From the NCBI GenBank assembly GCA_944329205.1, contig CALVHY010000064.1:1-45485 (forward strand): DNA of 45,485 nucleotides, written 5' to 3'. The notes below the pieces were generated by a model. It searched no databases and had not been told where the DNA came from. It saw only the letters and a program-made list of their open reading frames with translations. Below, in pieces: positions 1 through 45,485 of this stretch. The stretch is from an uncultured Bacilli bacterium. Lineage in GTDB: Bacteria; Bacillota_I; Bacilli_A; RF39; UBA660. Positions within the stretch are counted from its first letter, which is position 1. Every line of letters begins with the position of its first letter. Made by a program: the position numbers and the translations under genes.

Positions 1-711
1 AAATACTTAAAAGGTATATCTCAAAAATATATTGTTGGTAAATTGACAATTAAAGAAGTAGAAGAAGGCTTAGATAAATATTATAAGGAATTGGCAAAAA
101 AGAATGCAATAAATCATAATGAACTCGAATGCGATTATGTATCCATGCGAATTGTGGAATTATTAGTTAGTGATAATTTTGAACTTTCTGTTAATTATAT
201 TCAAAAAATCCATAAATACTTATTTCAAGATGTTTATGATTTTGCTGGCGAATTTAGGAATATTGATTTTTCTAAACATGAAGAAATACTGAATAATGAT
301 TCTGTAGCATATGGCACCTTCAAAACTTTAAAAGAATCATTAGAATATGACATTAATTTAGAAAAGAACAAAAACTACAAAGAAATGTCTATTGTAGATG
401 TAATCAAAAATATTGCCGATTTTACATCAAACATTTGGCAAGTACATCCTTTTAGAGAAGGAAATACTAGAACTACCGCGGTATTTATCGAAAAATATTT
501 AGTTAGTTTAGGATATAATGTAGATAATTCTTTATTTAAAGATAAGTCCGTATATTTTAGAAATGCTTTAGTAAGAAGCAATTATTTTAATAATGAACTA
601 GGAATAAAAGAAAATAATAGTTATTTAATTAAGTTTTATGAAAATCTATTATTAGGAAAGAATAATAATTTAGAATCTAAAAATTTAATTGTAAGTGAGT
701 TATTTAAATAA
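1..711 (+). CDS. Fic-domain protein, 5' end outside the window
   Basis: Fic proteins transfer AMP or related groups to hydroxyl side chains of target proteins and often act as toxins or effectors. The Fic core HPFREGNTRT fits HxFx(D/E)GNxR, with the catalytic His encoded at 445-447. The upstream segment YLFQDVYDFAGEFR is typical of the family. A TTG at 43 could start translation, but the frame is open from base 1. The residues before it (YIVGKLTIKEVEEGLDKYY) resemble the end of a VbhA-like antitoxin domain, so the true start probably lies left of the window and an inhibitory N-terminal segment may be fused. I see no complete (S/T)xxxE(G/N) inhibitory motif in the visible part. The gene ends with TAA at 709-711 and is followed by a terminator. 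The Fic assignment is firm; target and toxin role are inference. Confidence 0.88.
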   Translation, partial: KYLKGISQKYIVGKLTIKEVEEGLDKYYKELAKKNAINHNELECDYVSMRIVELLVSDNFELSVNYIQKIHKYLFQDVYDFAGEFRNIDFSKHEEILNNDSVAYGTFKTLKESLEYDINLEKNKNYKEMSIVDVIKNIADFTSNIWQVHPFREGNTRTTAVFIEKYLVSLGYNVDNSLFKDKSVYFRNALVRSNYFNNELGIKENNSYLIKFYENLLLGKNNNLESKNLIVSELFK

Positions 712-732
712 GGAATATTTCTATGCTCCATG

Positions 733-765
733 CCTCTACTCTCTGCAAAGAGTAAGGTTTTTTTT
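733..765 (+). terminator. Rho-independent terminator after the Fic gene
   Basis: TACTCT (737-742) pairs with AGAGTA (749-754). CCT/AGG extends the stem past one bulged C. A run of eight T follows at 758-765. Confidence 0.75.
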
Positions 766-791
766 ATTTGCCTTTATTTTCAATCTTTCTT

Positions 792-908
792 TTATTCGCG
801 AAATCTAAAGCACTCTTTAGATAATAATTTTAACTGTCGACAATTTGTCGACAGTTCAGATAATTCCTTTTCTTCAGTTCTTCTTATTTTTTGATTTTCA
901 AAAAGCAC
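792..908 (-). pseudogene. Remnant of a Bro-N/DinD-like antirepressor gene
   Basis: The minus strand has an open frame that reads KLVLFENQKIRRT, then EEKELSELSTNCRQLKLLSK, and stops at 792-794. Bro-N/DinD-type phage-related proteins begin with a similar LFE..KIR segment. They carry a (L)xTNCxQLKM-like segment later in the domain. Here the two blocks are directly joined, so the middle of the domain seems deleted and everything after it is lost. The only start candidates are GTG at 908 or non-canonical codons, and I see no convincing ribosome binding site. The family guess rests on two short remembered motifs, so it is moderate. The piece fits a decayed mobile-element patch. Confidence 0.45.
832..856. 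repeat. Perfect inverted repeat containing two TGTCGACA palindromes
   Basis: Two 12-base arms (832-843 and 845-856) are exact reverse complements around one central T. They contain the 8-base palindrome TGTCGACA twice, at 835-842 and 846-853, centred 11 bases apart (one helical turn), as in dimeric operators. The same bases encode LSTNCRQ of the Bro-like remnant on the minus strand, so coding sequence could explain part of the symmetry. Confidence 0.6.
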
Positions 909-926
909 TAATTTGTCATTATTTTT

Positions 927-1016
927 TTAATTCATTATCCATCTTCTCACATTTTTTTCTTTTAATTCTTTTACATATCTATCTGCCAAAAATGCCGTAT
1001 ACTTTTTTACGATATT
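927..1016 (-). pseudogene. Decayed antitoxin-like C-terminal tail, copy 1
   Basis: This short minus-strand frame between two stops contains KYTAF followed by ADRYVKELKEKN and has no start at its head. It matches the tail at 1776-1871 but lacks the middle residues YIDKYEDE, as if by internal deletion. It is best read as a second, decayed copy of the gene that precedes the PemK-like frame. No function is claimed. Confidence 0.4.
956..986 (+). repeat. 31-base direct repeat, copy 1
   Basis: This segment and 1784-1814 agree at 30 of 31 positions in the same orientation. They flank about 800 bases holding the structured RNA and the PemK-like frame. Both lie in the antitoxin-like tails (DRY[VI]KELKE), so gene duplication is the simplest source. 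Confidence 0.8.
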
Positions 1017-1030
1017 TCATATACTATAAA

Positions 1031-1059
1031 TTGACAGATAATACTTTTTGTGGTATTAT
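1031..1059 (+). promoter_or_regulatory. Strong sigma-A promoter of the structured RNA
   Basis: The -35 is a perfect TTGACA (1031-1036), the spacer is 17 bases and the -10 is TATTAT (1054-1059). The predicted start is near 1066. No ribosome binding site or sizeable frame follows, so it appears to drive a non-coding RNA. Confidence 0.8.
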
Positions 1060-1065
1060 TTAGTC

Positions 1066-1259
1066 ATTGAGTGAGTAGTTCGCTGAGTTACTGGAGGGGA
1101 TTGCTAAATGCTTTCCCAGCAAGCTATGACTTGTGGGATCCTATAGTCAGGGGAAAACTTACTTAAAACTGTGACCTTTACGGTCGTATCGGCTTTTGCC
1201 GAATTACTGTGACTCTAGCAGTCGTATGGATATTACTTTATGTAATATCCAATTTTTTT
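1066..1259 (+). ncRNA. Stand-alone structured non-coding RNA, family not recognised
   Basis: About 195 nt lie between a near-perfect promoter and a strong intrinsic terminator, with no convincing ORF. An 8-bp hairpin can form at 1074-1092. The 3' half is a row of hairpins: GACC/GGTC inside 1168-1189, TCGGC-TTTT-GCCGA at 1189-1202, and GACT/AGTC inside 1206-1227. The first and third units are imperfect direct repeats that share ACTGTGAC and GTCGTAT. They differ at a closing pair, C-G in one and T-A in the other, which is compensatory change and supports RNA folding. The length is in the range of 6S or raiA RNAs, but I cannot match it to any family from memory. Its 3' end overlaps the last bases of the convergent PemK-like frame. 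Confidence 0.75.
1228..1259 (+). terminator. Terminator of the structured RNA
   Basis: GGATATTAC (1228-1236) and GTAATATCC (1242-1250) form a perfect 9-bp stem with loop TTTAT. Seven T follow at 1253-1259. It overlaps the stop region of the minus-strand PemK-like frame. Confidence 0.9.
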
Positions 1260-1771
1260 GTCAAAAACTTTATAATTTCATTATCTATTTTTTCTAACGT
1301 TTCTGTATCACAGTAGCATTTTATATTATCCTTAAGTATTTTCTTTTTGCTAATTGTAGTAATTTGAGTTATTAAAGCATATCCTTCATTACTATATTTG
1401 CCACTTTGATTAAATGGCTTTAATATGTCTCCAATATATAATCTTTTATATCCATGCTTAGATGTTAAAGGGAGTACAGTTATGTTGTCAACGCTAATGT
1501 TGTCATCATCATTTAATACAATAGCAAAATGAGTGTTTGATAATTCCGAGCCGACGTTAATTCCAAAATCAACTTTGATTATTTCGCCCCTTTTAAAATT
1601 TGGCTTATTCCCATCTTTTTTTAAAGATTCATTTTTAAAAATACTGCTTTCTTTTTCTATCCAATTTCCTAAATATGAGAATTTAGGATGCTTAGAGTTG
1701 TATGCTTCTTTATAATCTTTACAACCATCATCAATTTTTTCTACTTGACTTTTATAGCTACTCTCGATTAT
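1238..1771 (-). CDS. PemK/MazF-family toxin-like frame without a canonical start codon
   Basis: The minus strand has an uninterrupted frame of about 177 codons, ending TAA at 1240-1238. Its core reads FKRGEIIKVDFGINVGSE, then HFAIVLNDDD and ITVLPLTSKHG, the pattern of PemK/MazF mRNA interferases (KRGDIVxVDFG..GSE..RPALV). About 60 residues precede the domain, as in longer Bacillota PemK-like proteins. There is no ATG, GTG or TTG in frame between the upstream stop (1792-1790) and the domain. ATA ATC sits at 1771-1766 just after the ribosome binding site AAAGGAAG, where ATG is expected. This is a lost start (pseudogene), a rare non-canonical start, or an assembly error. The frame right upstream ends at 1776 and looks like a truncated antitoxin. 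Confidence 0.6.
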   Translation of the reverse strand: MIESSYKSQVEKIDDGCKDYKEAYNSKHPKFSYLGNWIEKESSIFKNESLKKDGNKPNFKRGEIIKVDFGINVGSELSNTHFAIVLNDDDNISVDNITVLPLTSKHGYKRLYIGDILKPFNQSGKYSNEGYALITQITTISKKKILKDNIKCYCDTETLEKIDNEIIKFLTKKLDIT

Positions 1772-1775
1772 TTTC

Positions 1776-1871
1776 TCACTTCCTTTCTTTTAATTCTTTT
1801 ATATATCTATCTGCTTCATCTTCGTATTTATCGATATAAAATGCAAATACATATTTTTGATATGCAACAAT
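1776..1871 (-). pseudogene. Truncated antitoxin-like tail upstream of the PemK-like frame
   Basis: The frame between TAA and TGA encodes VAYQKYVFAFYIDKYEDE, then ADRYIKELKERK, with no start codon. It stops 4 bases before the presumed PemK start, the spacing of a coupled toxin-antitoxin operon, so it is probably the C-terminal end of the cognate antitoxin with its N-terminus lost. It contains copy 2 of the 31-base repeat. Confidence 0.4.
1784..1814 (+). repeat. 31-base direct repeat, copy 2
   Basis: This is the partner of 956-986, with one mismatch (T here for C there). It lies inside the second antitoxin-like tail. Confidence 0.8.
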
Positions 1872-1938
1872 TTATTTAATAAACAAATTGTTGATTTTAT
1901 TGTACAACAAAAAGTTAAGAAAAACAAGGAGGTGCGAA

Positions 1939-1989
1939 ATGCCGGATGGTGTTTCTAATGTCAGGAGATTTATAAAAAACCACTTGTAA
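1939..1989 (+). CDS. Possible 16-residue mini-ORF with a perfect ribosome binding site
   Basis: AAGGAGG (1926-1932) precedes ATG at 1939 at ideal spacing. The frame encodes MPDGVSNVRRFIKNHL and stops at TAA 1987-1989. No family is recognised. It could be a leader peptide or the surviving start of a truncated gene. The bases from here to 2094 hold nothing else I can support. Confidence 0.35.
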   Translation: MPDGVSNVRRFIKNHL

Positions 1990-2094
1990 AAATTTAGGAA
2001 ACCATTAAAATTGAAAAAAGAATAGATAACTTATTAATTTAGAAAATATTTTGTAAATTACCATAATTGTACTTTTAAAATCCTACATAAATCC

Positions 2095-2130
2095 CCTCTA
2101 ATATTACCAAACTAATATTAGAGGTTTTTA
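2095..2130 (+). terminator. Terminator-like hairpin covering the ligD ribosome binding site
   Basis: CCTCTAATATTA (2095-2106) and TAATATTAGAGG (2113-2124) form a perfect 12-bp stem with a 6-base loop, followed by TTTTTATT. The GAGG at 2121-2124 is the only ribosome binding site for the ATG at 2133. The hairpin can therefore stop upstream transcription and also hide the binding site in any read-through mRNA. Confidence 0.75.
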
Positions 2131-2132
2131 TT

Positions 2133-3515
2133 ATGTCTAAATTAACAGAATATAATCAAAAAAGAAATTTCAATAAAACAAAAGAACCAATTGGTAAAAA
2201 TGGTAAAAGGATAAGTAAATTAAGATTTTGCATGCAACATCACATGGCAAGAAAAGATCATTATGACTTAAGATTAGAATGGAATGGAGTACTAATAAGC
2301 TATGCCATACCAAAAGGCCCTTCCTATAACCCTAAAGATAAAAGACTAGCTATAAAGGTCGAAGATCATCCCCTAGACTATCGTAACTTTGAAGGATCTA
2401 TTCCTAAAGGAGAATATGGAGGTGGCACAGTCATGTTATGGGACAAAGGTTATTGGGAGCCATTAAAAGGATATAAACCCAATTTTAAGGAAGGCCCAAT
2501 AAAATTTGTATTAAAGGGAAGTAAATTAAAAGGCATGTGGACTTTAGTAAAACTAAAAAGTGATAATAATTGGTTACTTATCAAAGATCAAGATGAATAT
2601 CATCTTTATAATGATATACTTGAATTAAATACCAGTATTAAAACCGGAAGAATTATGAAAGAAATAGCAGACAACATCAAGAAAATTGAAATAACAAGCC
2701 CAAACAAAATAATCTATAAAAACCCTTTAATAACCAAAATAGATATTGTAAATTATTATCAAGCTGTAGCAAAACGTATGTTACCATATATAGAAAATAG
2801 ACTAATAAGTACTATCCGCTATCCAAATGGGGCCCAAGGGGAAAAGTTTTATAAAAAGCATTTTGAAAACCTTCATAAGTTTTTGGGAATGAAAAGGTTA
2901 GCGAAAGAAAAGAATAAGCAAAACGACTATTATTATATAAAAGATATAAACGGCTTAATTAGTGAAGTACAAATGAACTCTTATGAATTTCATATTTGGG
3001 GATGTCCCGCTAATGATCTTAGACATGCTGATATATTAGTTTTTGACCTAGATCCTGACGAACACTTAAGCCTAGAAAAACTAAGAGAAGGAGTAAAAGA
3101 CTTAAAAAGTATTCTTGATGAGTATAAGTTAGTTTCATTCCTAAAAACAAGTGGAGGTAAAGGTTATCATGTTGTAGTACCTCTAAGGATTAAACCAACA
3201 TGGAAAAATGCGAGAACAATTGCCAAAAACATAGCTAGTCTAATGGAAGCAAAATGGCCTCATAAATACACAAGTAATATAAAAAAGGAAAAAAGAAAAG
3301 GGAAGATTTTTATTGATTGGCAAAGAAACATAAAAGGATCTACCAGTGTTGCCCCTTATTCTCTTAGGATAAGAAAAAAACTTGCCGTATCTATGCCACT
3401 ATCATGGCATGAACTAGATAAAGTGCGTCCTGATGAAATAACGATAGAAAAGGCTATAAAAAGATTAAAAAGAAAAGATCCATGGGATAACTTTGTAACA
3501 AAACTATTGTTTTAA
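2133..3515 (+). CDS. ligD: LigD-type PE-Pol protein without ligase domain
   Basis: LigD repairs DNA double-strand breaks by end joining with Ku. This 460-residue protein has two of the three usual modules. Residues about 30-160 are the 3'-phosphoesterase, with H37, H43, D45, R47, H79 and Y83 at the same mutual spacing as the known catalytic set of Pseudomonas LigD. Residues about 205-460 are the archaeo-eukaryotic primase-like polymerase, with metal ligands D305 and D307 (VFDLDPD), H346 (GYHVVVPL) and D395 (FIDW). The ATP-dependent ligase domain is absent, and no Ku or ligase gene lies in the window. It may trim and fill ends for a separate ligase. The domain calls are firm. Expression is probably limited by the hairpin over its ribosome binding site. 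Confidence 0.92.
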   Translation: MSKLTEYNQKRNFNKTKEPIGKNGKRISKLRFCMQHHMARKDHYDLRLEWNGVLISYAIPKGPSYNPKDKRLAIKVEDHPLDYRNFEGSIPKGEYGGGTVMLWDKGYWEPLKGYKPNFKEGPIKFVLKGSKLKGMWTLVKLKSDNNWLLIKDQDEYHLYNDILELNTSIKTGRIMKEIADNIKKIEITSPNKIIYKNPLITKIDIVNYYQAVAKRMLPYIENRLISTIRYPNGAQGEKFYKKHFENLHKFLGMKRLAKEKNKQNDYYYIKDINGLISEVQMNSYEFHIWGCPANDLRHADILVFDLDPDEHLSLEKLREGVKDLKSILDEYKLVSFLKTSGGKGYHVVVPLRIKPTWKNARTIAKNIASLMEAKWPHKYTSNIKKEKRKGKIFIDWQRNIKGSTSVAPYSLRIRKKLAVSMPLSWHELDKVRPDEITIEKAIKRLKRKDPWDNFVTKLLF

Positions 3516-3535
3516 CCCTCTATTTATGTTATACT
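3508..3535 (+). promoter_or_regulatory. Probable secG promoter
   Basis: TTGTTT (3508-3513) and TATACT (3530-3535) are 16 bases apart. The -35 lies in the last codons of ligD. It is about 30 bases upstream of the secG start. Confidence 0.45.
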
Positions 3536-3564
3536 ATACTTGCTTTAAAAAAGGAATGATTATT

Positions 3565-3783
3565 ATGTTAGAAACAATATTATTAATTACTTCAGTTCTA
3601 CTAATTGTAGTAGTTCTATTACAAGGAAATAAAGCTAGTGATGCTGGACAAATCATTACGGGTGGAAACGAAGTATTATTTCAAAATATGAAGGAAAGAG
3701 GATTTGAGTTATTTATCAGTCGTTTAACTTTAATATTAGGTATTCTTTTCTTTATCATTTCTCTAATATTATTTTTACGATAA
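3565..3783 (+). CDS. secG: Preprotein translocase subunit SecG
   Basis: SecG is the small membrane subunit of the SecYEG channel that exports proteins. The 72-residue product has a hydrophobic helix at residues about 3-20, the hallmark LLQGNKASDAG loop, then RGFELFISRLT, and a second helix to the C-terminus. This is the full two-helix family architecture. I chose ATG 3565 because AAAGGAATG lies just upstream; the in-frame ATG at 3526 would add 13 residues lacking in SecG and would overlap the promoter -10. In many Bacillota secG precedes rnr and smpB, but here it is alone and converges on the transporter gene, which ends one base after its stop. Confidence 0.93.
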   Translation: MLETILLITSVLLIVVVLLQGNKASDAGQIITGGNEVLFQNMKERGFELFISRLTLILGILFFIISLILFLR

Positions 3784-4665
3784 TTAAGTAAGATGAAACT
3801 CAATAAACTTAAGGCCTAAAGTAGTCGCTTTAAGTTCTTTTTTTATTTTATTTTGCACCTGGATTAAGCTTTTAACTTTCATACTTCTTTTAGCTTTAAT
3901 ACTTAAAACTAACTGATAATATGGCCCATCTTTCATAATAGACATATCAACTACATCAATATTCTTATACTTCTTTATAATTTTTCTAACACGGCTTTCA
4001 ATTTTTTCATCAGTATAAGTAATTCCTATTAAAAAAGAAGTATTTAGCTTAATAGTTTTCAATGCTTGAATAATTAAAAGAAGAGCTATAAAAATTCCGC
4101 CAATCATATCAATTTTAGGAATAAACATACTTAAGAAAACTACTAAGATAACCCCTAAAGAAGAATAAGCTTCCATTCTTGATTCAACTCCTGATGCCAT
4201 AAGTAGATCACTTTTCATCTTTACCCCAATTTTAAAAAGATTATGAGCACTATAAAGTTTAAGCAAAACTGCCCCCATAATGATAAAAATAATTCCTAGC
4301 TCCGGCTTTTGATACTCAATTTTAAAACTAAGATAAATTACAAACCCTCCCACCCAAAGGGCTATAATTCCCATAAATAACTCTATCACAAAAAATATGC
4401 GCCCATATCCATATGGATGTTTTTTATTAGCTCTTTTTCGCCCAATTTTGATTCCCATCATAGCAAAAACATCCGTTACCAAATCACTAAATGTATAAAT
4501 ACCGTCAATAACTAGTGTAAAGGCCTTAAAAAAAATACCGCCCATCACCTTTACCACACACACTCCCAAATTAACGATAATACTAAGTTTTAACCCCATT
4601 TTTTCTAATTTCATATAATCACTAATACTAATATGCTCCAATTCAAATAAAATATAAGATGTCAA
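3784..4665 (-). CDS. Cation diffusion facilitator (CDF) family transporter with altered metal site
   Basis: CDF proteins export divalent metals such as Zn, Mn or Fe in exchange for protons. The product (about 293 residues) has the HPYGYGR signature (83-89), six hydrophobic segments and a C-terminal domain of about 85 residues typical of CDFs. In the usual metal site, TM2 gives H/D-xxx-D and TM5 gives HxxxD. Here TM2 reads IDGIYTFSD, with Tyr57 in place of the His and Asp61 kept. TM5 reads VESRMEAYSS, with Glu161 and Glu165 in place of His and Asp. The substrate is therefore unclear. The start is uncertain: TTG at 4665 lacks a good ribosome binding site, and ATG 4614 is the main alternative. 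It is transcribed away from pflB. Confidence 0.85.
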   Translation of the reverse strand: MTSYILFELEHISISDYMKLEKMGLKLSIIVNLGVCVVKVMGGIFFKAFTLVIDGIYTFSDLVTDVFAMMGIKIGRKRANKKHPYGYGRIFFVIELFMGIIALWVGGFVIYLSFKIEYQKPELGIIFIIMGAVLLKLYSAHNLFKIGVKMKSDLLMASGVESRMEAYSSLGVILVVFLSMFIPKIDMIGGIFIALLLIIQALKTIKLNTSFLIGITYTDEKIESRVRKIIKKYKNIDVVDMSIMKDGPYYQLVLSIKAKRSMKVKSLIQVQNKIKKELKATTLGLKFIEFHLT

Positions 4666-4721
4666 ATAAGACTAAACATAAAGGAATTTTAATGATATAA
4701 TAATTTAGCGTGGAGGTAAAA

Positions 4722-6950
4722 ATGAAAGAAGAATGGAAAAAATTTAAAGGTGGTCTTTGGACTGAGGAAATAGATGTAAGTGATTTTATTAAAAAAAACT
4801 ATCAAGCTTATAACGGTGATGAGTCTTTTTTAGAAAAAACAACCAAGAAAACCGATAAAATATGGCAAACCTGTACTGAGCTTTTAAAAGAAGAATTAAA
4901 GATAAAAGTTTTAGATATAGATGTAGATCATCTTTCCGGGATTAATGCCTTTAAACCGGGATACATATGTAAGGAAGACGATGTCATCGTAGGACTTCAA
5001 ACTGATAAACCTTTAAAAAGAATAGTCAACCCTTATGGTGGTATTCGCATGGTTTATAAAGAACTCGAAGCTTATGGCTACAAATTAAATCCTGAAGTCG
5101 ATAAATACTTTAACGAATTTCGCAAAACGCATAACGAAGGTGTTTTTGATGCCTATACTGCTGAAATTAAAAAAGCTCGTCATGCTGGCCTTTTAACAGG
5201 ACTCCCTGATGCTTATGGAAGAGGCCGGATTATTGGCGATTACAGACGTGTAGCCCTCTACGGAATTGATTATTTGATTGAACAAAAACAAAAAGATTTA
5301 GCTAATCTCTTAGGCCCCATGGACCGAGAATTGATTCAGTTAAGAGAAGATGTATCAATGCAAATAAAAGCCTTAAATGAAATAAAAAAGATGGCTAGTA
5401 GCTATGGCTTTGATATAAGTAAGCCAGCTAAAAATAGTAAGGAAGCAGTTCAATGGACATATTTTGCCTATCTTGCGGCGGTTAAAGAAAATAATGGTGC
5501 TGCCATGAGCCTTGGACGAGTTGATGCTTTTTTTGACATTTATTTTGAAAGAGATTTAAAAGAGGGCACAATTACCGAAAGTGAAATTCAAGAAATAATT
5601 GATCAATTTATCATCAAACTAAGATTAGTTCGTCACCTAAGGACTCCTGAATATGATGAGTTATTTTCAGGAGATCCTACCTGGGTTACGGCCTCTATTG
5701 GTGGTATTACCAAAGACAAGAAAAGCATGGTAACGAAAACTACTTACCGCCTTTTACACACTTTAACCAATTTAGATCCTTCCCCCGAACCCAATATGAC
5801 CGTCTTATGGAGCGAATATTTACCGGAAAATTTTAAAAAATATTGTGCGAAAATGAGTATTGCTACAGATGCCATTCAATATGAAAACGATGACATCATG
5901 CGTCCTTTATATGGTGATGATTATGCGATAGCTTGTTGTGTCTCAGCCATGCGCGAAGGCCGTGACATGCAATTTTTTGGGGCAAGATGTAATCTAGCTA
6001 AAGCTTTACTCTACTCAATTAATGGTGGGGTAGATGAAATTACCAACAATCTTGTTATTGCGGGCTTCAAGAAAAACACTGATGAAATATTAGATTATGA
6101 AACGGTTAAAACTAATTATTTTAAAATGCTAGCTAAAGTTGCCGAAGTTTATTCAAGTGCGATGAATATAATTCACTACATGCATGATAAATACGCCTAT
6201 GAAAGTGGCCAAATGGCTCTTCATGATACGCATGTAAGACGTCTTATGGCTTATGGTATTGCTGGCCTTTCCGTAGTTGCCGACTCTCTTTCAGCAATTA
6301 AGTATGCTAAAGTGCGTCCCATCAGAAATGAAGAAGGCATAGCTCTTGATTTTGAAATTGAAGGGGATTTTCCTAAATATGGCAACGATGATGATCGGGT
6401 TGATGATTTAGCTAAAGAAGTAACCCGCATCTTTTATGAAGAACTTGCTAAACATAAATGCTATCGTGATGCTAAGCCCACCTTATCTATTCTTACCATT
6501 ACCTCAAATGTCGTATACGGATCCAAAACAGGATCAACTCCTGATGGCCGAAAAAAAGGTGTAGCTTTTGCACCCGGTGCTAACCCAATGCGCGGTAGAG
6601 ATGAATCCGGGGCCATTGCCTCCCTAAATTCTGTAGCTAAACTAGATTATGCCAAGTATTGTCGTGATGGTATATCAAATACCTTTTCAATTATTCCTAG
6701 TGCGCTTGGTCCTACTAAAAACGAACAAGTTGAAAACTTAGTAAGATTACTAGAAGGCTATTTTAGTAGTGGTGCTCATCATTTAAATGTCAATGTCTTA
6801 AATAGAGAAACCTTAATTGATGCTATGAAAAATCCTGATAAGTACCCATTATTAACCATCAGAGTAAGTGGTTATGCGGTCAGATTTAATAGACTAACAA
6901 GAAAACAACAAGAAGAAGTCATTGCTAGAACTTTCCATGAGAGGATTTAA
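4722..6950 (+). CDS. pflB: Formate C-acetyltransferase (pyruvate formate-lyase)
   Basis: PflB converts pyruvate and CoA to acetyl-CoA and formate, a central step of anaerobic fermentation, in the cytoplasm. The 742-residue product is full length. The catalytic Cys pair sits at 405-406 in IACCVSAMR, and the glycyl-radical site is Gly717 in [15 protein letters not shown] chose ATG 4722 because GGAGG at 4711-4715 precedes it; an in-frame GTG at 4710 overlaps that site. A TATAAT at 4696-4701 marks the likely promoter, though I see no good -35. The activating enzyme follows with no gap. Confidence 0.97.
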
Positions 6951-7673
6951 GTGCAAGCATCAGTTAATTCTATCGAAACCTTTGGCCTTGTTGATGGGCC
7001 CGGGATTAGAACTGTTATTTTCTTAAATGGTTGTAAATTAAGGTGCAAGTATTGTCATAATCCTGAAATGTGGAATATGAATACTTTAAATTCTACTATA
7101 GATGAATTAGTAACCAAAATACTTCGCAACAAACCATATTTCAAAAGAGGAAGTGGTGGGGTAACATTTTCGGGAGGTGAACCCCTTTTACAAATGGACT
7201 TTCTATTAGAAATATGTAAAAGATTAAAAGCCGAAGGCATTCATATAGCCTTAGATACTGCGGGTGTTGGTCTTGGTAAATATGATGAAATCTTATCTTT
7301 AGTTGATTTAGTCTTATTTGATATAAAACATCCCAATAAAGAAGAATATAAAAAACTAACGGGTATGGATATTTCTCAAAGTGAAAAATTTATTGAGAGT
7401 CTAAATAGAAGTGGCAAACCCGTATGGATAAGACAAGTAATAGTTCCCGGTATAATGGATAATGAAGAATATCTACAAGAACTTGCTACTTATTTATTAA
7501 AAATTAAAAATATTACAAAAATAGAATTTTTACCATTTCACCATTTAGGTTTCATCAAATACGCTAAACTAAAACTAGATAACCCCCTAAAAGACACACA
7601 AGAAATGAACCCCAAAAAGTGCCAAGAATTATACGAAAAGTTCATAGAGTTATATCAAGCAAACAAAAAGTAA
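6951..7673 (+). CDS. pflA: Pyruvate formate-lyase activating enzyme
   Basis: PflA is a radical SAM enzyme that makes the glycyl radical on PflB. The 240-residue product carries CKLRCKYC (C28, C32, C35), which binds the [4Fe-4S] cluster, and FSGGEPLLQ, the GGE motif that holds SAM. It starts with GTG directly after the pflB stop, with GAGG at 6941-6944 inside the end of pflB, so the genes are co-transcribed and coupled. It is followed by a terminator. Confidence 0.96.
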   Translation: MQASVNSIETFGLVDGPGIRTVIFLNGCKLRCKYCHNPEMWNMNTLNSTIDELVTKILRNKPYFKRGSGGVTFSGGEPLLQMDFLLEICKRLKAEGIHIALDTAGVGLGKYDEILSLVDLVLFDIKHPNKEEYKKLTGMDISQSEKFIESLNRSGKPVWIRQVIVPGIMDNEEYLQELATYLLKIKNITKIEFLPFHHLGFIKYAKLKLDNPLKDTQEMNPKKCQELYEKFIELYQANKK

Positions 7674-7690
7674 AAGTTTGCTTGTTTTTT
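7656..7690 (+). terminator. Terminator of pflBA
   Basis: CAAGCAAAC (7656-7664) pairs with GTTTGCTTG (7676-7684), followed by TTTTTT. The left arm is inside the end of pflA. Confidence 0.85.
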
Positions 7691-7702
7691 AACATTTATA
7701 AC

Positions 7703-7730
7703 AAAAAAGTTAAGAATTAAATCCTTAACT
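7703..7730 (-). terminator. Terminator for the surface protein gene at 7802-9124
   Basis: On the minus strand AGTTAAG and CTTAACT form a stem around a 9-base loop, followed by six T (the A run at 7703-7708). Confidence 0.6.
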
Positions 7731-7801
7731 AAATTAATTAATATGTTATATTTCTAAATGAAACTTACGACAAGGTCTCAGCCGTCTTTCTATATTTAAA
7801 T

Positions 7802-9124
7802 TTAATTTACGACGAATGGGTCATTAGCTGTTCCTGAACCTGATAGCTGCACATCAGCCTTCAGATTTAATACTGGGCGCACCCCGCCCGCGATATTCAC
7901 GAGGTAGTTGTACAGGTAGCCATTCGAATACACATAGAACACGAAAGCGCGGTTGCTCGTCGCATTAAAGTCATACGGAGACATTGTCCAATATGCACTG
8001 TTCGTATATAGGTAATAACTACTATTACTTGAACCCCTTACACCACCTGCGTACGATACTTCATCGGCTGTGATTAATCCGACTGGATAAGTTAACGCTT
8101 CGTTTCCTACTCCTGCCCCATCGACGGTATATAGATCGTTATCAGGATCAGGACAATCATATGTTGGGGTTTTATTTGTATACAACCTATATCTTGCTCC
8201 ATAATAGGTTGCTGTTGTTCCTGTTCCTCCGGTATCATTTGGTGCTCCGCTTGAACTTGTGGTTGATGTTCGATCACCACAGAATCCTGTTGTTGTTGAT
8301 ATATTGTTGGTGTAGTCTGTACTAGTTGCTATATTATCTTGATACCATTCATCTACTCTTCCTTTAATCGTACTACTTGTTCCTAGTCCATGCACTTCAT
8401 TTTGGGTATACTTATATCCGACATACATATTATTGCTATACGAACTATTGAAATAACTTGTACTTGACAACTGGGTTCCTGTTCCTGTGGTACTAGTACT
8501 GGTGCCATTACAGATGATTCTTATTGTCCCATCACCATTGATTCTAATGATCCTCCAGTAGAATCCGGCAAACGAAAGCCAGTTTTCGGTATTTGCTCCC
8601 GCAAAGTAATAACTTGTACCATCTCCATCCGGTGCTTGGTATATCGTACCATTAGTGTTTGATGTTAATGTTGATGAAAAGCTTGTCCTTTCCTGGATCG
8701 TTTTATCTGCTAATATTACCTCTGATGCTGGAACAGTATATATATCAAAATACAAATAACATTTAGTACCCTTTTGGGAGAGACCGTAGAAGTTTATGAG
8801 GCCATCTGTGTATTCGATTTGAATGGTGTCGTCTTTGGTGTCATTTATAGCACAGTAACTTTCCGTTTCATTTAGGGTGTAACCACTAGTAGGGATAGTA
8901 TCGGTGCTTACATATTCTCCTTCTTCATTTTCTTGGTAGGCGGCAATTATGTTTAAGTCAGATAAAGTGTAGTTAATAGTACCGTTTGCTACTTGAACCG
9001 AGGCAGTTGATCGGTATTTTGCTCTTGTGAAGTTTAAGATTAAGGTTGTGATTAAAGCTATTACTATTACTCCTATAACGATATTTCTTGTTAAATGATT
9101 CTTTTTTAAAGTCTCTATTTCCAT
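7802..9124 (-). CDS. Membrane-anchored surface protein with C-terminal lectin-like domain, candidate DGR target
   Basis: The 440-residue product has a basic N-terminus (LKKNHLTRN), one membrane helix at about 14-31, then a long outside part rich in Ser, Thr and Tyr. The C-terminal part contains FYWRIIRINGDGTIR, then YWTMSPYDF, and ends GVRPVLNLKADVQLSG. That layout is seen in C-type-lectin/FGE-like or DUF6273-like surface domains. The last coding stretch (7871-7983) is much richer in GC than the rest and is described separately. ATG 9124 is preceded by AGAGGAAA. It stands alone with its own terminator. The first 60 residues closely match the product starting at 45115, so a paralogous family exists in this genome. 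The exact function is not known; adhesion or ligand binding is inference. Confidence 0.8.
   Translation of the reverse strand: MEIETLKKNHLTRNIVIGVIVIALITTLILNFTRAKYRSTASVQVANGTINYTLSDLNIIAAYQENEEGEYVSTDTIPTSGYTLNETESYCAINDTKDDTIQIEYTDGLINFYGLSQKGTKCYLYFDIYTVPASEVILADKTIQERTSFSSTLTSNTNGTIYQAPDGDGTSYYFAGANTENWLSFAGFYWRIIRINGDGTIRIICNGTSTSTTGTGTQLSSTSYFNSSYSNNMYVGYKYTQNEVHGLGTSSTIKGRVDEWYQDNIATSTDYTNNISTTTGFCGDRTSTTSSSGAPNDTGGTGTTATYYGARYRLYTNKTPTYDCPDPDNDLYTVDGAGVGNEALTYPVGLITADEVSYAGGVRGSSNSSYYLYTNSAYWTMSPYDFNATSNRAFVFYVYSNGYLYNYLVNIAGGVRPVLNLKADVQLSGSGTANDPFVVN
7871..7983 (-). other. Candidate DGR variable region at the 3' end of the surface protein gene
   Basis: In the 36 codons from TCT-CCG to CGC-CCA I count 57 G or C in 108 bases, against clearly AT-rich neighbours. 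Invariant-looking positions use GCG, ACG, CGC, GTG, TCG and CTG. The aromatic and polar positions use codons ending in a pyrimidine (TAT, TAC, TTC, AAC, CTC, ATC, GGC), as expected if adenines of AAY template codons were randomised. The block ends in a GC-rich stretch, GGGCG GGGTG CGCCC, which can form a hairpin like an initiation-of-mutagenic-homology site. No reverse transcriptase or template repeat is in this window. Confidence 0.5.
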
Positions 9125-9225
9125 GGTTTTTCCTCTTTTCTTCCCGCATCATAGCATATATTCCCCTATATTTCATTACGTTCGACAAAACTAGCTAAAA
9201 CTTATCATTTTATTCTCTCATGTAT

Positions 9226-9254
9226 TTGTCTACTATATATTTCTAGTATATAAT
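9226..9254 (+). promoter_or_regulatory. Distal promoter upstream of the radical SAM operon
   Basis: TTGTCT (9226-9231), a 17-base spacer and TATAAT (9249-9254). The 305-base gap 9125-9429 holds no gene, only this promoter and the one at 9384. Confidence 0.5.
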
Positions 9255-9383
9255 ATTGTTGAGTGAAAATCAATAATTTTATGTTATTTTGCAGCATAAT
9301 TTTTCTTGGTATGATTCCCCAAAATTTGTTTTTTGACTTACAAATGTTTTAAATTTTGTTAAAAATTGGAAGCGAATATTTGT

Positions 9384-9412
9384 TTGACTAGTCCAAACTT
9401 TTGTATTATAAT
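9384..9412 (+). promoter_or_regulatory. Proximal promoter of the radical SAM/DNA-repair operon
   Basis: TTGACT (9384-9389), a 17-base spacer and a perfect TATAAT (9407-9412). It lies 18 bases before the ATG, so the leader is very short. Confidence 0.75.
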
Positions 9413-9429
9413 AAATACAGGTGATTAAT

Positions 9430-10641
9430 ATGACATTGGAAGAAAAATTAGTAATTCTCGCTGACGGAGCCAAGTATGATGCCTCTTGTTCATCAAGTGG
9501 CAGTAAAAGAAGGGATAGTAACGGGCTTGGCAGTGTTGCCTATTCAGGAATATGTCATTCCTTTGCTAGTGATGGCCGCTGTATTTCTCTTTTAAAAATA
9601 CTCATGACCAACTGCTGCATTTTTGATTGCAAGTATTGTCTTAATAGAAAAAGCAATAATATTAAAAGAGCCATCTTTACCCCGGAAGAGATATGTACTA
9701 TTACCATGAATTTTTACCGAAGAAATTACATTGAAGGATTATTCTTAAGTTCCGGTATTATTAAAAGCCCTGATTACACAATGGAGTTACTCATTAAAAC
9801 AATCAAAATGTTAAGATATAAATATCATTTTCATGGCTACATTCATTGTAAAGCCATCCCTGGTGCAAGCAATCAATTGCTAAAGGAATTAGGCTGTTTA
9901 GTTGATAGGTTAAGTGCTAATATTGAATTACCAACCGCAAATGGTCTAAAACTTTTAGCTCCCAATAAAGAAGAAAATAAAGTTACGAAAATTATGTCAT
10001 ATGTCAAAGAAAATCGTAACGCATCTTTTGTTCCTGCTGGCCAAAGTACGCAAATGATTGTTGGAGCTACGAAAGAAACGGACTTAGATATAATGAATAA
10101 AAGTGAATCTCTATATAAAAGTTATGATTTAAAAAGAGTATTTTACTCCGCTTATATTCCGGTAAATAAAGACAAATTATTACCCGCTCTTACTACGCCC
10201 CCTTTACTAAGGGAACACCGTCTTTATCAAGCCGATTGGCTGTTAAGATTTTACGGTTTTAAAACCAAAGATTTACTAGATGAAGATAATCCTAATTTTA
10301 ATATTTTAATGGATCCCAAAGCCAATTGGGCCCTAAGACACTTAGATGAATTTCCCAAAGAAATTAACGAAGCAACTTATTATGATTTATTAAAAGTTCC
10401 TGGAATTGGCATCAAATCTGCTCAAAGAATTATCGCTTGTCGGCAAAATTTTAAAATAACTTTTAATGATCTAAAGAAAATAGGAGTAGTTATCAAACGC
10501 GCTAAATATTTTATTACTTGCAATCACCAATATTTTATTAACAGCAATTATTTTCACAAAAGTTTTATTGAAACCAATTTAATTTTAGAAGACAGTATTA
10601 AAGACGAATCTTTAAAAGAACAATTAAGTTTATTTTCATGA
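9430..10641 (+). CDS. Putative DNA modification/repair radical SAM protein
   Basis: This is a radical SAM enzyme of the group named for its link to a uracil-DNA-glycosylase-like partner (TIGR03916-type). Its exact reaction is not known. The 403-residue product has the cluster motif C63-x3-C67-x2-C70 (CIFDCKYC) and extra conserved-looking Cys at 20, 42 and 51. Near residues 315-335 it has a helix-hairpin-helix, VPGIGIKSAQRII, which suggests DNA binding. ATG 9430 is chosen, with AGGTGA at 9419-9424; an in-frame GTG at 9421 overlaps that site. The next gene overlaps its stop by 4 bases and is its usual partner. Confidence 0.88.
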   Translation: MTLEEKLVILADGAKYDASCSSSGSKRRDSNGLGSVAYSGICHSFASDGRCISLLKILMTNCCIFDCKYCLNRKSNNIKRAIFTPEEICTITMNFYRRNYIEGLFLSSGIIKSPDYTMELLIKTIKMLRYKYHFHGYIHCKAIPGASNQLLKELGCLVDRLSANIELPTANGLKLLAPNKEENKVTKIMSYVKENRNASFVPAGQSTQMIVGATKETDLDIMNKSESLYKSYDLKRVFYSAYIPVNKDKLLPALTTPPLLREHRLYQADWLLRFYGFKTKDLLDEDNPNFNILMDPKANWALRHLDEFPKEINEATYYDLLKVPGIGIKSAQRIIACRQNFKITFNDLKKIGVVIKRAKYFITCNHQYFINSNYFHKSFIETNLILEDSIKDESLKEQLSLFS

Positions 10642-11396
10642 AAAACATTTATTTATACGATGATTCCTTCTCTAGTCTTCTAAATTTAATCAATAAATTA
10701 TTAGAATTAAAAATAATCCCTTTAGATATAAAAACCAAAAAAGACTTTACTCCTACCTTATTAGATGAACCAATTACCTTAGAATTAAATAAATCTTTTA
10801 ATATTCAAAGTATCAATGTTTCTAAAAAAATTATCAAAACAGTTTACTATGTTTATTTATCAACTGATCCTAAAAAGGAACTAATAATATACTACTTTTT
10901 ATTAAATGCTTTAAAATACCAAGATAAGATATTTTATATGCGTACTTTAAAATGTGTAAATAGTACTTTAAAATTAGCTAAACGCATCAGCAATGAATGT
11001 CATAAACTAAAAGGGTTTTTAAGATTTAAAGAGATGAATAATCATGTTTTATATGCTGAGGCTAGCCCCACCAACAATGTTTTAGAATTATTATCAAATC
11101 ATTTTGCTAAAAGACTTAAAAATGAGATTTGGATAATAAAAGATGTAGGAAGAAATATGTATAGTATTTATTATAAGCCAAAATACTATATAGTATCAGG
11201 CCAAAACATAAATATCCAAAAATTTAATATTAGTTGTGATGAAGAAAATATAGAAAAACTTTGGCTATCATTTTTTAAAACCATAGGCATCGAAGCAAGA
11301 AAAAACTCAAGATGCCAAATGAATTTTATGCCTAAAAAATATTGGCCATATATAATAGAAATGGAGCGTGTTTATGAAAAAAGTAATAATGGGTGA
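10638..11396 (+). CDS. Putative DNA repair protein, partner of the radical SAM enzyme
   Basis: This matches the TIGR03915-type family, often annotated as a DNA metabolism or UDG-like protein and nearly always next to the radical SAM protein above. The 252-residue product ends in CQMNFMPKKYWPYIIEM, a C-terminal signature of the family. An N-terminal segment YLYDDSFSSLLNLI is also typical. The ATG overlaps the previous stop (ATGA), so translation is coupled, and its own end overlaps the chaperonin gene. No biochemical role is established to my knowledge; a shared repair reaction on damaged DNA is inference from the pairing. Confidence 0.82.
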   Translation: MKNIYLYDDSFSSLLNLINKLLELKIIPLDIKTKKDFTPTLLDEPITLELNKSFNIQSINVSKKIIKTVYYVYLSTDPKKELIIYYFLLNALKYQDKIFYMRTLKCVNSTLKLAKRISNECHKLKGFLRFKEMNNHVLYAEASPTNNVLELLSNHFAKRLKNEIWIIKDVGRNMYSIYYKPKYYIVSGQNINIQKFNISCDEENIEKLWLSFFKTIGIEARKNSRCQMNFMPKKYWPYIIEMERVYEKSNNG

Positions 11397-12927
11397 AGAA
11401 TTATATGATTGCCTAGAAAAATCCCTTTTATTATTATGTAGTGCTGTAAAAAAAACCTTAGGACCAAGGGGTTCTAATGCTATAATTGATCATTCCCTTT
11501 TGCAGCCATTTATTACCAATGATGGCGTAACCATTGCTAGAAATATTGAAAGTGAAGACGAACGAATCAATACGATTCTTACTCTTGCCAAAGAAGCTGC
11601 CATTAAAACAGATGAAATTGTTGGTGATGGCACTACCACCACTTTAGTTTTACTTGAAAGTATATTTAAAAACGGCCTTACTAAAATTAAAAATGGCACC
11701 AATCCCCATATCTTAAAAAAAGAATTAGACAATGCCTTAGGAGAAATTATTAAAAAAATAGAAAACGAAAGTAAAATTCCTACCATCAAAAACTATTATG
11801 ATATTACAGCTGTCGCTGCCAATGATGAAAATATCGGAAAAATAATTACCTCAATGTATCTAAAATTACAAGAAACTAGTGCTATTAAAATAGAAGAAAG
11901 TAAAACTAGTGCTACATATACTGAAGTCGTCACTGGCTATAGTTTTGAACCCCTTTTAGCTTCTCCTTATTTTATAAATAATACTAAAAAAATAATAGCT
12001 AAAAACAGTTTAATCTTAATCATGACTAAAGAAGTAAATAACATTGACGAAATAAGCAAAATCATAAACTATACCATTAAAGAAAAAACACCCCTTGTTA
12101 TAATCGCATCTCATTATAATGAAGAAGTAATAAATGAAATTTTAGCCTTAAATTTCAATAAAATAACAAACGTTACCTTACTTAATTTACCTGAATATGG
12201 TCTCCATCAAATGGATATATTAAAAGATTTAGAAATTATTACTAATGCTAAAATAATTAAAACTAATGACGAAATAAATTTGAATAACATTGGCAAATGT
12301 GCAGAAATAAAGATTAGCCAAAATCTTGCTATCGTAAATTGTAACCTCAAAAGCGCTACTATTAAAAAACATGTTAATGCTTTAAAAAAGATCAAAAAAG
12401 CAACCACTGATGATTACGAACGAGACTTTTTAGAAACTAGATTAGCCAAGTTAACAAACGGAATTGCCACCATTTATGTTGGCTCTCCTACTACTACTGA
12501 GGCCAAAGAGAAAAAAATGCGTTTTGATGATGCTTTATGTGCCTTAAAAAGTGCTACTAGTGGTATTGTTCCTGGAAGCGGTTTAATTTTATTAAAAATA
12601 AAAGAAGATTTAATTGCTAATAATGATGGTTTTGCTATTTTAAAAGAAGCCTTAGATAAGCCATTTATGCAAATACTTGAAAACGTTGGCCTTAAATCTT
12701 CTGATATATATCTTAAAATTAAAAAAAGTAATTTTAATTTAATTTATAATGCATTAGAAAACAAATTTGAATCAGTAGCAGAAACTAAAATAATAGATCC
12801 CACCAAAGTAATTATAACCGCCCTCAAAAATGCTGTTTCTATCGCTGGTATGCTCCTTACCACATCAAGTTTAATTATTAATGAATCTAAACAAATAGCA
12901 AATTACAATATAAATAATGAAATATAA
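11374..12927 (+). CDS. Divergent GroEL-type chaperonin
   Basis: The 517-residue product follows the group I chaperonin plan: equatorial N-part with TLGPRGSNAI and ITNDGVTIA (D50, matching the ATPase Asp52 of E. coli), GDGTTTTLVLLES near residue 85, an apical domain with SPYFINN, and the C-terminal equatorial part KEKKMRFDDALCAL and GIVPGSGL. ATPase residues appear intact. The sequence is otherwise strongly diverged, the glycine/methionine-rich C-terminal tail is missing, and no groES is near. ATG 11374 has GGAG at 11363-11366; the gene overlaps the DNA-repair gene by 23 bases, so it is expressed with it. It may be the only GroEL of a streamlined genome or a specialised paralogue; the window cannot decide. 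Confidence 0.88.
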   Translation: MKKVIMGEELYDCLEKSLLLLCSAVKKTLGPRGSNAIIDHSLLQPFITNDGVTIARNIESEDERINTILTLAKEAAIKTDEIVGDGTTTTLVLLESIFKNGLTKIKNGTNPHILKKELDNALGEIIKKIENESKIPTIKNYYDITAVAANDENIGKIITSMYLKLQETSAIKIEESKTSATYTEVVTGYSFEPLLASPYFINNTKKIIAKNSLILIMTKEVNNIDEISKIINYTIKEKTPLVIIASHYNEEVINEILALNFNKITNVTLLNLPEYGLHQMDILKDLEIITNAKIIKTNDEINLNNIGKCAEIKISQNLAIVNCNLKSATIKKHVNALKKIKKATTDDYERDFLETRLAKLTNGIATIYVGSPTTTEAKEKKMRFDDALCALKSATSGIVPGSGLILLKIKEDLIANNDGFAILKEALDKPFMQILENVGLKSSDIYLKIKKSNFNLIYNALENKFESVAETKIIDPTKVIITALKNAVSIAGMLLTTSSLIINESKQIANYNINNEI

Positions 12928-13012
12928 AGCTTTAATTTATCTAAAAATTCAAAGTTAAACTTTCTTTTGCCCAAACTTTATAATATAATAATAACATGAA
13001 AGGAAGTTGTTT

Positions 13013-14398
13013 ATGAAGCTTTACAACACTTTAACAAGGAAAATAGAGGATTTCCTTCCTTGGGAATCAGGAATTGTTAAAATGTATACATGTGGGCCTA
13101 CTGTTTATGGCTATGCTCATATAGGTAATTTAAGAACCTACATTATGGAAGATATTTTAGAAAAGACTTTAAGATTTATTGGCTATGACGTAAAACGTGT
13201 TATGAACATTACCGATGTTGGCCATTTAACTAGTGATGCTGATACTGGTGATGACAAAATGGTTAAAAGCGCTAAAAAAGAAAATAAAACGGTATTAGAT
13301 ATAGCTAAGTTTTATACCGATGCTTTTTTTAAAGACACAGAAAAGTTAAATATCAAAAAACCGGATATTGTTAGTCCCGCCACGGCTAATATTGATGAAT
13401 ACATTAAAATAATAACCAAATTACTAGCTACCGGCTATGCTTATTCAGCCGGGGGAAATATATATTTTGATACATCGAAATTAGATAATTACTATAAACT
13501 TACCAATCAAAGTGGTGATGAACTAATAACGGGGGTAAGAGATACTGTTGATGAAGACGAAAATAAAAAGAACAAAACTGATTTTGTTTTATGGTTTACT
13601 AAATCTAAGTTTGATGATCAAGAATTAAAATGGGACAGTCCTTTTGGCAAGGGCTATCCCGGCTGGCACATTGAATGTAGTGGCATATCCTTAAAATATC
13701 TTGGTGAATACTTAGATATCCATTGTGGTGGTGTTGATAACATATTTCCTCATCACACCAATGAAATAGCTCAAAGTGAAGCTTATCTTAATCACCAATG
13801 GTGTAAATACTGGGTCCATGGTGAACATCTAAATGACGCCACTGGTAAAATGAGTAAGTCAAAAGGAAAGATCTTAACCGTATCCACCTTAGAAAGTGAA
13901 GGTTTTGACCCCTTAAGTTATCGTTTTATGGTTCTGCAAAGTCATTATCGTAAGCAATTAACTTTTAGTTTCGACTCCTTAAGTGGCGCCGAAAATGCTT
14001 ATAAAAAATTAAAATCCAAAATAGCAGCCTTAAAAAATGAAGGGCAGGTAGAAAAAAACGTATTAGAAACATACGTTACCAAGTTTAAAGAGTGTTTAGA
14101 AAGTGATTTAAATACAGCTAATGCTATTACTTTACTCTACGACTTATTAAAAGAAAATACTACAGATCTTACCAAGAGAAAAGCAATTGCCCAAATGGAT
14201 AAAGTATTATCTCTTGACTTATTAAAAACGGAAAAAATAAATGTTGATAAAAAATATATTACTGAAATGATTGAAAAAAGAAATGAGGCTAAGAAAGTTA
14301 AAGATTATCTTCTAGCCGATTCTATTAGAAACGAATTAGAAAGAAATGGGATTATTTTAAAAGATACTCGCGAAGGCACCATTTATGAGGTAAAATAA
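13013..14398 (+). CDS. cysS: Cysteine--tRNA ligase
   Basis: CysRS charges tRNA-Cys in the cytoplasm. The 461-residue product has the zinc-binding and HIGH region [13 protein letters not shown] (C27, H36-N39), [17 protein letters not shown] and the GKMSKSKGK signature. It is normal in length. ATG 13013 has AAAGGAAG directly upstream; TTG 13007 is too close to that site. A TATAAT at 12979-12984 with TTAAAC 18 bases before it is the probable promoter. The short leader has no room for a T-box. The next gene starts one base inside its stop. Confidence 0.97.
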
Positions 14399-15024
14399 TG
14401 GTTCTTGATTTTGTATTTATTATTATAATTGTCATATTGTTAATTCTAAATATACTTATTAGAATTATGGGCAAACAAGCCCAAAAAGTTTCCAATGGCA
14501 GTGGCTTATCCGGTTTTGAAATAGCAAGGCAAATATCTTCTCGTTTGAGCCCCAATGAGCCCCATATAATAAAGAAAAACGGAAAATATTTAGATCACTA
14601 CAATCAAGAGCGCAATGTAATAAAATTGTCCCCGCTAGTCTTTGATGGCGAAGACCTTTATGCTTCACTTGTTGCTATTAACATTGCCCTAGAAACAGCT
14701 AAAGAAAGAAAAACAGGATGCATAATACGTAAACTAAACTCCTTTTTAGTCATAGCCAGTTATATTATGATCTTCCTAGGTGCCTTTGCTAATAATATAT
14801 TAGTAATTCGCCTTGGCATGATTCTTTTTATTCTAAGTTTTCTTATTGAATTTATTTTAGTTTCCACCTTCCTTCGCAATAAAGAAGAAATGGCTAAATT
14901 ATATAATTTAATTAAAAAAGAAAACTTGATAAAACCAACTGCAAAATATAAAGATTATTTTACCGTATTATCTTTCCTTCATTTAGCAACCCTTCCTTAT
15001 AGTTTTATTAATTATTTTCGCTAA
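14398..15024 (+). CDS. YugP-like zinc metallopeptidase homologue lacking the HExxH motif
   Basis: The 208-residue membrane protein follows the plan of the YugP/Zn_peptidase_2 family: N-terminal helix, GSGLSGFEIARQI, a DHYNQERNVIKLS segment (family DHYDPRxxxLRLS), and two later membrane helices. In active members AAHEAGHAIQ comes next and binds zinc. Here that place reads VAINIALETAK (residues 92-102), so both His and the catalytic Glu are gone (I94, N95, L98). It is presumably proteolytically dead and may have a scaffold role. It overlaps cysS by one base and is followed by a terminator. The family call comes from motif order and spacing, not a database search. Confidence 0.7.
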   Translation: MVLDFVFIIIIVILLILNILIRIMGKQAQKVSNGSGLSGFEIARQISSRLSPNEPHIIKKNGKYLDHYNQERNVIKLSPLVFDGEDLYASLVAINIALETAKERKTGCIIRKLNSFLVIASYIMIFLGAFANNILVIRLGMILFILSFLIEFILVSTFLRNKEEMAKLYNLIKKENLIKPTAKYKDYFTVLSFLHLATLPYSFINYFR

Positions 15025-15047
15025 GAACATTAAAAGTGTTCTTTTTC
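15023..15047 (+). terminator. Terminator of the cysS operon
   Basis: AAGAACA (15023-15029) and TGTTCTT (15037-15043) form the stem, and the T run continues to 15045. Confidence 0.75.
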
Positions 15048-15173
15048 TATTTTAAAGTTATTTACAACAATAATATTAATATGATAAAATAATCATGGCT
15101 TTGAAAGCAAATTATTCATAAAACGTTTTAACTTTAAGATAAATATGTTATAATAAAAACAATAGGTGGTAAC

Positions 15174-16232
15174 ATGAATTTAGAAATAAACGGATATAAT
15201 ATATTCAATATATTTTTCATAACTTTATTAACCAGTATGGTTTTAACAACTATTGTCAAAAAAATTGCCCTACATATAAATGCCATGGATATACCAAACG
15301 AAAGAAAAGTTCATAAAAAGCCCATGCCAAGAATAGGTGGATTAGCCATTTTTGGGGCCTTTATTGTCGGATACATGTTATACGGCACTTTATCTACCCA
15401 AATGTTAAGTGTTTTAATCGGAGGTTTTTTAATAGTCATAACCGGCATTATTGATGATATTAAACCCATTAAAGCAAGATATAAATTTTTAGCTCAAATT
15501 ATTGCCGCGGTAATCGTAGTCATTTATGGCGAACTATATTTTAACAACATTACCTTGTTTGGTCAAATATTTGTTTTTCCGACTTGGATTAATATAATTT
15601 TATCTATTTTCTTTGTTGTTGCCTGTATAAACATTATTAATTTAATTGATGGCTTAGATGGTCTAGCCGCTGGTGTTAGTACTATTTATTTTATAACAAT
15701 AGCTATTATTGGCTTTGTTTTAAATAAACTTGGTGGCTTAGATGTTATCATCTCCGTAATTATGATAGGAAGTACCATGGGCTTTTTAGTTCACAATTTT
15801 CCTCCTGCTAAAATATTTATGGGAGATACCGGTAGTATGTTTTTAGGCTTTATGATTGCTGTTATAGCTCTTTTAGGTTATAAAGTAGCTACCATGACAT
15901 CTATCATTATTCCTATTATCCTTTTATCGCTTCCTATATTCGATACCTTATTCGCCATTATTAGAAGAGTACTAAAAGGTGAATCAATAGGAACTCCTGA
16001 TAAAGAGCATCTACATCACCAGCTTCTTCGCATGACATCTTCAACGAAAAAAACTGTAATTATAATATATATTGTAAATGCCTTATTTTCGGCTGCCTCA
16101 ATTCTTTTCGTTCTTGGGGATAATAAACAAGCCATTGCCTTATACGTTGCTTTAATGATATTCTTTATCTTTATCGTATTAAAAACTAATATATTATTTG
16201 ATCATAAAAAAAAGAAAGAAGGTAAAAAATGA
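15174..16232 (+). CDS. Undecaprenyl-phosphate sugar-1-phosphate transferase (TagO/WecA family)
   Basis: Enzymes of this family transfer GlcNAc-1-phosphate from UDP-GlcNAc to undecaprenyl phosphate, the first step of wall teichoic acid or polysaccharide assembly at the membrane. The 352-residue product has about ten or eleven membrane helices. It carries PNERKVHKKPMPRIGG near the N-terminus, the acidic IIDDIKP, NLIDGLDGLAAG, and the EHLHHQLLR His motif, which point to TagO/WecA rather than MraY. AGGTGG precedes ATG 15174, and a TATAAT lies at 15149-15154. It overlaps galE by 4 bases. The polymer operon at 17396 has no initiating transferase, so this is the natural candidate; the donor sugar is inferred. 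Confidence 0.9.
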   Translation: MNLEINGYNIFNIFFITLLTSMVLTTIVKKIALHINAMDIPNERKVHKKPMPRIGGLAIFGAFIVGYMLYGTLSTQMLSVLIGGFLIVITGIIDDIKPIKARYKFLAQIIAAVIVVIYGELYFNNITLFGQIFVFPTWINIILSIFFVVACINIINLIDGLDGLAAGVSTIYFITIAIIGFVLNKLGGLDVIISVIMIGSTMGFLVHNFPPAKIFMGDTGSMFLGFMIAVIALLGYKVATMTSIIIPIILLSLPIFDTLFAIIRRVLKGESIGTPDKEHLHHQLLRMTSSTKKTVIIIYIVNALFSAASILFVLGDNKQAIALYVALMIFFIFIVLKTNILFDHKKKKEGKK

Positions 16233-17242
16233 AAAAAATATTAGTAACGGGTGGAGCAGGATATATAGGCTCTCATACAGCCGTGGAATTATTAAACGCA
16301 GGATATGAAATTATTATAGTAGATAACTTTTATAATTCAAAACCCGAGACTATAGAAAATATCAAAAAAATAACCAACAAAGATTTTCTCTTTTACGAAG
16401 GAGATGTTTGTGACAAAAAACTACTTCGTAAAATATTTAGCGAAAACGAAATAGATGCTGCCATTCATTTTGCTGGTTTTAAAGCTGTAGGTGAATCTGT
16501 AGCCAAACCTTTAATGTATTATCGCAATAATATCGATAGCACCTTAACTTTATTAGAGACGATGCAAGAATTTAATTGCCAAAAGCTCGTCTTTTCATCA
16601 AGTGCCACCGTATATGGTGACCCCGAAAGATTACCGATTGATGAAAAATGTCGTCTTTCTGTCACTAATCCTTACGGGGCAACCAAGCTTTATATTGAAG
16701 GCATATTAAAAGATTTATACATCTCTGATAATGAATGGAGTATTGCTATTTTAAGATACTTTAACCCTGTTGGTGCCCATGAAAGTAGACTAATAGGCGA
16801 AGATCCTAATGGCATTCCCAATAATTTAGTTCCCTATATTGTGAAGGTTGCTAACAAAGAGTTACCTTATTTAAATATATTTGGCAATGACTATAACACC
16901 AAAGATGGGACAGGAGTTAGAGATTATATCCATGTTGTTGATTTAGCCAAGGGCCATCTTAATAGTCTTAATTATATTTTAGATCATAAAGGCATTGATT
17001 ATTACAACTTAGGCACGGGAAAAGGTTACAGCGTTTTAGAGTTAGTTAAAACATTCGAAAAAGTAAACAATGTCACTATTCCTTATAAAATAGTTGATCG
17101 TCGACCAGGCGATATCGCCGTATGTTATGCTAATCCTAGTTATGCTAAAGAAAAATTAAATTGGGAAGCAAAATTAGGATTAGAAAGTATGCTAAAAAGT
17201 TCGTACAATTTTTCTAAAAATACTAACCATAAAAAATTATAG
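16229..17242 (+). CDS. galE: UDP-glucose 4-epimerase
   Basis: GalE interconverts UDP-glucose and UDP-galactose, and in some species the N-acetyl forms. The 337-residue product is full length, with the NAD-binding GGAGYIGSH, the SSSATVYG segment and the catalytic YGATK (YxxxK). It overlaps the TagO-like gene (ATGA) and ends in a terminator, so the two form a small operon that feeds sugar nucleotides to the envelope pathway. Confidence 0.93.
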   Translation: MKKILVTGGAGYIGSHTAVELLNAGYEIIIVDNFYNSKPETIENIKKITNKDFLFYEGDVCDKKLLRKIFSENEIDAAIHFAGFKAVGESVAKPLMYYRNNIDSTLTLLETMQEFNCQKLVFSSSATVYGDPERLPIDEKCRLSVTNPYGATKLYIEGILKDLYISDNEWSIAILRYFNPVGAHESRLIGEDPNGIPNNLVPYIVKVANKELPYLNIFGNDYNTKDGTGVRDYIHVVDLAKGHLNSLNYILDHKGIDYYNLGTGKGYSVLELVKTFEKVNNVTIPYKIVDRRPGDIAVCYANPSYAKEKLNWEAKLGLESMLKSSYNFSKNTNHKKL

Positions 17243-17268
17243 CCTAGATTTTATGCCTAGGTTTTTTT
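17243..17268 (+). terminator. Terminator after galE
   Basis: CCTAG (17243-17247) and CTAGG (17257-17261) form the stem, followed by seven T at 17262-17268. It separates galE from the large operon. Confidence 0.7.
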
Positions 17269-17343
17269 ATTCAAAATTATTATTTAATAATTTCTATACT
17301 ATGATTTATTCGTTTTGCTTAACTGATTTAATATGTATTTTTG

Positions 17344-17372
17344 TTGCGAAATGTAAGTATACATGCTATAAT
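17344..17372 (+). promoter_or_regulatory. Promoter of the polysaccharide operon
   Basis: TTGCGA (17344-17349), a 17-base spacer and TATAAT (17367-17372), 23 bases before the first ATG. I found no terminator until after ugd at 33122, so this promoter may drive all 14 genes. Confidence 0.7.
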
Positions 17373-17395
17373 TAGGCTAGATAGGAGTAATTGAA

Positions 17396-18355
17396 ATGAA
17401 AACTTATTTGATAACGGGTGGCGCTGGTTTTATAGGTTCGACATTATCCGAAAAACTAATAAATCTTAATAATAAAGTTATAGTTGTCGACAATTTTTGT
17501 GATTATTATGATCCGAAAATAAAAGAAAAAAATATTCAAAATCTTCAAAACAATAAAAATTTTTGTTTATACAAAGTAGACATAAGAGATTTGACTCAAA
17601 TGGATGAAATATTTCAACGCCATAATATTGATTGCATTGTCCATTTAGCCGCCATGGCTGGAGTTAGGCCATCAATAGAAAATCCGATATTGTATCAAAG
17701 TGTAAACGGAATGGGAACTCAAAATATATTAGAAATTGCCCATAAATATAATGTAAAAAATTTAGTAATGGCATCTTCAAGCAGTGTCTACGGCAACTGT
17801 AGTGAAGTTCCTTTTAAAGAAACATTTGTAGTAGATTATGCTATCAGTCCATATGCCGCGACAAAGAAGGCAAACGAGGTTATGGCGCACGTTTATCATC
17901 ACTTATATGATATAAATATTATAATGTTAAGATTTTTTACTGTGTATGGCCCCAAGCAAAGACCTGATCTAGCCATAAACAAATTTACTAGATTGATGCT
18001 AGAAGGCCGTGAAATACCAATGTTTGGAGATGGCACTTCATCTAGAGATTACACATATGTAGATGATATAGTAGATGGCATAATAAAATCGATTAAATAT
18101 AATTTTGATAATGATAATGTATATGAAATAATTAATCTTGGTAATTCCTCTCCAGTGTCTTTAAAAGAAATGATTAATACCATTGCCGAGGTTTTAAACG
18201 TTGAACCTCAAATAACTCAATTACCAATGCAACCAGGGGATGTTGAAAAAACTTATGCTGATATCAGTAAAGCAAGAAAAATGATAGGCTATAATCCGAA
18301 AGTTTCGTTTAAAGAGGGTATTACCAAATTTATAGAATGGTACCGAAATTTATGA
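17396..18355 (+). CDS. UDP-glucuronate 4-epimerase-like NAD-dependent epimerase
   Basis: The 319-residue short-chain dehydrogenase has GGAGFIGS for NAD, HLAAMAGVRPSIENP, SSSSVYG and YAATKK (YxxxK). The AGVRxSxENP pattern is typical of UDP-glucuronate 4-epimerases, which make UDP-galacturonate from UDP-glucuronate. That fits ugd at the end of the same operon, which makes UDP-glucuronate. ATAGGAG precedes the ATG. Other epimerase activities cannot be excluded. Its stop overlaps the next start (ATGA). Confidence 0.82.
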   Translation: MKTYLITGGAGFIGSTLSEKLINLNNKVIVVDNFCDYYDPKIKEKNIQNLQNNKNFCLYKVDIRDLTQMDEIFQRHNIDCIVHLAAMAGVRPSIENPILYQSVNGMGTQNILEIAHKYNVKNLVMASSSSVYGNCSEVPFKETFVVDYAISPYAATKKANEVMAHVYHHLYDINIIMLRFFTVYGPKQRPDLAINKFTRLMLEGREIPMFGDGTSSRDYTYVDDIVDGIIKSIKYNFDNDNVYEIINLGNSSPVSLKEMINTIAEVLNVEPQITQLPMQPGDVEKTYADISKARKMIGYNPKVSFKEGITKFIEWYRNL

Positions 18356-19284
18356 TAAGAAAAATAATTAAATTAGTAAAACATCCAGTTAAAATAATAA
18401 TTTATTTTGCTTCCAAAGGAATAATTAATTACGACGACAAAAAATATATTGAGTATGTCTATAAAGAAAAAACAGGAAAAAAGGCAAATTTAGAAAATCC
18501 TCAAACTTTTAACGAAAAAATACAATATTTAAAACTGTATAATCGCAACCCTTTATACACTACTTTAGTAGATAAAATGCTAGCTAAAGAATATGTATCT
18601 AAAAAATTATCTAAAAATTATATAATACCTACAATTAAAGTCTATGATAGTGTTAAAAAAATAAATTTTTCTGAGTTACCAAATCAATTTGTATTGAAAA
18701 CAACCCATGATTCAGGAACAAGCATAATCTGCAAAGACAAAAAAACATTTAATGAACGCGAAGCCATAAAACTATTAAAAAAAAGACTTAAAAGAAAGTA
18801 TTTTTATTTGTGGCGAGAATGGCCATACAAAAACGTTAAACCTCGAATCATAGCTGAAAAATATTTAGAAGACAGCAAAGGCGAAATGACAGATTATAAA
18901 TTTTATTGCTTTGATGGTAAAGCAGAATATGTTATGATTTGCACAGATCGTGGCAGTAATGTAAAATTTTACTATTACGATAGACAATGGCAACTGCAAA
19001 AGAATATGAGTAGTGATGGTAAAAAAACAAATAAAAATTTTAAACTAGATAAGCCCCAAAATTTAGAAAAAATGTTTCAAGTTGCTGAGCAATTATCCAA
19101 AGGAATGAAATTTGTCAGAATAGATCTATACAATGTAGACGGCAAAATTTATTTTGGAGAATATACTTTTTATCCAAGCGCTGGTTTTGATATTACAAGA
19201 ACCGAAGAGTGCGAAACTATTTTATCATCAAAATTATTAATAGAAAAGGAGCAACAAAATGAAAAAAATTGGATTTATAATTAG
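18352..19284 (+). CDS. TupA-like ATP-grasp protein
   Basis: ATP-grasp enzymes join a carboxylate to an amine through an acyl phosphate. TupA-like members occur in teichuronopeptide and capsule loci. The 310-residue product has NPQTFNEKIQYLKLYN, FVLKTTHDSGTSIICKDK, MTDYKFYCFDGKAEYVM and FVRIDLYNVDGKIYFGEYTF, a typical TupA-like series including the acidic metal-binding end. ATG 18352 overlaps the previous stop; ATG 18337 is a possible alternative. The last 26 bases overlap the carboxyethylornithine-synthase-like gene. With the uronic acid genes around it, a role in amidating uronic acid with an amino compound is my inference. Confidence 0.8.
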   Translation: MIRKIIKLVKHPVKIIIYFASKGIINYDDKKYIEYVYKEKTGKKANLENPQTFNEKIQYLKLYNRNPLYTTLVDKMLAKEYVSKKLSKNYIIPTIKVYDSVKKINFSELPNQFVLKTTHDSGTSIICKDKKTFNEREAIKLLKKRLKRKYFYLWREWPYKNVKPRIIAEKYLEDSKGEMTDYKFYCFDGKAEYVMICTDRGSNVKFYYYDRQWQLQKNMSSDGKKTNKNFKLDKPQNLEKMFQVAEQLSKGMKFVRIDLYNVDGKIYFGEYTFYPSAGFDITRTEECETILSSKLLIEKEQQNEKNWIYN

Positions 19285-20218
19285 CAAAAAGGAAAATGAA
19301 TTTAGAAGAGCACTTGTTTTAAAAGATATTAAAAAAATCAAAAATAAAGAATATTGTTATTTTGAAAGTGGTTACGGGCATGTACTTGGATATGACGATC
19401 AAGAACTAATAGATTTAGGTTTTAAAGTTGCCTCAGAACAGGAGATAATAAAAGAATGTGATATAATTTGTGATCCTAAAATCGGAGACTCAGAAAATTT
19501 AAGTGAAATTCATAATAAAATAATATTTGGCTGGATTCATGCTACTCTTAATTATAATATTACTCAAATAATAATTGAAAATAAAATGACAGCTATCGCT
19601 TGGGAAAAAATGTTCAAGAATAATAAACATGTTTTTTTTAAAAATAACGAAATTGCTGGAGAAGCTGGTGTATTAGATGGTTTTTTAAAATACGGAATGT
19701 TACCTGACGGTTTATCTATAGCTATTCTAGGGAACGGGAACACATCACGAGGAGCTCAAAGAATATTAAATAAATTAGGAGCAAAATTTCAAGTATATGG
19801 TAGAAATGATGAGGAAAAATTTAAAAAAAACATTCAAAACTTCGACGTTATTATTAATTGCATATTATGGGATCCGCTAAGGAAAGATCATATAATTTAT
19901 AGTGAAGATCTAAAAAAAATGCGTAAAAACTCATTAATTATTGATATTTCTTGTGATCGCAATGGCGGCATTGAAACATGTATACCCACTACTATACAAG
20001 ATCCTATATATATAAAAAATTCTATAGTTCATTATGCTGTTGATCATACCCCATCACTTTTATATAAAGATGCTACAATGGCAATTTCTTCTGAAGTAAT
20101 ACAATATGTAGATATCTTAATAGAAGAACAATATGATGAAGTACTAAATAATGCAATTATTATAGAAGATGGATTAATCATAGATGAAGAAATTAATAAA
20201 TTTCAGCATCGTAATTAA
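19259..20218 (+). CDS. ceo: N5-(carboxyethyl)ornithine synthase homologue
   Basis: This family, related to alanine dehydrogenase, reductively condenses pyruvate with the side-chain amine of ornithine or lysine using NADPH, giving opine-like amino acids. The 319-residue product matches the Lactococcus Ceo type in motif order: GFIISKKENEFRRAL at the N-terminus, GYGHVLGYDD, IFGWIHATLNYNIT, AWEKM, NNEIAGEAGVLDGF, the nucleotide-binding AILGNGNTSRGA, NCILWDPLRKDHIIY and IDISCDRNGGIET, then HYAVDHTPSLLYK. AAAAGGAG lies upstream in the end of the ATP-grasp gene. Such a gene inside a polysaccharide operon suggests the product decorates the polymer; the amino acid substrate cannot be read from the sequence. 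Confidence 0.85.
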   Translation: MKKIGFIISKKENEFRRALVLKDIKKIKNKEYCYFESGYGHVLGYDDQELIDLGFKVASEQEIIKECDIICDPKIGDSENLSEIHNKIIFGWIHATLNYNITQIIIENKMTAIAWEKMFKNNKHVFFKNNEIAGEAGVLDGFLKYGMLPDGLSIAILGNGNTSRGAQRILNKLGAKFQVYGRNDEEKFKKNIQNFDVIINCILWDPLRKDHIIYSEDLKKMRKNSLIIDISCDRNGGIETCIPTTIQDPIYIKNSIVHYAVDHTPSLLYKDATMAISSEVIQYVDILIEEQYDEVLNNAIIIEDGLIIDEEINKFQHRN

Positions 20219-20230
20219 GGAAGAAAAAAT

Positions 20231-21343
20231 ATGAAAAAAGTTTTATTTGTTATAGGAAGTCTCCAAGTAGGCGGAGCAGAAACTGTCATGGTAGATTTAG
20301 TAAATAATATATATAAAGAGTTTGATATAACTGTGTTATTAATAGAAAAAAGGGGTGAATTATTGAATACTATTAACCCCGAGATTAAATTAAAATATAT
20401 AACAAAATCAAAAGAATTTTGCAATAATTTTATTTCGGCAATATACAATAAAGTAAAACTAAGTTTGCTTTATCGTTACTTATCAAAAAAGAAATGGTAT
20501 ATTAATAGGATTTATAATAAAATATTGAAAGAAAATTATGATACCGAAATCTCTTTTCTTGCTGGAATTCCCGGAGATATAGTCAGTCAAAGTCCGAATA
20601 AATTCAGTAAAAAAATTGCCTGGATTCACTCGTGCGTCAATAAAGATAATCCAAGATTATATAACAAGTATTTAACATATACCAAAAATTTTAATACTAT
20701 TGTCGCAGTAAGCCAAGGAAGCATGGAAAAATTTAAAGAGACTTATCCTCAATGTAGTTCAAATATTGTACTTATTCATAATTTTATTGATACAAATAAA
20801 ATTATGAATAAAGCTAATTTAAAGTGCAATATTGTATTTGCAAAAAACAAATTAAATTGTCTTTCGTTAGGAAGATTATCTCCTGAAAAAGGATTTGATC
20901 GTATTATTAATATTGCTAAAAAATATGAAGACACAATAGATTTTTATATAGGCGGCTTTGGCCCTCAAAAAGATGAATTGGAAAATGAAATAAAAACTAA
21001 AAATATTAAAAATGTTTTTTTGCTGGGATTACTAGAGAATCCGTACCCATATTTAAAAAACGCTGACTTTTTTTTGCTATCATCTCGAAGTGAAGCATAT
21101 CCCACAGTTGTAATTGAAGCTATGGTTTTAAATAAATTTATAATTGCCACCGATGTTGCAGGTGTAAAAGAAATTTTGGAAGAATACGATAACAAAATAA
21201 TTGTAAAAAACGAAGATAGTGCTATTCCAATAGGACTTGATCAATACTTAAATATAAAAGAAAAAAAATCAATAAGTAATGCTAATTTTGAAAAAAGAAA
21301 TAAAACCAATTTGCAAAAAATTAAAGAATTAATAAGCCAATAA
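20231..21343 (+). CDS. Family 4 glycosyltransferase
   Basis: The 370-residue GT-B fold retaining transferase has the N-terminal LQVGGAETVMVDL, the donor-site GRLSPEKGFDRII, and near residue 295 the SRSEAYPTVVIEAM segment with the E-x7-E pair. It should add one sugar to the lipid-linked repeat unit on the inner membrane face; donor and acceptor are not predictable. AAGGAAG precedes the ATG, 12 bases after the previous stop. It resembles the two GT4 domains of the following fusion gene, suggesting duplication. Confidence 0.9.
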   Translation: MKKVLFVIGSLQVGGAETVMVDLVNNIYKEFDITVLLIEKRGELLNTINPEIKLKYITKSKEFCNNFISAIYNKVKLSLLYRYLSKKKWYINRIYNKILKENYDTEISFLAGIPGDIVSQSPNKFSKKIAWIHSCVNKDNPRLYNKYLTYTKNFNTIVAVSQGSMEKFKETYPQCSSNIVLIHNFIDTNKIMNKANLKCNIVFAKNKLNCLSLGRLSPEKGFDRIINIAKKYEDTIDFYIGGFGPQKDELENEIKTKNIKNVFLLGLLENPYPYLKNADFFLLSSRSEAYPTVVIEAMVLNKFIIATDVAGVKEILEEYDNKIIVKNEDSAIPIGLDQYLNIKEKKSISNANFEKRNKTNLQKIKELISQ

Positions 21344-21368
21344 AATATAAAGGAGTGTAAGAATTATC

Positions 21369-24300
21369 ATGCATAAAAAATTTATAAACTTTTTAATTAT
21401 ATTTATCTTAGTACAACCAATTTTTGATATTTCGGTATACTTTTTAAATAGAGTGTTTGAAATCGAAACATTAGCAACCTCAATAATAAGACCTTTAATA
21501 GCGGCCGGTATGTATATATATCTACTATTTAATCATAAAGTTTCCGCCAAGGCAAAAGCCATTTCGTTTGCTTACCTTTTTGCTTATGGAGTATTTTGCT
21601 TGCTACATTTATTAAATATTAGTGATAATTTTTTTGCGTTATCAGTTGGAAGTTTAACCACAGAAGTACGATACTTATTTAATTATGGCTATTTCTTACT
21701 ACAATTAATTAATTTTTATTTAATATTTAAAATTGCCACTGACAAAGATAAAGAAAAAATTTTAAAAGCCTTTGTCTTTGCAATATTAATTATGGTAATT
21801 CTTTATTTCACTTCCATTTTAACTAAAACATCTCCAAGAACTTACGCTATAACTTCTATAAAAGAAGGATTTAGAGGATGGTCTGTATCAGCTCATTACA
21901 TAGGACATTCAATCATCTATGCTTTACCAGTAATTATTTATGTTTTATTTGAAAAGAAATATATTAAGGGAATATCCAAATATTTAATATTTACATTAAT
22001 ACTTATTCCTCCTTTTTATTTAATTGGTACCAAAGCTCCGCTATTTGCAACCCTTGGTATTGTGACTTTTTATACTTTAATGTTAATTATTATCGGAATT
22101 AAAGACAAAAAGATCAATTTTACCACCGTTTATTTTATTTTAATAACTTTATTCCTTTTATTTACTTTCCCAAAGACTTATGGTTATGACAACTTTATGA
22201 ACCAAGTATCCATAGCTACAGGAGATCGAACAGAAACAGATTTGCCACAAGACGATACAACAGAATCTGAGGAAAACAAAACAGAAGAATCACCAGAAAA
22301 TGAAGAGGAAAATTTAGTAATTCCAACGGATATTTCCAATGTGTTTGATTTTAAAGATCGCGTATTATATAGTCTTTATATACACAAAGATATTAACACA
22401 TATGTTTTTGATAATCGTATTATTCAAAAAACAATAAATGAAGAGATATATAGCCTAAGTCCAATTAATGACAAACTACTCGGCTATGGTCATGAAACTA
22501 TGCCGCAAGGAACTTGGGTAGAAACAGATTTTCATACAATTTATTATTGCTATGGATTATTAGGATTGTTATTAGTTATAATTATTCCTTTTCTAAGCTT
22601 ATCTATTATTGGAATTAAATGCTTGTTAAATATTAAAGAAATGAATAAAAGCAAATTTATATTAGGAATCGGACTGGGTTTAAGCATGGGTATTATTTAT
22701 CTAGTTGGTTATACTCTCCAATTTGCACAAACTGTATTTTACATGATTGTTCTTTTATCTTTAGGAGCATCAGTATTTAAAGAAAAAAAAGAGAAAAAGA
22801 CAAAAGATTATTTATTTGCTATAAATGACTTAAACATTGGTGGCGCGGAAGTAGGAATGGTTGACGTTGTAAATGAGCTAGTAAGGCAAGGAAAAAGTGT
22901 AGATATTGTATTATTAAGAAAAGAAGGGCCCTTATTAGAACGAGTAAGTAAACAGATTCATATTTATGAAATTCTTAATAAAGACTATTTACCAATAAAA
23001 AGAAAATTATATCATTTTTTCTATATGCTTGGTGGTATTTTTACCAAATATGTCTATGCAAAAACAATTACTTCCAATTATAAAAATGAAATAGCTTACC
23101 TAGAAGGGTATCCAGCTGTATTTATTGCCGCTAGTACTAATCCCAATTCTGTGAAAATTGCTTCTATCCGAGTTGGCTTAAAAAGCCACCAATTAAAAGC
23201 AGCTAAACTACCCTGGGGCGAATTAAGAGTAAAACAAGCTTATAAAAAAATGGATAATATTTATACCGTATCAGATTTAACCACCAAAGAATTTTTGGAA
23301 AAATATCCTTTTTGTAAAACTAAAACAACTACTATTTATACTTATTTTAATATAGAAGATATTAATGCTAAGTCATTACAAAAATGTAAATATAATTTTC
23401 CCAAAGATAAAACAAACTTTTTAGCTGTTGGCCGCTTTAGTCCCCAAAAAAGTTATGATCGACTTATCGAAGCTTTTAGCGCTATTTGCAAAAAACACAA
23501 TAACGCCTTACTTCATTTCTTAGGTAATGACAATACCAAAGAAGGAGAAAAAATTAAAAAATTAATTAAAGAAAAAAAACTTGAAGACAAAGTTATAATT
23601 CATGGTGTTGATTCTAATCCCTATCCTTATATTAAAAATTGTGACATTCTTATTTCTTCTTCGCTATATGAAGGATTTCCAAGAGTAATAAATGAAGCTC
23701 TAGCTTTAAAAAAGCTTTGCATTGGCACGAATGTAACAGGTACAAAGGAAGCACTACATGATGGCAAATTGGGATTGTTAGTAGATGATTCAGTTGATGG
23801 CTTGATTGAAGGTATGGAAAAAGTTTTGACTAATCCTAAAATATATGCAGAATATGAAAAAGAAATATCAAAATTTGATGGCAACAAAAAAACTTTCTTT
23901 GCCGGCTTAGAAAATATAAGTAAAAGAAGAAAAGAAATGATTATTTATATGCCCAAATTATCAGTTGGTGGCATGGAAAAAGCATTAGTTAATTTAATCA
24001 ACTATGCAAAATTAAATGACAAATACAAATTGACTTTATATTTAGTCTATAAAGGTGAAACTAATTATTTAGCGTTATTACCTCGAAATATAAATTTAAT
24101 AATTGCTTGCTCCAGCAGGTGGAATCTACTAGGAAAAATAAAGGCTACAATAAAATTAATGGTTCGGTTTATTTATCAAATGTTTAAAGAATATGATATA
24201 GCTATATCATATTCCTATCAACATCCAATTTTAACCAGTTTAACTAGATTAAGCAGTGAAAATAGTATTGTCTATATTCATTCCAATCTAATAAGTGGCA

Positions 24301-25010
24301 CTACCGAAAAAAAAGCAAAAAAAAGAATTAAAAAATGCAAATACGAAAAATTCAAAAAAATAATATGTGTATCTTACGATGCCAAAAACACTTTAACAAA
24401 ATTTATTCCAAGACACGAAGATATTTATGTAGTTAATAATGTCGTAGATGGCGATAGGATACTTGCTAAAGCGAAAGAAGAAGTAGATGATTTTAAATTT
24501 GCTAAAAGTAAAATTTATTTTATCAACATTTGCCGTCATTTTGAAAATCATAAAAGATTAATGCGAATTATTGAAGCGACAAAAAGATTAAACGAAGAAG
24601 GATACAAGTTCGAAGTTTTATTTATAGGTGATGGTGAAGACCATGACTTATACGTTGAAAAAATAAGAGAATCTAACATCACCAATATTCATTTACTAGG
24701 TCAAAAAGAAAACCCCTATAAATATTTAGAAAGATCATCTGCCTTATTATTATCCTCAATTAGAGAAGGTTATCCTGTAGTATTTATTGAAGCCATGGTA
24801 TTAAATAAACCAATTGTTACCACTGCCGTTAGTGATGCCCTAGTTGATATAAAGGATAAATTTGGTATCGTAGTTGATAACGATGATCAATCAATATATG
24901 ATGGCATGAAAGAATACATTGAACACGGTTTTAAAATTAAAACCAAATTTAATTATTTAGAATTCAACGAAAATATTTTAAAAGAAATTGATAACATTTA
25001 TAACAAGTAA
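21369..25010 (+). CDS. Wzy/O-antigen-ligase-like polymerase fused to two GT4 glycosyltransferases
   Basis: The 1213-residue product has three parts. Residues 1 to about 470 form a polytopic membrane protein with roughly ten or more helices and a long acidic outside loop at about 290-320, like O-antigen polymerases or ligases. Residues about 478-855 form a GT4 domain with LNIGGAEVGMVDVV, GRFSPQKSYDRLIEAF and YEGFPRVINEALAL. Residues about 857-1213 form a second GT4 domain with LSVGGMEKALVNLIN and REGYPVVFIEAMVLNKP. Wzy proteins are usually separate. The frame runs unbroken for 3.6 kb, so an accidental fusion is unlikely. The polymerase part is assigned by topology and context, the GT domains by motif. 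Confidence 0.85.
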   Translation: MHKKFINFLIIFILVQPIFDISVYFLNRVFEIETLATSIIRPLIAAGMYIYLLFNHKVSAKAKAISFAYLFAYGVFCLLHLLNISDNFFALSVGSLTTEVRYLFNYGYFLLQLINFYLIFKIATDKDKEKILKAFVFAILIMVILYFTSILTKTSPRTYAITSIKEGFRGWSVSAHYIGHSIIYALPVIIYVLFEKKYIKGISKYLIFTLILIPPFYLIGTKAPLFATLGIVTFYTLMLIIIGIKDKKINFTTVYFILITLFLLFTFPKTYGYDNFMNQVSIATGDRTETDLPQDDTTESEENKTEESPENEEENLVIPTDISNVFDFKDRVLYSLYIHKDINTYVFDNRIIQKTINEEIYSLSPINDKLLGYGHETMPQGTWVETDFHTIYYCYGLLGLLLVIIIPFLSLSIIGIKCLLNIKEMNKSKFILGIGLGLSMGIIYLVGYTLQFAQTVFYMIVLLSLGASVFKEKKEKKTKDYLFAINDLNIGGAEVGMVDVVNELVRQGKSVDIVLLRKEGPLLERVSKQIHIYEILNKDYLPIKRKLYHFFYMLGGIFTKYVYAKTITSNYKNEIAYLEGYPAVFIAASTNPNSVKIASIRVGLKSHQLKAAKLPWGELRVKQAYKKMDNIYTVSDLTTKEFLEKYPFCKTKTTTIYTYFNIEDINAKSLQKCKYNFPKDKTNFLAVGRFSPQKSYDRLIEAFSAICKKHNNALLHFLGNDNTKEGEKIKKLIKEKKLEDKVIIHGVDSNPYPYIKNCDILISSSLYEGFPRVINEALALKKLCIGTNVTGTKEALHDGKLGLLVDDSVDGLIEGMEKVLTNPKIYAEYEKEISKFDGNKKTFFAGLENISKRRKEMIIYMPKLSVGGMEKALVNLINYAKLNDKYKLTLYLVYKGETNYLALLPRNINLIIACSSRWNLLGKIKATIKLMVRFIYQMFKEYDIAISYSYQHPILTSLTRLSSENSIVYIHSNLISGTTEKKAKKRIKKCKYEKFKKIICVSYDAKNTLTKFIPRHEDIYVVNNVVDGDRILAKAKEEVDDFKFAKSKIYFINICRHFENHKRLMRIIEATKRLNEEGYKFEVLFIGDGEDHDLYVEKIRESNITNIHLLGQKENPYKYLERSSALLLSSIREGYPVVFIEAMVLNKPIVTTAVSDALVDIKDKFGIVVDNDDQSIYDGMKEYIEHGFKIKTKFNYLEFNENILKEIDNIYNK

Positions 25011-25021
25011 TTGAGGTGAAT

Positions 25022-25486
25022 ATGAAACGAGTAATGTTTATAAGCAGTGTTGGAGGTCATTTAACCCAGCTATTAGAATTAAAACCATTATTTAATGATT
25101 ATAACTATGTTTTGGTAACAGAAAAAACAGATGTTACCAAAGAAATGAAAAATAAATACAACATGGCCTATTTAGTTTATGGGACAAGAGAATATTTAAT
25201 ATCATATTTATTTAAATTTTCGTTTAACATCTTAAAATCATTTTACATATTTCTTAAATATCGTCCTCAAGTCATTGTAACAACGGGTGCCCATACTGCC
25301 GTCCCTATGTGTTATATAGCAAGACTTTTTAGAAAAAAAGTAATATTTATTGAAAGTTATGCTAAAAGAACTAGTCCAACTTTATCAGGACGTTTAGTAT
25401 ATAAAATTGCCACTACTTTCATAGTCCAATGGGAACCTATGTTGCAGTTTTATCCTAAGGCAAAATATTTTGGAGGAATTTATTGA
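25022..25486 (+). CDS. Alg14/PssD-type glycosyltransferase subunit
   Basis: The 154-residue product is the membrane-anchoring half of a split glycosyltransferase, like PssD, Cps14F or Alg14. It has the glycine motif FISSVGGHLTQLLEL, a hydrophobic segment near residues 60-80, TTGAHTAVP and IESYAKRTSPTLSGRL. The family recruits the catalytic partner encoded next to the lipid-linked acceptor. Start ATG 25022 follows TGAGGTGA; GTG 25016 overlaps that site. Its stop overlaps the next start (TGATG). Confidence 0.88.
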   Translation: MKRVMFISSVGGHLTQLLELKPLFNDYNYVLVTEKTDVTKEMKNKYNMAYLVYGTREYLISYLFKFSFNILKSFYIFLKYRPQVIVTTGAHTAVPMCYIARLFRKKVIFIESYAKRTSPTLSGRLVYKIATTFIVQWEPMLQFYPKAKYFGGIY

Positions 25487-25950
25487 TGATTTTAGTAACA
25501 CTCGGAACCCAAAAGCAGCCATTTACGCGCTTATTAGATATGGTTGACAAAATTTCTACAGAAGAAAAAATAATAGTTCAAGCGGGACACACAAAATATG
25601 AAAGCAGAAAAATGGAAATATTTGATTTTGTTGACTACCAAACTATGGACAAGTTAATAGATGAAGCTAGCATTATAATTACTCATGGTGGTACTGGATC
25701 AATTATAATGCCACTCAAAAAAGGCAAGAAAGTAATTGCCTGCCCAAGACTAAAAAAATATCATGAGCATGTTGATGACCATCAGGAACAAATTGTTGAC
25801 ATTTTTTCAGATGTAGGCTATATTATAAAGGCAGATGAAAATAGCGATTTAAATGATTTAATTAAAAAAATCAAAAAGGAAAAAATGGCTCAATTTATTT
25901 CCAATACAAATAATTTTTTAAATAAACTAAAAGAAGAAATAGACAAATGA
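25486..25950 (+). CDS. Alg13/PssE-type glycosyltransferase catalytic subunit
   Basis: This is the catalytic partner, like PssE, Cps14G or Alg13, matching the C-terminal half of GT28 enzymes. The 154-residue product has MILVTLGTQKQPFTRLL, QAGHTKYE and ITHGGTGSIIMPLKKGK, the nucleotide-sugar site, then HVDDHQEQ. In rhizobial exopolysaccharide the PssD-PssE pair adds glucuronic acid, which fits the uronate genes here, but pneumococcal relatives use galactose, so the donor is open. GGAGG precedes ATG 25486, which overlaps the previous stop. Confidence 0.87.
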   Translation: MILVTLGTQKQPFTRLLDMVDKISTEEKIIVQAGHTKYESRKMEIFDFVDYQTMDKLIDEASIIITHGGTGSIIMPLKKGKKVIACPRLKKYHEHVDDHQEQIVDIFSDVGYIIKADENSDLNDLIKKIKKEKMAQFISNTNNFLNKLKEEIDK

Positions 25951-25964
25951 AAGAAGGGAAAATC

Positions 25965-26915
25965 ATGAAACAAAGTAATATTGAAGTTAGTATTTGCTGC
26001 ATCACATACAATCAAGGAAAATACATCAAAGAAGCCATTGACAGTTTTTTACATCAAAAAACCAACTTTAATTATGAAATAGTTATTCATGATGATGCTT
26101 CTACCGACAATACCATTAACAAATTGAAAGAATACAAAAAAAACTTTCCTGAAAAAATTGTTTTAATATTAGAAAAGGAAAATCAATATTCCAAAAGGCC
26201 TAATTCCGTCTTAGATATTGTCTTTAAAAAAGCTCGAGGGAAATATATAGCTGTCTGTGAAGGAGACGATGGGTTTATTGATGAATTAAAACTTCAAAAA
26301 CAATATGATTGTATGGAGAATGGCAATTTTTCTTTTTGCTCTCATAATACCGAAGATAGAGATGAAAATGGCAATTTAATTAAAAGAGAAGAAAAGTGCC
26401 AAAAAAATATAATTACTATTGAAGATTTTTTGAACGGTAAAGGTAATATGCATACATCTTCTTTGTTTTTTAGAAAAAAAGATGTAATGAATATGCCTGA
26501 ATTTTATAAGAAAGCCAAAATTGGCGATTTGCCTTTGAAATTATATTTATTATCTAAAGGGGAAGCTTATTATTTGAATGAGTTTTGTTCTTTTTATCGC
26601 CATAACTCAATTAATTCATGGACAATAAAGGGGAAGCAAAATATTGAAAAAAAACGTGAAAACATTGAATCAGTTATAAGTATTTATAAAGATTTTGATA
26701 ATTATAGCAATCATAAATATAATGCTTTAATTGATAAAATTATAAAGAGAATAGAATTTGAATTTTACAAAAGTACAGCTGATCTAAAAATGATAAAGAA
26801 AAATAAATATAAAGATCTTTATAAAAGCCTATCTATTATAGAGAAAATAAAAATAAGATTAAAATCGATAAAATGGTTTTATAGACTATATGTTAAAATT
26901 AGATATGGAAAATAG
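25965..26915 (+). CDS. Family 2 glycosyltransferase
   Basis: The 316-residue product is a GT-A inverting transferase with SICCITYNQGKYIKEAI at the N-terminus, HDDASTDNT (metal and nucleotide site) and CEGDDGFID, the second acidic motif. I see no membrane helix, so it acts in the cytoplasm, probably loosely bound to the membrane. ATG 25965 follows GAAGGG; ATG 25947, overlapping the previous stop, is a weaker alternative. It should add one sugar of the repeat unit. Confidence 0.9.
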   Translation: MKQSNIEVSICCITYNQGKYIKEAIDSFLHQKTNFNYEIVIHDDASTDNTINKLKEYKKNFPEKIVLILEKENQYSKRPNSVLDIVFKKARGKYIAVCEGDDGFIDELKLQKQYDCMENGNFSFCSHNTEDRDENGNLIKREEKCQKNIITIEDFLNGKGNMHTSSLFFRKKDVMNMPEFYKKAKIGDLPLKLYLLSKGEAYYLNEFCSFYRHNSINSWTIKGKQNIEKKRENIESVISIYKDFDNYSNHKYNALIDKIIKRIEFEFYKSTADLKMIKKNKYKDLYKSLSIIEKIKIRLKSIKWFYRLYVKIRYGK

Positions 26916-26926
26916 AGGGATTAGAA

Positions 26927-28387
26927 ATGGAAAAAGCTGAAAATTTTCGAAATAATGTTGTGTCTTCTTTGGTATGGAAGTTTTTAGAACGAATTGGAAC
27001 CCAGGGAATACAATTTGTAGTATCAATTCTTTTAGCAAGACTTTTGCTCCCAAGCGATTATGGTGTTGTTACCATGATACTAGTATTTACAGCTATCGCA
27101 AACGTCTTTGTTCAATCAGGATTTAGTACTTCATTAATCCAAAAAAAGGATGCTGATGAATTAGACTTTTCCTCTGTCTTCTATATAAGTTTAGCCATAG
27201 CTACAATTTGTTATATAATATTATTTTTTTCCGCTCCCTTTATTGCTGATTTTTATAATATGCCCGAGATGACCACAATTCTTCGTGTACTATCGCTAAC
27301 ATTATTTTTTGGAGCAGTAAATTCTGTTCAAAATGCAAGAATATCACGAAATATGAATTTTAAAAAACTATTTTTTAGTAGCTTGGGTGCAATTATTGTC
27401 TCAGGAGTAACTGGCATTGCTTTAGCCTACTTAGGTTATGGACCATGGGCGTTAGTTTGGCAACAATTATCTAATTCAATTGCTATAACCATTATTTTAT
27501 GGTTTACCTCCGGTTGGAGGCCAAAACTTATGCTGTCAATTGAAAGGGTGAAGTCATTATTTTCATATGGATGGAAGATTTTATGTTCTTCTTTACTTGA
27601 CACAATTTATAGAAATCTATATAATTTAGTTATAGGAAGATTTTATAGTAGTGATACACTGGGAAATTACAATAAAGGAGAACAATTTCCAAAGTTAATA
27701 GCTGTTAATGTTGATGGAGCAATATCATCAGTTATGCTTCCTGCATACTCAAAAGAGCAGGAAAATAAAGACAAAGTAAAAAAAATGGTAAGAAGATCGA
27801 TTGTAACTAGTTCTCTTTTCCTTCTTCCTATGATGTTGGGCTTAGCAGCAGTTGCCGAAACAGCAGTACGCGTATTATTGACAAATAATTGGTTGGGGTG
27901 TGTACCTTATATGCAATTACTTTGTATTGTATATGCATTATATCCTATCCATACGGCTAATTTGCAATCAATTAAAGCGCTGGGCAAAAGTGATTACTTT
28001 TTAAAACTAGAAGTAATTAAAAAAATACTTGGTATAGTTGTATTAATTATCACTGTACCATTTGGTGTTTACGTTATGACTTTAGGCCAAGTAGTTGTTG
28101 CTATAATATCAACATTTATTAATTCCTTTCCCAATCGAAAATTATTAAACTACTCATATAAAGAACAAATAAAAGATATTGTACCACCATTAGGGCTATC
28201 TTTAATAATGTTTGCGATTGTTTATTTGATGAATTTTTTGAACATAAATATATATTTGCTGCTAGTTATCCAAATAATAGTGGGAGCAGTAATATATTTT
28301 GGTTTAGCTTATTTCTTTAAGTTAGAATCATTTCAATATGTTATAAAATTATTTTTAGCTAAAATGAAAGGAGTAAGACATGAATAG
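26927..28387 (+). CDS. Wzx-type oligosaccharide flippase
   Basis: The 486-residue product is a MOP-superfamily membrane protein with many hydrophobic helices across its length. It begins with SSLVWKFLERIGTQGIQF and LLPSDYGVVTM, typical of WzxC-like flippases. It would turn the lipid-linked repeat unit to the outer face for the polymerase fused at 21369. AGAGGGA precedes the ATG. It overlaps the acyltransferase gene by 8 bases. Confidence 0.92.
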   Translation: MEKAENFRNNVVSSLVWKFLERIGTQGIQFVVSILLARLLLPSDYGVVTMILVFTAIANVFVQSGFSTSLIQKKDADELDFSSVFYISLAIATICYIILFFSAPFIADFYNMPEMTTILRVLSLTLFFGAVNSVQNARISRNMNFKKLFFSSLGAIIVSGVTGIALAYLGYGPWALVWQQLSNSIAITIILWFTSGWRPKLMLSIERVKSLFSYGWKILCSSLLDTIYRNLYNLVIGRFYSSDTLGNYNKGEQFPKLIAVNVDGAISSVMLPAYSKEQENKDKVKKMVRRSIVTSSLFLLPMMLGLAAVAETAVRVLLTNNWLGCVPYMQLLCIVYALYPIHTANLQSIKALGKSDYFLKLEVIKKILGIVVLIITVPFGVYVMTLGQVVVAIISTFINSFPNRKLLNYSYKEQIKDIVPPLGLSLIMFAIVYLMNFLNINIYLLLVIQIIVGAVIYFGLAYFFKLESFQYVIKLFLAKMKGVRHE

Positions 28388-28946
28388 TTTTTATAGCGAA
28401 GAAGAAGTAGAAAAATTAGGATTAAAAAAAATTGGAAAAAATGTATTAATTAGTCGAAATGCAACATTTTATGGCAGAGAAAACATTATTATTGGTAATA
28501 ATGTAAGAATTGATGATTTTTGCATTTTATCAGGTAAAATTGAAGTAGGAAACAATATTCACATATCTGCAGGTACAATGTTGTTTGCTGGAAATGCCGG
28601 TATTTACTTAGATGACTTTACAACTATTTCTTCAAGGTGTGTACTATATGCCATTACAGATGATTACTCAGGAAAAAGTATGATCGGGCCAATGCTATCA
28701 GACGATCTTCGGCATGTTATAGAAGGACCCGTCATATTAAAAAAATTTGCAGCAATAGGTGCTGGATGCATAGTTCTCCCCAATGTAACGCTCCATAAGG
28801 GCGCAGCCGTAGGAGCAATGAGTCTTGTTAATCGTGATTTAGAAGAATTTTCGATTAATTATGGTATTCCAGCTCGAAAAATAAAAGAAAGAAGTAGAGA
28901 TTTAGAAAAATTAGAATGGAGAGTTGATAATCATGAAACAAATTAA
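28380..28946 (+). CDS. Left-handed beta-helix acyltransferase
   Basis: The 188-residue product has hexapeptide repeats (IIIGNNVRIDDFCIL, IEVGNNIHISAG, then AAIGAGCIVLPNVTL and AAVGAMSLV), the coil of LbH acyltransferases. It lies next to a sugar aminotransferase and RmlA/RmlB, so it probably acylates the amino group of a dTDP-amino-dideoxy sugar, as VioB or FdtC do. The acyl donor and the sugar are inferred from context. The next gene overlaps its end by 14 bases. Confidence 0.85.
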   Translation: MNSFYSEEEVEKLGLKKIGKNVLISRNATFYGRENIIIGNNVRIDDFCILSGKIEVGNNIHISAGTMLFAGNAGIYLDDFTTISSRCVLYAITDDYSGKSMIGPMLSDDLRHVIEGPVILKKFAAIGAGCIVLPNVTLHKGAAVGAMSLVNRDLEEFSINYGIPARKIKERSRDLEKLEWRVDNHETN

Positions 28947-30036
28947 TGTAACAAGGTCTTCCATGCCACCGTTTGAAGAGTATGTGGAAAAAATAAAGAA
29001 ATTATGGGACACAAGATGGCTTAGCAATTGTGGCGAATATCATGAACAATTAGAAAAAAAACTAGAAGAGTACTTGCAAGTTCCTAATGTATCACTTTTT
29101 AGTAATGGTCATTTATCCCTATATACAGCTATAAATGCCTTAGATTTACAAGGTGAGGTTATAACAACTCCTTTTACTTTTGTTTCAACAACCCATGCCA
29201 TAGTGCAAAATGGGCTTACACCAGTCTTTTGCGATATAAAACCAAATGATTACACCATTGATGCTGATAAGATTGAAGCTTTAATAACAGATAAAACTTC
29301 GGCTATTGTAGCAGTTCATGTTTATGGAAATGTATGTGACGTTGAAAAAATAGAAAAAATAGCTAAAAAGCATAATTTAAAGGTCATTTATGATGCTGCT
29401 CATGCTTTTGGCGTAAAATACAAGGGGATTGGTATAGGAAATTTTGGGGATATATCAATGATGAGTTTTCATGCTACCAAAGTATTTCATACTATAGAAG
29501 GTGGTGCTCTGTTATATAAAGACCATGACTTAAAAAAGAAATTGGCCAGCTTGCGAAATTTTGGCTTAACATCTCAAGAAGAATGTGAATATACAGCTAT
29601 GAATGCCAAAATGAATGAGTTTCAAGCCGCAATGGGTTTATGTAATTTACTAACTATTGATGAAGATATTTTAAAACGTAAAAAAGCTGTCGAAATTTAT
29701 CAAAGAGAGTTAAAAAACATTCCTGGAATAACTTGCTGGCAAAAGCAAGATAATGTAGAAGCAAACTACATATATTTTCCAATAGTAATAGATGAAAAGG
29801 AATATGGCCTTTCTCGAGATCAATTATTTGAATTATTAAAGAGTTACAATATAAATAGCCGAAAATATTTTTATCCTTTAGTAACTGACTTTAAATGTTA
29901 TCAGAAATATAAAAGTTATACACCTATAGCAGACGATTTAGCTAAAAAAGTTTTAACTTTGCCATTATATTCTGATTTAGAAACAGCTGATATTCTTAAA
30001 ATATGTGATATAATAAGATCTAAGAAAGGAGTATAA
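28933..30036 (+). CDS. DegT/DnrJ/EryC1-type sugar aminotransferase
   Basis: These PLP enzymes aminate keto sugars bound to nucleotides. The 367-residue product has TTPFTFVSTTHAI, YDAAHAFG and the PLP-lysine region SFHATKVFHTIEGGAL. With RmlA and RmlB downstream, the substrate should be dTDP-4-keto-6-deoxyglucose. No 3,4-ketoisomerase (FdtA/QdtA type) is in the operon, so amination at C4 (viosamine or fucosamine type) is more likely than at C3. ATG 28933 lies inside the end of the acyltransferase gene; GGAG is at 28918-28921. Confidence 0.88.
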   Translation: MKQINVTRSSMPPFEEYVEKIKKLWDTRWLSNCGEYHEQLEKKLEEYLQVPNVSLFSNGHLSLYTAINALDLQGEVITTPFTFVSTTHAIVQNGLTPVFCDIKPNDYTIDADKIEALITDKTSAIVAVHVYGNVCDVEKIEKIAKKHNLKVIYDAAHAFGVKYKGIGIGNFGDISMMSFHATKVFHTIEGGALLYKDHDLKKKLASLRNFGLTSQEECEYTAMNAKMNEFQAAMGLCNLLTIDEDILKRKKAVEIYQRELKNIPGITCWQKQDNVEANYIYFPIVIDEKEYGLSRDQLFELLKSYNINSRKYFYPLVTDFKCYQKYKSYTPIADDLAKKVLTLPLYSDLETADILKICDIIRSKKGV

Positions 30037-30039
30037 CTT

Positions 30040-30912
30040 ATGACCAAAGGTATCATTTTAGCAGGAGGGAAAGGAACTAGATTATATCCCATGACTAAGG
30101 CAATTTCTAAACAACTGTTGCCCATATATGATAAACCAATGATTTACTATCCCTTATCAGTCTTGCTACTAGCAAAAATTACGGACATATTAATTATTTC
30201 TACTAATGAAGCAATTGATAATTATAAAGAACTTTTAGGTGATGGCTCAAGGATTGGCATTAATATTAGCTATAAAATCCAAGATGAGCCAAGAGGAATT
30301 GCTGATGCCTTCATAATAGGTGAAGAATTTATAGGAAAAGATGATGTTTGTTTAATCTTGGGCGATAATATCTTTTTTGCATCATCCTTATCTGACACAC
30401 TAGAGAAAGCTAAAAATAATGTTGGAGCAACTATTTTTGGATGTTCCGTAAAAGATCCTAAAGCATTTGGGGTTGTCGAAGTAGATTCTAATGGCAAGAT
30501 TCTCTCTATTGAAGAAAAACCCCAAAATCCTAAGTCTAATTTAGCCGTTCCCGGTTTATATTTTTATGATAATTCTGTTGTCGAAATAGCCAAAAGTATA
30601 AAACCATCAGCAAGAGGAGAAATAGAAATAACTTCTGTAAATAATAAATACTTAGAAGATGGAAATTTGAATTTTATACCAATGGGTAGAGGTGTAGCCT
30701 GGTTAGACACTGGCACACCTGAAAATATGCTAAAAGCAGCCGAATTTGTTGAAGCTATTCAAAGTAGACAAGGATATTATATCTCATGTATAGAAGAAAT
30801 CGCATGGCGAAAAGGTTTAATAGATGATGAACAGCTAAAAAAAATTGGAAACGAATTGAAGATGACTGAATATGGCAAATATTTATTGTCGTTATTAGAG
30901 GAGGTAAAATGA
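30040..30912 (+). CDS. rmlA: Glucose-1-phosphate thymidylyltransferase
   Basis: RmlA makes dTDP-glucose from glucose-1-phosphate and dTTP. The 290-residue product is full length, with [40 protein letters not shown] and [15 protein letters not shown] precedes the ATG by 9 bases. The end overlaps rmlB (ATGA). No rmlC or rmlD follows, so the pathway branches to the amino sugar and not to rhamnose, at least in this window. Confidence 0.96.
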
Positions 30913-31919
30913 AGATATTAGTTACTGGAGGGGCAGGTTTTATTGGAAGCAACTTCTTACATTACATGGTAAATAAATATCCTAAATATAATTTTGTATG
31001 TTTAGATGCCTTAACTTACGCGGGAAACTATGCTAACTTATATCCTATATTAGATAAAAAAAATTTCAAATTTATCAAAGAAAATATAACCAATAAAATA
31101 GAAATTGATAAAATATTTGCCAGGGAGAAATTTGATTGGGTTGTTAATTTTGCCGCGGAAAGTCATGTTGATAACTCAATTAAAAATCCCCAAATTTTTT
31201 TAGAAACTAATATAATTGGAACTCAAGTATTGTTAGATGCTTCGCTTAAATACCAAGTAAAAAGATATCACCAAATTTCTACAGACGAAGTATATGGTGA
31301 CCTTCCTTTAGATAATTTAAATTTAAAATTTGATGAAAATTCGCCAATTAATCCATCTAGTCCCTATTCTGCCTCAAAAGCAGCCGCTGATCTTTTAGTT
31401 TCAGCTTATGTAAGAACCTATAATTTAAGTGCTACAATTTCCCGCTGTTCGAACAACTATGGACCTTACCAATTTCCTGAAAAATTAATTCCCGTAGTTA
31501 TTACCAAAGCAATGAATAACGAAAAAATTCCTGTTTATGGAAAAGGCTTAAATATTCGAGATTGGATTCATGTTTCGGATCACAATATAGCAGTTGATCT
31601 TATTTTGCATAATGGAACATGTGGTGAAATATATAATATAGGTGGAAATGGTGAAATGACTAATATTGACTTAGTAAAAACGATCCTCGAAAAAATGGAA
31701 AAAAATAATGACCTAATAGAATACGTCTCTGACAGGAAAGGACACGACTTAAGGTATTCTATAAATCCTGCCAAAATAGAAAATGAATTAAAGTGGAAAA
31801 AAAATATTGATTTTGAAAAAGGAATTTCCGACACAATCAACTGGTATTTAAATAATGAAGAATGGTTAGAAAATATAAAAAGCGGAAAATATAAAGATTT
31901 ATATGCAGAAAGGAAATAA
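30909..31919 (+). CDS. rmlB: dTDP-glucose 4,6-dehydratase
   Basis: RmlB removes water from dTDP-glucose to give dTDP-4-keto-6-deoxyglucose. The 336-residue product has the NAD motif [31 protein letters not shown] (catalytic TDE) and YSASKAAAD (YxxxK). GAGGAGG precedes the ATG. It supplies the keto sugar for the aminotransferase encoded two genes upstream. Confidence 0.96.
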
Positions 31920-31924
31920 GTAAA

Positions 31925-33091
31925 ATGAAAATAGCAGTAGCAGGAACAGGATATGTTGGATTATCTTTAGCCGTATTATTAAGTCAACATAATAAAGTTT
32001 ATGCCTTAGACATTATTCCTGAAAAAGTAAAAAAAATTAACAATCGTATTTCCCCAATCAAGGATAAAGAAATTGAAGAATATTTAAAAGAAAAAAAATT
32101 AGATTTAAAAGCAACTTTGGATTATCAAGAAGCATTTCAAGATGCCGAATATATCATCATCTGTACCCCAACTAATTATGATGAAGAAACAAACAAATTT
32201 GATACTTCCAGCATTGAAGATATTATTGAAAAAGTATTGAGCATGGATATAGATACAACAATGATAATAAAATCAACTATTCCTGTTGGTTATACCGAAA
32301 AAATAAAAGAAAAATACAAAATATCAAATATTATGTTTGCTCCGGAATTTTTAAGAGAAGGCAGTGCCTTATATGATAATCTATATCCATCAAGAATTAT
32401 TGTTGGTGAAAAAAGTCAAAGAGCTGAAAAATTTGCTGATTTACTAAAAGAAGGTGCGCTAAAAAAAGATATAGAAACAAAATTTATAGGCAATACTGAA
32501 GCTGAAGCAGTTAAATTATTTTCTAATACCTATCTTGCCTTAAGAGTTTCCTACTTTAATGAACTAGATACTTTTGCTGAACTAAAAGGATTAAATACTA
32601 GAGAAATTATTGAAGGCGTGTGCTTAGATCCTAGAATTGGAAATCATTACAATAATCCATCTTTTGGATACGGAGGATATTGTTTACCTAAAGACACCAA
32701 ACAATTACTAGCTAACTATAAAGATATCCCCGAGAATTTAATTGAGGCCACCGTTATATCAAATGATACAAGAAAAAGACACATAGCCAATATGATTTTA
32801 AAACGTAATCCAAAAACAGTAGGTATATATCGATTAACGATGAAAAGTTCTTCCGATAATTTTAGATCAAGCGCTATTTTAGATATAATAAATTATTTAA
32901 CTAGTGCAAATGTTAAAGTAATCATCTATGAACCAGCTTTAAAGGATGATTTATTTAATACAAATGAGGTAATACATGATTTTGCCACCTTTGCTAAAGA
33001 AGCAGATGTAATCGTAGCAAATAGATTAGAGCCGGATTTAGAAAAATATCAAGAAAAGGTATATACAAGAGATTTATATAGTGTTAATTAA
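31925..33091 (+). CDS. ugd: UDP-glucose 6-dehydrogenase
   Basis: Ugd oxidises UDP-glucose to UDP-glucuronate with two NAD. The 388-residue product has GTGYVGLSLAVLLSQ, ICTPTNYD, APEFLREGSAL and the catalytic Cys253 in YGGYCLPKDTKQL. UDP-glucuronate can feed the 4-epimerase that opens the operon and possibly the PssD/E transferase. It is the last gene of the operon and runs into a strong bidirectional terminator. Confidence 0.96.
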   Translation: MKIAVAGTGYVGLSLAVLLSQHNKVYALDIIPEKVKKINNRISPIKDKEIEEYLKEKKLDLKATLDYQEAFQDAEYIIICTPTNYDEETNKFDTSSIEDIIEKVLSMDIDTTMIIKSTIPVGYTEKIKEKYKISNIMFAPEFLREGSALYDNLYPSRIIVGEKSQRAEKFADLLKEGALKKDIETKFIGNTEAEAVKLFSNTYLALRVSYFNELDTFAELKGLNTREIIEGVCLDPRIGNHYNNPSFGYGGYCLPKDTKQLLANYKDIPENLIEATVISNDTRKRHIANMILKRNPKTVGIYRLTMKSSSDNFRSSAILDIINYLTSANVKVIIYEPALKDDLFNTNEVIHDFATFAKEADVIVANRLEPDLEKYQEKVYTRDLYSVN

Positions 33092-33121
33092 TGTTAAACA
33101 TGAAGAACAAAAATTAACTTA

Positions 33122-33150
33122 AAAAGAACTGAATTTTCCTCAGTTCTTTT
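33122..33150. terminator. Bidirectional terminator between ugd and glmS
   Basis: AAAAGAACTGA (33122-33132) and TCAGTTCTTTT (33140-33150) form a perfect 11-bp stem with U tails on both strands. It serves both converging genes. Confidence 0.88.
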
Positions 33151-34957
33151 ATTCTACCGTAACAGATTTAGCTAAATTCCTAGGCATATCAACATCAAGC
33201 CCTTTTTCTTTGGCAATATAGTAAGCAATAAACTGCAAAGGTATAACTGCCAGTATAGGGGCTAAAATAGGATTTACTTTCGGTATTTTTATAATATCCA
33301 TATCTTTAGCTTCTTCTTTATCTGCAACCAAAACAATATTAGCTCCTCTTGCTTTAACTTCTTCCAAATTACTAAGCGTTTTTTCTTCTACTTTAGCGTC
33401 AGTTGCTATTCCAAACACGAATGTTCCGTCTTCAATAAGAGCAATAGGTCCGTGTTTAAGTTCTCCTGCTGGATATGCTTCACTATGAATATAAGATATT
33501 TCTTTTAATTTAAGTGAACCTTCCATGGCAATATTATAATCATTACCTCTACCAATATAAAACAAATCCCTAACTTTATACATTCTTTTCGCATAATCTT
33601 TATAAATATCCTTATCAGCTAGTACCACATCCATCAATTTTGGTAAATTAATAAGTTCTTCTTTTAATTTGTCACTCTCTTTACTATGACCATCTCTAAT
33701 TTCTTTTATATACAATGTTAAAGCTACCAATATACCAACCTGCGAAGTATAAGCCTTAGTTGAAGCAACCGCAATTTCTGGTCCTGCATGTGTATAAATA
33801 GTATATTTAGCCTCTCTTGTAATAGACGATTCAAAAACGTTAGTAATTGCCAAAGTTACAGCCCCTTTATCTCGAGCTAGCTTCAAAGCAGCAATTGTAT
33901 CCGCCGTCTCTCCTGATTGACTAATAAAAATACACAAAGTCTTCGCATTTATTATTGGATCTTGATATCTAAATTCACTAGCAACGCTAACTGTAACTGG
34001 GATTCTACATAACTTTTCAATAGCATATTTACCACTCAGTCCTGCATGCATCGCTGTACCACAAGCAACGATATGAATATTAGTAATACTATCTAGGTAA
34101 TCTTTATCCAAAGAAAAATTTAAAAATTCTATCTTCTTACCGATTATTCCATTTAAAGTATTTTTCAAAGCTTCCGGCTGTTCCATAATTTCTTTAAGCA
34201 TATAATCTTCATACCCATTTTTATTAGTGGCTTCCATATCCCAATCAATTTTTTTACTCTTCTTCTTTATTGGTTTAAACTCATCATTATAAAAAGTAAT
34301 CGTGTCATTTAATAAAGCCACATCCCCATCTTCCAAAAAGTAAAATTCATTGGTATAGCTAATTAAAGCGGGAATATCTGAAGCTGCAAAAATACCTGAC
34401 TCATTTTTTCCAATAACTAAAGGACTATTTTTTTTAGCCGCCAAGATTGTCTTACCAAGCAAAGGTGAAATAACAAGGATTGCATAACTACCCTTTAAAT
34501 CCTGTAGTGTCTTCCCCAAAGCTTTTAAAACATCTTTTTCTTTCTTATAATAATAATTTAAAAGCAAAGGTATAACTTCCGTATCCGTTTGGGATTTAAA
34601 AGTATAACCTTTATCTATTAAAAAGTCCTTTAGCTCCAAATAATTTTCAATAATCCCATTATGAACAACGGCAAATCTTTTTTCATCATCCATATGCGGA
34701 TGAGCATTTTCTTTGGATGGGACCCCATGAGTAGCCCATCTTGTATGAGCTATTCCAATATTTCCTTTTATATGTTCATGTTTTAATAATTCTTCTAAAT
34801 TAGCAATTCTGCCTTTATCCTTAACCACATATATTTCTTTATTTTGTAAAACGGCCACTCCTGCTGAGTCATAGCCGCGGTATTCAAGTGTTTTAAGGCC
34901 CTTAGTTAATTTAGGTAAAGCTTCATCTTTTCCCACATAACCAACAATTCCACACAT
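33149..34957 (-). CDS. glmS: Glutamine--fructose-6-phosphate aminotransferase
   Basis: GlmS makes glucosamine-6-phosphate, the first step to UDP-GlcNAc for peptidoglycan and for the TagO/WecA-like enzyme. The 602-residue product begins MCGIVGYVG, with Cys2 as glutaminase nucleophile. It has AHTRWATHG and two SIS domains (SQSGETADT and GRGNDYNIAMEGSLKLKEI) and ends AKSVTVE. A strong promoter lies about 35 bases upstream of the ATG. The leader is too short for a glmS ribozyme and none is seen. Confidence 0.97.
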   Translation of the reverse strand: MCGIVGYVGKDEALPKLTKGLKTLEYRGYDSAGVAVLQNKEIYVVKDKGRIANLEELLKHEHIKGNIGIAHTRWATHGVPSKENAHPHMDDEKRFAVVHNGIIENYLELKDFLIDKGYTFKSQTDTEVIPLLLNYYYKKEKDVLKALGKTLQDLKGSYAILVISPLLGKTILAAKKNSPLVIGKNESGIFAASDIPALISYTNEFYFLEDGDVALLNDTITFYNDEFKPIKKKSKKIDWDMEATNKNGYEDYMLKEIMEQPEALKNTLNGIIGKKIEFLNFSLDKDYLDSITNIHIVACGTAMHAGLSGKYAIEKLCRIPVTVSVASEFRYQDPIINAKTLCIFISQSGETADTIAALKLARDKGAVTLAITNVFESSITREAKYTIYTHAGPEIAVASTKAYTSQVGILVALTLYIKEIRDGHSKESDKLKEELINLPKLMDVVLADKDIYKDYAKRMYKVRDLFYIGRGNDYNIAMEGSLKLKEISYIHSEAYPAGELKHGPIALIEDGTFVFGIATDAKVEEKTLSNLEEVKARGANIVLVADKEEAKDMDIIKIPKVNPILAPILAVIPLQFIAYYIAKEKGLDVDMPRNLAKSVTVE

Positions 34958-34990
34958 ATTTTTATCCCTTCCTTACTACTAATTAAATAA

Positions 34991-35019
34991 ATAGTACTAT
35001 AAATTTAAAATGATGTCAA
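34991..35019 (-). promoter_or_regulatory. glmS promoter
   Basis: On the minus strand TTGACA (35019-35014), a 17-base spacer and TACTAT (34996-34991). Confidence 0.75.
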
Positions 35020-35079
35020 ACTTTTCATTTAAAAAATCTTTAAAAAATGATAAAATAATAGCATAAGACTGGTGATAAT

Positions 35080-36402
35080 ATGAAAACATTTTCTATTTTA
35101 ATAGCAAAACTAGCAATTATTTTGGGCCATCTCTTTCACCGTGGCTCATCTTTGCCCGGTAAGTTAGCTTTAAAAATTGATAAGAGGATTTTAAAAAAAT
35201 TAAAATATCCTCCCCTTAAACTTATTGTTACCGGCTCTAGTGGTAAAGGAAGCACTTCCAAATTAATAAATGATGTATTAATAGATAATAACTATACGGT
35301 ATGCTACAACAGTGCTGGCTCCAATTTAAAATATGGCTTAACTACAGCCTGCCTAAACAGTTGTAACCTTCGGGGTCAAATTAATAAAGATGTTTTAATA
35401 TTAGAAGTAGATGAAAGATATGTGAAAGAAATATATCAAGATATTCTACCTACTTATTTAATTATCACTAATATTACCAAAGATCAACCTCCAAGACAAC
35501 ATCATGTAGATCTTATTTTAAAAGAAATCGAAAAAAACATTCCCCCGCAAACCAAAATAATAATATCCATGGATGATCCTTATTTAAGAAATATAAGCCT
35601 TGCTCTTTCCAACGAGATAATATATTACAGTATTGCTCAAAATAAGTATTCCTATCAAACTTCCTTATTTGATAATTTAAATATATACTATTGCCCTAAA
35701 TGTGGTGCTAAGTTAAAATATGATTATTATAATTTTGAAACATTAGGTAAATATTATTGTCCTAGCTGTGATTTTAAATGGACTACTCCCACCCTCATAG
35801 GTCATGATCTTGATTTAGAAAAGGGCTTAATGAAAGTTTTTAATGAAAACGTAAGTATAGGCGGGGATATGCTTTTTAATGCTTACAACACTTTAGCAAG
35901 TTTTGCCTTTCTTAAAGCGGTCGGTTTAATTGATCACCAAATAAGTGCAAGTATCCAAAAATACAATCATAACAAAAACTTTGAATTTATCAAAAATAAC
36001 AAATTATATAAAGCTTTAAACTGCAAGGCTGAAAATGCCACCACTTACAATGCCTGTGTATACAAAGTATATTTAGATCCTGATTTAAAAGACGTTATTA
36101 TAGGGTGGAAAGAAATAAGTAGAAGATATAATCATTTTGATGTTTCCTGGTTATATGACATTGAATTTGAATTATTAAACAATGATTCTTTAAATAAAAT
36201 ATATGCGGTTGGTATTGATAAAGAAAATATTAAAAAAAGGCTGCTTCTAGCCCGTATTCCCGAAGAAAAAATAATTACCGCTGATTTACTAGACGAAATA
36301 AAAGCCTCAGTGGAAAAAAGTGCCGCCCAAAAAGTTTATGGCATTTTAAACTTTGATTATATGGAACCATTTAAAAGTACTTTTAAGGAGAATGTAAAAT
36401 GA
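35080..36402 (+). CDS. murT: Lipid II isoglutaminyl synthase subunit MurT
   Basis: MurT with GatD amidates the D-glutamate of lipid II to D-isoglutamine. The 440-residue Mur-ligase-like product has the ATP loop VTGSSGKGSTSK, a four-Cys zinc ribbon (CPKCGAKLKYD near residue 206 and YYCPSCDFKW near 227), GGDMLFNAYNTLA, and the C-terminal HFDVSWLYDIEFE, the MurT-specific domain that contacts GatD. GGTGATAAT precedes the ATG. The stop overlaps gatD (ATGA). Confidence 0.93.
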   Translation: MKTFSILIAKLAIILGHLFHRGSSLPGKLALKIDKRILKKLKYPPLKLIVTGSSGKGSTSKLINDVLIDNNYTVCYNSAGSNLKYGLTTACLNSCNLRGQINKDVLILEVDERYVKEIYQDILPTYLIITNITKDQPPRQHHVDLILKEIEKNIPPQTKIIISMDDPYLRNISLALSNEIIYYSIAQNKYSYQTSLFDNLNIYYCPKCGAKLKYDYYNFETLGKYYCPSCDFKWTTPTLIGHDLDLEKGLMKVFNENVSIGGDMLFNAYNTLASFAFLKAVGLIDHQISASIQKYNHNKNFEFIKNNKLYKALNCKAENATTYNACVYKVYLDPDLKDVIIGWKEISRRYNHFDVSWLYDIEFELLNNDSLNKIYAVGIDKENIKKRLLLARIPEEKIITADLLDEIKASVEKSAAQKVYGILNFDYMEPFKSTFKENVK

Positions 36403-36995
36403 TAACTATTGCTCACCTTTATCCCTACGAACTATCTTTATATGGTGAAAATGGCAATATTAAAGCTTTAACTTATATGTTGGATAAAGAAAATATAAAA
36501 TATAAAGTTGTGTTAATAGATAAAGAAGATAAGTTAGAATTAAATAAATATGATTTTATTTACTTTGGCAGTGGTCGCCCTAAAATGCTTGAGGATGTCA
36601 AAAAACGCCTGTTACCTTACAAAGAAGATCTTCTAGCTTATATAAATAATGATAAGATCCTCTTAGCTACAGGAAATGCTATAAGTATTTTTAGCTTTCT
36701 AGGTTTATATGACATCAAGTATTATGAAAAAAGAGTAGTACATGATTGTTTAGCCACAACTTCTTTATGTAAAGGCTTAATAAAAGGGTTTCAAAACACC
36801 GAATACTTGATTGATTCTACCCAAAATATTCTGTTTAACATAAATGAAGGAGTAGGTAACCATAATACTTTATTAGAAGGTTTTAATACTAAAAACTTTT
36901 ATGCTACTTCAATTATTGGGCCCCTATTGGCAAGAAATGATAATCTATGTAAATACTTTATCGATTTATTAATTAAAAATAACCCCTTAGATTAA
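36399..36995 (+). CDS. gatD: GatD homologue without glutaminase catalytic residues
   Basis: GatD is the glutaminase half of the MurT/GatD complex and frees ammonia from glutamine. The 198-residue product follows the GatD plan (HLYPYELSLYGENGNI, ending in GPLLARND). In Staphylococcus GatD the nucleophile lies in TICGGYQ (Cys94) and the His in YLHGPIL (His189). Here the corresponding segments read LLATGNAI and TSIIGPLL, giving Thr91 and Ile173. The GGGSDREQ loop is also changed, to FGSGRPKM. The enzyme should not hydrolyse glutamine. It may still be needed structurally, with MurT using free ammonia. The alignment was done by eye, but the flanking segments fit well. Confidence 0.85.
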   Translation: MITIAHLYPYELSLYGENGNIKALTYMLDKENIKYKVVLIDKEDKLELNKYDFIYFGSGRPKMLEDVKKRLLPYKEDLLAYINNDKILLATGNAISIFSFLGLYDIKYYEKRVVHDCLATTSLCKGLIKGFQNTEYLIDSTQNILFNINEGVGNHNTLLEGFNTKNFYATSIIGPLLARNDNLCKYFIDLLIKNNPLD

Positions 36996-37034
36996 GACTA
37001 ACAAAAAATATTGATCGTCTTAGTTTCATCCAAG

Positions 37035-37065
37035 AAAAAAATTAAGTCCAACCAACTTAATTTTT
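37035..37065. terminator. Bidirectional terminator between gatD and the small basic ORF
   Basis: AATTAAGT (37040-37047) and ACTTAATT (37055-37062) form the stem. A runs of A on the left and T on the right give U tails on both strands. Confidence 0.75.
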
Positions 37066-37171
37066 ATTTATTTTTCTTTAAATTTTTATTTATAAGTCTA
37101 ACTTTAACTCCTTTTTTTCTTGCAAAAGTCTTTTTAACACCTTTTGGTAAATTCACTTTATAAGTTTTCAT
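37064..37171 (-). CDS. Small basic protein of 35 residues, unknown
   Basis: ATG at 37171 follows a strong ribosome binding site (GGGAGGTGG) at good spacing. The frame encodes 35 residues beginning MKTYKVNLPKGVKK, then FARKKGVKVRLINK, about one third Lys or Arg and with no Cys or membrane helix. It has its own promoter (37202-37230) and terminator, so it looks like a complete transcription unit, not chance. A nucleic-acid or ribosome-binding role is possible given the charge, but I recognise no family. Confidence 0.65.
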   Translation of the reverse strand: MKTYKVNLPKGVKKTFARKKGVKVRLINKNLKKNK

Positions 37172-37201
37172 ACTCCACCTCCCACTTTAATCACTTAGCT
37201 A

Positions 37202-37230
37202 ATTATATCACTAACCCTAGAAAAAGCCAA
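37202..37230 (-). promoter_or_regulatory. Promoter of the 35-residue ORF
   Basis: On the minus strand TTGGCT (37230-37225), a 17-base spacer and TATAAT (37207-37202). Confidence 0.65.
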
Positions 37231-37245
37231 CCATAAACTCCATTC

Positions 37246-37274
37246 TTGACAATTAAATAGGGTAATTATATAAT
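37246..37274 (+). promoter_or_regulatory. Perfect consensus promoter of the SUF genes
   Basis: TTGACA (37246-37251), a 17-base spacer and TATAAT (37269-37274). Both boxes match consensus, so control probably needs a repressor; a palindrome sits at the predicted start site. Confidence 0.88.
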
Positions 37275-37280
37275 AAGTTT

Positions 37281-37292
37281 GAGCTTAAGCTC
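37281..37292. promoter_or_regulatory. 12-base palindrome at the SUF transcription start
   Basis: GAGCTTAAGCTC is a perfect palindrome that begins about 7 bases after the -10 box, at the expected +1. It may be an operator or the start of a 5' hairpin. No regulator is assigned. Confidence 0.5.
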
Positions 37293-37307
37293 ATGGAAAG
37301 GATTACT

Positions 37308-38015
37308 ATGTTAGAACTTAAAAATATAAATTTTCGGGTTGATAATAAATTAATTTTAAATAATATAAATTTAACTCTCGAAGATGATAAATTTTATTGT
37401 ATCACTGGCCCCAACGGCAGTGGCAAATCCACTTTAGCAAGAGTAATTATGGGTCTTACCAAACCGGATTCTGGAAGTATTATTTATAATGGTCAAGACA
37501 TCACCAATTTAAGTATCGAAAAAAGAGCTAAACTAGGAATTGGTTTTGCCCTTCAAACTCCCGTTACTTTTAAAGGCCTAAGCGTCTATGATATTCTAAA
37601 AATAGCTATAGGTCATGATCTTACCAAAAAAGAAGCCTGTGCGATTTTATCGAAGGTCGGTTTATGTGCCAAAGAATATATTGATCGGGAATTAAATAAT
37701 ACTTTATCAGGTGGTGAATTAAAGCGAATTGAAATAGCTACTGTCATAGCTAGATCTCCAAGCCTTTCCCTTTTTGATGAACCCGAAGCTGGCATTGATT
37801 TATGGAGTTTTAAATATTTAACAGGTATTTTTAAAGAGATTAGCACCAAGAAAAAAGGTACAACGGTTGTTATATCTCATCAAGAAAGACTTTTAAATCT
37901 CGCGGATATCATTATTTTATTAGAAGATGGCAAGGTTAAAGAAGTGGGCAATAAAGATACTATGCTAAATGATATTTTTAAACCCGACTGTATGAAAGGT
38001 GATCACGATGAATAA
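37308..38015 (+). CDS. sufC: Fe-S cluster assembly ATPase SufC
   Basis: SufC is the soluble ABC ATPase that drives Fe-S scaffold changes. The 235-residue product has Walker A GPNGSGKST, ABC signature LSGGELKR, Walker B LSLFDEPEAGID and the H-loop ISHQ. ATG 37308 follows GGAAAGG; ATG 37293 is just upstream of that site and less likely. It overlaps the SufB-like gene by 8 bases. No sufS, sufU or second scaffold gene is present, which fits a minimal two-component SUF. Confidence 0.95.
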   Translation: MLELKNINFRVDNKLILNNINLTLEDDKFYCITGPNGSGKSTLARVIMGLTKPDSGSIIYNGQDITNLSIEKRAKLGIGFALQTPVTFKGLSVYDILKIAIGHDLTKKEACAILSKVGLCAKEYIDRELNNTLSGGELKRIEIATVIARSPSLSLFDEPEAGIDLWSFKYLTGIFKEISTKKKGTTVVISHQERLLNLADIIILLEDGKVKEVGNKDTMLNDIFKPDCMKGDHDE

Positions 38016-38925
38016 TACTGATAAATCTTTATTAAAAGAAATTAGTGAAACATTAAATGAAAAAGCTGAAGTTTACAATATTCGCAAAAATGGTCAAAGT
38101 ATTGAGCGCAAAGTAAATGATTATATTAATATTGTCACCAAAGAAAATATTAGTGGTATTGATATTTATGTGAAGGAAAATACGCTTTTTGGCATTGTCC
38201 ACATTCCGGTTATCATTACCGAAAGTGGCTTAACAGATGTTGTATACAATGATTTTTATATAGGTAAAAATGCCAATGTTATCATTTTTGCTGGCTGCGG
38301 CATCCACAATGATGAACACAAAGATTCCGAACATGATGGTATTCACCGTTTTTATCTCGATGAAGGTGCTAAAGTAAAATACGTGGAAAAGCACTATGGT
38401 GAAGGAAAGGGCAGGGGTAAAAAAACTCTTAATCCAACCACAGAAATATACATGAAAGAAAATTCTTCCCTGACTATGGATAGTACTCAAATAAAAGGCG
38501 TCGATGATACAATTCGTCTTACCAAAGCAAGTCTAGCTAGTAATGCCACTCTTGAGATATCCGAAAAAATTCTTACCACCCAAAAACAAACCGCAAAAAC
38601 CGCGTTTATTGTCGATTTAAACGGTGAAAACGCTAGTGTCCATGTAACCAGTCGCAGTGTAGCCGAAGGCTCATCTTATCAAGAGTTTGTCTCCAATGTT
38701 ACGGGCAACACTAAATGCTATGCCCATATCGAATGTGATGCTATTATCAAAGATAATGGTAATATCAAAGCTATTCCTGAAATTTACGCTAAAAATATTG
38801 ATGCTAATTTAATTCATGAAGCTGCTATTGGTAAAATTGCTGGAGATCAACTAAAAAAATTAATGACCTTAGGCTTAAATGAAAGTGAAGCTGAAGAAGT
38901 TATTATCAAAGGATTTCTAAAATAA
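38008..38925 (+). CDS. Short SufB/SufD-family scaffold of a minimal SUF (SMS-like) system
   Basis: The 305-residue product is much shorter than SufB (about 470). It keeps the beta-helix core and C-terminal region: FAGCGIHNDEHKDSEHDG in the middle, then ECDAIIKDNGNIKAIPEIYA, HEAAIGKIAGDQL and GLNESEAEEVIIKGFL, as in SufB C-termini. A lone SufC plus one short SufB-like protein matches the ancestral minimal SUF organisation (SmsCB) described for anaerobes and archaea. AAAGGTGA precedes ATG 38008 inside sufC. It probably forms the cluster scaffold with SufC; a nearby cysteine desulfurase is not seen. Confidence 0.88.
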   Translation: MNNTDKSLLKEISETLNEKAEVYNIRKNGQSIERKVNDYINIVTKENISGIDIYVKENTLFGIVHIPVIITESGLTDVVYNDFYIGKNANVIIFAGCGIHNDEHKDSEHDGIHRFYLDEGAKVKYVEKHYGEGKGRGKKTLNPTTEIYMKENSSLTMDSTQIKGVDDTIRLTKASLASNATLEISEKILTTQKQTAKTAFIVDLNGENASVHVTSRSVAEGSSYQEFVSNVTGNTKCYAHIECDAIIKDNGNIKAIPEIYAKNIDANLIHEAAIGKIAGDQLKKLMTLGLNESEAEEVIIKGFLK

Positions 38926-38929
38926 AAGG

Positions 38930-38957
38930 AGTAACTAGGCCAAATCTAGTTACTTTT
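38930..38957 (+). terminator. Terminator of the SUF genes
   Basis: AGTAACTAG (38930-38938) and CTAGTTACT (38946-38954) form a 9-bp stem followed by a short T run. It overlaps the stop codon of uvrB on the other strand. Confidence 0.75.
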
Positions 38958-40892
38958 CATTTCCAACAATATATCTCTAAGTTCCATAGCTCTCTCAAAA
39001 TCCAAATTACGAGCTGCTTCTCTCATTTCATCTTCTAACGTTGCCAAAATATTTTCTTTTTCTTTCTTACTCATCTTTTTCTTCTTCGTTTTATCCTCAA
39101 TTTCATTTGAAACAACTTCTTTAATTTCTTTTGAAATAGTTTTAGGAACAATATGATGTTCTTTATTATATGCCTCTTGTATTTCCCGGCGCCGTGCCGT
39201 TTCCTTAATCGCTGCCTCCATAGCCTCACTCATCGTATCGGCATACATTATAACGTGGCCATTTTCATTTCTCGCACATCTCCCAATCGTTTGAATAAGA
39301 CTTCGTTCACTACGCAAAAATCCTTGTTTATCAGCATCTAAAATACATATTAAACTAACCTCCGGAATATCAAGCCCTTCTCGAAGCAAATTAATACCAA
39401 CGATACAATCATATACCCCAAGTCTTAACTCCCGAATAATTTTAAGTCGTTCCAAAGTTTTAATTTCACTATGTAAATAAGCTACTTTAATACCCATCTC
39501 TTTTAAATAATTGGTTAATTCTTCACTCATACGAATAGTTAAAGTTGTAATTAAAACGCGCTCCTTTTTTTCTTTTCGCTTTCTAATTTGGTCGATGATA
39601 TCATCAATTTGCCCTTCGGTTGACTTAACTATAATTGTTGGATCAAGTAAACCTGTAGGCCGAATAATTTGTTCGACGTATTCCCCATGGGTATGTTCTA
39701 GTTCATAATCTCCCGGTGTTGCTGAAACATATATAGCTTGATTAATTTTACTTTCAAATTCTTGAAAATTTAAAGGTCTATTATCAAGAGCGCTAGGAAG
39801 ACGAAACCCATAATCAACAAGTGTTTGCTTCCGCATTCTATCCCCATTATACATTCCTCGAACCTGTGGTAACGTCACATGGGACTCATCAACAATAAGT
39901 AAAAAATCTTTAGGGAAAAAATCAATTAAACAAGTAGGCGTCTCGCCCGGACCTCGTAAAGCAAGATGTCTTGAATAATTTTCCACCCCATTACAAAAGC
40001 CAGTTTCCCTAAGCATTTCAATATCATAATTAGTTCTTTCTCTAAGCCTTTGTTCTTCTAATAATTTACCTTCACTTTTAAGTACAGCCAGTCTTTCATC
40101 TAATTCGGCCTGAATCCTTTTAATAGCTTCCTCTAGTTTTTCCGGACTAGTTACGAAATGGGAAGCCGGGGAAATGGTAATTGTTTTTTTATTATTAACC
40201 ACAACACCCGTTACCGGATCAAAAGTGCTAATTCGCTCAATTTCATTTCCAAAAAGTTCAATTCGTATCCCATGGGCATGTTCATTAGCTGGAATCACAT
40301 CGATAATATCACCCCGACATCTAAAAGTACCCCGGTGAAAATCAATATCATTTCTCTCATAAGTCATATCAACTAGCTTGTTAATAATATCATTTCTCTT
40401 AATATTTTGACCAACATTTAAAACCAACATTGATTTTTCATATTCTTCTTTTTCGCCAATACCATATATACAAGACACACTAGCCACCACAATAACATCA
40501 CGGTAATTAATAAGAGCACTAGTAGCACTATGTCTTAGTTCATCTATTTCATCGTTAATAGAAGCATCTTTTTCAATATAAGTATCACTAGAAGGAACAT
40601 AAGCTTCCGGTTGATAATAATCATAATAAGAAACGAAATACTCCACATGATTATTAGGAAACAATTCTTTTAATTCTGCGTATAATTGACCGGCCAGTGT
40701 TTTATTATGAGCTAAAACTAGTGTTGGTTTATTAATCTCTTTAATAACATTAGCCACCGTAAATGTTTTACCCGTACCTGTAGCTCCGAGCAAAACCTGT
40801 TCCCTCTTACCATCTTTAATTCCTTTTACTAGTTTTTCTATCGCTTGTGGTTGATCCCCACTAGGCTTATATTTTGAAACTAATTGAAACAT
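38946..40892 (-). CDS. uvrB: Excinuclease ABC subunit UvrB
   Basis: UvrB is the damage-verifying helicase-like subunit of nucleotide excision repair. The 648-residue product is complete: Walker [13 protein letters not shown] near residue 40, the beta-hairpin [13 protein letters not shown], helicase motifs ([42 protein letters not shown]) and a C-terminal UVR domain that binds UvrC. GGGAGG precedes the ATG. uvrA is not in the window. Confidence 0.97.
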
Positions 40893-40949
40893 TTATTGCC
40901 TCCCTTCTTCTTAATGCTATTTAAACAACCCTTTTAATTAAGCCTCTAT

Positions 40950-40978
40950 ATTCTATCATTTATTATATTAAAAAACAA
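40950..40978 (-). promoter_or_regulatory. uvrB promoter
   Basis: On the minus strand TTGTTT (40978-40973), a 17-base spacer and TAGAAT (40955-40950). Its -35 box overlaps the U tail of the upstream gene's terminator. Confidence 0.65.
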
Positions 40979-40997
40979 GATAAATAAACTATCTTGT
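40971..40997 (-). terminator. Terminator of the gene at 40989-41564
   Basis: On the minus strand ACAAGATA and TATCTTGT form a stem with a 7-base loop, followed by a T run. It includes the gene's stop region. Confidence 0.7.
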
Positions 40998-41564
40998 CTG
41001 CTGTCTAAAACTATTTTGCCCAACTTCGTTATTTAAGACTAACTCTAAGGCATTTTCGACGATTCTTCCATCTAGTGTTACTCTTCCTGTTTCATATCGC
41101 CATTCATTTAACAAGTGAAAAAATAACTTTAAATATGGATACTTCAAAGCAAAGTCTTGCGCGTTTAATATGCCAAAATAATTAGAATAAGTTAAGCAAT
41201 TACCATTTAAAAAATCAAGCATTTCTTGTTTAGTCGCAAATTCAAACAAATTAGCAGCGTCTTTTTTCTCTAAAACGGCTATATAGATATAAACTTTCTT
41301 ATTAAAATGTTTTAAAACAGCTTGGCTTTTTTTCATACCAGGAAGTTTTCTTTTAACAACCTCGGTATGTTCTGGAATAACACAAGTAATTTTTTGACAA
41401 ACACAATCTATCCCTTCCATTTTATTTATCAAAAAAGAAATAGCCTCACCCAAATTTTCATTAAAATTAAACTGATTATAGTAGTTATACTGTTTGCGTA
41501 ATAATTCAAACTGTTGCTGTAATCGCTTTTTCTCATCCATCAGTTGCCTGTATTTATTATCCAT
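40989..41564 (-). CDS. Unknown protein with N-terminal coiled coil
   Basis: I do not recognise this 191-residue protein. The first 30 residues (DEKKRLQQQFELLRKQYNYY) are a likely coiled coil. Three Cys lie near residues 55-63 (GIDCVCQKITCV). The middle has VYIYIAVLEKKDAANLFEF and the end is rich in Leu, Asn and Glu. There is no signal peptide or membrane helix, so it is cytoplasmic. GGGAGG lies 8 bases before ATG 41564. It has its own terminator, so it is not co-transcribed with uvrB. A host-conserved domain of unknown function is likely. Confidence 0.8.
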   Translation of the reverse strand: MDNKYRQLMDEKKRLQQQFELLRKQYNYYNQFNFNENLGEAISFLINKMEGIDCVCQKITCVIPEHTEVVKRKLPGMKKSQAVLKHFNKKVYIYIAVLEKKDAANLFEFATKQEMLDFLNGNCLTYSNYFGILNAQDFALKYPYLKLFFHLLNEWRYETGRVTLDGRIVENALELVLNNEVGQNSFRQQTR

Positions 41565-41640
41565 CAACCATACCTCCCTAAAACATTATATCATATAAAT
41601 CATATATTTAATAAAATATTACAAAATAATATAAAAAAAG

Positions 41641-42069
41641 TTATTTTTTAAAAACAAATAACTTACTTATAACATAATTGCCCACAATTACCATTATTTG
41701 GGCCACAATACTCCATATTACTACCCAAATATTACTATCAAGCCCAAGTAAAGTAACAAAAAACCACATAACGACCATTTCTAAAACCAGAGTTGCCACT
41801 CTTCCCGCCAAAAAACCACTAATTTCTTTTAAGTATTTTTTAGACTTAGAATGAAAGACAAAAATACGATTAGCAAAATAAGCAAAAATAACGGCAACAA
41901 TCCACGATATAATAACCGCAGCTTGTAACTCCATGGCCACTGCAGCATCTAAAATGGTAAATAAAAGCCCATATTTAACTGCCAAGCTAATTAATGTCGT
42001 AAGTCCTCCCACAATTAAGTAATTAATAATTTCTTCATACTTATGATAAAAATCCCAAATTTTTTTCAC
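41641..42069 (-). CDS. GtrA-family membrane protein
   Basis: GtrA-like proteins are small four-helix membrane proteins thought to flip lipid-linked sugars or aid wall glycosylation. The 142-residue product begins YLIVGGLTTLISLAVKYG and has four hydrophobic segments, with FAYFANRIFVFHSKSK between helices 2 and 3, the family hallmark. It starts with GTG after AGGTGA. It is divergent from the LtaS-like gene, which may share its envelope role. Confidence 0.9.
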   Translation of the reverse strand: MKKIWDFYHKYEEIINYLIVGGLTTLISLAVKYGLLFTILDAAVAMELQAAVIISWIVAVIFAYFANRIFVFHSKSKKYLKEISGFLAGRVATLVLEMVVMWFFVTLLGLDSNIWVVIWSIVAQIMVIVGNYVISKLFVFKK

Positions 42070-42166
42070 CTAAATCACCTACCATAATTATACATAATTT
42101 GACTCTAAATTTAAAGTTATTCTTTCAAAAAAATTATTATTTGATATAATATTCATGGGTGTATTT

Positions 42167-44098
42167 ATGAAAAAAAAGCTAAACAACATATTTTATTTAA
42201 GTTTTCTAATAATCTATTTAGAGTTATTAACCAAAATATTTTTATTTAAAAGTTTAAATGGTCTTTTTTTAACCATAATTTTTAGTATACCTTTTATTAT
42301 TATTCTTTATTTAATAACTAACATATTCCAAAGAAAAGGCAATCTTATCACCACCTATTTTATTTGTCTTATCACTTGTTTTTATTACTGCTTTCAACTA
42401 ATATTTTCTAAACTATTTAGTGTAGTCTTTTCTTTTAACACTCTTAACTTAGCTAGCAACGCCCTAGATTTTAGCAATATTTTATTTGATATTATTATTA
42501 AAAACCTCGGTTTTATAATCCTTTATTTTATTCCTCTAATTGTTTTAATCATCACTCAAAAATACTTTGATTATAGAAGATTTAATTTAAAAAAGTTTAT
42601 AATCTCTCTATTTTCTCTAGTAATTATATGGATTATATCTTTATTATGTCTAAACATTAACAAAAATACTACTTACTCGGCTTACAATTTATATTACAAT
42701 ATTAATAATGAAGCTAAAACCGTTGAAACATTTGGGTTATTTACTTATACAAGACTTGATCTTAAAAGATTATTATTTGGTTTTGAAGCAAAGTTAAACG
42801 ACGATGAAAAGATCAATCAGCCAAGTACTCCTGAAGAAACGGAAGAAGAACTTCCAACTTATAATGAAATAGCCATTGATTTTGATGCCCTAATTGCTAG
42901 TGAATCAAACGAAACCATCAAAAGCATGCTTGAATATTTTAAAAATAGTGAAGCGACAAATAAAAATGAATATACTGGTATTTTTGAAGGTAAGAATTTA
43001 ATTTTTATTCTTGCCGAAGGATTTAACATGATCGCTGTTGATTCCGACCTAACACCAACCCTATATAAATTAAGTCATGAAGGTTTTGTTTTTAATAATT
43101 TTTACTCACCCGTATTCTTAAGTACAACTGGTGGTGAGTTTCAAGCGACAACCGGTCTTATTCCCACCCAATCGATTCTATCAGATTGGAAAAAATACCA
43201 ACCAACGATATCTTATGCTCTAGGCCATGCTTTTAGTAAACTTGGTTATACCGCAAATAGCTATCACAACTGGACATATACATACTATAGTAGACAAAAA
43301 ACCATGGCAACCCTAGGATTTACATCTTACATGGGTTGTGGTAATGGTCTCGAAGATTTAATGAATTGTAGTTGGCTTCCCAGTGATATAGATATGATTA
43401 ATGAAACCCTACCTTTATACCAAGATAACGAGCCCTTTGTAACTTACTATGTTACTGTATCCGGTCATGCTCCCTATGCTTATAATTCAACTGGCAATTC
43501 CATTGCTTTAAAAAATATTGACTATGTCAAAGACTTACCATACAAAAATAATGTCAAAGCCTATTTAGCAACGCAAATAGAATTAGATAAAGCTTTAGAA
43601 TCCTTAATCACTGGCTTAGAAAAAGAGGGTATTTTAGATGATACTGTAATAGCTTTAGTAGGAGATCACTATCCCTATACTTTAACGATTGATGAAGTAA
43701 ATGAACTTAGTGATTACAAACGTGATGAAGTAATTGAGGTAAATCGTAGTAATTTTATTCTTTGGAACAATACGCTTGAAACAGTTGAAGTAGACAAAGT
43801 TGGTAGCCAAATTGATGTCTTACCAACTCTGCTAAATTTATTTGGCGTAGAATATGATTCAAGATTAATTGTTGGTAAAGACATATTAAGTGATGCACCC
43901 GGTTTAGCCATATTCTCCAATCACAGTTGGGTAAGCGATTATGGAACTTATAACAGTGGTAATTTTACTTTAAAAGAAGGTATAACCTTAGAAGATGAGG
44001 AAGAATATATAACTAGCATCAATAGTATAGTAGCTAATCGTTTTACTTTAAGTGCTAATATCATAAAATATAATATGTATGAATATTTACTAAAATAA
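42167..44098 (+). CDS. LtaS-like phosphoglycerol transferase (sulfatase fold)
   Basis: These enzymes add glycerol phosphate from phosphatidylglycerol to lipoteichoic acid or glycans outside the membrane. The 643-residue product has about five N-terminal membrane helices (1 to about 170), a linker, and an outside sulfatase-fold domain. Metal and catalytic residues are visible: Glu284 in FILAEGFN, Thr320 in STTGGEFQ as nucleophile, and Asp500-His501 in VGDHYPY. The TATAAT at 42145-42150 is so close to ATG 42155 that ATG 42167 is the better start. The substrate could be LTA or the polymer of this locus. Confidence 0.88.
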   Translation: MKKKLNNIFYLSFLIIYLELLTKIFLFKSLNGLFLTIIFSIPFIIILYLITNIFQRKGNLITTYFICLITCFYYCFQLIFSKLFSVVFSFNTLNLASNALDFSNILFDIIIKNLGFIILYFIPLIVLIITQKYFDYRRFNLKKFIISLFSLVIIWIISLLCLNINKNTTYSAYNLYYNINNEAKTVETFGLFTYTRLDLKRLLFGFEAKLNDDEKINQPSTPEETEEELPTYNEIAIDFDALIASESNETIKSMLEYFKNSEATNKNEYTGIFEGKNLIFILAEGFNMIAVDSDLTPTLYKLSHEGFVFNNFYSPVFLSTTGGEFQATTGLIPTQSILSDWKKYQPTISYALGHAFSKLGYTANSYHNWTYTYYSRQKTMATLGFTSYMGCGNGLEDLMNCSWLPSDIDMINETLPLYQDNEPFVTYYVTVSGHAPYAYNSTGNSIALKNIDYVKDLPYKNNVKAYLATQIELDKALESLITGLEKEGILDDTVIALVGDHYPYTLTIDEVNELSDYKRDEVIEVNRSNFILWNNTLETVEVDKVGSQIDVLPTLLNLFGVEYDSRLIVGKDILSDAPGLAIFSNHSWVSDYGTYNSGNFTLKEGITLEDEEEYITSINSIVANRFTLSANIIKYNMYEYLLK

Positions 44099-44145
44099 AT
44101 GGTAAAAAGAGGGTAAATAAAAGCCAAATAAAAAAGTAAAATAAA

Positions 44146-44183
44146 AATATGTACAACAGGTATTACTTATGTACATATTTTTT
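44146..44183 (+). terminator. Terminator of the LtaS-like gene
   Basis: AATATGTACA (44146-44155) and TGTACATATT (44170-44179) form a perfect 10-bp stem that runs into T at 44177-44183. Confidence 0.82.
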
Positions 44184-44238
44184 CTTCGATCTCAATCTAA
44201 TATTATAAGTATTAACGATTTCGAAAAGTAATATCTAA

Positions 44239-44262
44239 AAAGAGGCTATAGCTTCTTTTTTT
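44239..44262 (+). terminator. Second terminator downstream of the LtaS-like gene
   Basis: AAGAGGC and GCTTCTT form a stem with one G-T pair around TATA, followed by a T run to 44262. The bases between the two terminators hold no frame I can support. Confidence 0.6.
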
Positions 44263-44346
44263 GTCAAATAATTAGAAGTTTTGACAAGTTTTGCTAGAAA
44301 GCATGAATTTTCTTAAAATATATGTTAAGATAAGCCTGGTGATAAT

Positions 44347-44448
44347 ATGAAAGAGGAAATTCTTATTGGTGATGTAATTAAAAGCGTTGATGAAATACTC
44401 CTTAATTTAGAAGTATACTACACTCTAAAAAACATTAATCGTCCCTAA
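44347..44448 (+). CDS. Possible 33-residue acidic small protein
   Basis: GGTGATAAT precedes ATG 44347, the same ribosome binding site used before murT. The frame begins MKEEILIGDVIKSVDEILLN, continues LEVYYTLKNINRP and ends with TAA at 44446-44448. A strong hairpin follows at once. An amphipathic helix is likely. It converges on the double-XRE gene. No family is recognised. Confidence 0.5.
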   Translation: MKEEILIGDVIKSVDEILLNLEVYYTLKNINRP

Positions 44449-44476
44449 GACATTAGCAAACTCGCTAATGTCTTAT
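44447..44476. terminator. Hairpin terminator between the 33-residue ORF and the XRE gene
   Basis: AAGACATTAGC (44447-44457) and GCTAATGTCTT (44464-44474) form a perfect 11-bp stem with a 6-base loop, with T-rich DNA after it on the plus strand. It overlaps the stops of both genes. Confidence 0.75.
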
Positions 44477-44922
44477 TTAAAATATATAACTTGATCAATC
44501 CTTCCCAAAAGATAATCAGCTGATATTTTATATTTAGCGCATAATTGATAAAGAAACGGTGTAGCAATCAAATATCTTCCTCGTTCATAATCAGCATAGG
44601 TACCTTTGCCAATATTAAGAATTAAAGCTATCTTTTCCTGAGTTAATCTATGCGTTTTTCTAAATTGTTTAAGATTTTGGGAAATTTTAACTTTATCAAT
44701 ATCTTTAGTTATTTTTTCATAACAAACATTATCAGTAAATCCAAAGACATAATCAAGAGAAACATGAAAATAATTACAAAATGTAATCAAATGTTTAATA
44801 GGCATTAATACGTACAAAGTCTCATAATGACTATATGTATATTTAGATATCCCTAATATATCCGCCACTTCTTTTTGCCGCAATCCTGATCTTAATCTTA
44901 CTTCTTTTAATTTTAAAATCAT
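44473..44922 (-). CDS. Double XRE-family helix-turn-helix protein
   Basis: The product (149 residues from ATG 44922) contains two complete Cro/C1-type domains in tandem: LKEVRLRSGLRQKEVADILG then YTYSHYETL, and later LKQFRKTHRLTQEKIALILN then GTYADYERG. Each is followed by a similar tail (SLDYVFGFTD and SADYLLGRID), so the gene arose by internal duplication. It may bind DNA as a pseudo-dimer or bridge two sites. GTG 44934 is an alternative start. No enzyme domain is fused. Targets are unknown; the divergent surface protein gene is the first to test. Confidence 0.85.
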   Translation of the reverse strand: MILKLKEVRLRSGLRQKEVADILGISKYTYSHYETLYVLMPIKHLITFCNYFHVSLDYVFGFTDNVCYEKITKDIDKVKISQNLKQFRKTHRLTQEKIALILNIGKGTYADYERGRYLIATPFLYQLCAKYKISADYLLGRIDQVIYFK

Positions 44923-44995
44923 TTCCTTCACCACAATAATTTTCTCATTAAATCAAAAATGAATAAATTCAAGTGCCAAAATACCGAGAATTTTG

Positions 44996-45024
44996 TTGAC
45001 TTTGTGTCTAGTTGATTATATAAT
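44996..45024 (+). promoter_or_regulatory. Promoter of the second surface protein gene
   Basis: TTGACT (44996-45001), a 17-base spacer and a perfect TATAAT (45019-45024). The leader of about 85 bases contains two hairpins. Confidence 0.8.
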
Positions 45025-45030
45025 TTAGAT

Positions 45031-45095
45031 ATAAGCTAGGAAACTAACCATATCATAGCTTATCTTAAATCAAAAATAAATGAAGCTAGGCTTCA
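45031..45095 (+). other. Two hairpins in the 5' leader of the surface protein gene
   Basis: ATAAGCTA (45031-45038) pairs with TAGCTTAT (45056-45063), and TGAAGC with GCTTCA lies at 45081-45095, directly before the AAAGGAGTG site. They may stabilise the mRNA or tune translation. Confidence 0.45.
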
Positions 45096-45114
45096 CTAAA
45101 GGAGTGTAAAGAAA

Positions 45115-45485
45115 ATGAGAATAGAGAAGTTAAAAAAAAGCTACTTAACAAGAAACATTATTATAGGAGTCATCGTAATAGCCATAATCACAACTCTAAT
45201 ACTAAACTTTACAAGAGCAAGATACAGAACTACACAGAGTATACCTCTAGTTAATGGGACTATCACATTTAATAATGCTGATTTAAATGTGATAGCCATG
45301 TATCAAGAGAGTGATGCTGGCACATATGAAGAGATAGATATTATGCCGTCAAGTGGATATGCAATCAATGAAGAAGAAAGTTATTGCAATGTAAATGGCG
45401 AAAAAGATGAAAATGCTATTTTATATACTAATACTTCTATTGAACACGTGATTGGCAACCTACAAAAAGGAAGTAAATGTTATTT
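45115..45485 (+). CDS. Membrane-anchored surface protein, 3' end outside the window
   Basis: AAAGGAGTG precedes ATG 45115, and the frame is open to the edge (123 codons). The start reads LKKSYLTRNIIIGVIVIAII, one membrane helix, then NFTRARYRTT and a long outside region. It matches the protein at 7802-9124 closely through the helix and RA[KR]YR[ST]T, and more loosely further on (NGTI, DLNVIAMYQE, SSGYAINEEESYC). It is thus a paralogue, and its C-terminus outside the window may carry the same kind of variable domain. No GC-rich block is visible in the part shown. Confidence 0.82.
   Translation, partial: MRIEKLKKSYLTRNIIIGVIVIAIITTLILNFTRARYRTTQSIPLVNGTITFNNADLNVIAMYQESDAGTYEEIDIMPSSGYAINEEESYCNVNGEKDENAILYTNTSIEHVIGNLQKGSKCY

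Follow-up and report, generated by a model that had tools for sequence, protein, structure and literature searches.

The 45,485-nucleotide window analysed here, from the draft genome (1.07 Mb, 72 contigs) of an uncultured, gut-type Bacilli bacterium, contains a locus that probably directs the synthesis of a Wzy-dependent surface polysaccharide carrying an opine-amidated hexuronic acid. The original prediction, that an opine would be made and joined to a uronate, is well supported by comparative genomics, namely by gene content, by conservation of a gene pair encoding a TupA-like ATP-grasp enzyme and a homologue of N5-(carboxyethyl)ornithine synthase (CEO), together with a UDP-glucuronate 4-epimerase-like (GAE) gene, by a coherent phylogeny that favors a CEO over an alanine dehydrogenase, and by retention of the catalytic residues; a precedent for the ligation exists in a TupA-like domain of Campylobacter jejuni.

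Profile searches identified a single-strand run of genes (15174 to 33091, forward strand), from a WecA-like transferase through Ugd, as a polysaccharide operon (Table 1). It encodes the parts that define a Wzy-dependent locus, an initiating transferase, glycosyltransferases, a Wzx flippase and a Wzy-like polymerase, the last a putative role of the PF13425 domain. The overlapping GAE, TupA and CEO genes that had been described within an operon ending in ugd were confirmed at 17396 to 20218; GAE and TupA overlap by 19 bp and TupA and the CEO-like gene by 26 bp, so that the three are probably translated together. No CEO-like gene and no TupA gene occurs in the genome outside this operon, which has one of each. 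Promoter-like sites numbered 120 in total and 116.6 in shuffled sequence, no excess over that background, and a scan for terminators likewise did not rise above it. Ugd scored 568 bits against the UDP-glucose 6-dehydrogenase model, under the curated cut-off of 757, and 341 against a nucleotide-sugar-dehydrogenase model, over its cut-off of 189.8. A probable role for the hexapeptide-repeat acyltransferase is N-acetylation of the 4-amino sugar.

Table 1. Features of the polysaccharide operon, with positions in the window
Feature	Position	Strand	Evidence
WecA-like polyprenyl-phosphate sugar-1-phosphate transferase (initiating enzyme)	15174..16232	+	PF00953 4e-40
galE, UDP-glucose 4-epimerase	16229..17242	+	TIGR01179 438 bits, cut-off 262
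Promoter-like site TTGCGA-N17-TATAAT with TG	17344..17372	+	Consensus match only; in 153-bp gap 5' of GAE
GAE, UDP-glucuronate 4-epimerase-like, 319 aa	17396..18355	+	Solved relatives, homologues beside Ugd
TupA-like ATP-grasp amidoligase (predicted), 315 aa	18337..19284	+	PF14305 1e-59; CEO-linked TupA clade 100/99
CEO-like N-(1-carboxyethyl)amino acid (opine) synthase (predicted), AlaDH/PNT fold, 319 aa	19259..20218	+	Pfam, tree, motifs, catalytic residues
GT4 glycosyltransferase	20231..21343	+	PF00534
1213-aa fusion: Wzy/O-antigen-ligase-like membrane domain and two GT4 domains	21369..25010	+	PF13425 9e-43, two PF00534 stretches
PssD/Cps14F-type glycosyltransferase half	25016..25486	+	NF041549 over cut-off
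PssE/Cps14G-type glycosyltransferase half	25483..25950	+	NF041548 over cut-off
GT2 glycosyltransferase	25947..26915	+	PF00535
Wzx-type flippase	26927..28387	+	PF13440 1.5e-101
Hexapeptide-repeat acyltransferase	28380..28946	+	PF00132
DegT-family sugar aminotransferase, nearest DesI (dTDP-4-dehydro-6-deoxyglucose aminotransferase)	28924..30036	+	317 bits, equivalog cut-off 650 not reached
RmlA, glucose-1-phosphate thymidylyltransferase	30040..30912	+	TIGR01207 over cut-off
RmlB, dTDP-glucose 4,6-dehydratase	30909..31919	+	TIGR01181 over cut-off
Ugd, UDP-glucose 6-dehydrogenase, UDP-glucuronate source	31925..33091	+	Profile matches

Among solved structures the GAE-like protein is closest to 5u4q (1e-82), which bears the deposited name dTDP-glucose 4,6-dehydratase, and to the epimerase 6zl6 (7e-57). 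The active-site stretch of the window protein reads S-S-S-V-Y-G, not the D-E of the dehydratases, and fits an epimerase, the UDP-sugar specificity of which is not readable from sequence. GAE homologues adjoin Ugd in three other loci (L050, L065 and L018) and in genomes G358 and G311, and, judged by its family, the enzyme would yield UDP-galacturonate. The TupA-like protein matched PF14305 over profile positions 1-237 of 241 with 202 bits (E 1e-59), the curated cut-off being 25. AlphaFold models of the TupA-like and CEO-like proteins, each built from a three-row alignment, had mean pLDDT values of 52.4 and 61.9 and were too weak for fold search.

Read by family, these enzymes suggest an ordered pathway. 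Ugd would oxidize UDP-glucose to UDP-glucuronate, which the GAE-like enzyme would epimerize to UDP-galacturonate. The CEO-like enzyme would couple pyruvate to the side-chain amine of a diamino acid, by analogy ornithine or lysine, at the expense of NAD(P)H, leaving the alpha-amine free, and the TupA-like enzyme would use ATP to activate the uronate carboxylate and join it to that amine, acting either on a lipid-linked intermediate or on the nucleotide sugar. Wzx would then export the repeat unit and the Wzy-like domain polymerize it.

The identity of the CEO-like protein is central to this pathway. It possesses the two-domain AlaDH/PNT fold (AlaDh_PNT_C, PF01262, 6e-23; AlaDh_PNT_N, PF05222, 4e-9), and its profile matches include solved alanine dehydrogenases; no NCBIfam model calls the 319-aa protein a CEO synthase, and the assignment was made from phylogeny and shared motifs. 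In a tree of 47 proteins a branch with 100/100 support divided 20 CEO-like proteins from 27 on the alanine-dehydrogenase side. The former comprise the window protein and its relatives, proteins from Lactococcus, Vagococcus, E. coli and Streptomyces annotated as carboxyethylornithine synthases, the reference CEOs being named by annotation, and an Enterococcus homologue annotated as hypothetical only. The tree carries warnings for long branches among the rows from lactic acid bacteria and from E. coli and Streptomyces, and for an odd amino-acid make-up in the window row.

The alignment shows the same division. Window-type and Lactococcus-type CEOs have GWxH (GWAH in genus g159) where alanine dehydrogenases have (F/Y)(T/S)(Y/F)xH, N-(N/S/R) before a conserved A-G where alanine dehydrogenases have PMS, an Asn in the second domain where most alanine dehydrogenases have Gly or Ser, and TP(S/T/A) where alanine dehydrogenases have (M/I)PG; GWxH, N-N/S before AG, and TP are common to the window protein and the annotated CEOs of Lactococcus, Vagococcus and E. 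coli. The catalytic Arg, Lys, His and Asp are kept, with R16, K74, H94 and D233 aligning with the catalytic residues of alanine dehydrogenase, Arg15, Lys75, His96 and Asp270 (M. tuberculosis numbering). Window-type CEOs also have motifs of their own, RxDH, and VDHTPS in place of VPNTPS, and we therefore claim neither ornithine nor lysine as the substrate; the amine may be another. Viral contigs yielded no relative, and phage matches reached 20-23% identity only.

To follow the pair through the Bacilli we scanned about 1,000 genomes and one contig from another collection (L016). Across the order (385 genomes) a close CEO homologue (E < 1e-100) occurred in only four, those of the window, G148, G311 and G358. 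The class (395 genomes) gave three more, in G424, G714 and G555, followed by a gap in E from 1e-117 to 1e-38, and a draw of 392 genomes from the phylum gave no further homologue. The family of G714 (273 genomes) added G863 and eight species of genus g159. The contig collection contained, among the matches listed, L016 (74% identical, from an uncultured Bacilli bacterium) and L017 (Candidatus Onthousia faecipullorum).

Seven genomes, from two families, were found to possess both TupA and a close CEO homologue, and in all seven the genes are adjacent, as would be expected were the two paired in uronate loci. Both gene orders occur: TupA precedes CEO in the window, in G714 (TupA-CEO-Wzx-Ugd-GAE), in the single-contig genome G863 (TupA-CEO-Wzx-GAE-Ugd) and on the 5-kb contig L016 (GAE-TupA-CEO-GT4-Wzy), and follows it in G148, G311 and G358. 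GAE lies in the pair's own locus in five of the seven; in the other two, G311 and G358, it and a Ugd-like gene (35% identical) lie 20 bp apart on a contig other than the pair's. Ugd itself shares the pair's locus in three (the window, G714 and G863), and G148 gave no Ugd match. Among 241 genomes of the order TupA passed the Pfam cut-off in 17, and among 196 of G714's family it did so in 24, mostly in one or two copies; adjacency in every case is thus not expected by chance.

The phylogeny of TupA is consistent with this linkage. When 41 TupA proteins were placed in a tree, 6 linked to CEO and 35 lacking it but drawn from the same two families, the CEO-linked proteins formed one clade (100/99) that was recovered in 200 of 200 bootstrap trees, and none of 500 label shuffles scored as low. 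Both families supply the CEO-less TupAs nearest to this clade, and the pair thus behaves as a unit, inherited or moved together.

Homologues of each gene also occur alone. CEO homologues (38-57% identity) with no polysaccharide genes nearby are present in G424, G555 and the eight g159 genomes; no TupA was found anywhere in the genomes of G424 and G555, and none matched within the 11-20 kb around CEO in the g159 genomes. The family thus has another use and is not exclusive to polysaccharide loci, and the pathway proposed here applies to the TupA-linked copies. Conversely, most TupAs lack CEO, several of them near ugd (L080, L082, L087 and L116), a pattern that fits enzymes which share a uronate target and differ in the amine used.

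These solitary homologues bear on the idea that the two proteins are functionally unrelated neighbors, the CEO producing free opine while TupA uses some other amine. It would account for the standalone CEOs and for the many TupAs with no CEO alongside, but given the invariant adjacency in both gene orders, and the single coherent clade of CEO-linked TupAs, we consider it very improbable. The possibility that the protein is instead a divergent alanine dehydrogenase, a source of alanine that TupA would link unmodified to the uronate, deserves more weight and is nonetheless unlikely. Fold and catalytic residues are common to the window protein and alanine dehydrogenase, and alanine amides of uronates exist, for example in Haemophilus influenzae type d (PMC10609480). 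However, the fully supported split from the alanine dehydrogenases and the CEO-type motifs disfavor that reading, the score against the alanine dehydrogenase model TIGR00518 (77.6 bits) does not reach its cut-off of 391.85, the protein is some 50 residues shorter than alanine dehydrogenases, and so common a metabolite would hardly need a dedicated enzyme beside the ligase.

It is also conceivable that the opine is made and that its own carboxylate is joined by TupA to the amine of a 4-amino sugar. The operon has a dTDP-4-amino-4,6-dideoxyhexose branch (RmlA, RmlB and the DegT-family enzyme), and alanopine is found on Qui4N in Providencia alcalifaciens O35 (PMC10609480). Against this, the stretches around the pair in G714 and G863 contain GAE and Ugd without a DegT or RmlA match, which weakens the proposal, the window's amino sugar has a hexapeptide acyltransferase of its own, and the characterized TupA-like domain acts on a sugar carboxylate (PMC11800379); on balance we think such a linkage quite unlikely. 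Alternatively, the CEO-like enzyme might couple pyruvate to an amine that is not an amino acid, such as an amino alcohol, a polyamine or an amino sugar, with TupA attaching the product. The differences between window-type CEOs and the Lactococcus CEO at motif positions would fit such a reading, and the C. jejuni domain does accept serinol phosphate or ethanolamine phosphate (PMC11800379). The operon, however, showed no gene for an amino alcohol or a polyamine. Moreover, known CEO-type enzymes, to our knowledge, use amino acids, and this alternative too strikes us as improbable. We favor amidation of a uronate by an opine amino acid.

A comparable arrangement occurs on an E. coli plasmid. The plasmid gene that best matches the window CEO comes from E. 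coli (NZ_AP027746, 32% identity) and carries the annotation N(5)-(carboxyethyl)ornithine synthase; its locus also encodes an undecaprenyl-phosphate sugar transferase, a 322-aa protein, a flippase (Wzx), glycosyltransferases, EpsG, GAE (45% identity) and Ugd (57% identity). The gene for the 322-aa protein overlaps CEO by 8 bp. This protein has no Pfam match and so is not a TupA; in a second E. coli strain the product of an identical gene bears an ATP-grasp domain annotation, and the sole phmmer matches, which were insignificant, were to ATP-grasp enzymes, so it is likely an ATP-grasp enzyme as well. The plasmid locus thus resembles that of the window in having a probable ATP-grasp gene overlapping CEO together with Wzx, GAE and Ugd, and differs in that the ATP-grasp protein is not TupA and the CEO is just 32-34% identical. 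We give even odds to a reading in which TupA and CEO form a mobile cassette of two genes for decorating Bacilli surface polysaccharides with an opine uronamide, and in which the plasmid locus put together the same chemistry a second time by combining a CEO relative with an ATP-grasp enzyme unrelated to TupA.

Opine-amidated uronic acids, a rare kind of polymer decoration, are known from chemical structures in a few Gram-negative bacteria, and we found no description of a gene pathway for them, nor of a ceo, opine or ATP-grasp pathway in polysaccharide synthesis generally, in the open-access literature; within that literature the original statement that no such pathway has been described in Bacillota held. 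The main text of PMC5560731 on Proteus O-antigen genetics likewise gives no gene assignment for amino-acid decorations. The locus offers two candidate genes and an ordered set of steps for an opine uronamide. The new element is the dedicated opine synthase, amidation of uronates by TupA-like ligases being already known, and CEO, otherwise an isolated enzyme activity, would be tied to cell-surface chemistry. An ATP-grasp gene beside ceo, with GAE and ugd, provides a genomic signature for such polymers in uncultured Bacilli and Enterobacteria. An opine decoration would shift the pattern of surface charge, a change that can alter recognition by phage, lectins and antibodies.

TupA is named for the teichuronopeptide of Bacillus (B. 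halodurans), a copolymer of polyglutamate and polyglucuronate, and uronate-amino acid polymers as such are thus not new to Bacillota. That system, whose polymer is cited in PMC2824669, is alike in joining a uronate polymer to amino acids in a member of the Bacillota, and unlike in involving polyglutamate and polyglucuronate and no opine. In C. jejuni, Cj1438 has a TupA-like domain at its C-terminus (Cj1438C) that amidates the glucuronate of the HS:2 capsule at the C6 carboxylate (PMC11800379). This domain too is a TupA-like ATP-grasp enzyme of a polysaccharide locus, but it shares its polypeptide with a GT2 domain and takes phosphorylated amines, whereas the window TupA is a protein in its own right whose partner is a putative opine synthase. 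The N5-(carboxyethyl)ornithine synthase of L. lactis shares with the window CEO the AlaDH/PNT fold, a length of about 310-320 aa, GWxH and TPS, the R/K/H/D residues and its side of the tree; it differs in overall sequence (about 31% identity), in residues near the active site, where the window protein has RxDH and VDH, and in that the Lactococcus plasmid gene lies outside any polysaccharide locus. No gene assignment for the decoration of the Providencia rustigianii O14 O-antigen was found in the open-access literature. That antigen is from a Gram-negative organism, unlike the polymer predicted here, and contains N-epsilon-[(S)-1-carboxyethyl]-N-alpha-(D-galacturonoyl)-L-lysine (PMC10609480), that is, galacturonate in amide linkage with N-epsilon-(1-carboxyethyl)lysine, which is the kind of product that we predict. 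Since CEO-type alkylation of the side chain leaves the alpha-amine for the amide, the O14 structure matches the chemistry proposed for this locus.

Within the operon, the polymerase and glycosyltransferase domains are joined in a single 1213-aa open reading frame, an unusual arrangement; the start of this fusion is also present on the 5-kb contig of an uncultured Bacilli relative (L016), where it is 67% identical to that of the window. The same operon probably encodes a dTDP-4-acetamido-4,6-dideoxyhexose branch, consisting of the acyltransferase, DegT aminotransferase, RmlA and RmlB genes at 28380-31919. Outside it, the GlmS-like, MurT-like and ABC ATPase gene group looks ordinary, and the GroEL homologue scored 365 bits, well under the equivalog cut-off of 582.

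Features of the window and of the E. coli plasmid
Feature	Location	Remark
Radical SAM DNA repair pair TIGR03916/TIGR03915 and overlapping GroEL homologue	window 9421-12927	
O-antigen ligase/Wzy-like membrane domain and two GT4 glycosyltransferase domains	window 21369-25010	1213-aa ORF
Acyltransferase, DegT aminotransferase, RmlA, RmlB	window 28380-31919	DegT nearest DesI
GlmS-like gene, then MurT-like ligase gene and its downstream neighbour, ABC ATPase gene	window 33149-38925	GlmS-like on minus strand
Polysaccharide locus flanked by IS91-family elements	L018:5855-16438	E. coli plasmid, IncFIB/IncY

At one locus (L088) TupA occurs without CEO, near genes read from their sequences as arginase-like and GNAT-like. 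Ornithine is the product of arginase, and this neighbour suggests that ornithine might serve as the amine for that TupA.

CEO homologues were also observed without a polysaccharide locus, in G424 (L049), G555 (L051) and genus g159 (L066-L073), at identities of 38-57%; in g159 the standalone gene is kept across eight species.

The polysaccharide locus of the E. coli plasmid, which came from human faeces in Viet Nam, appears complete. A bullfrog isolate carries probable ATP-grasp and CEO genes identical to those of the plasmid, and this pair is rare in the species, being present in no more than 2 among 5426 E. coli genomes.
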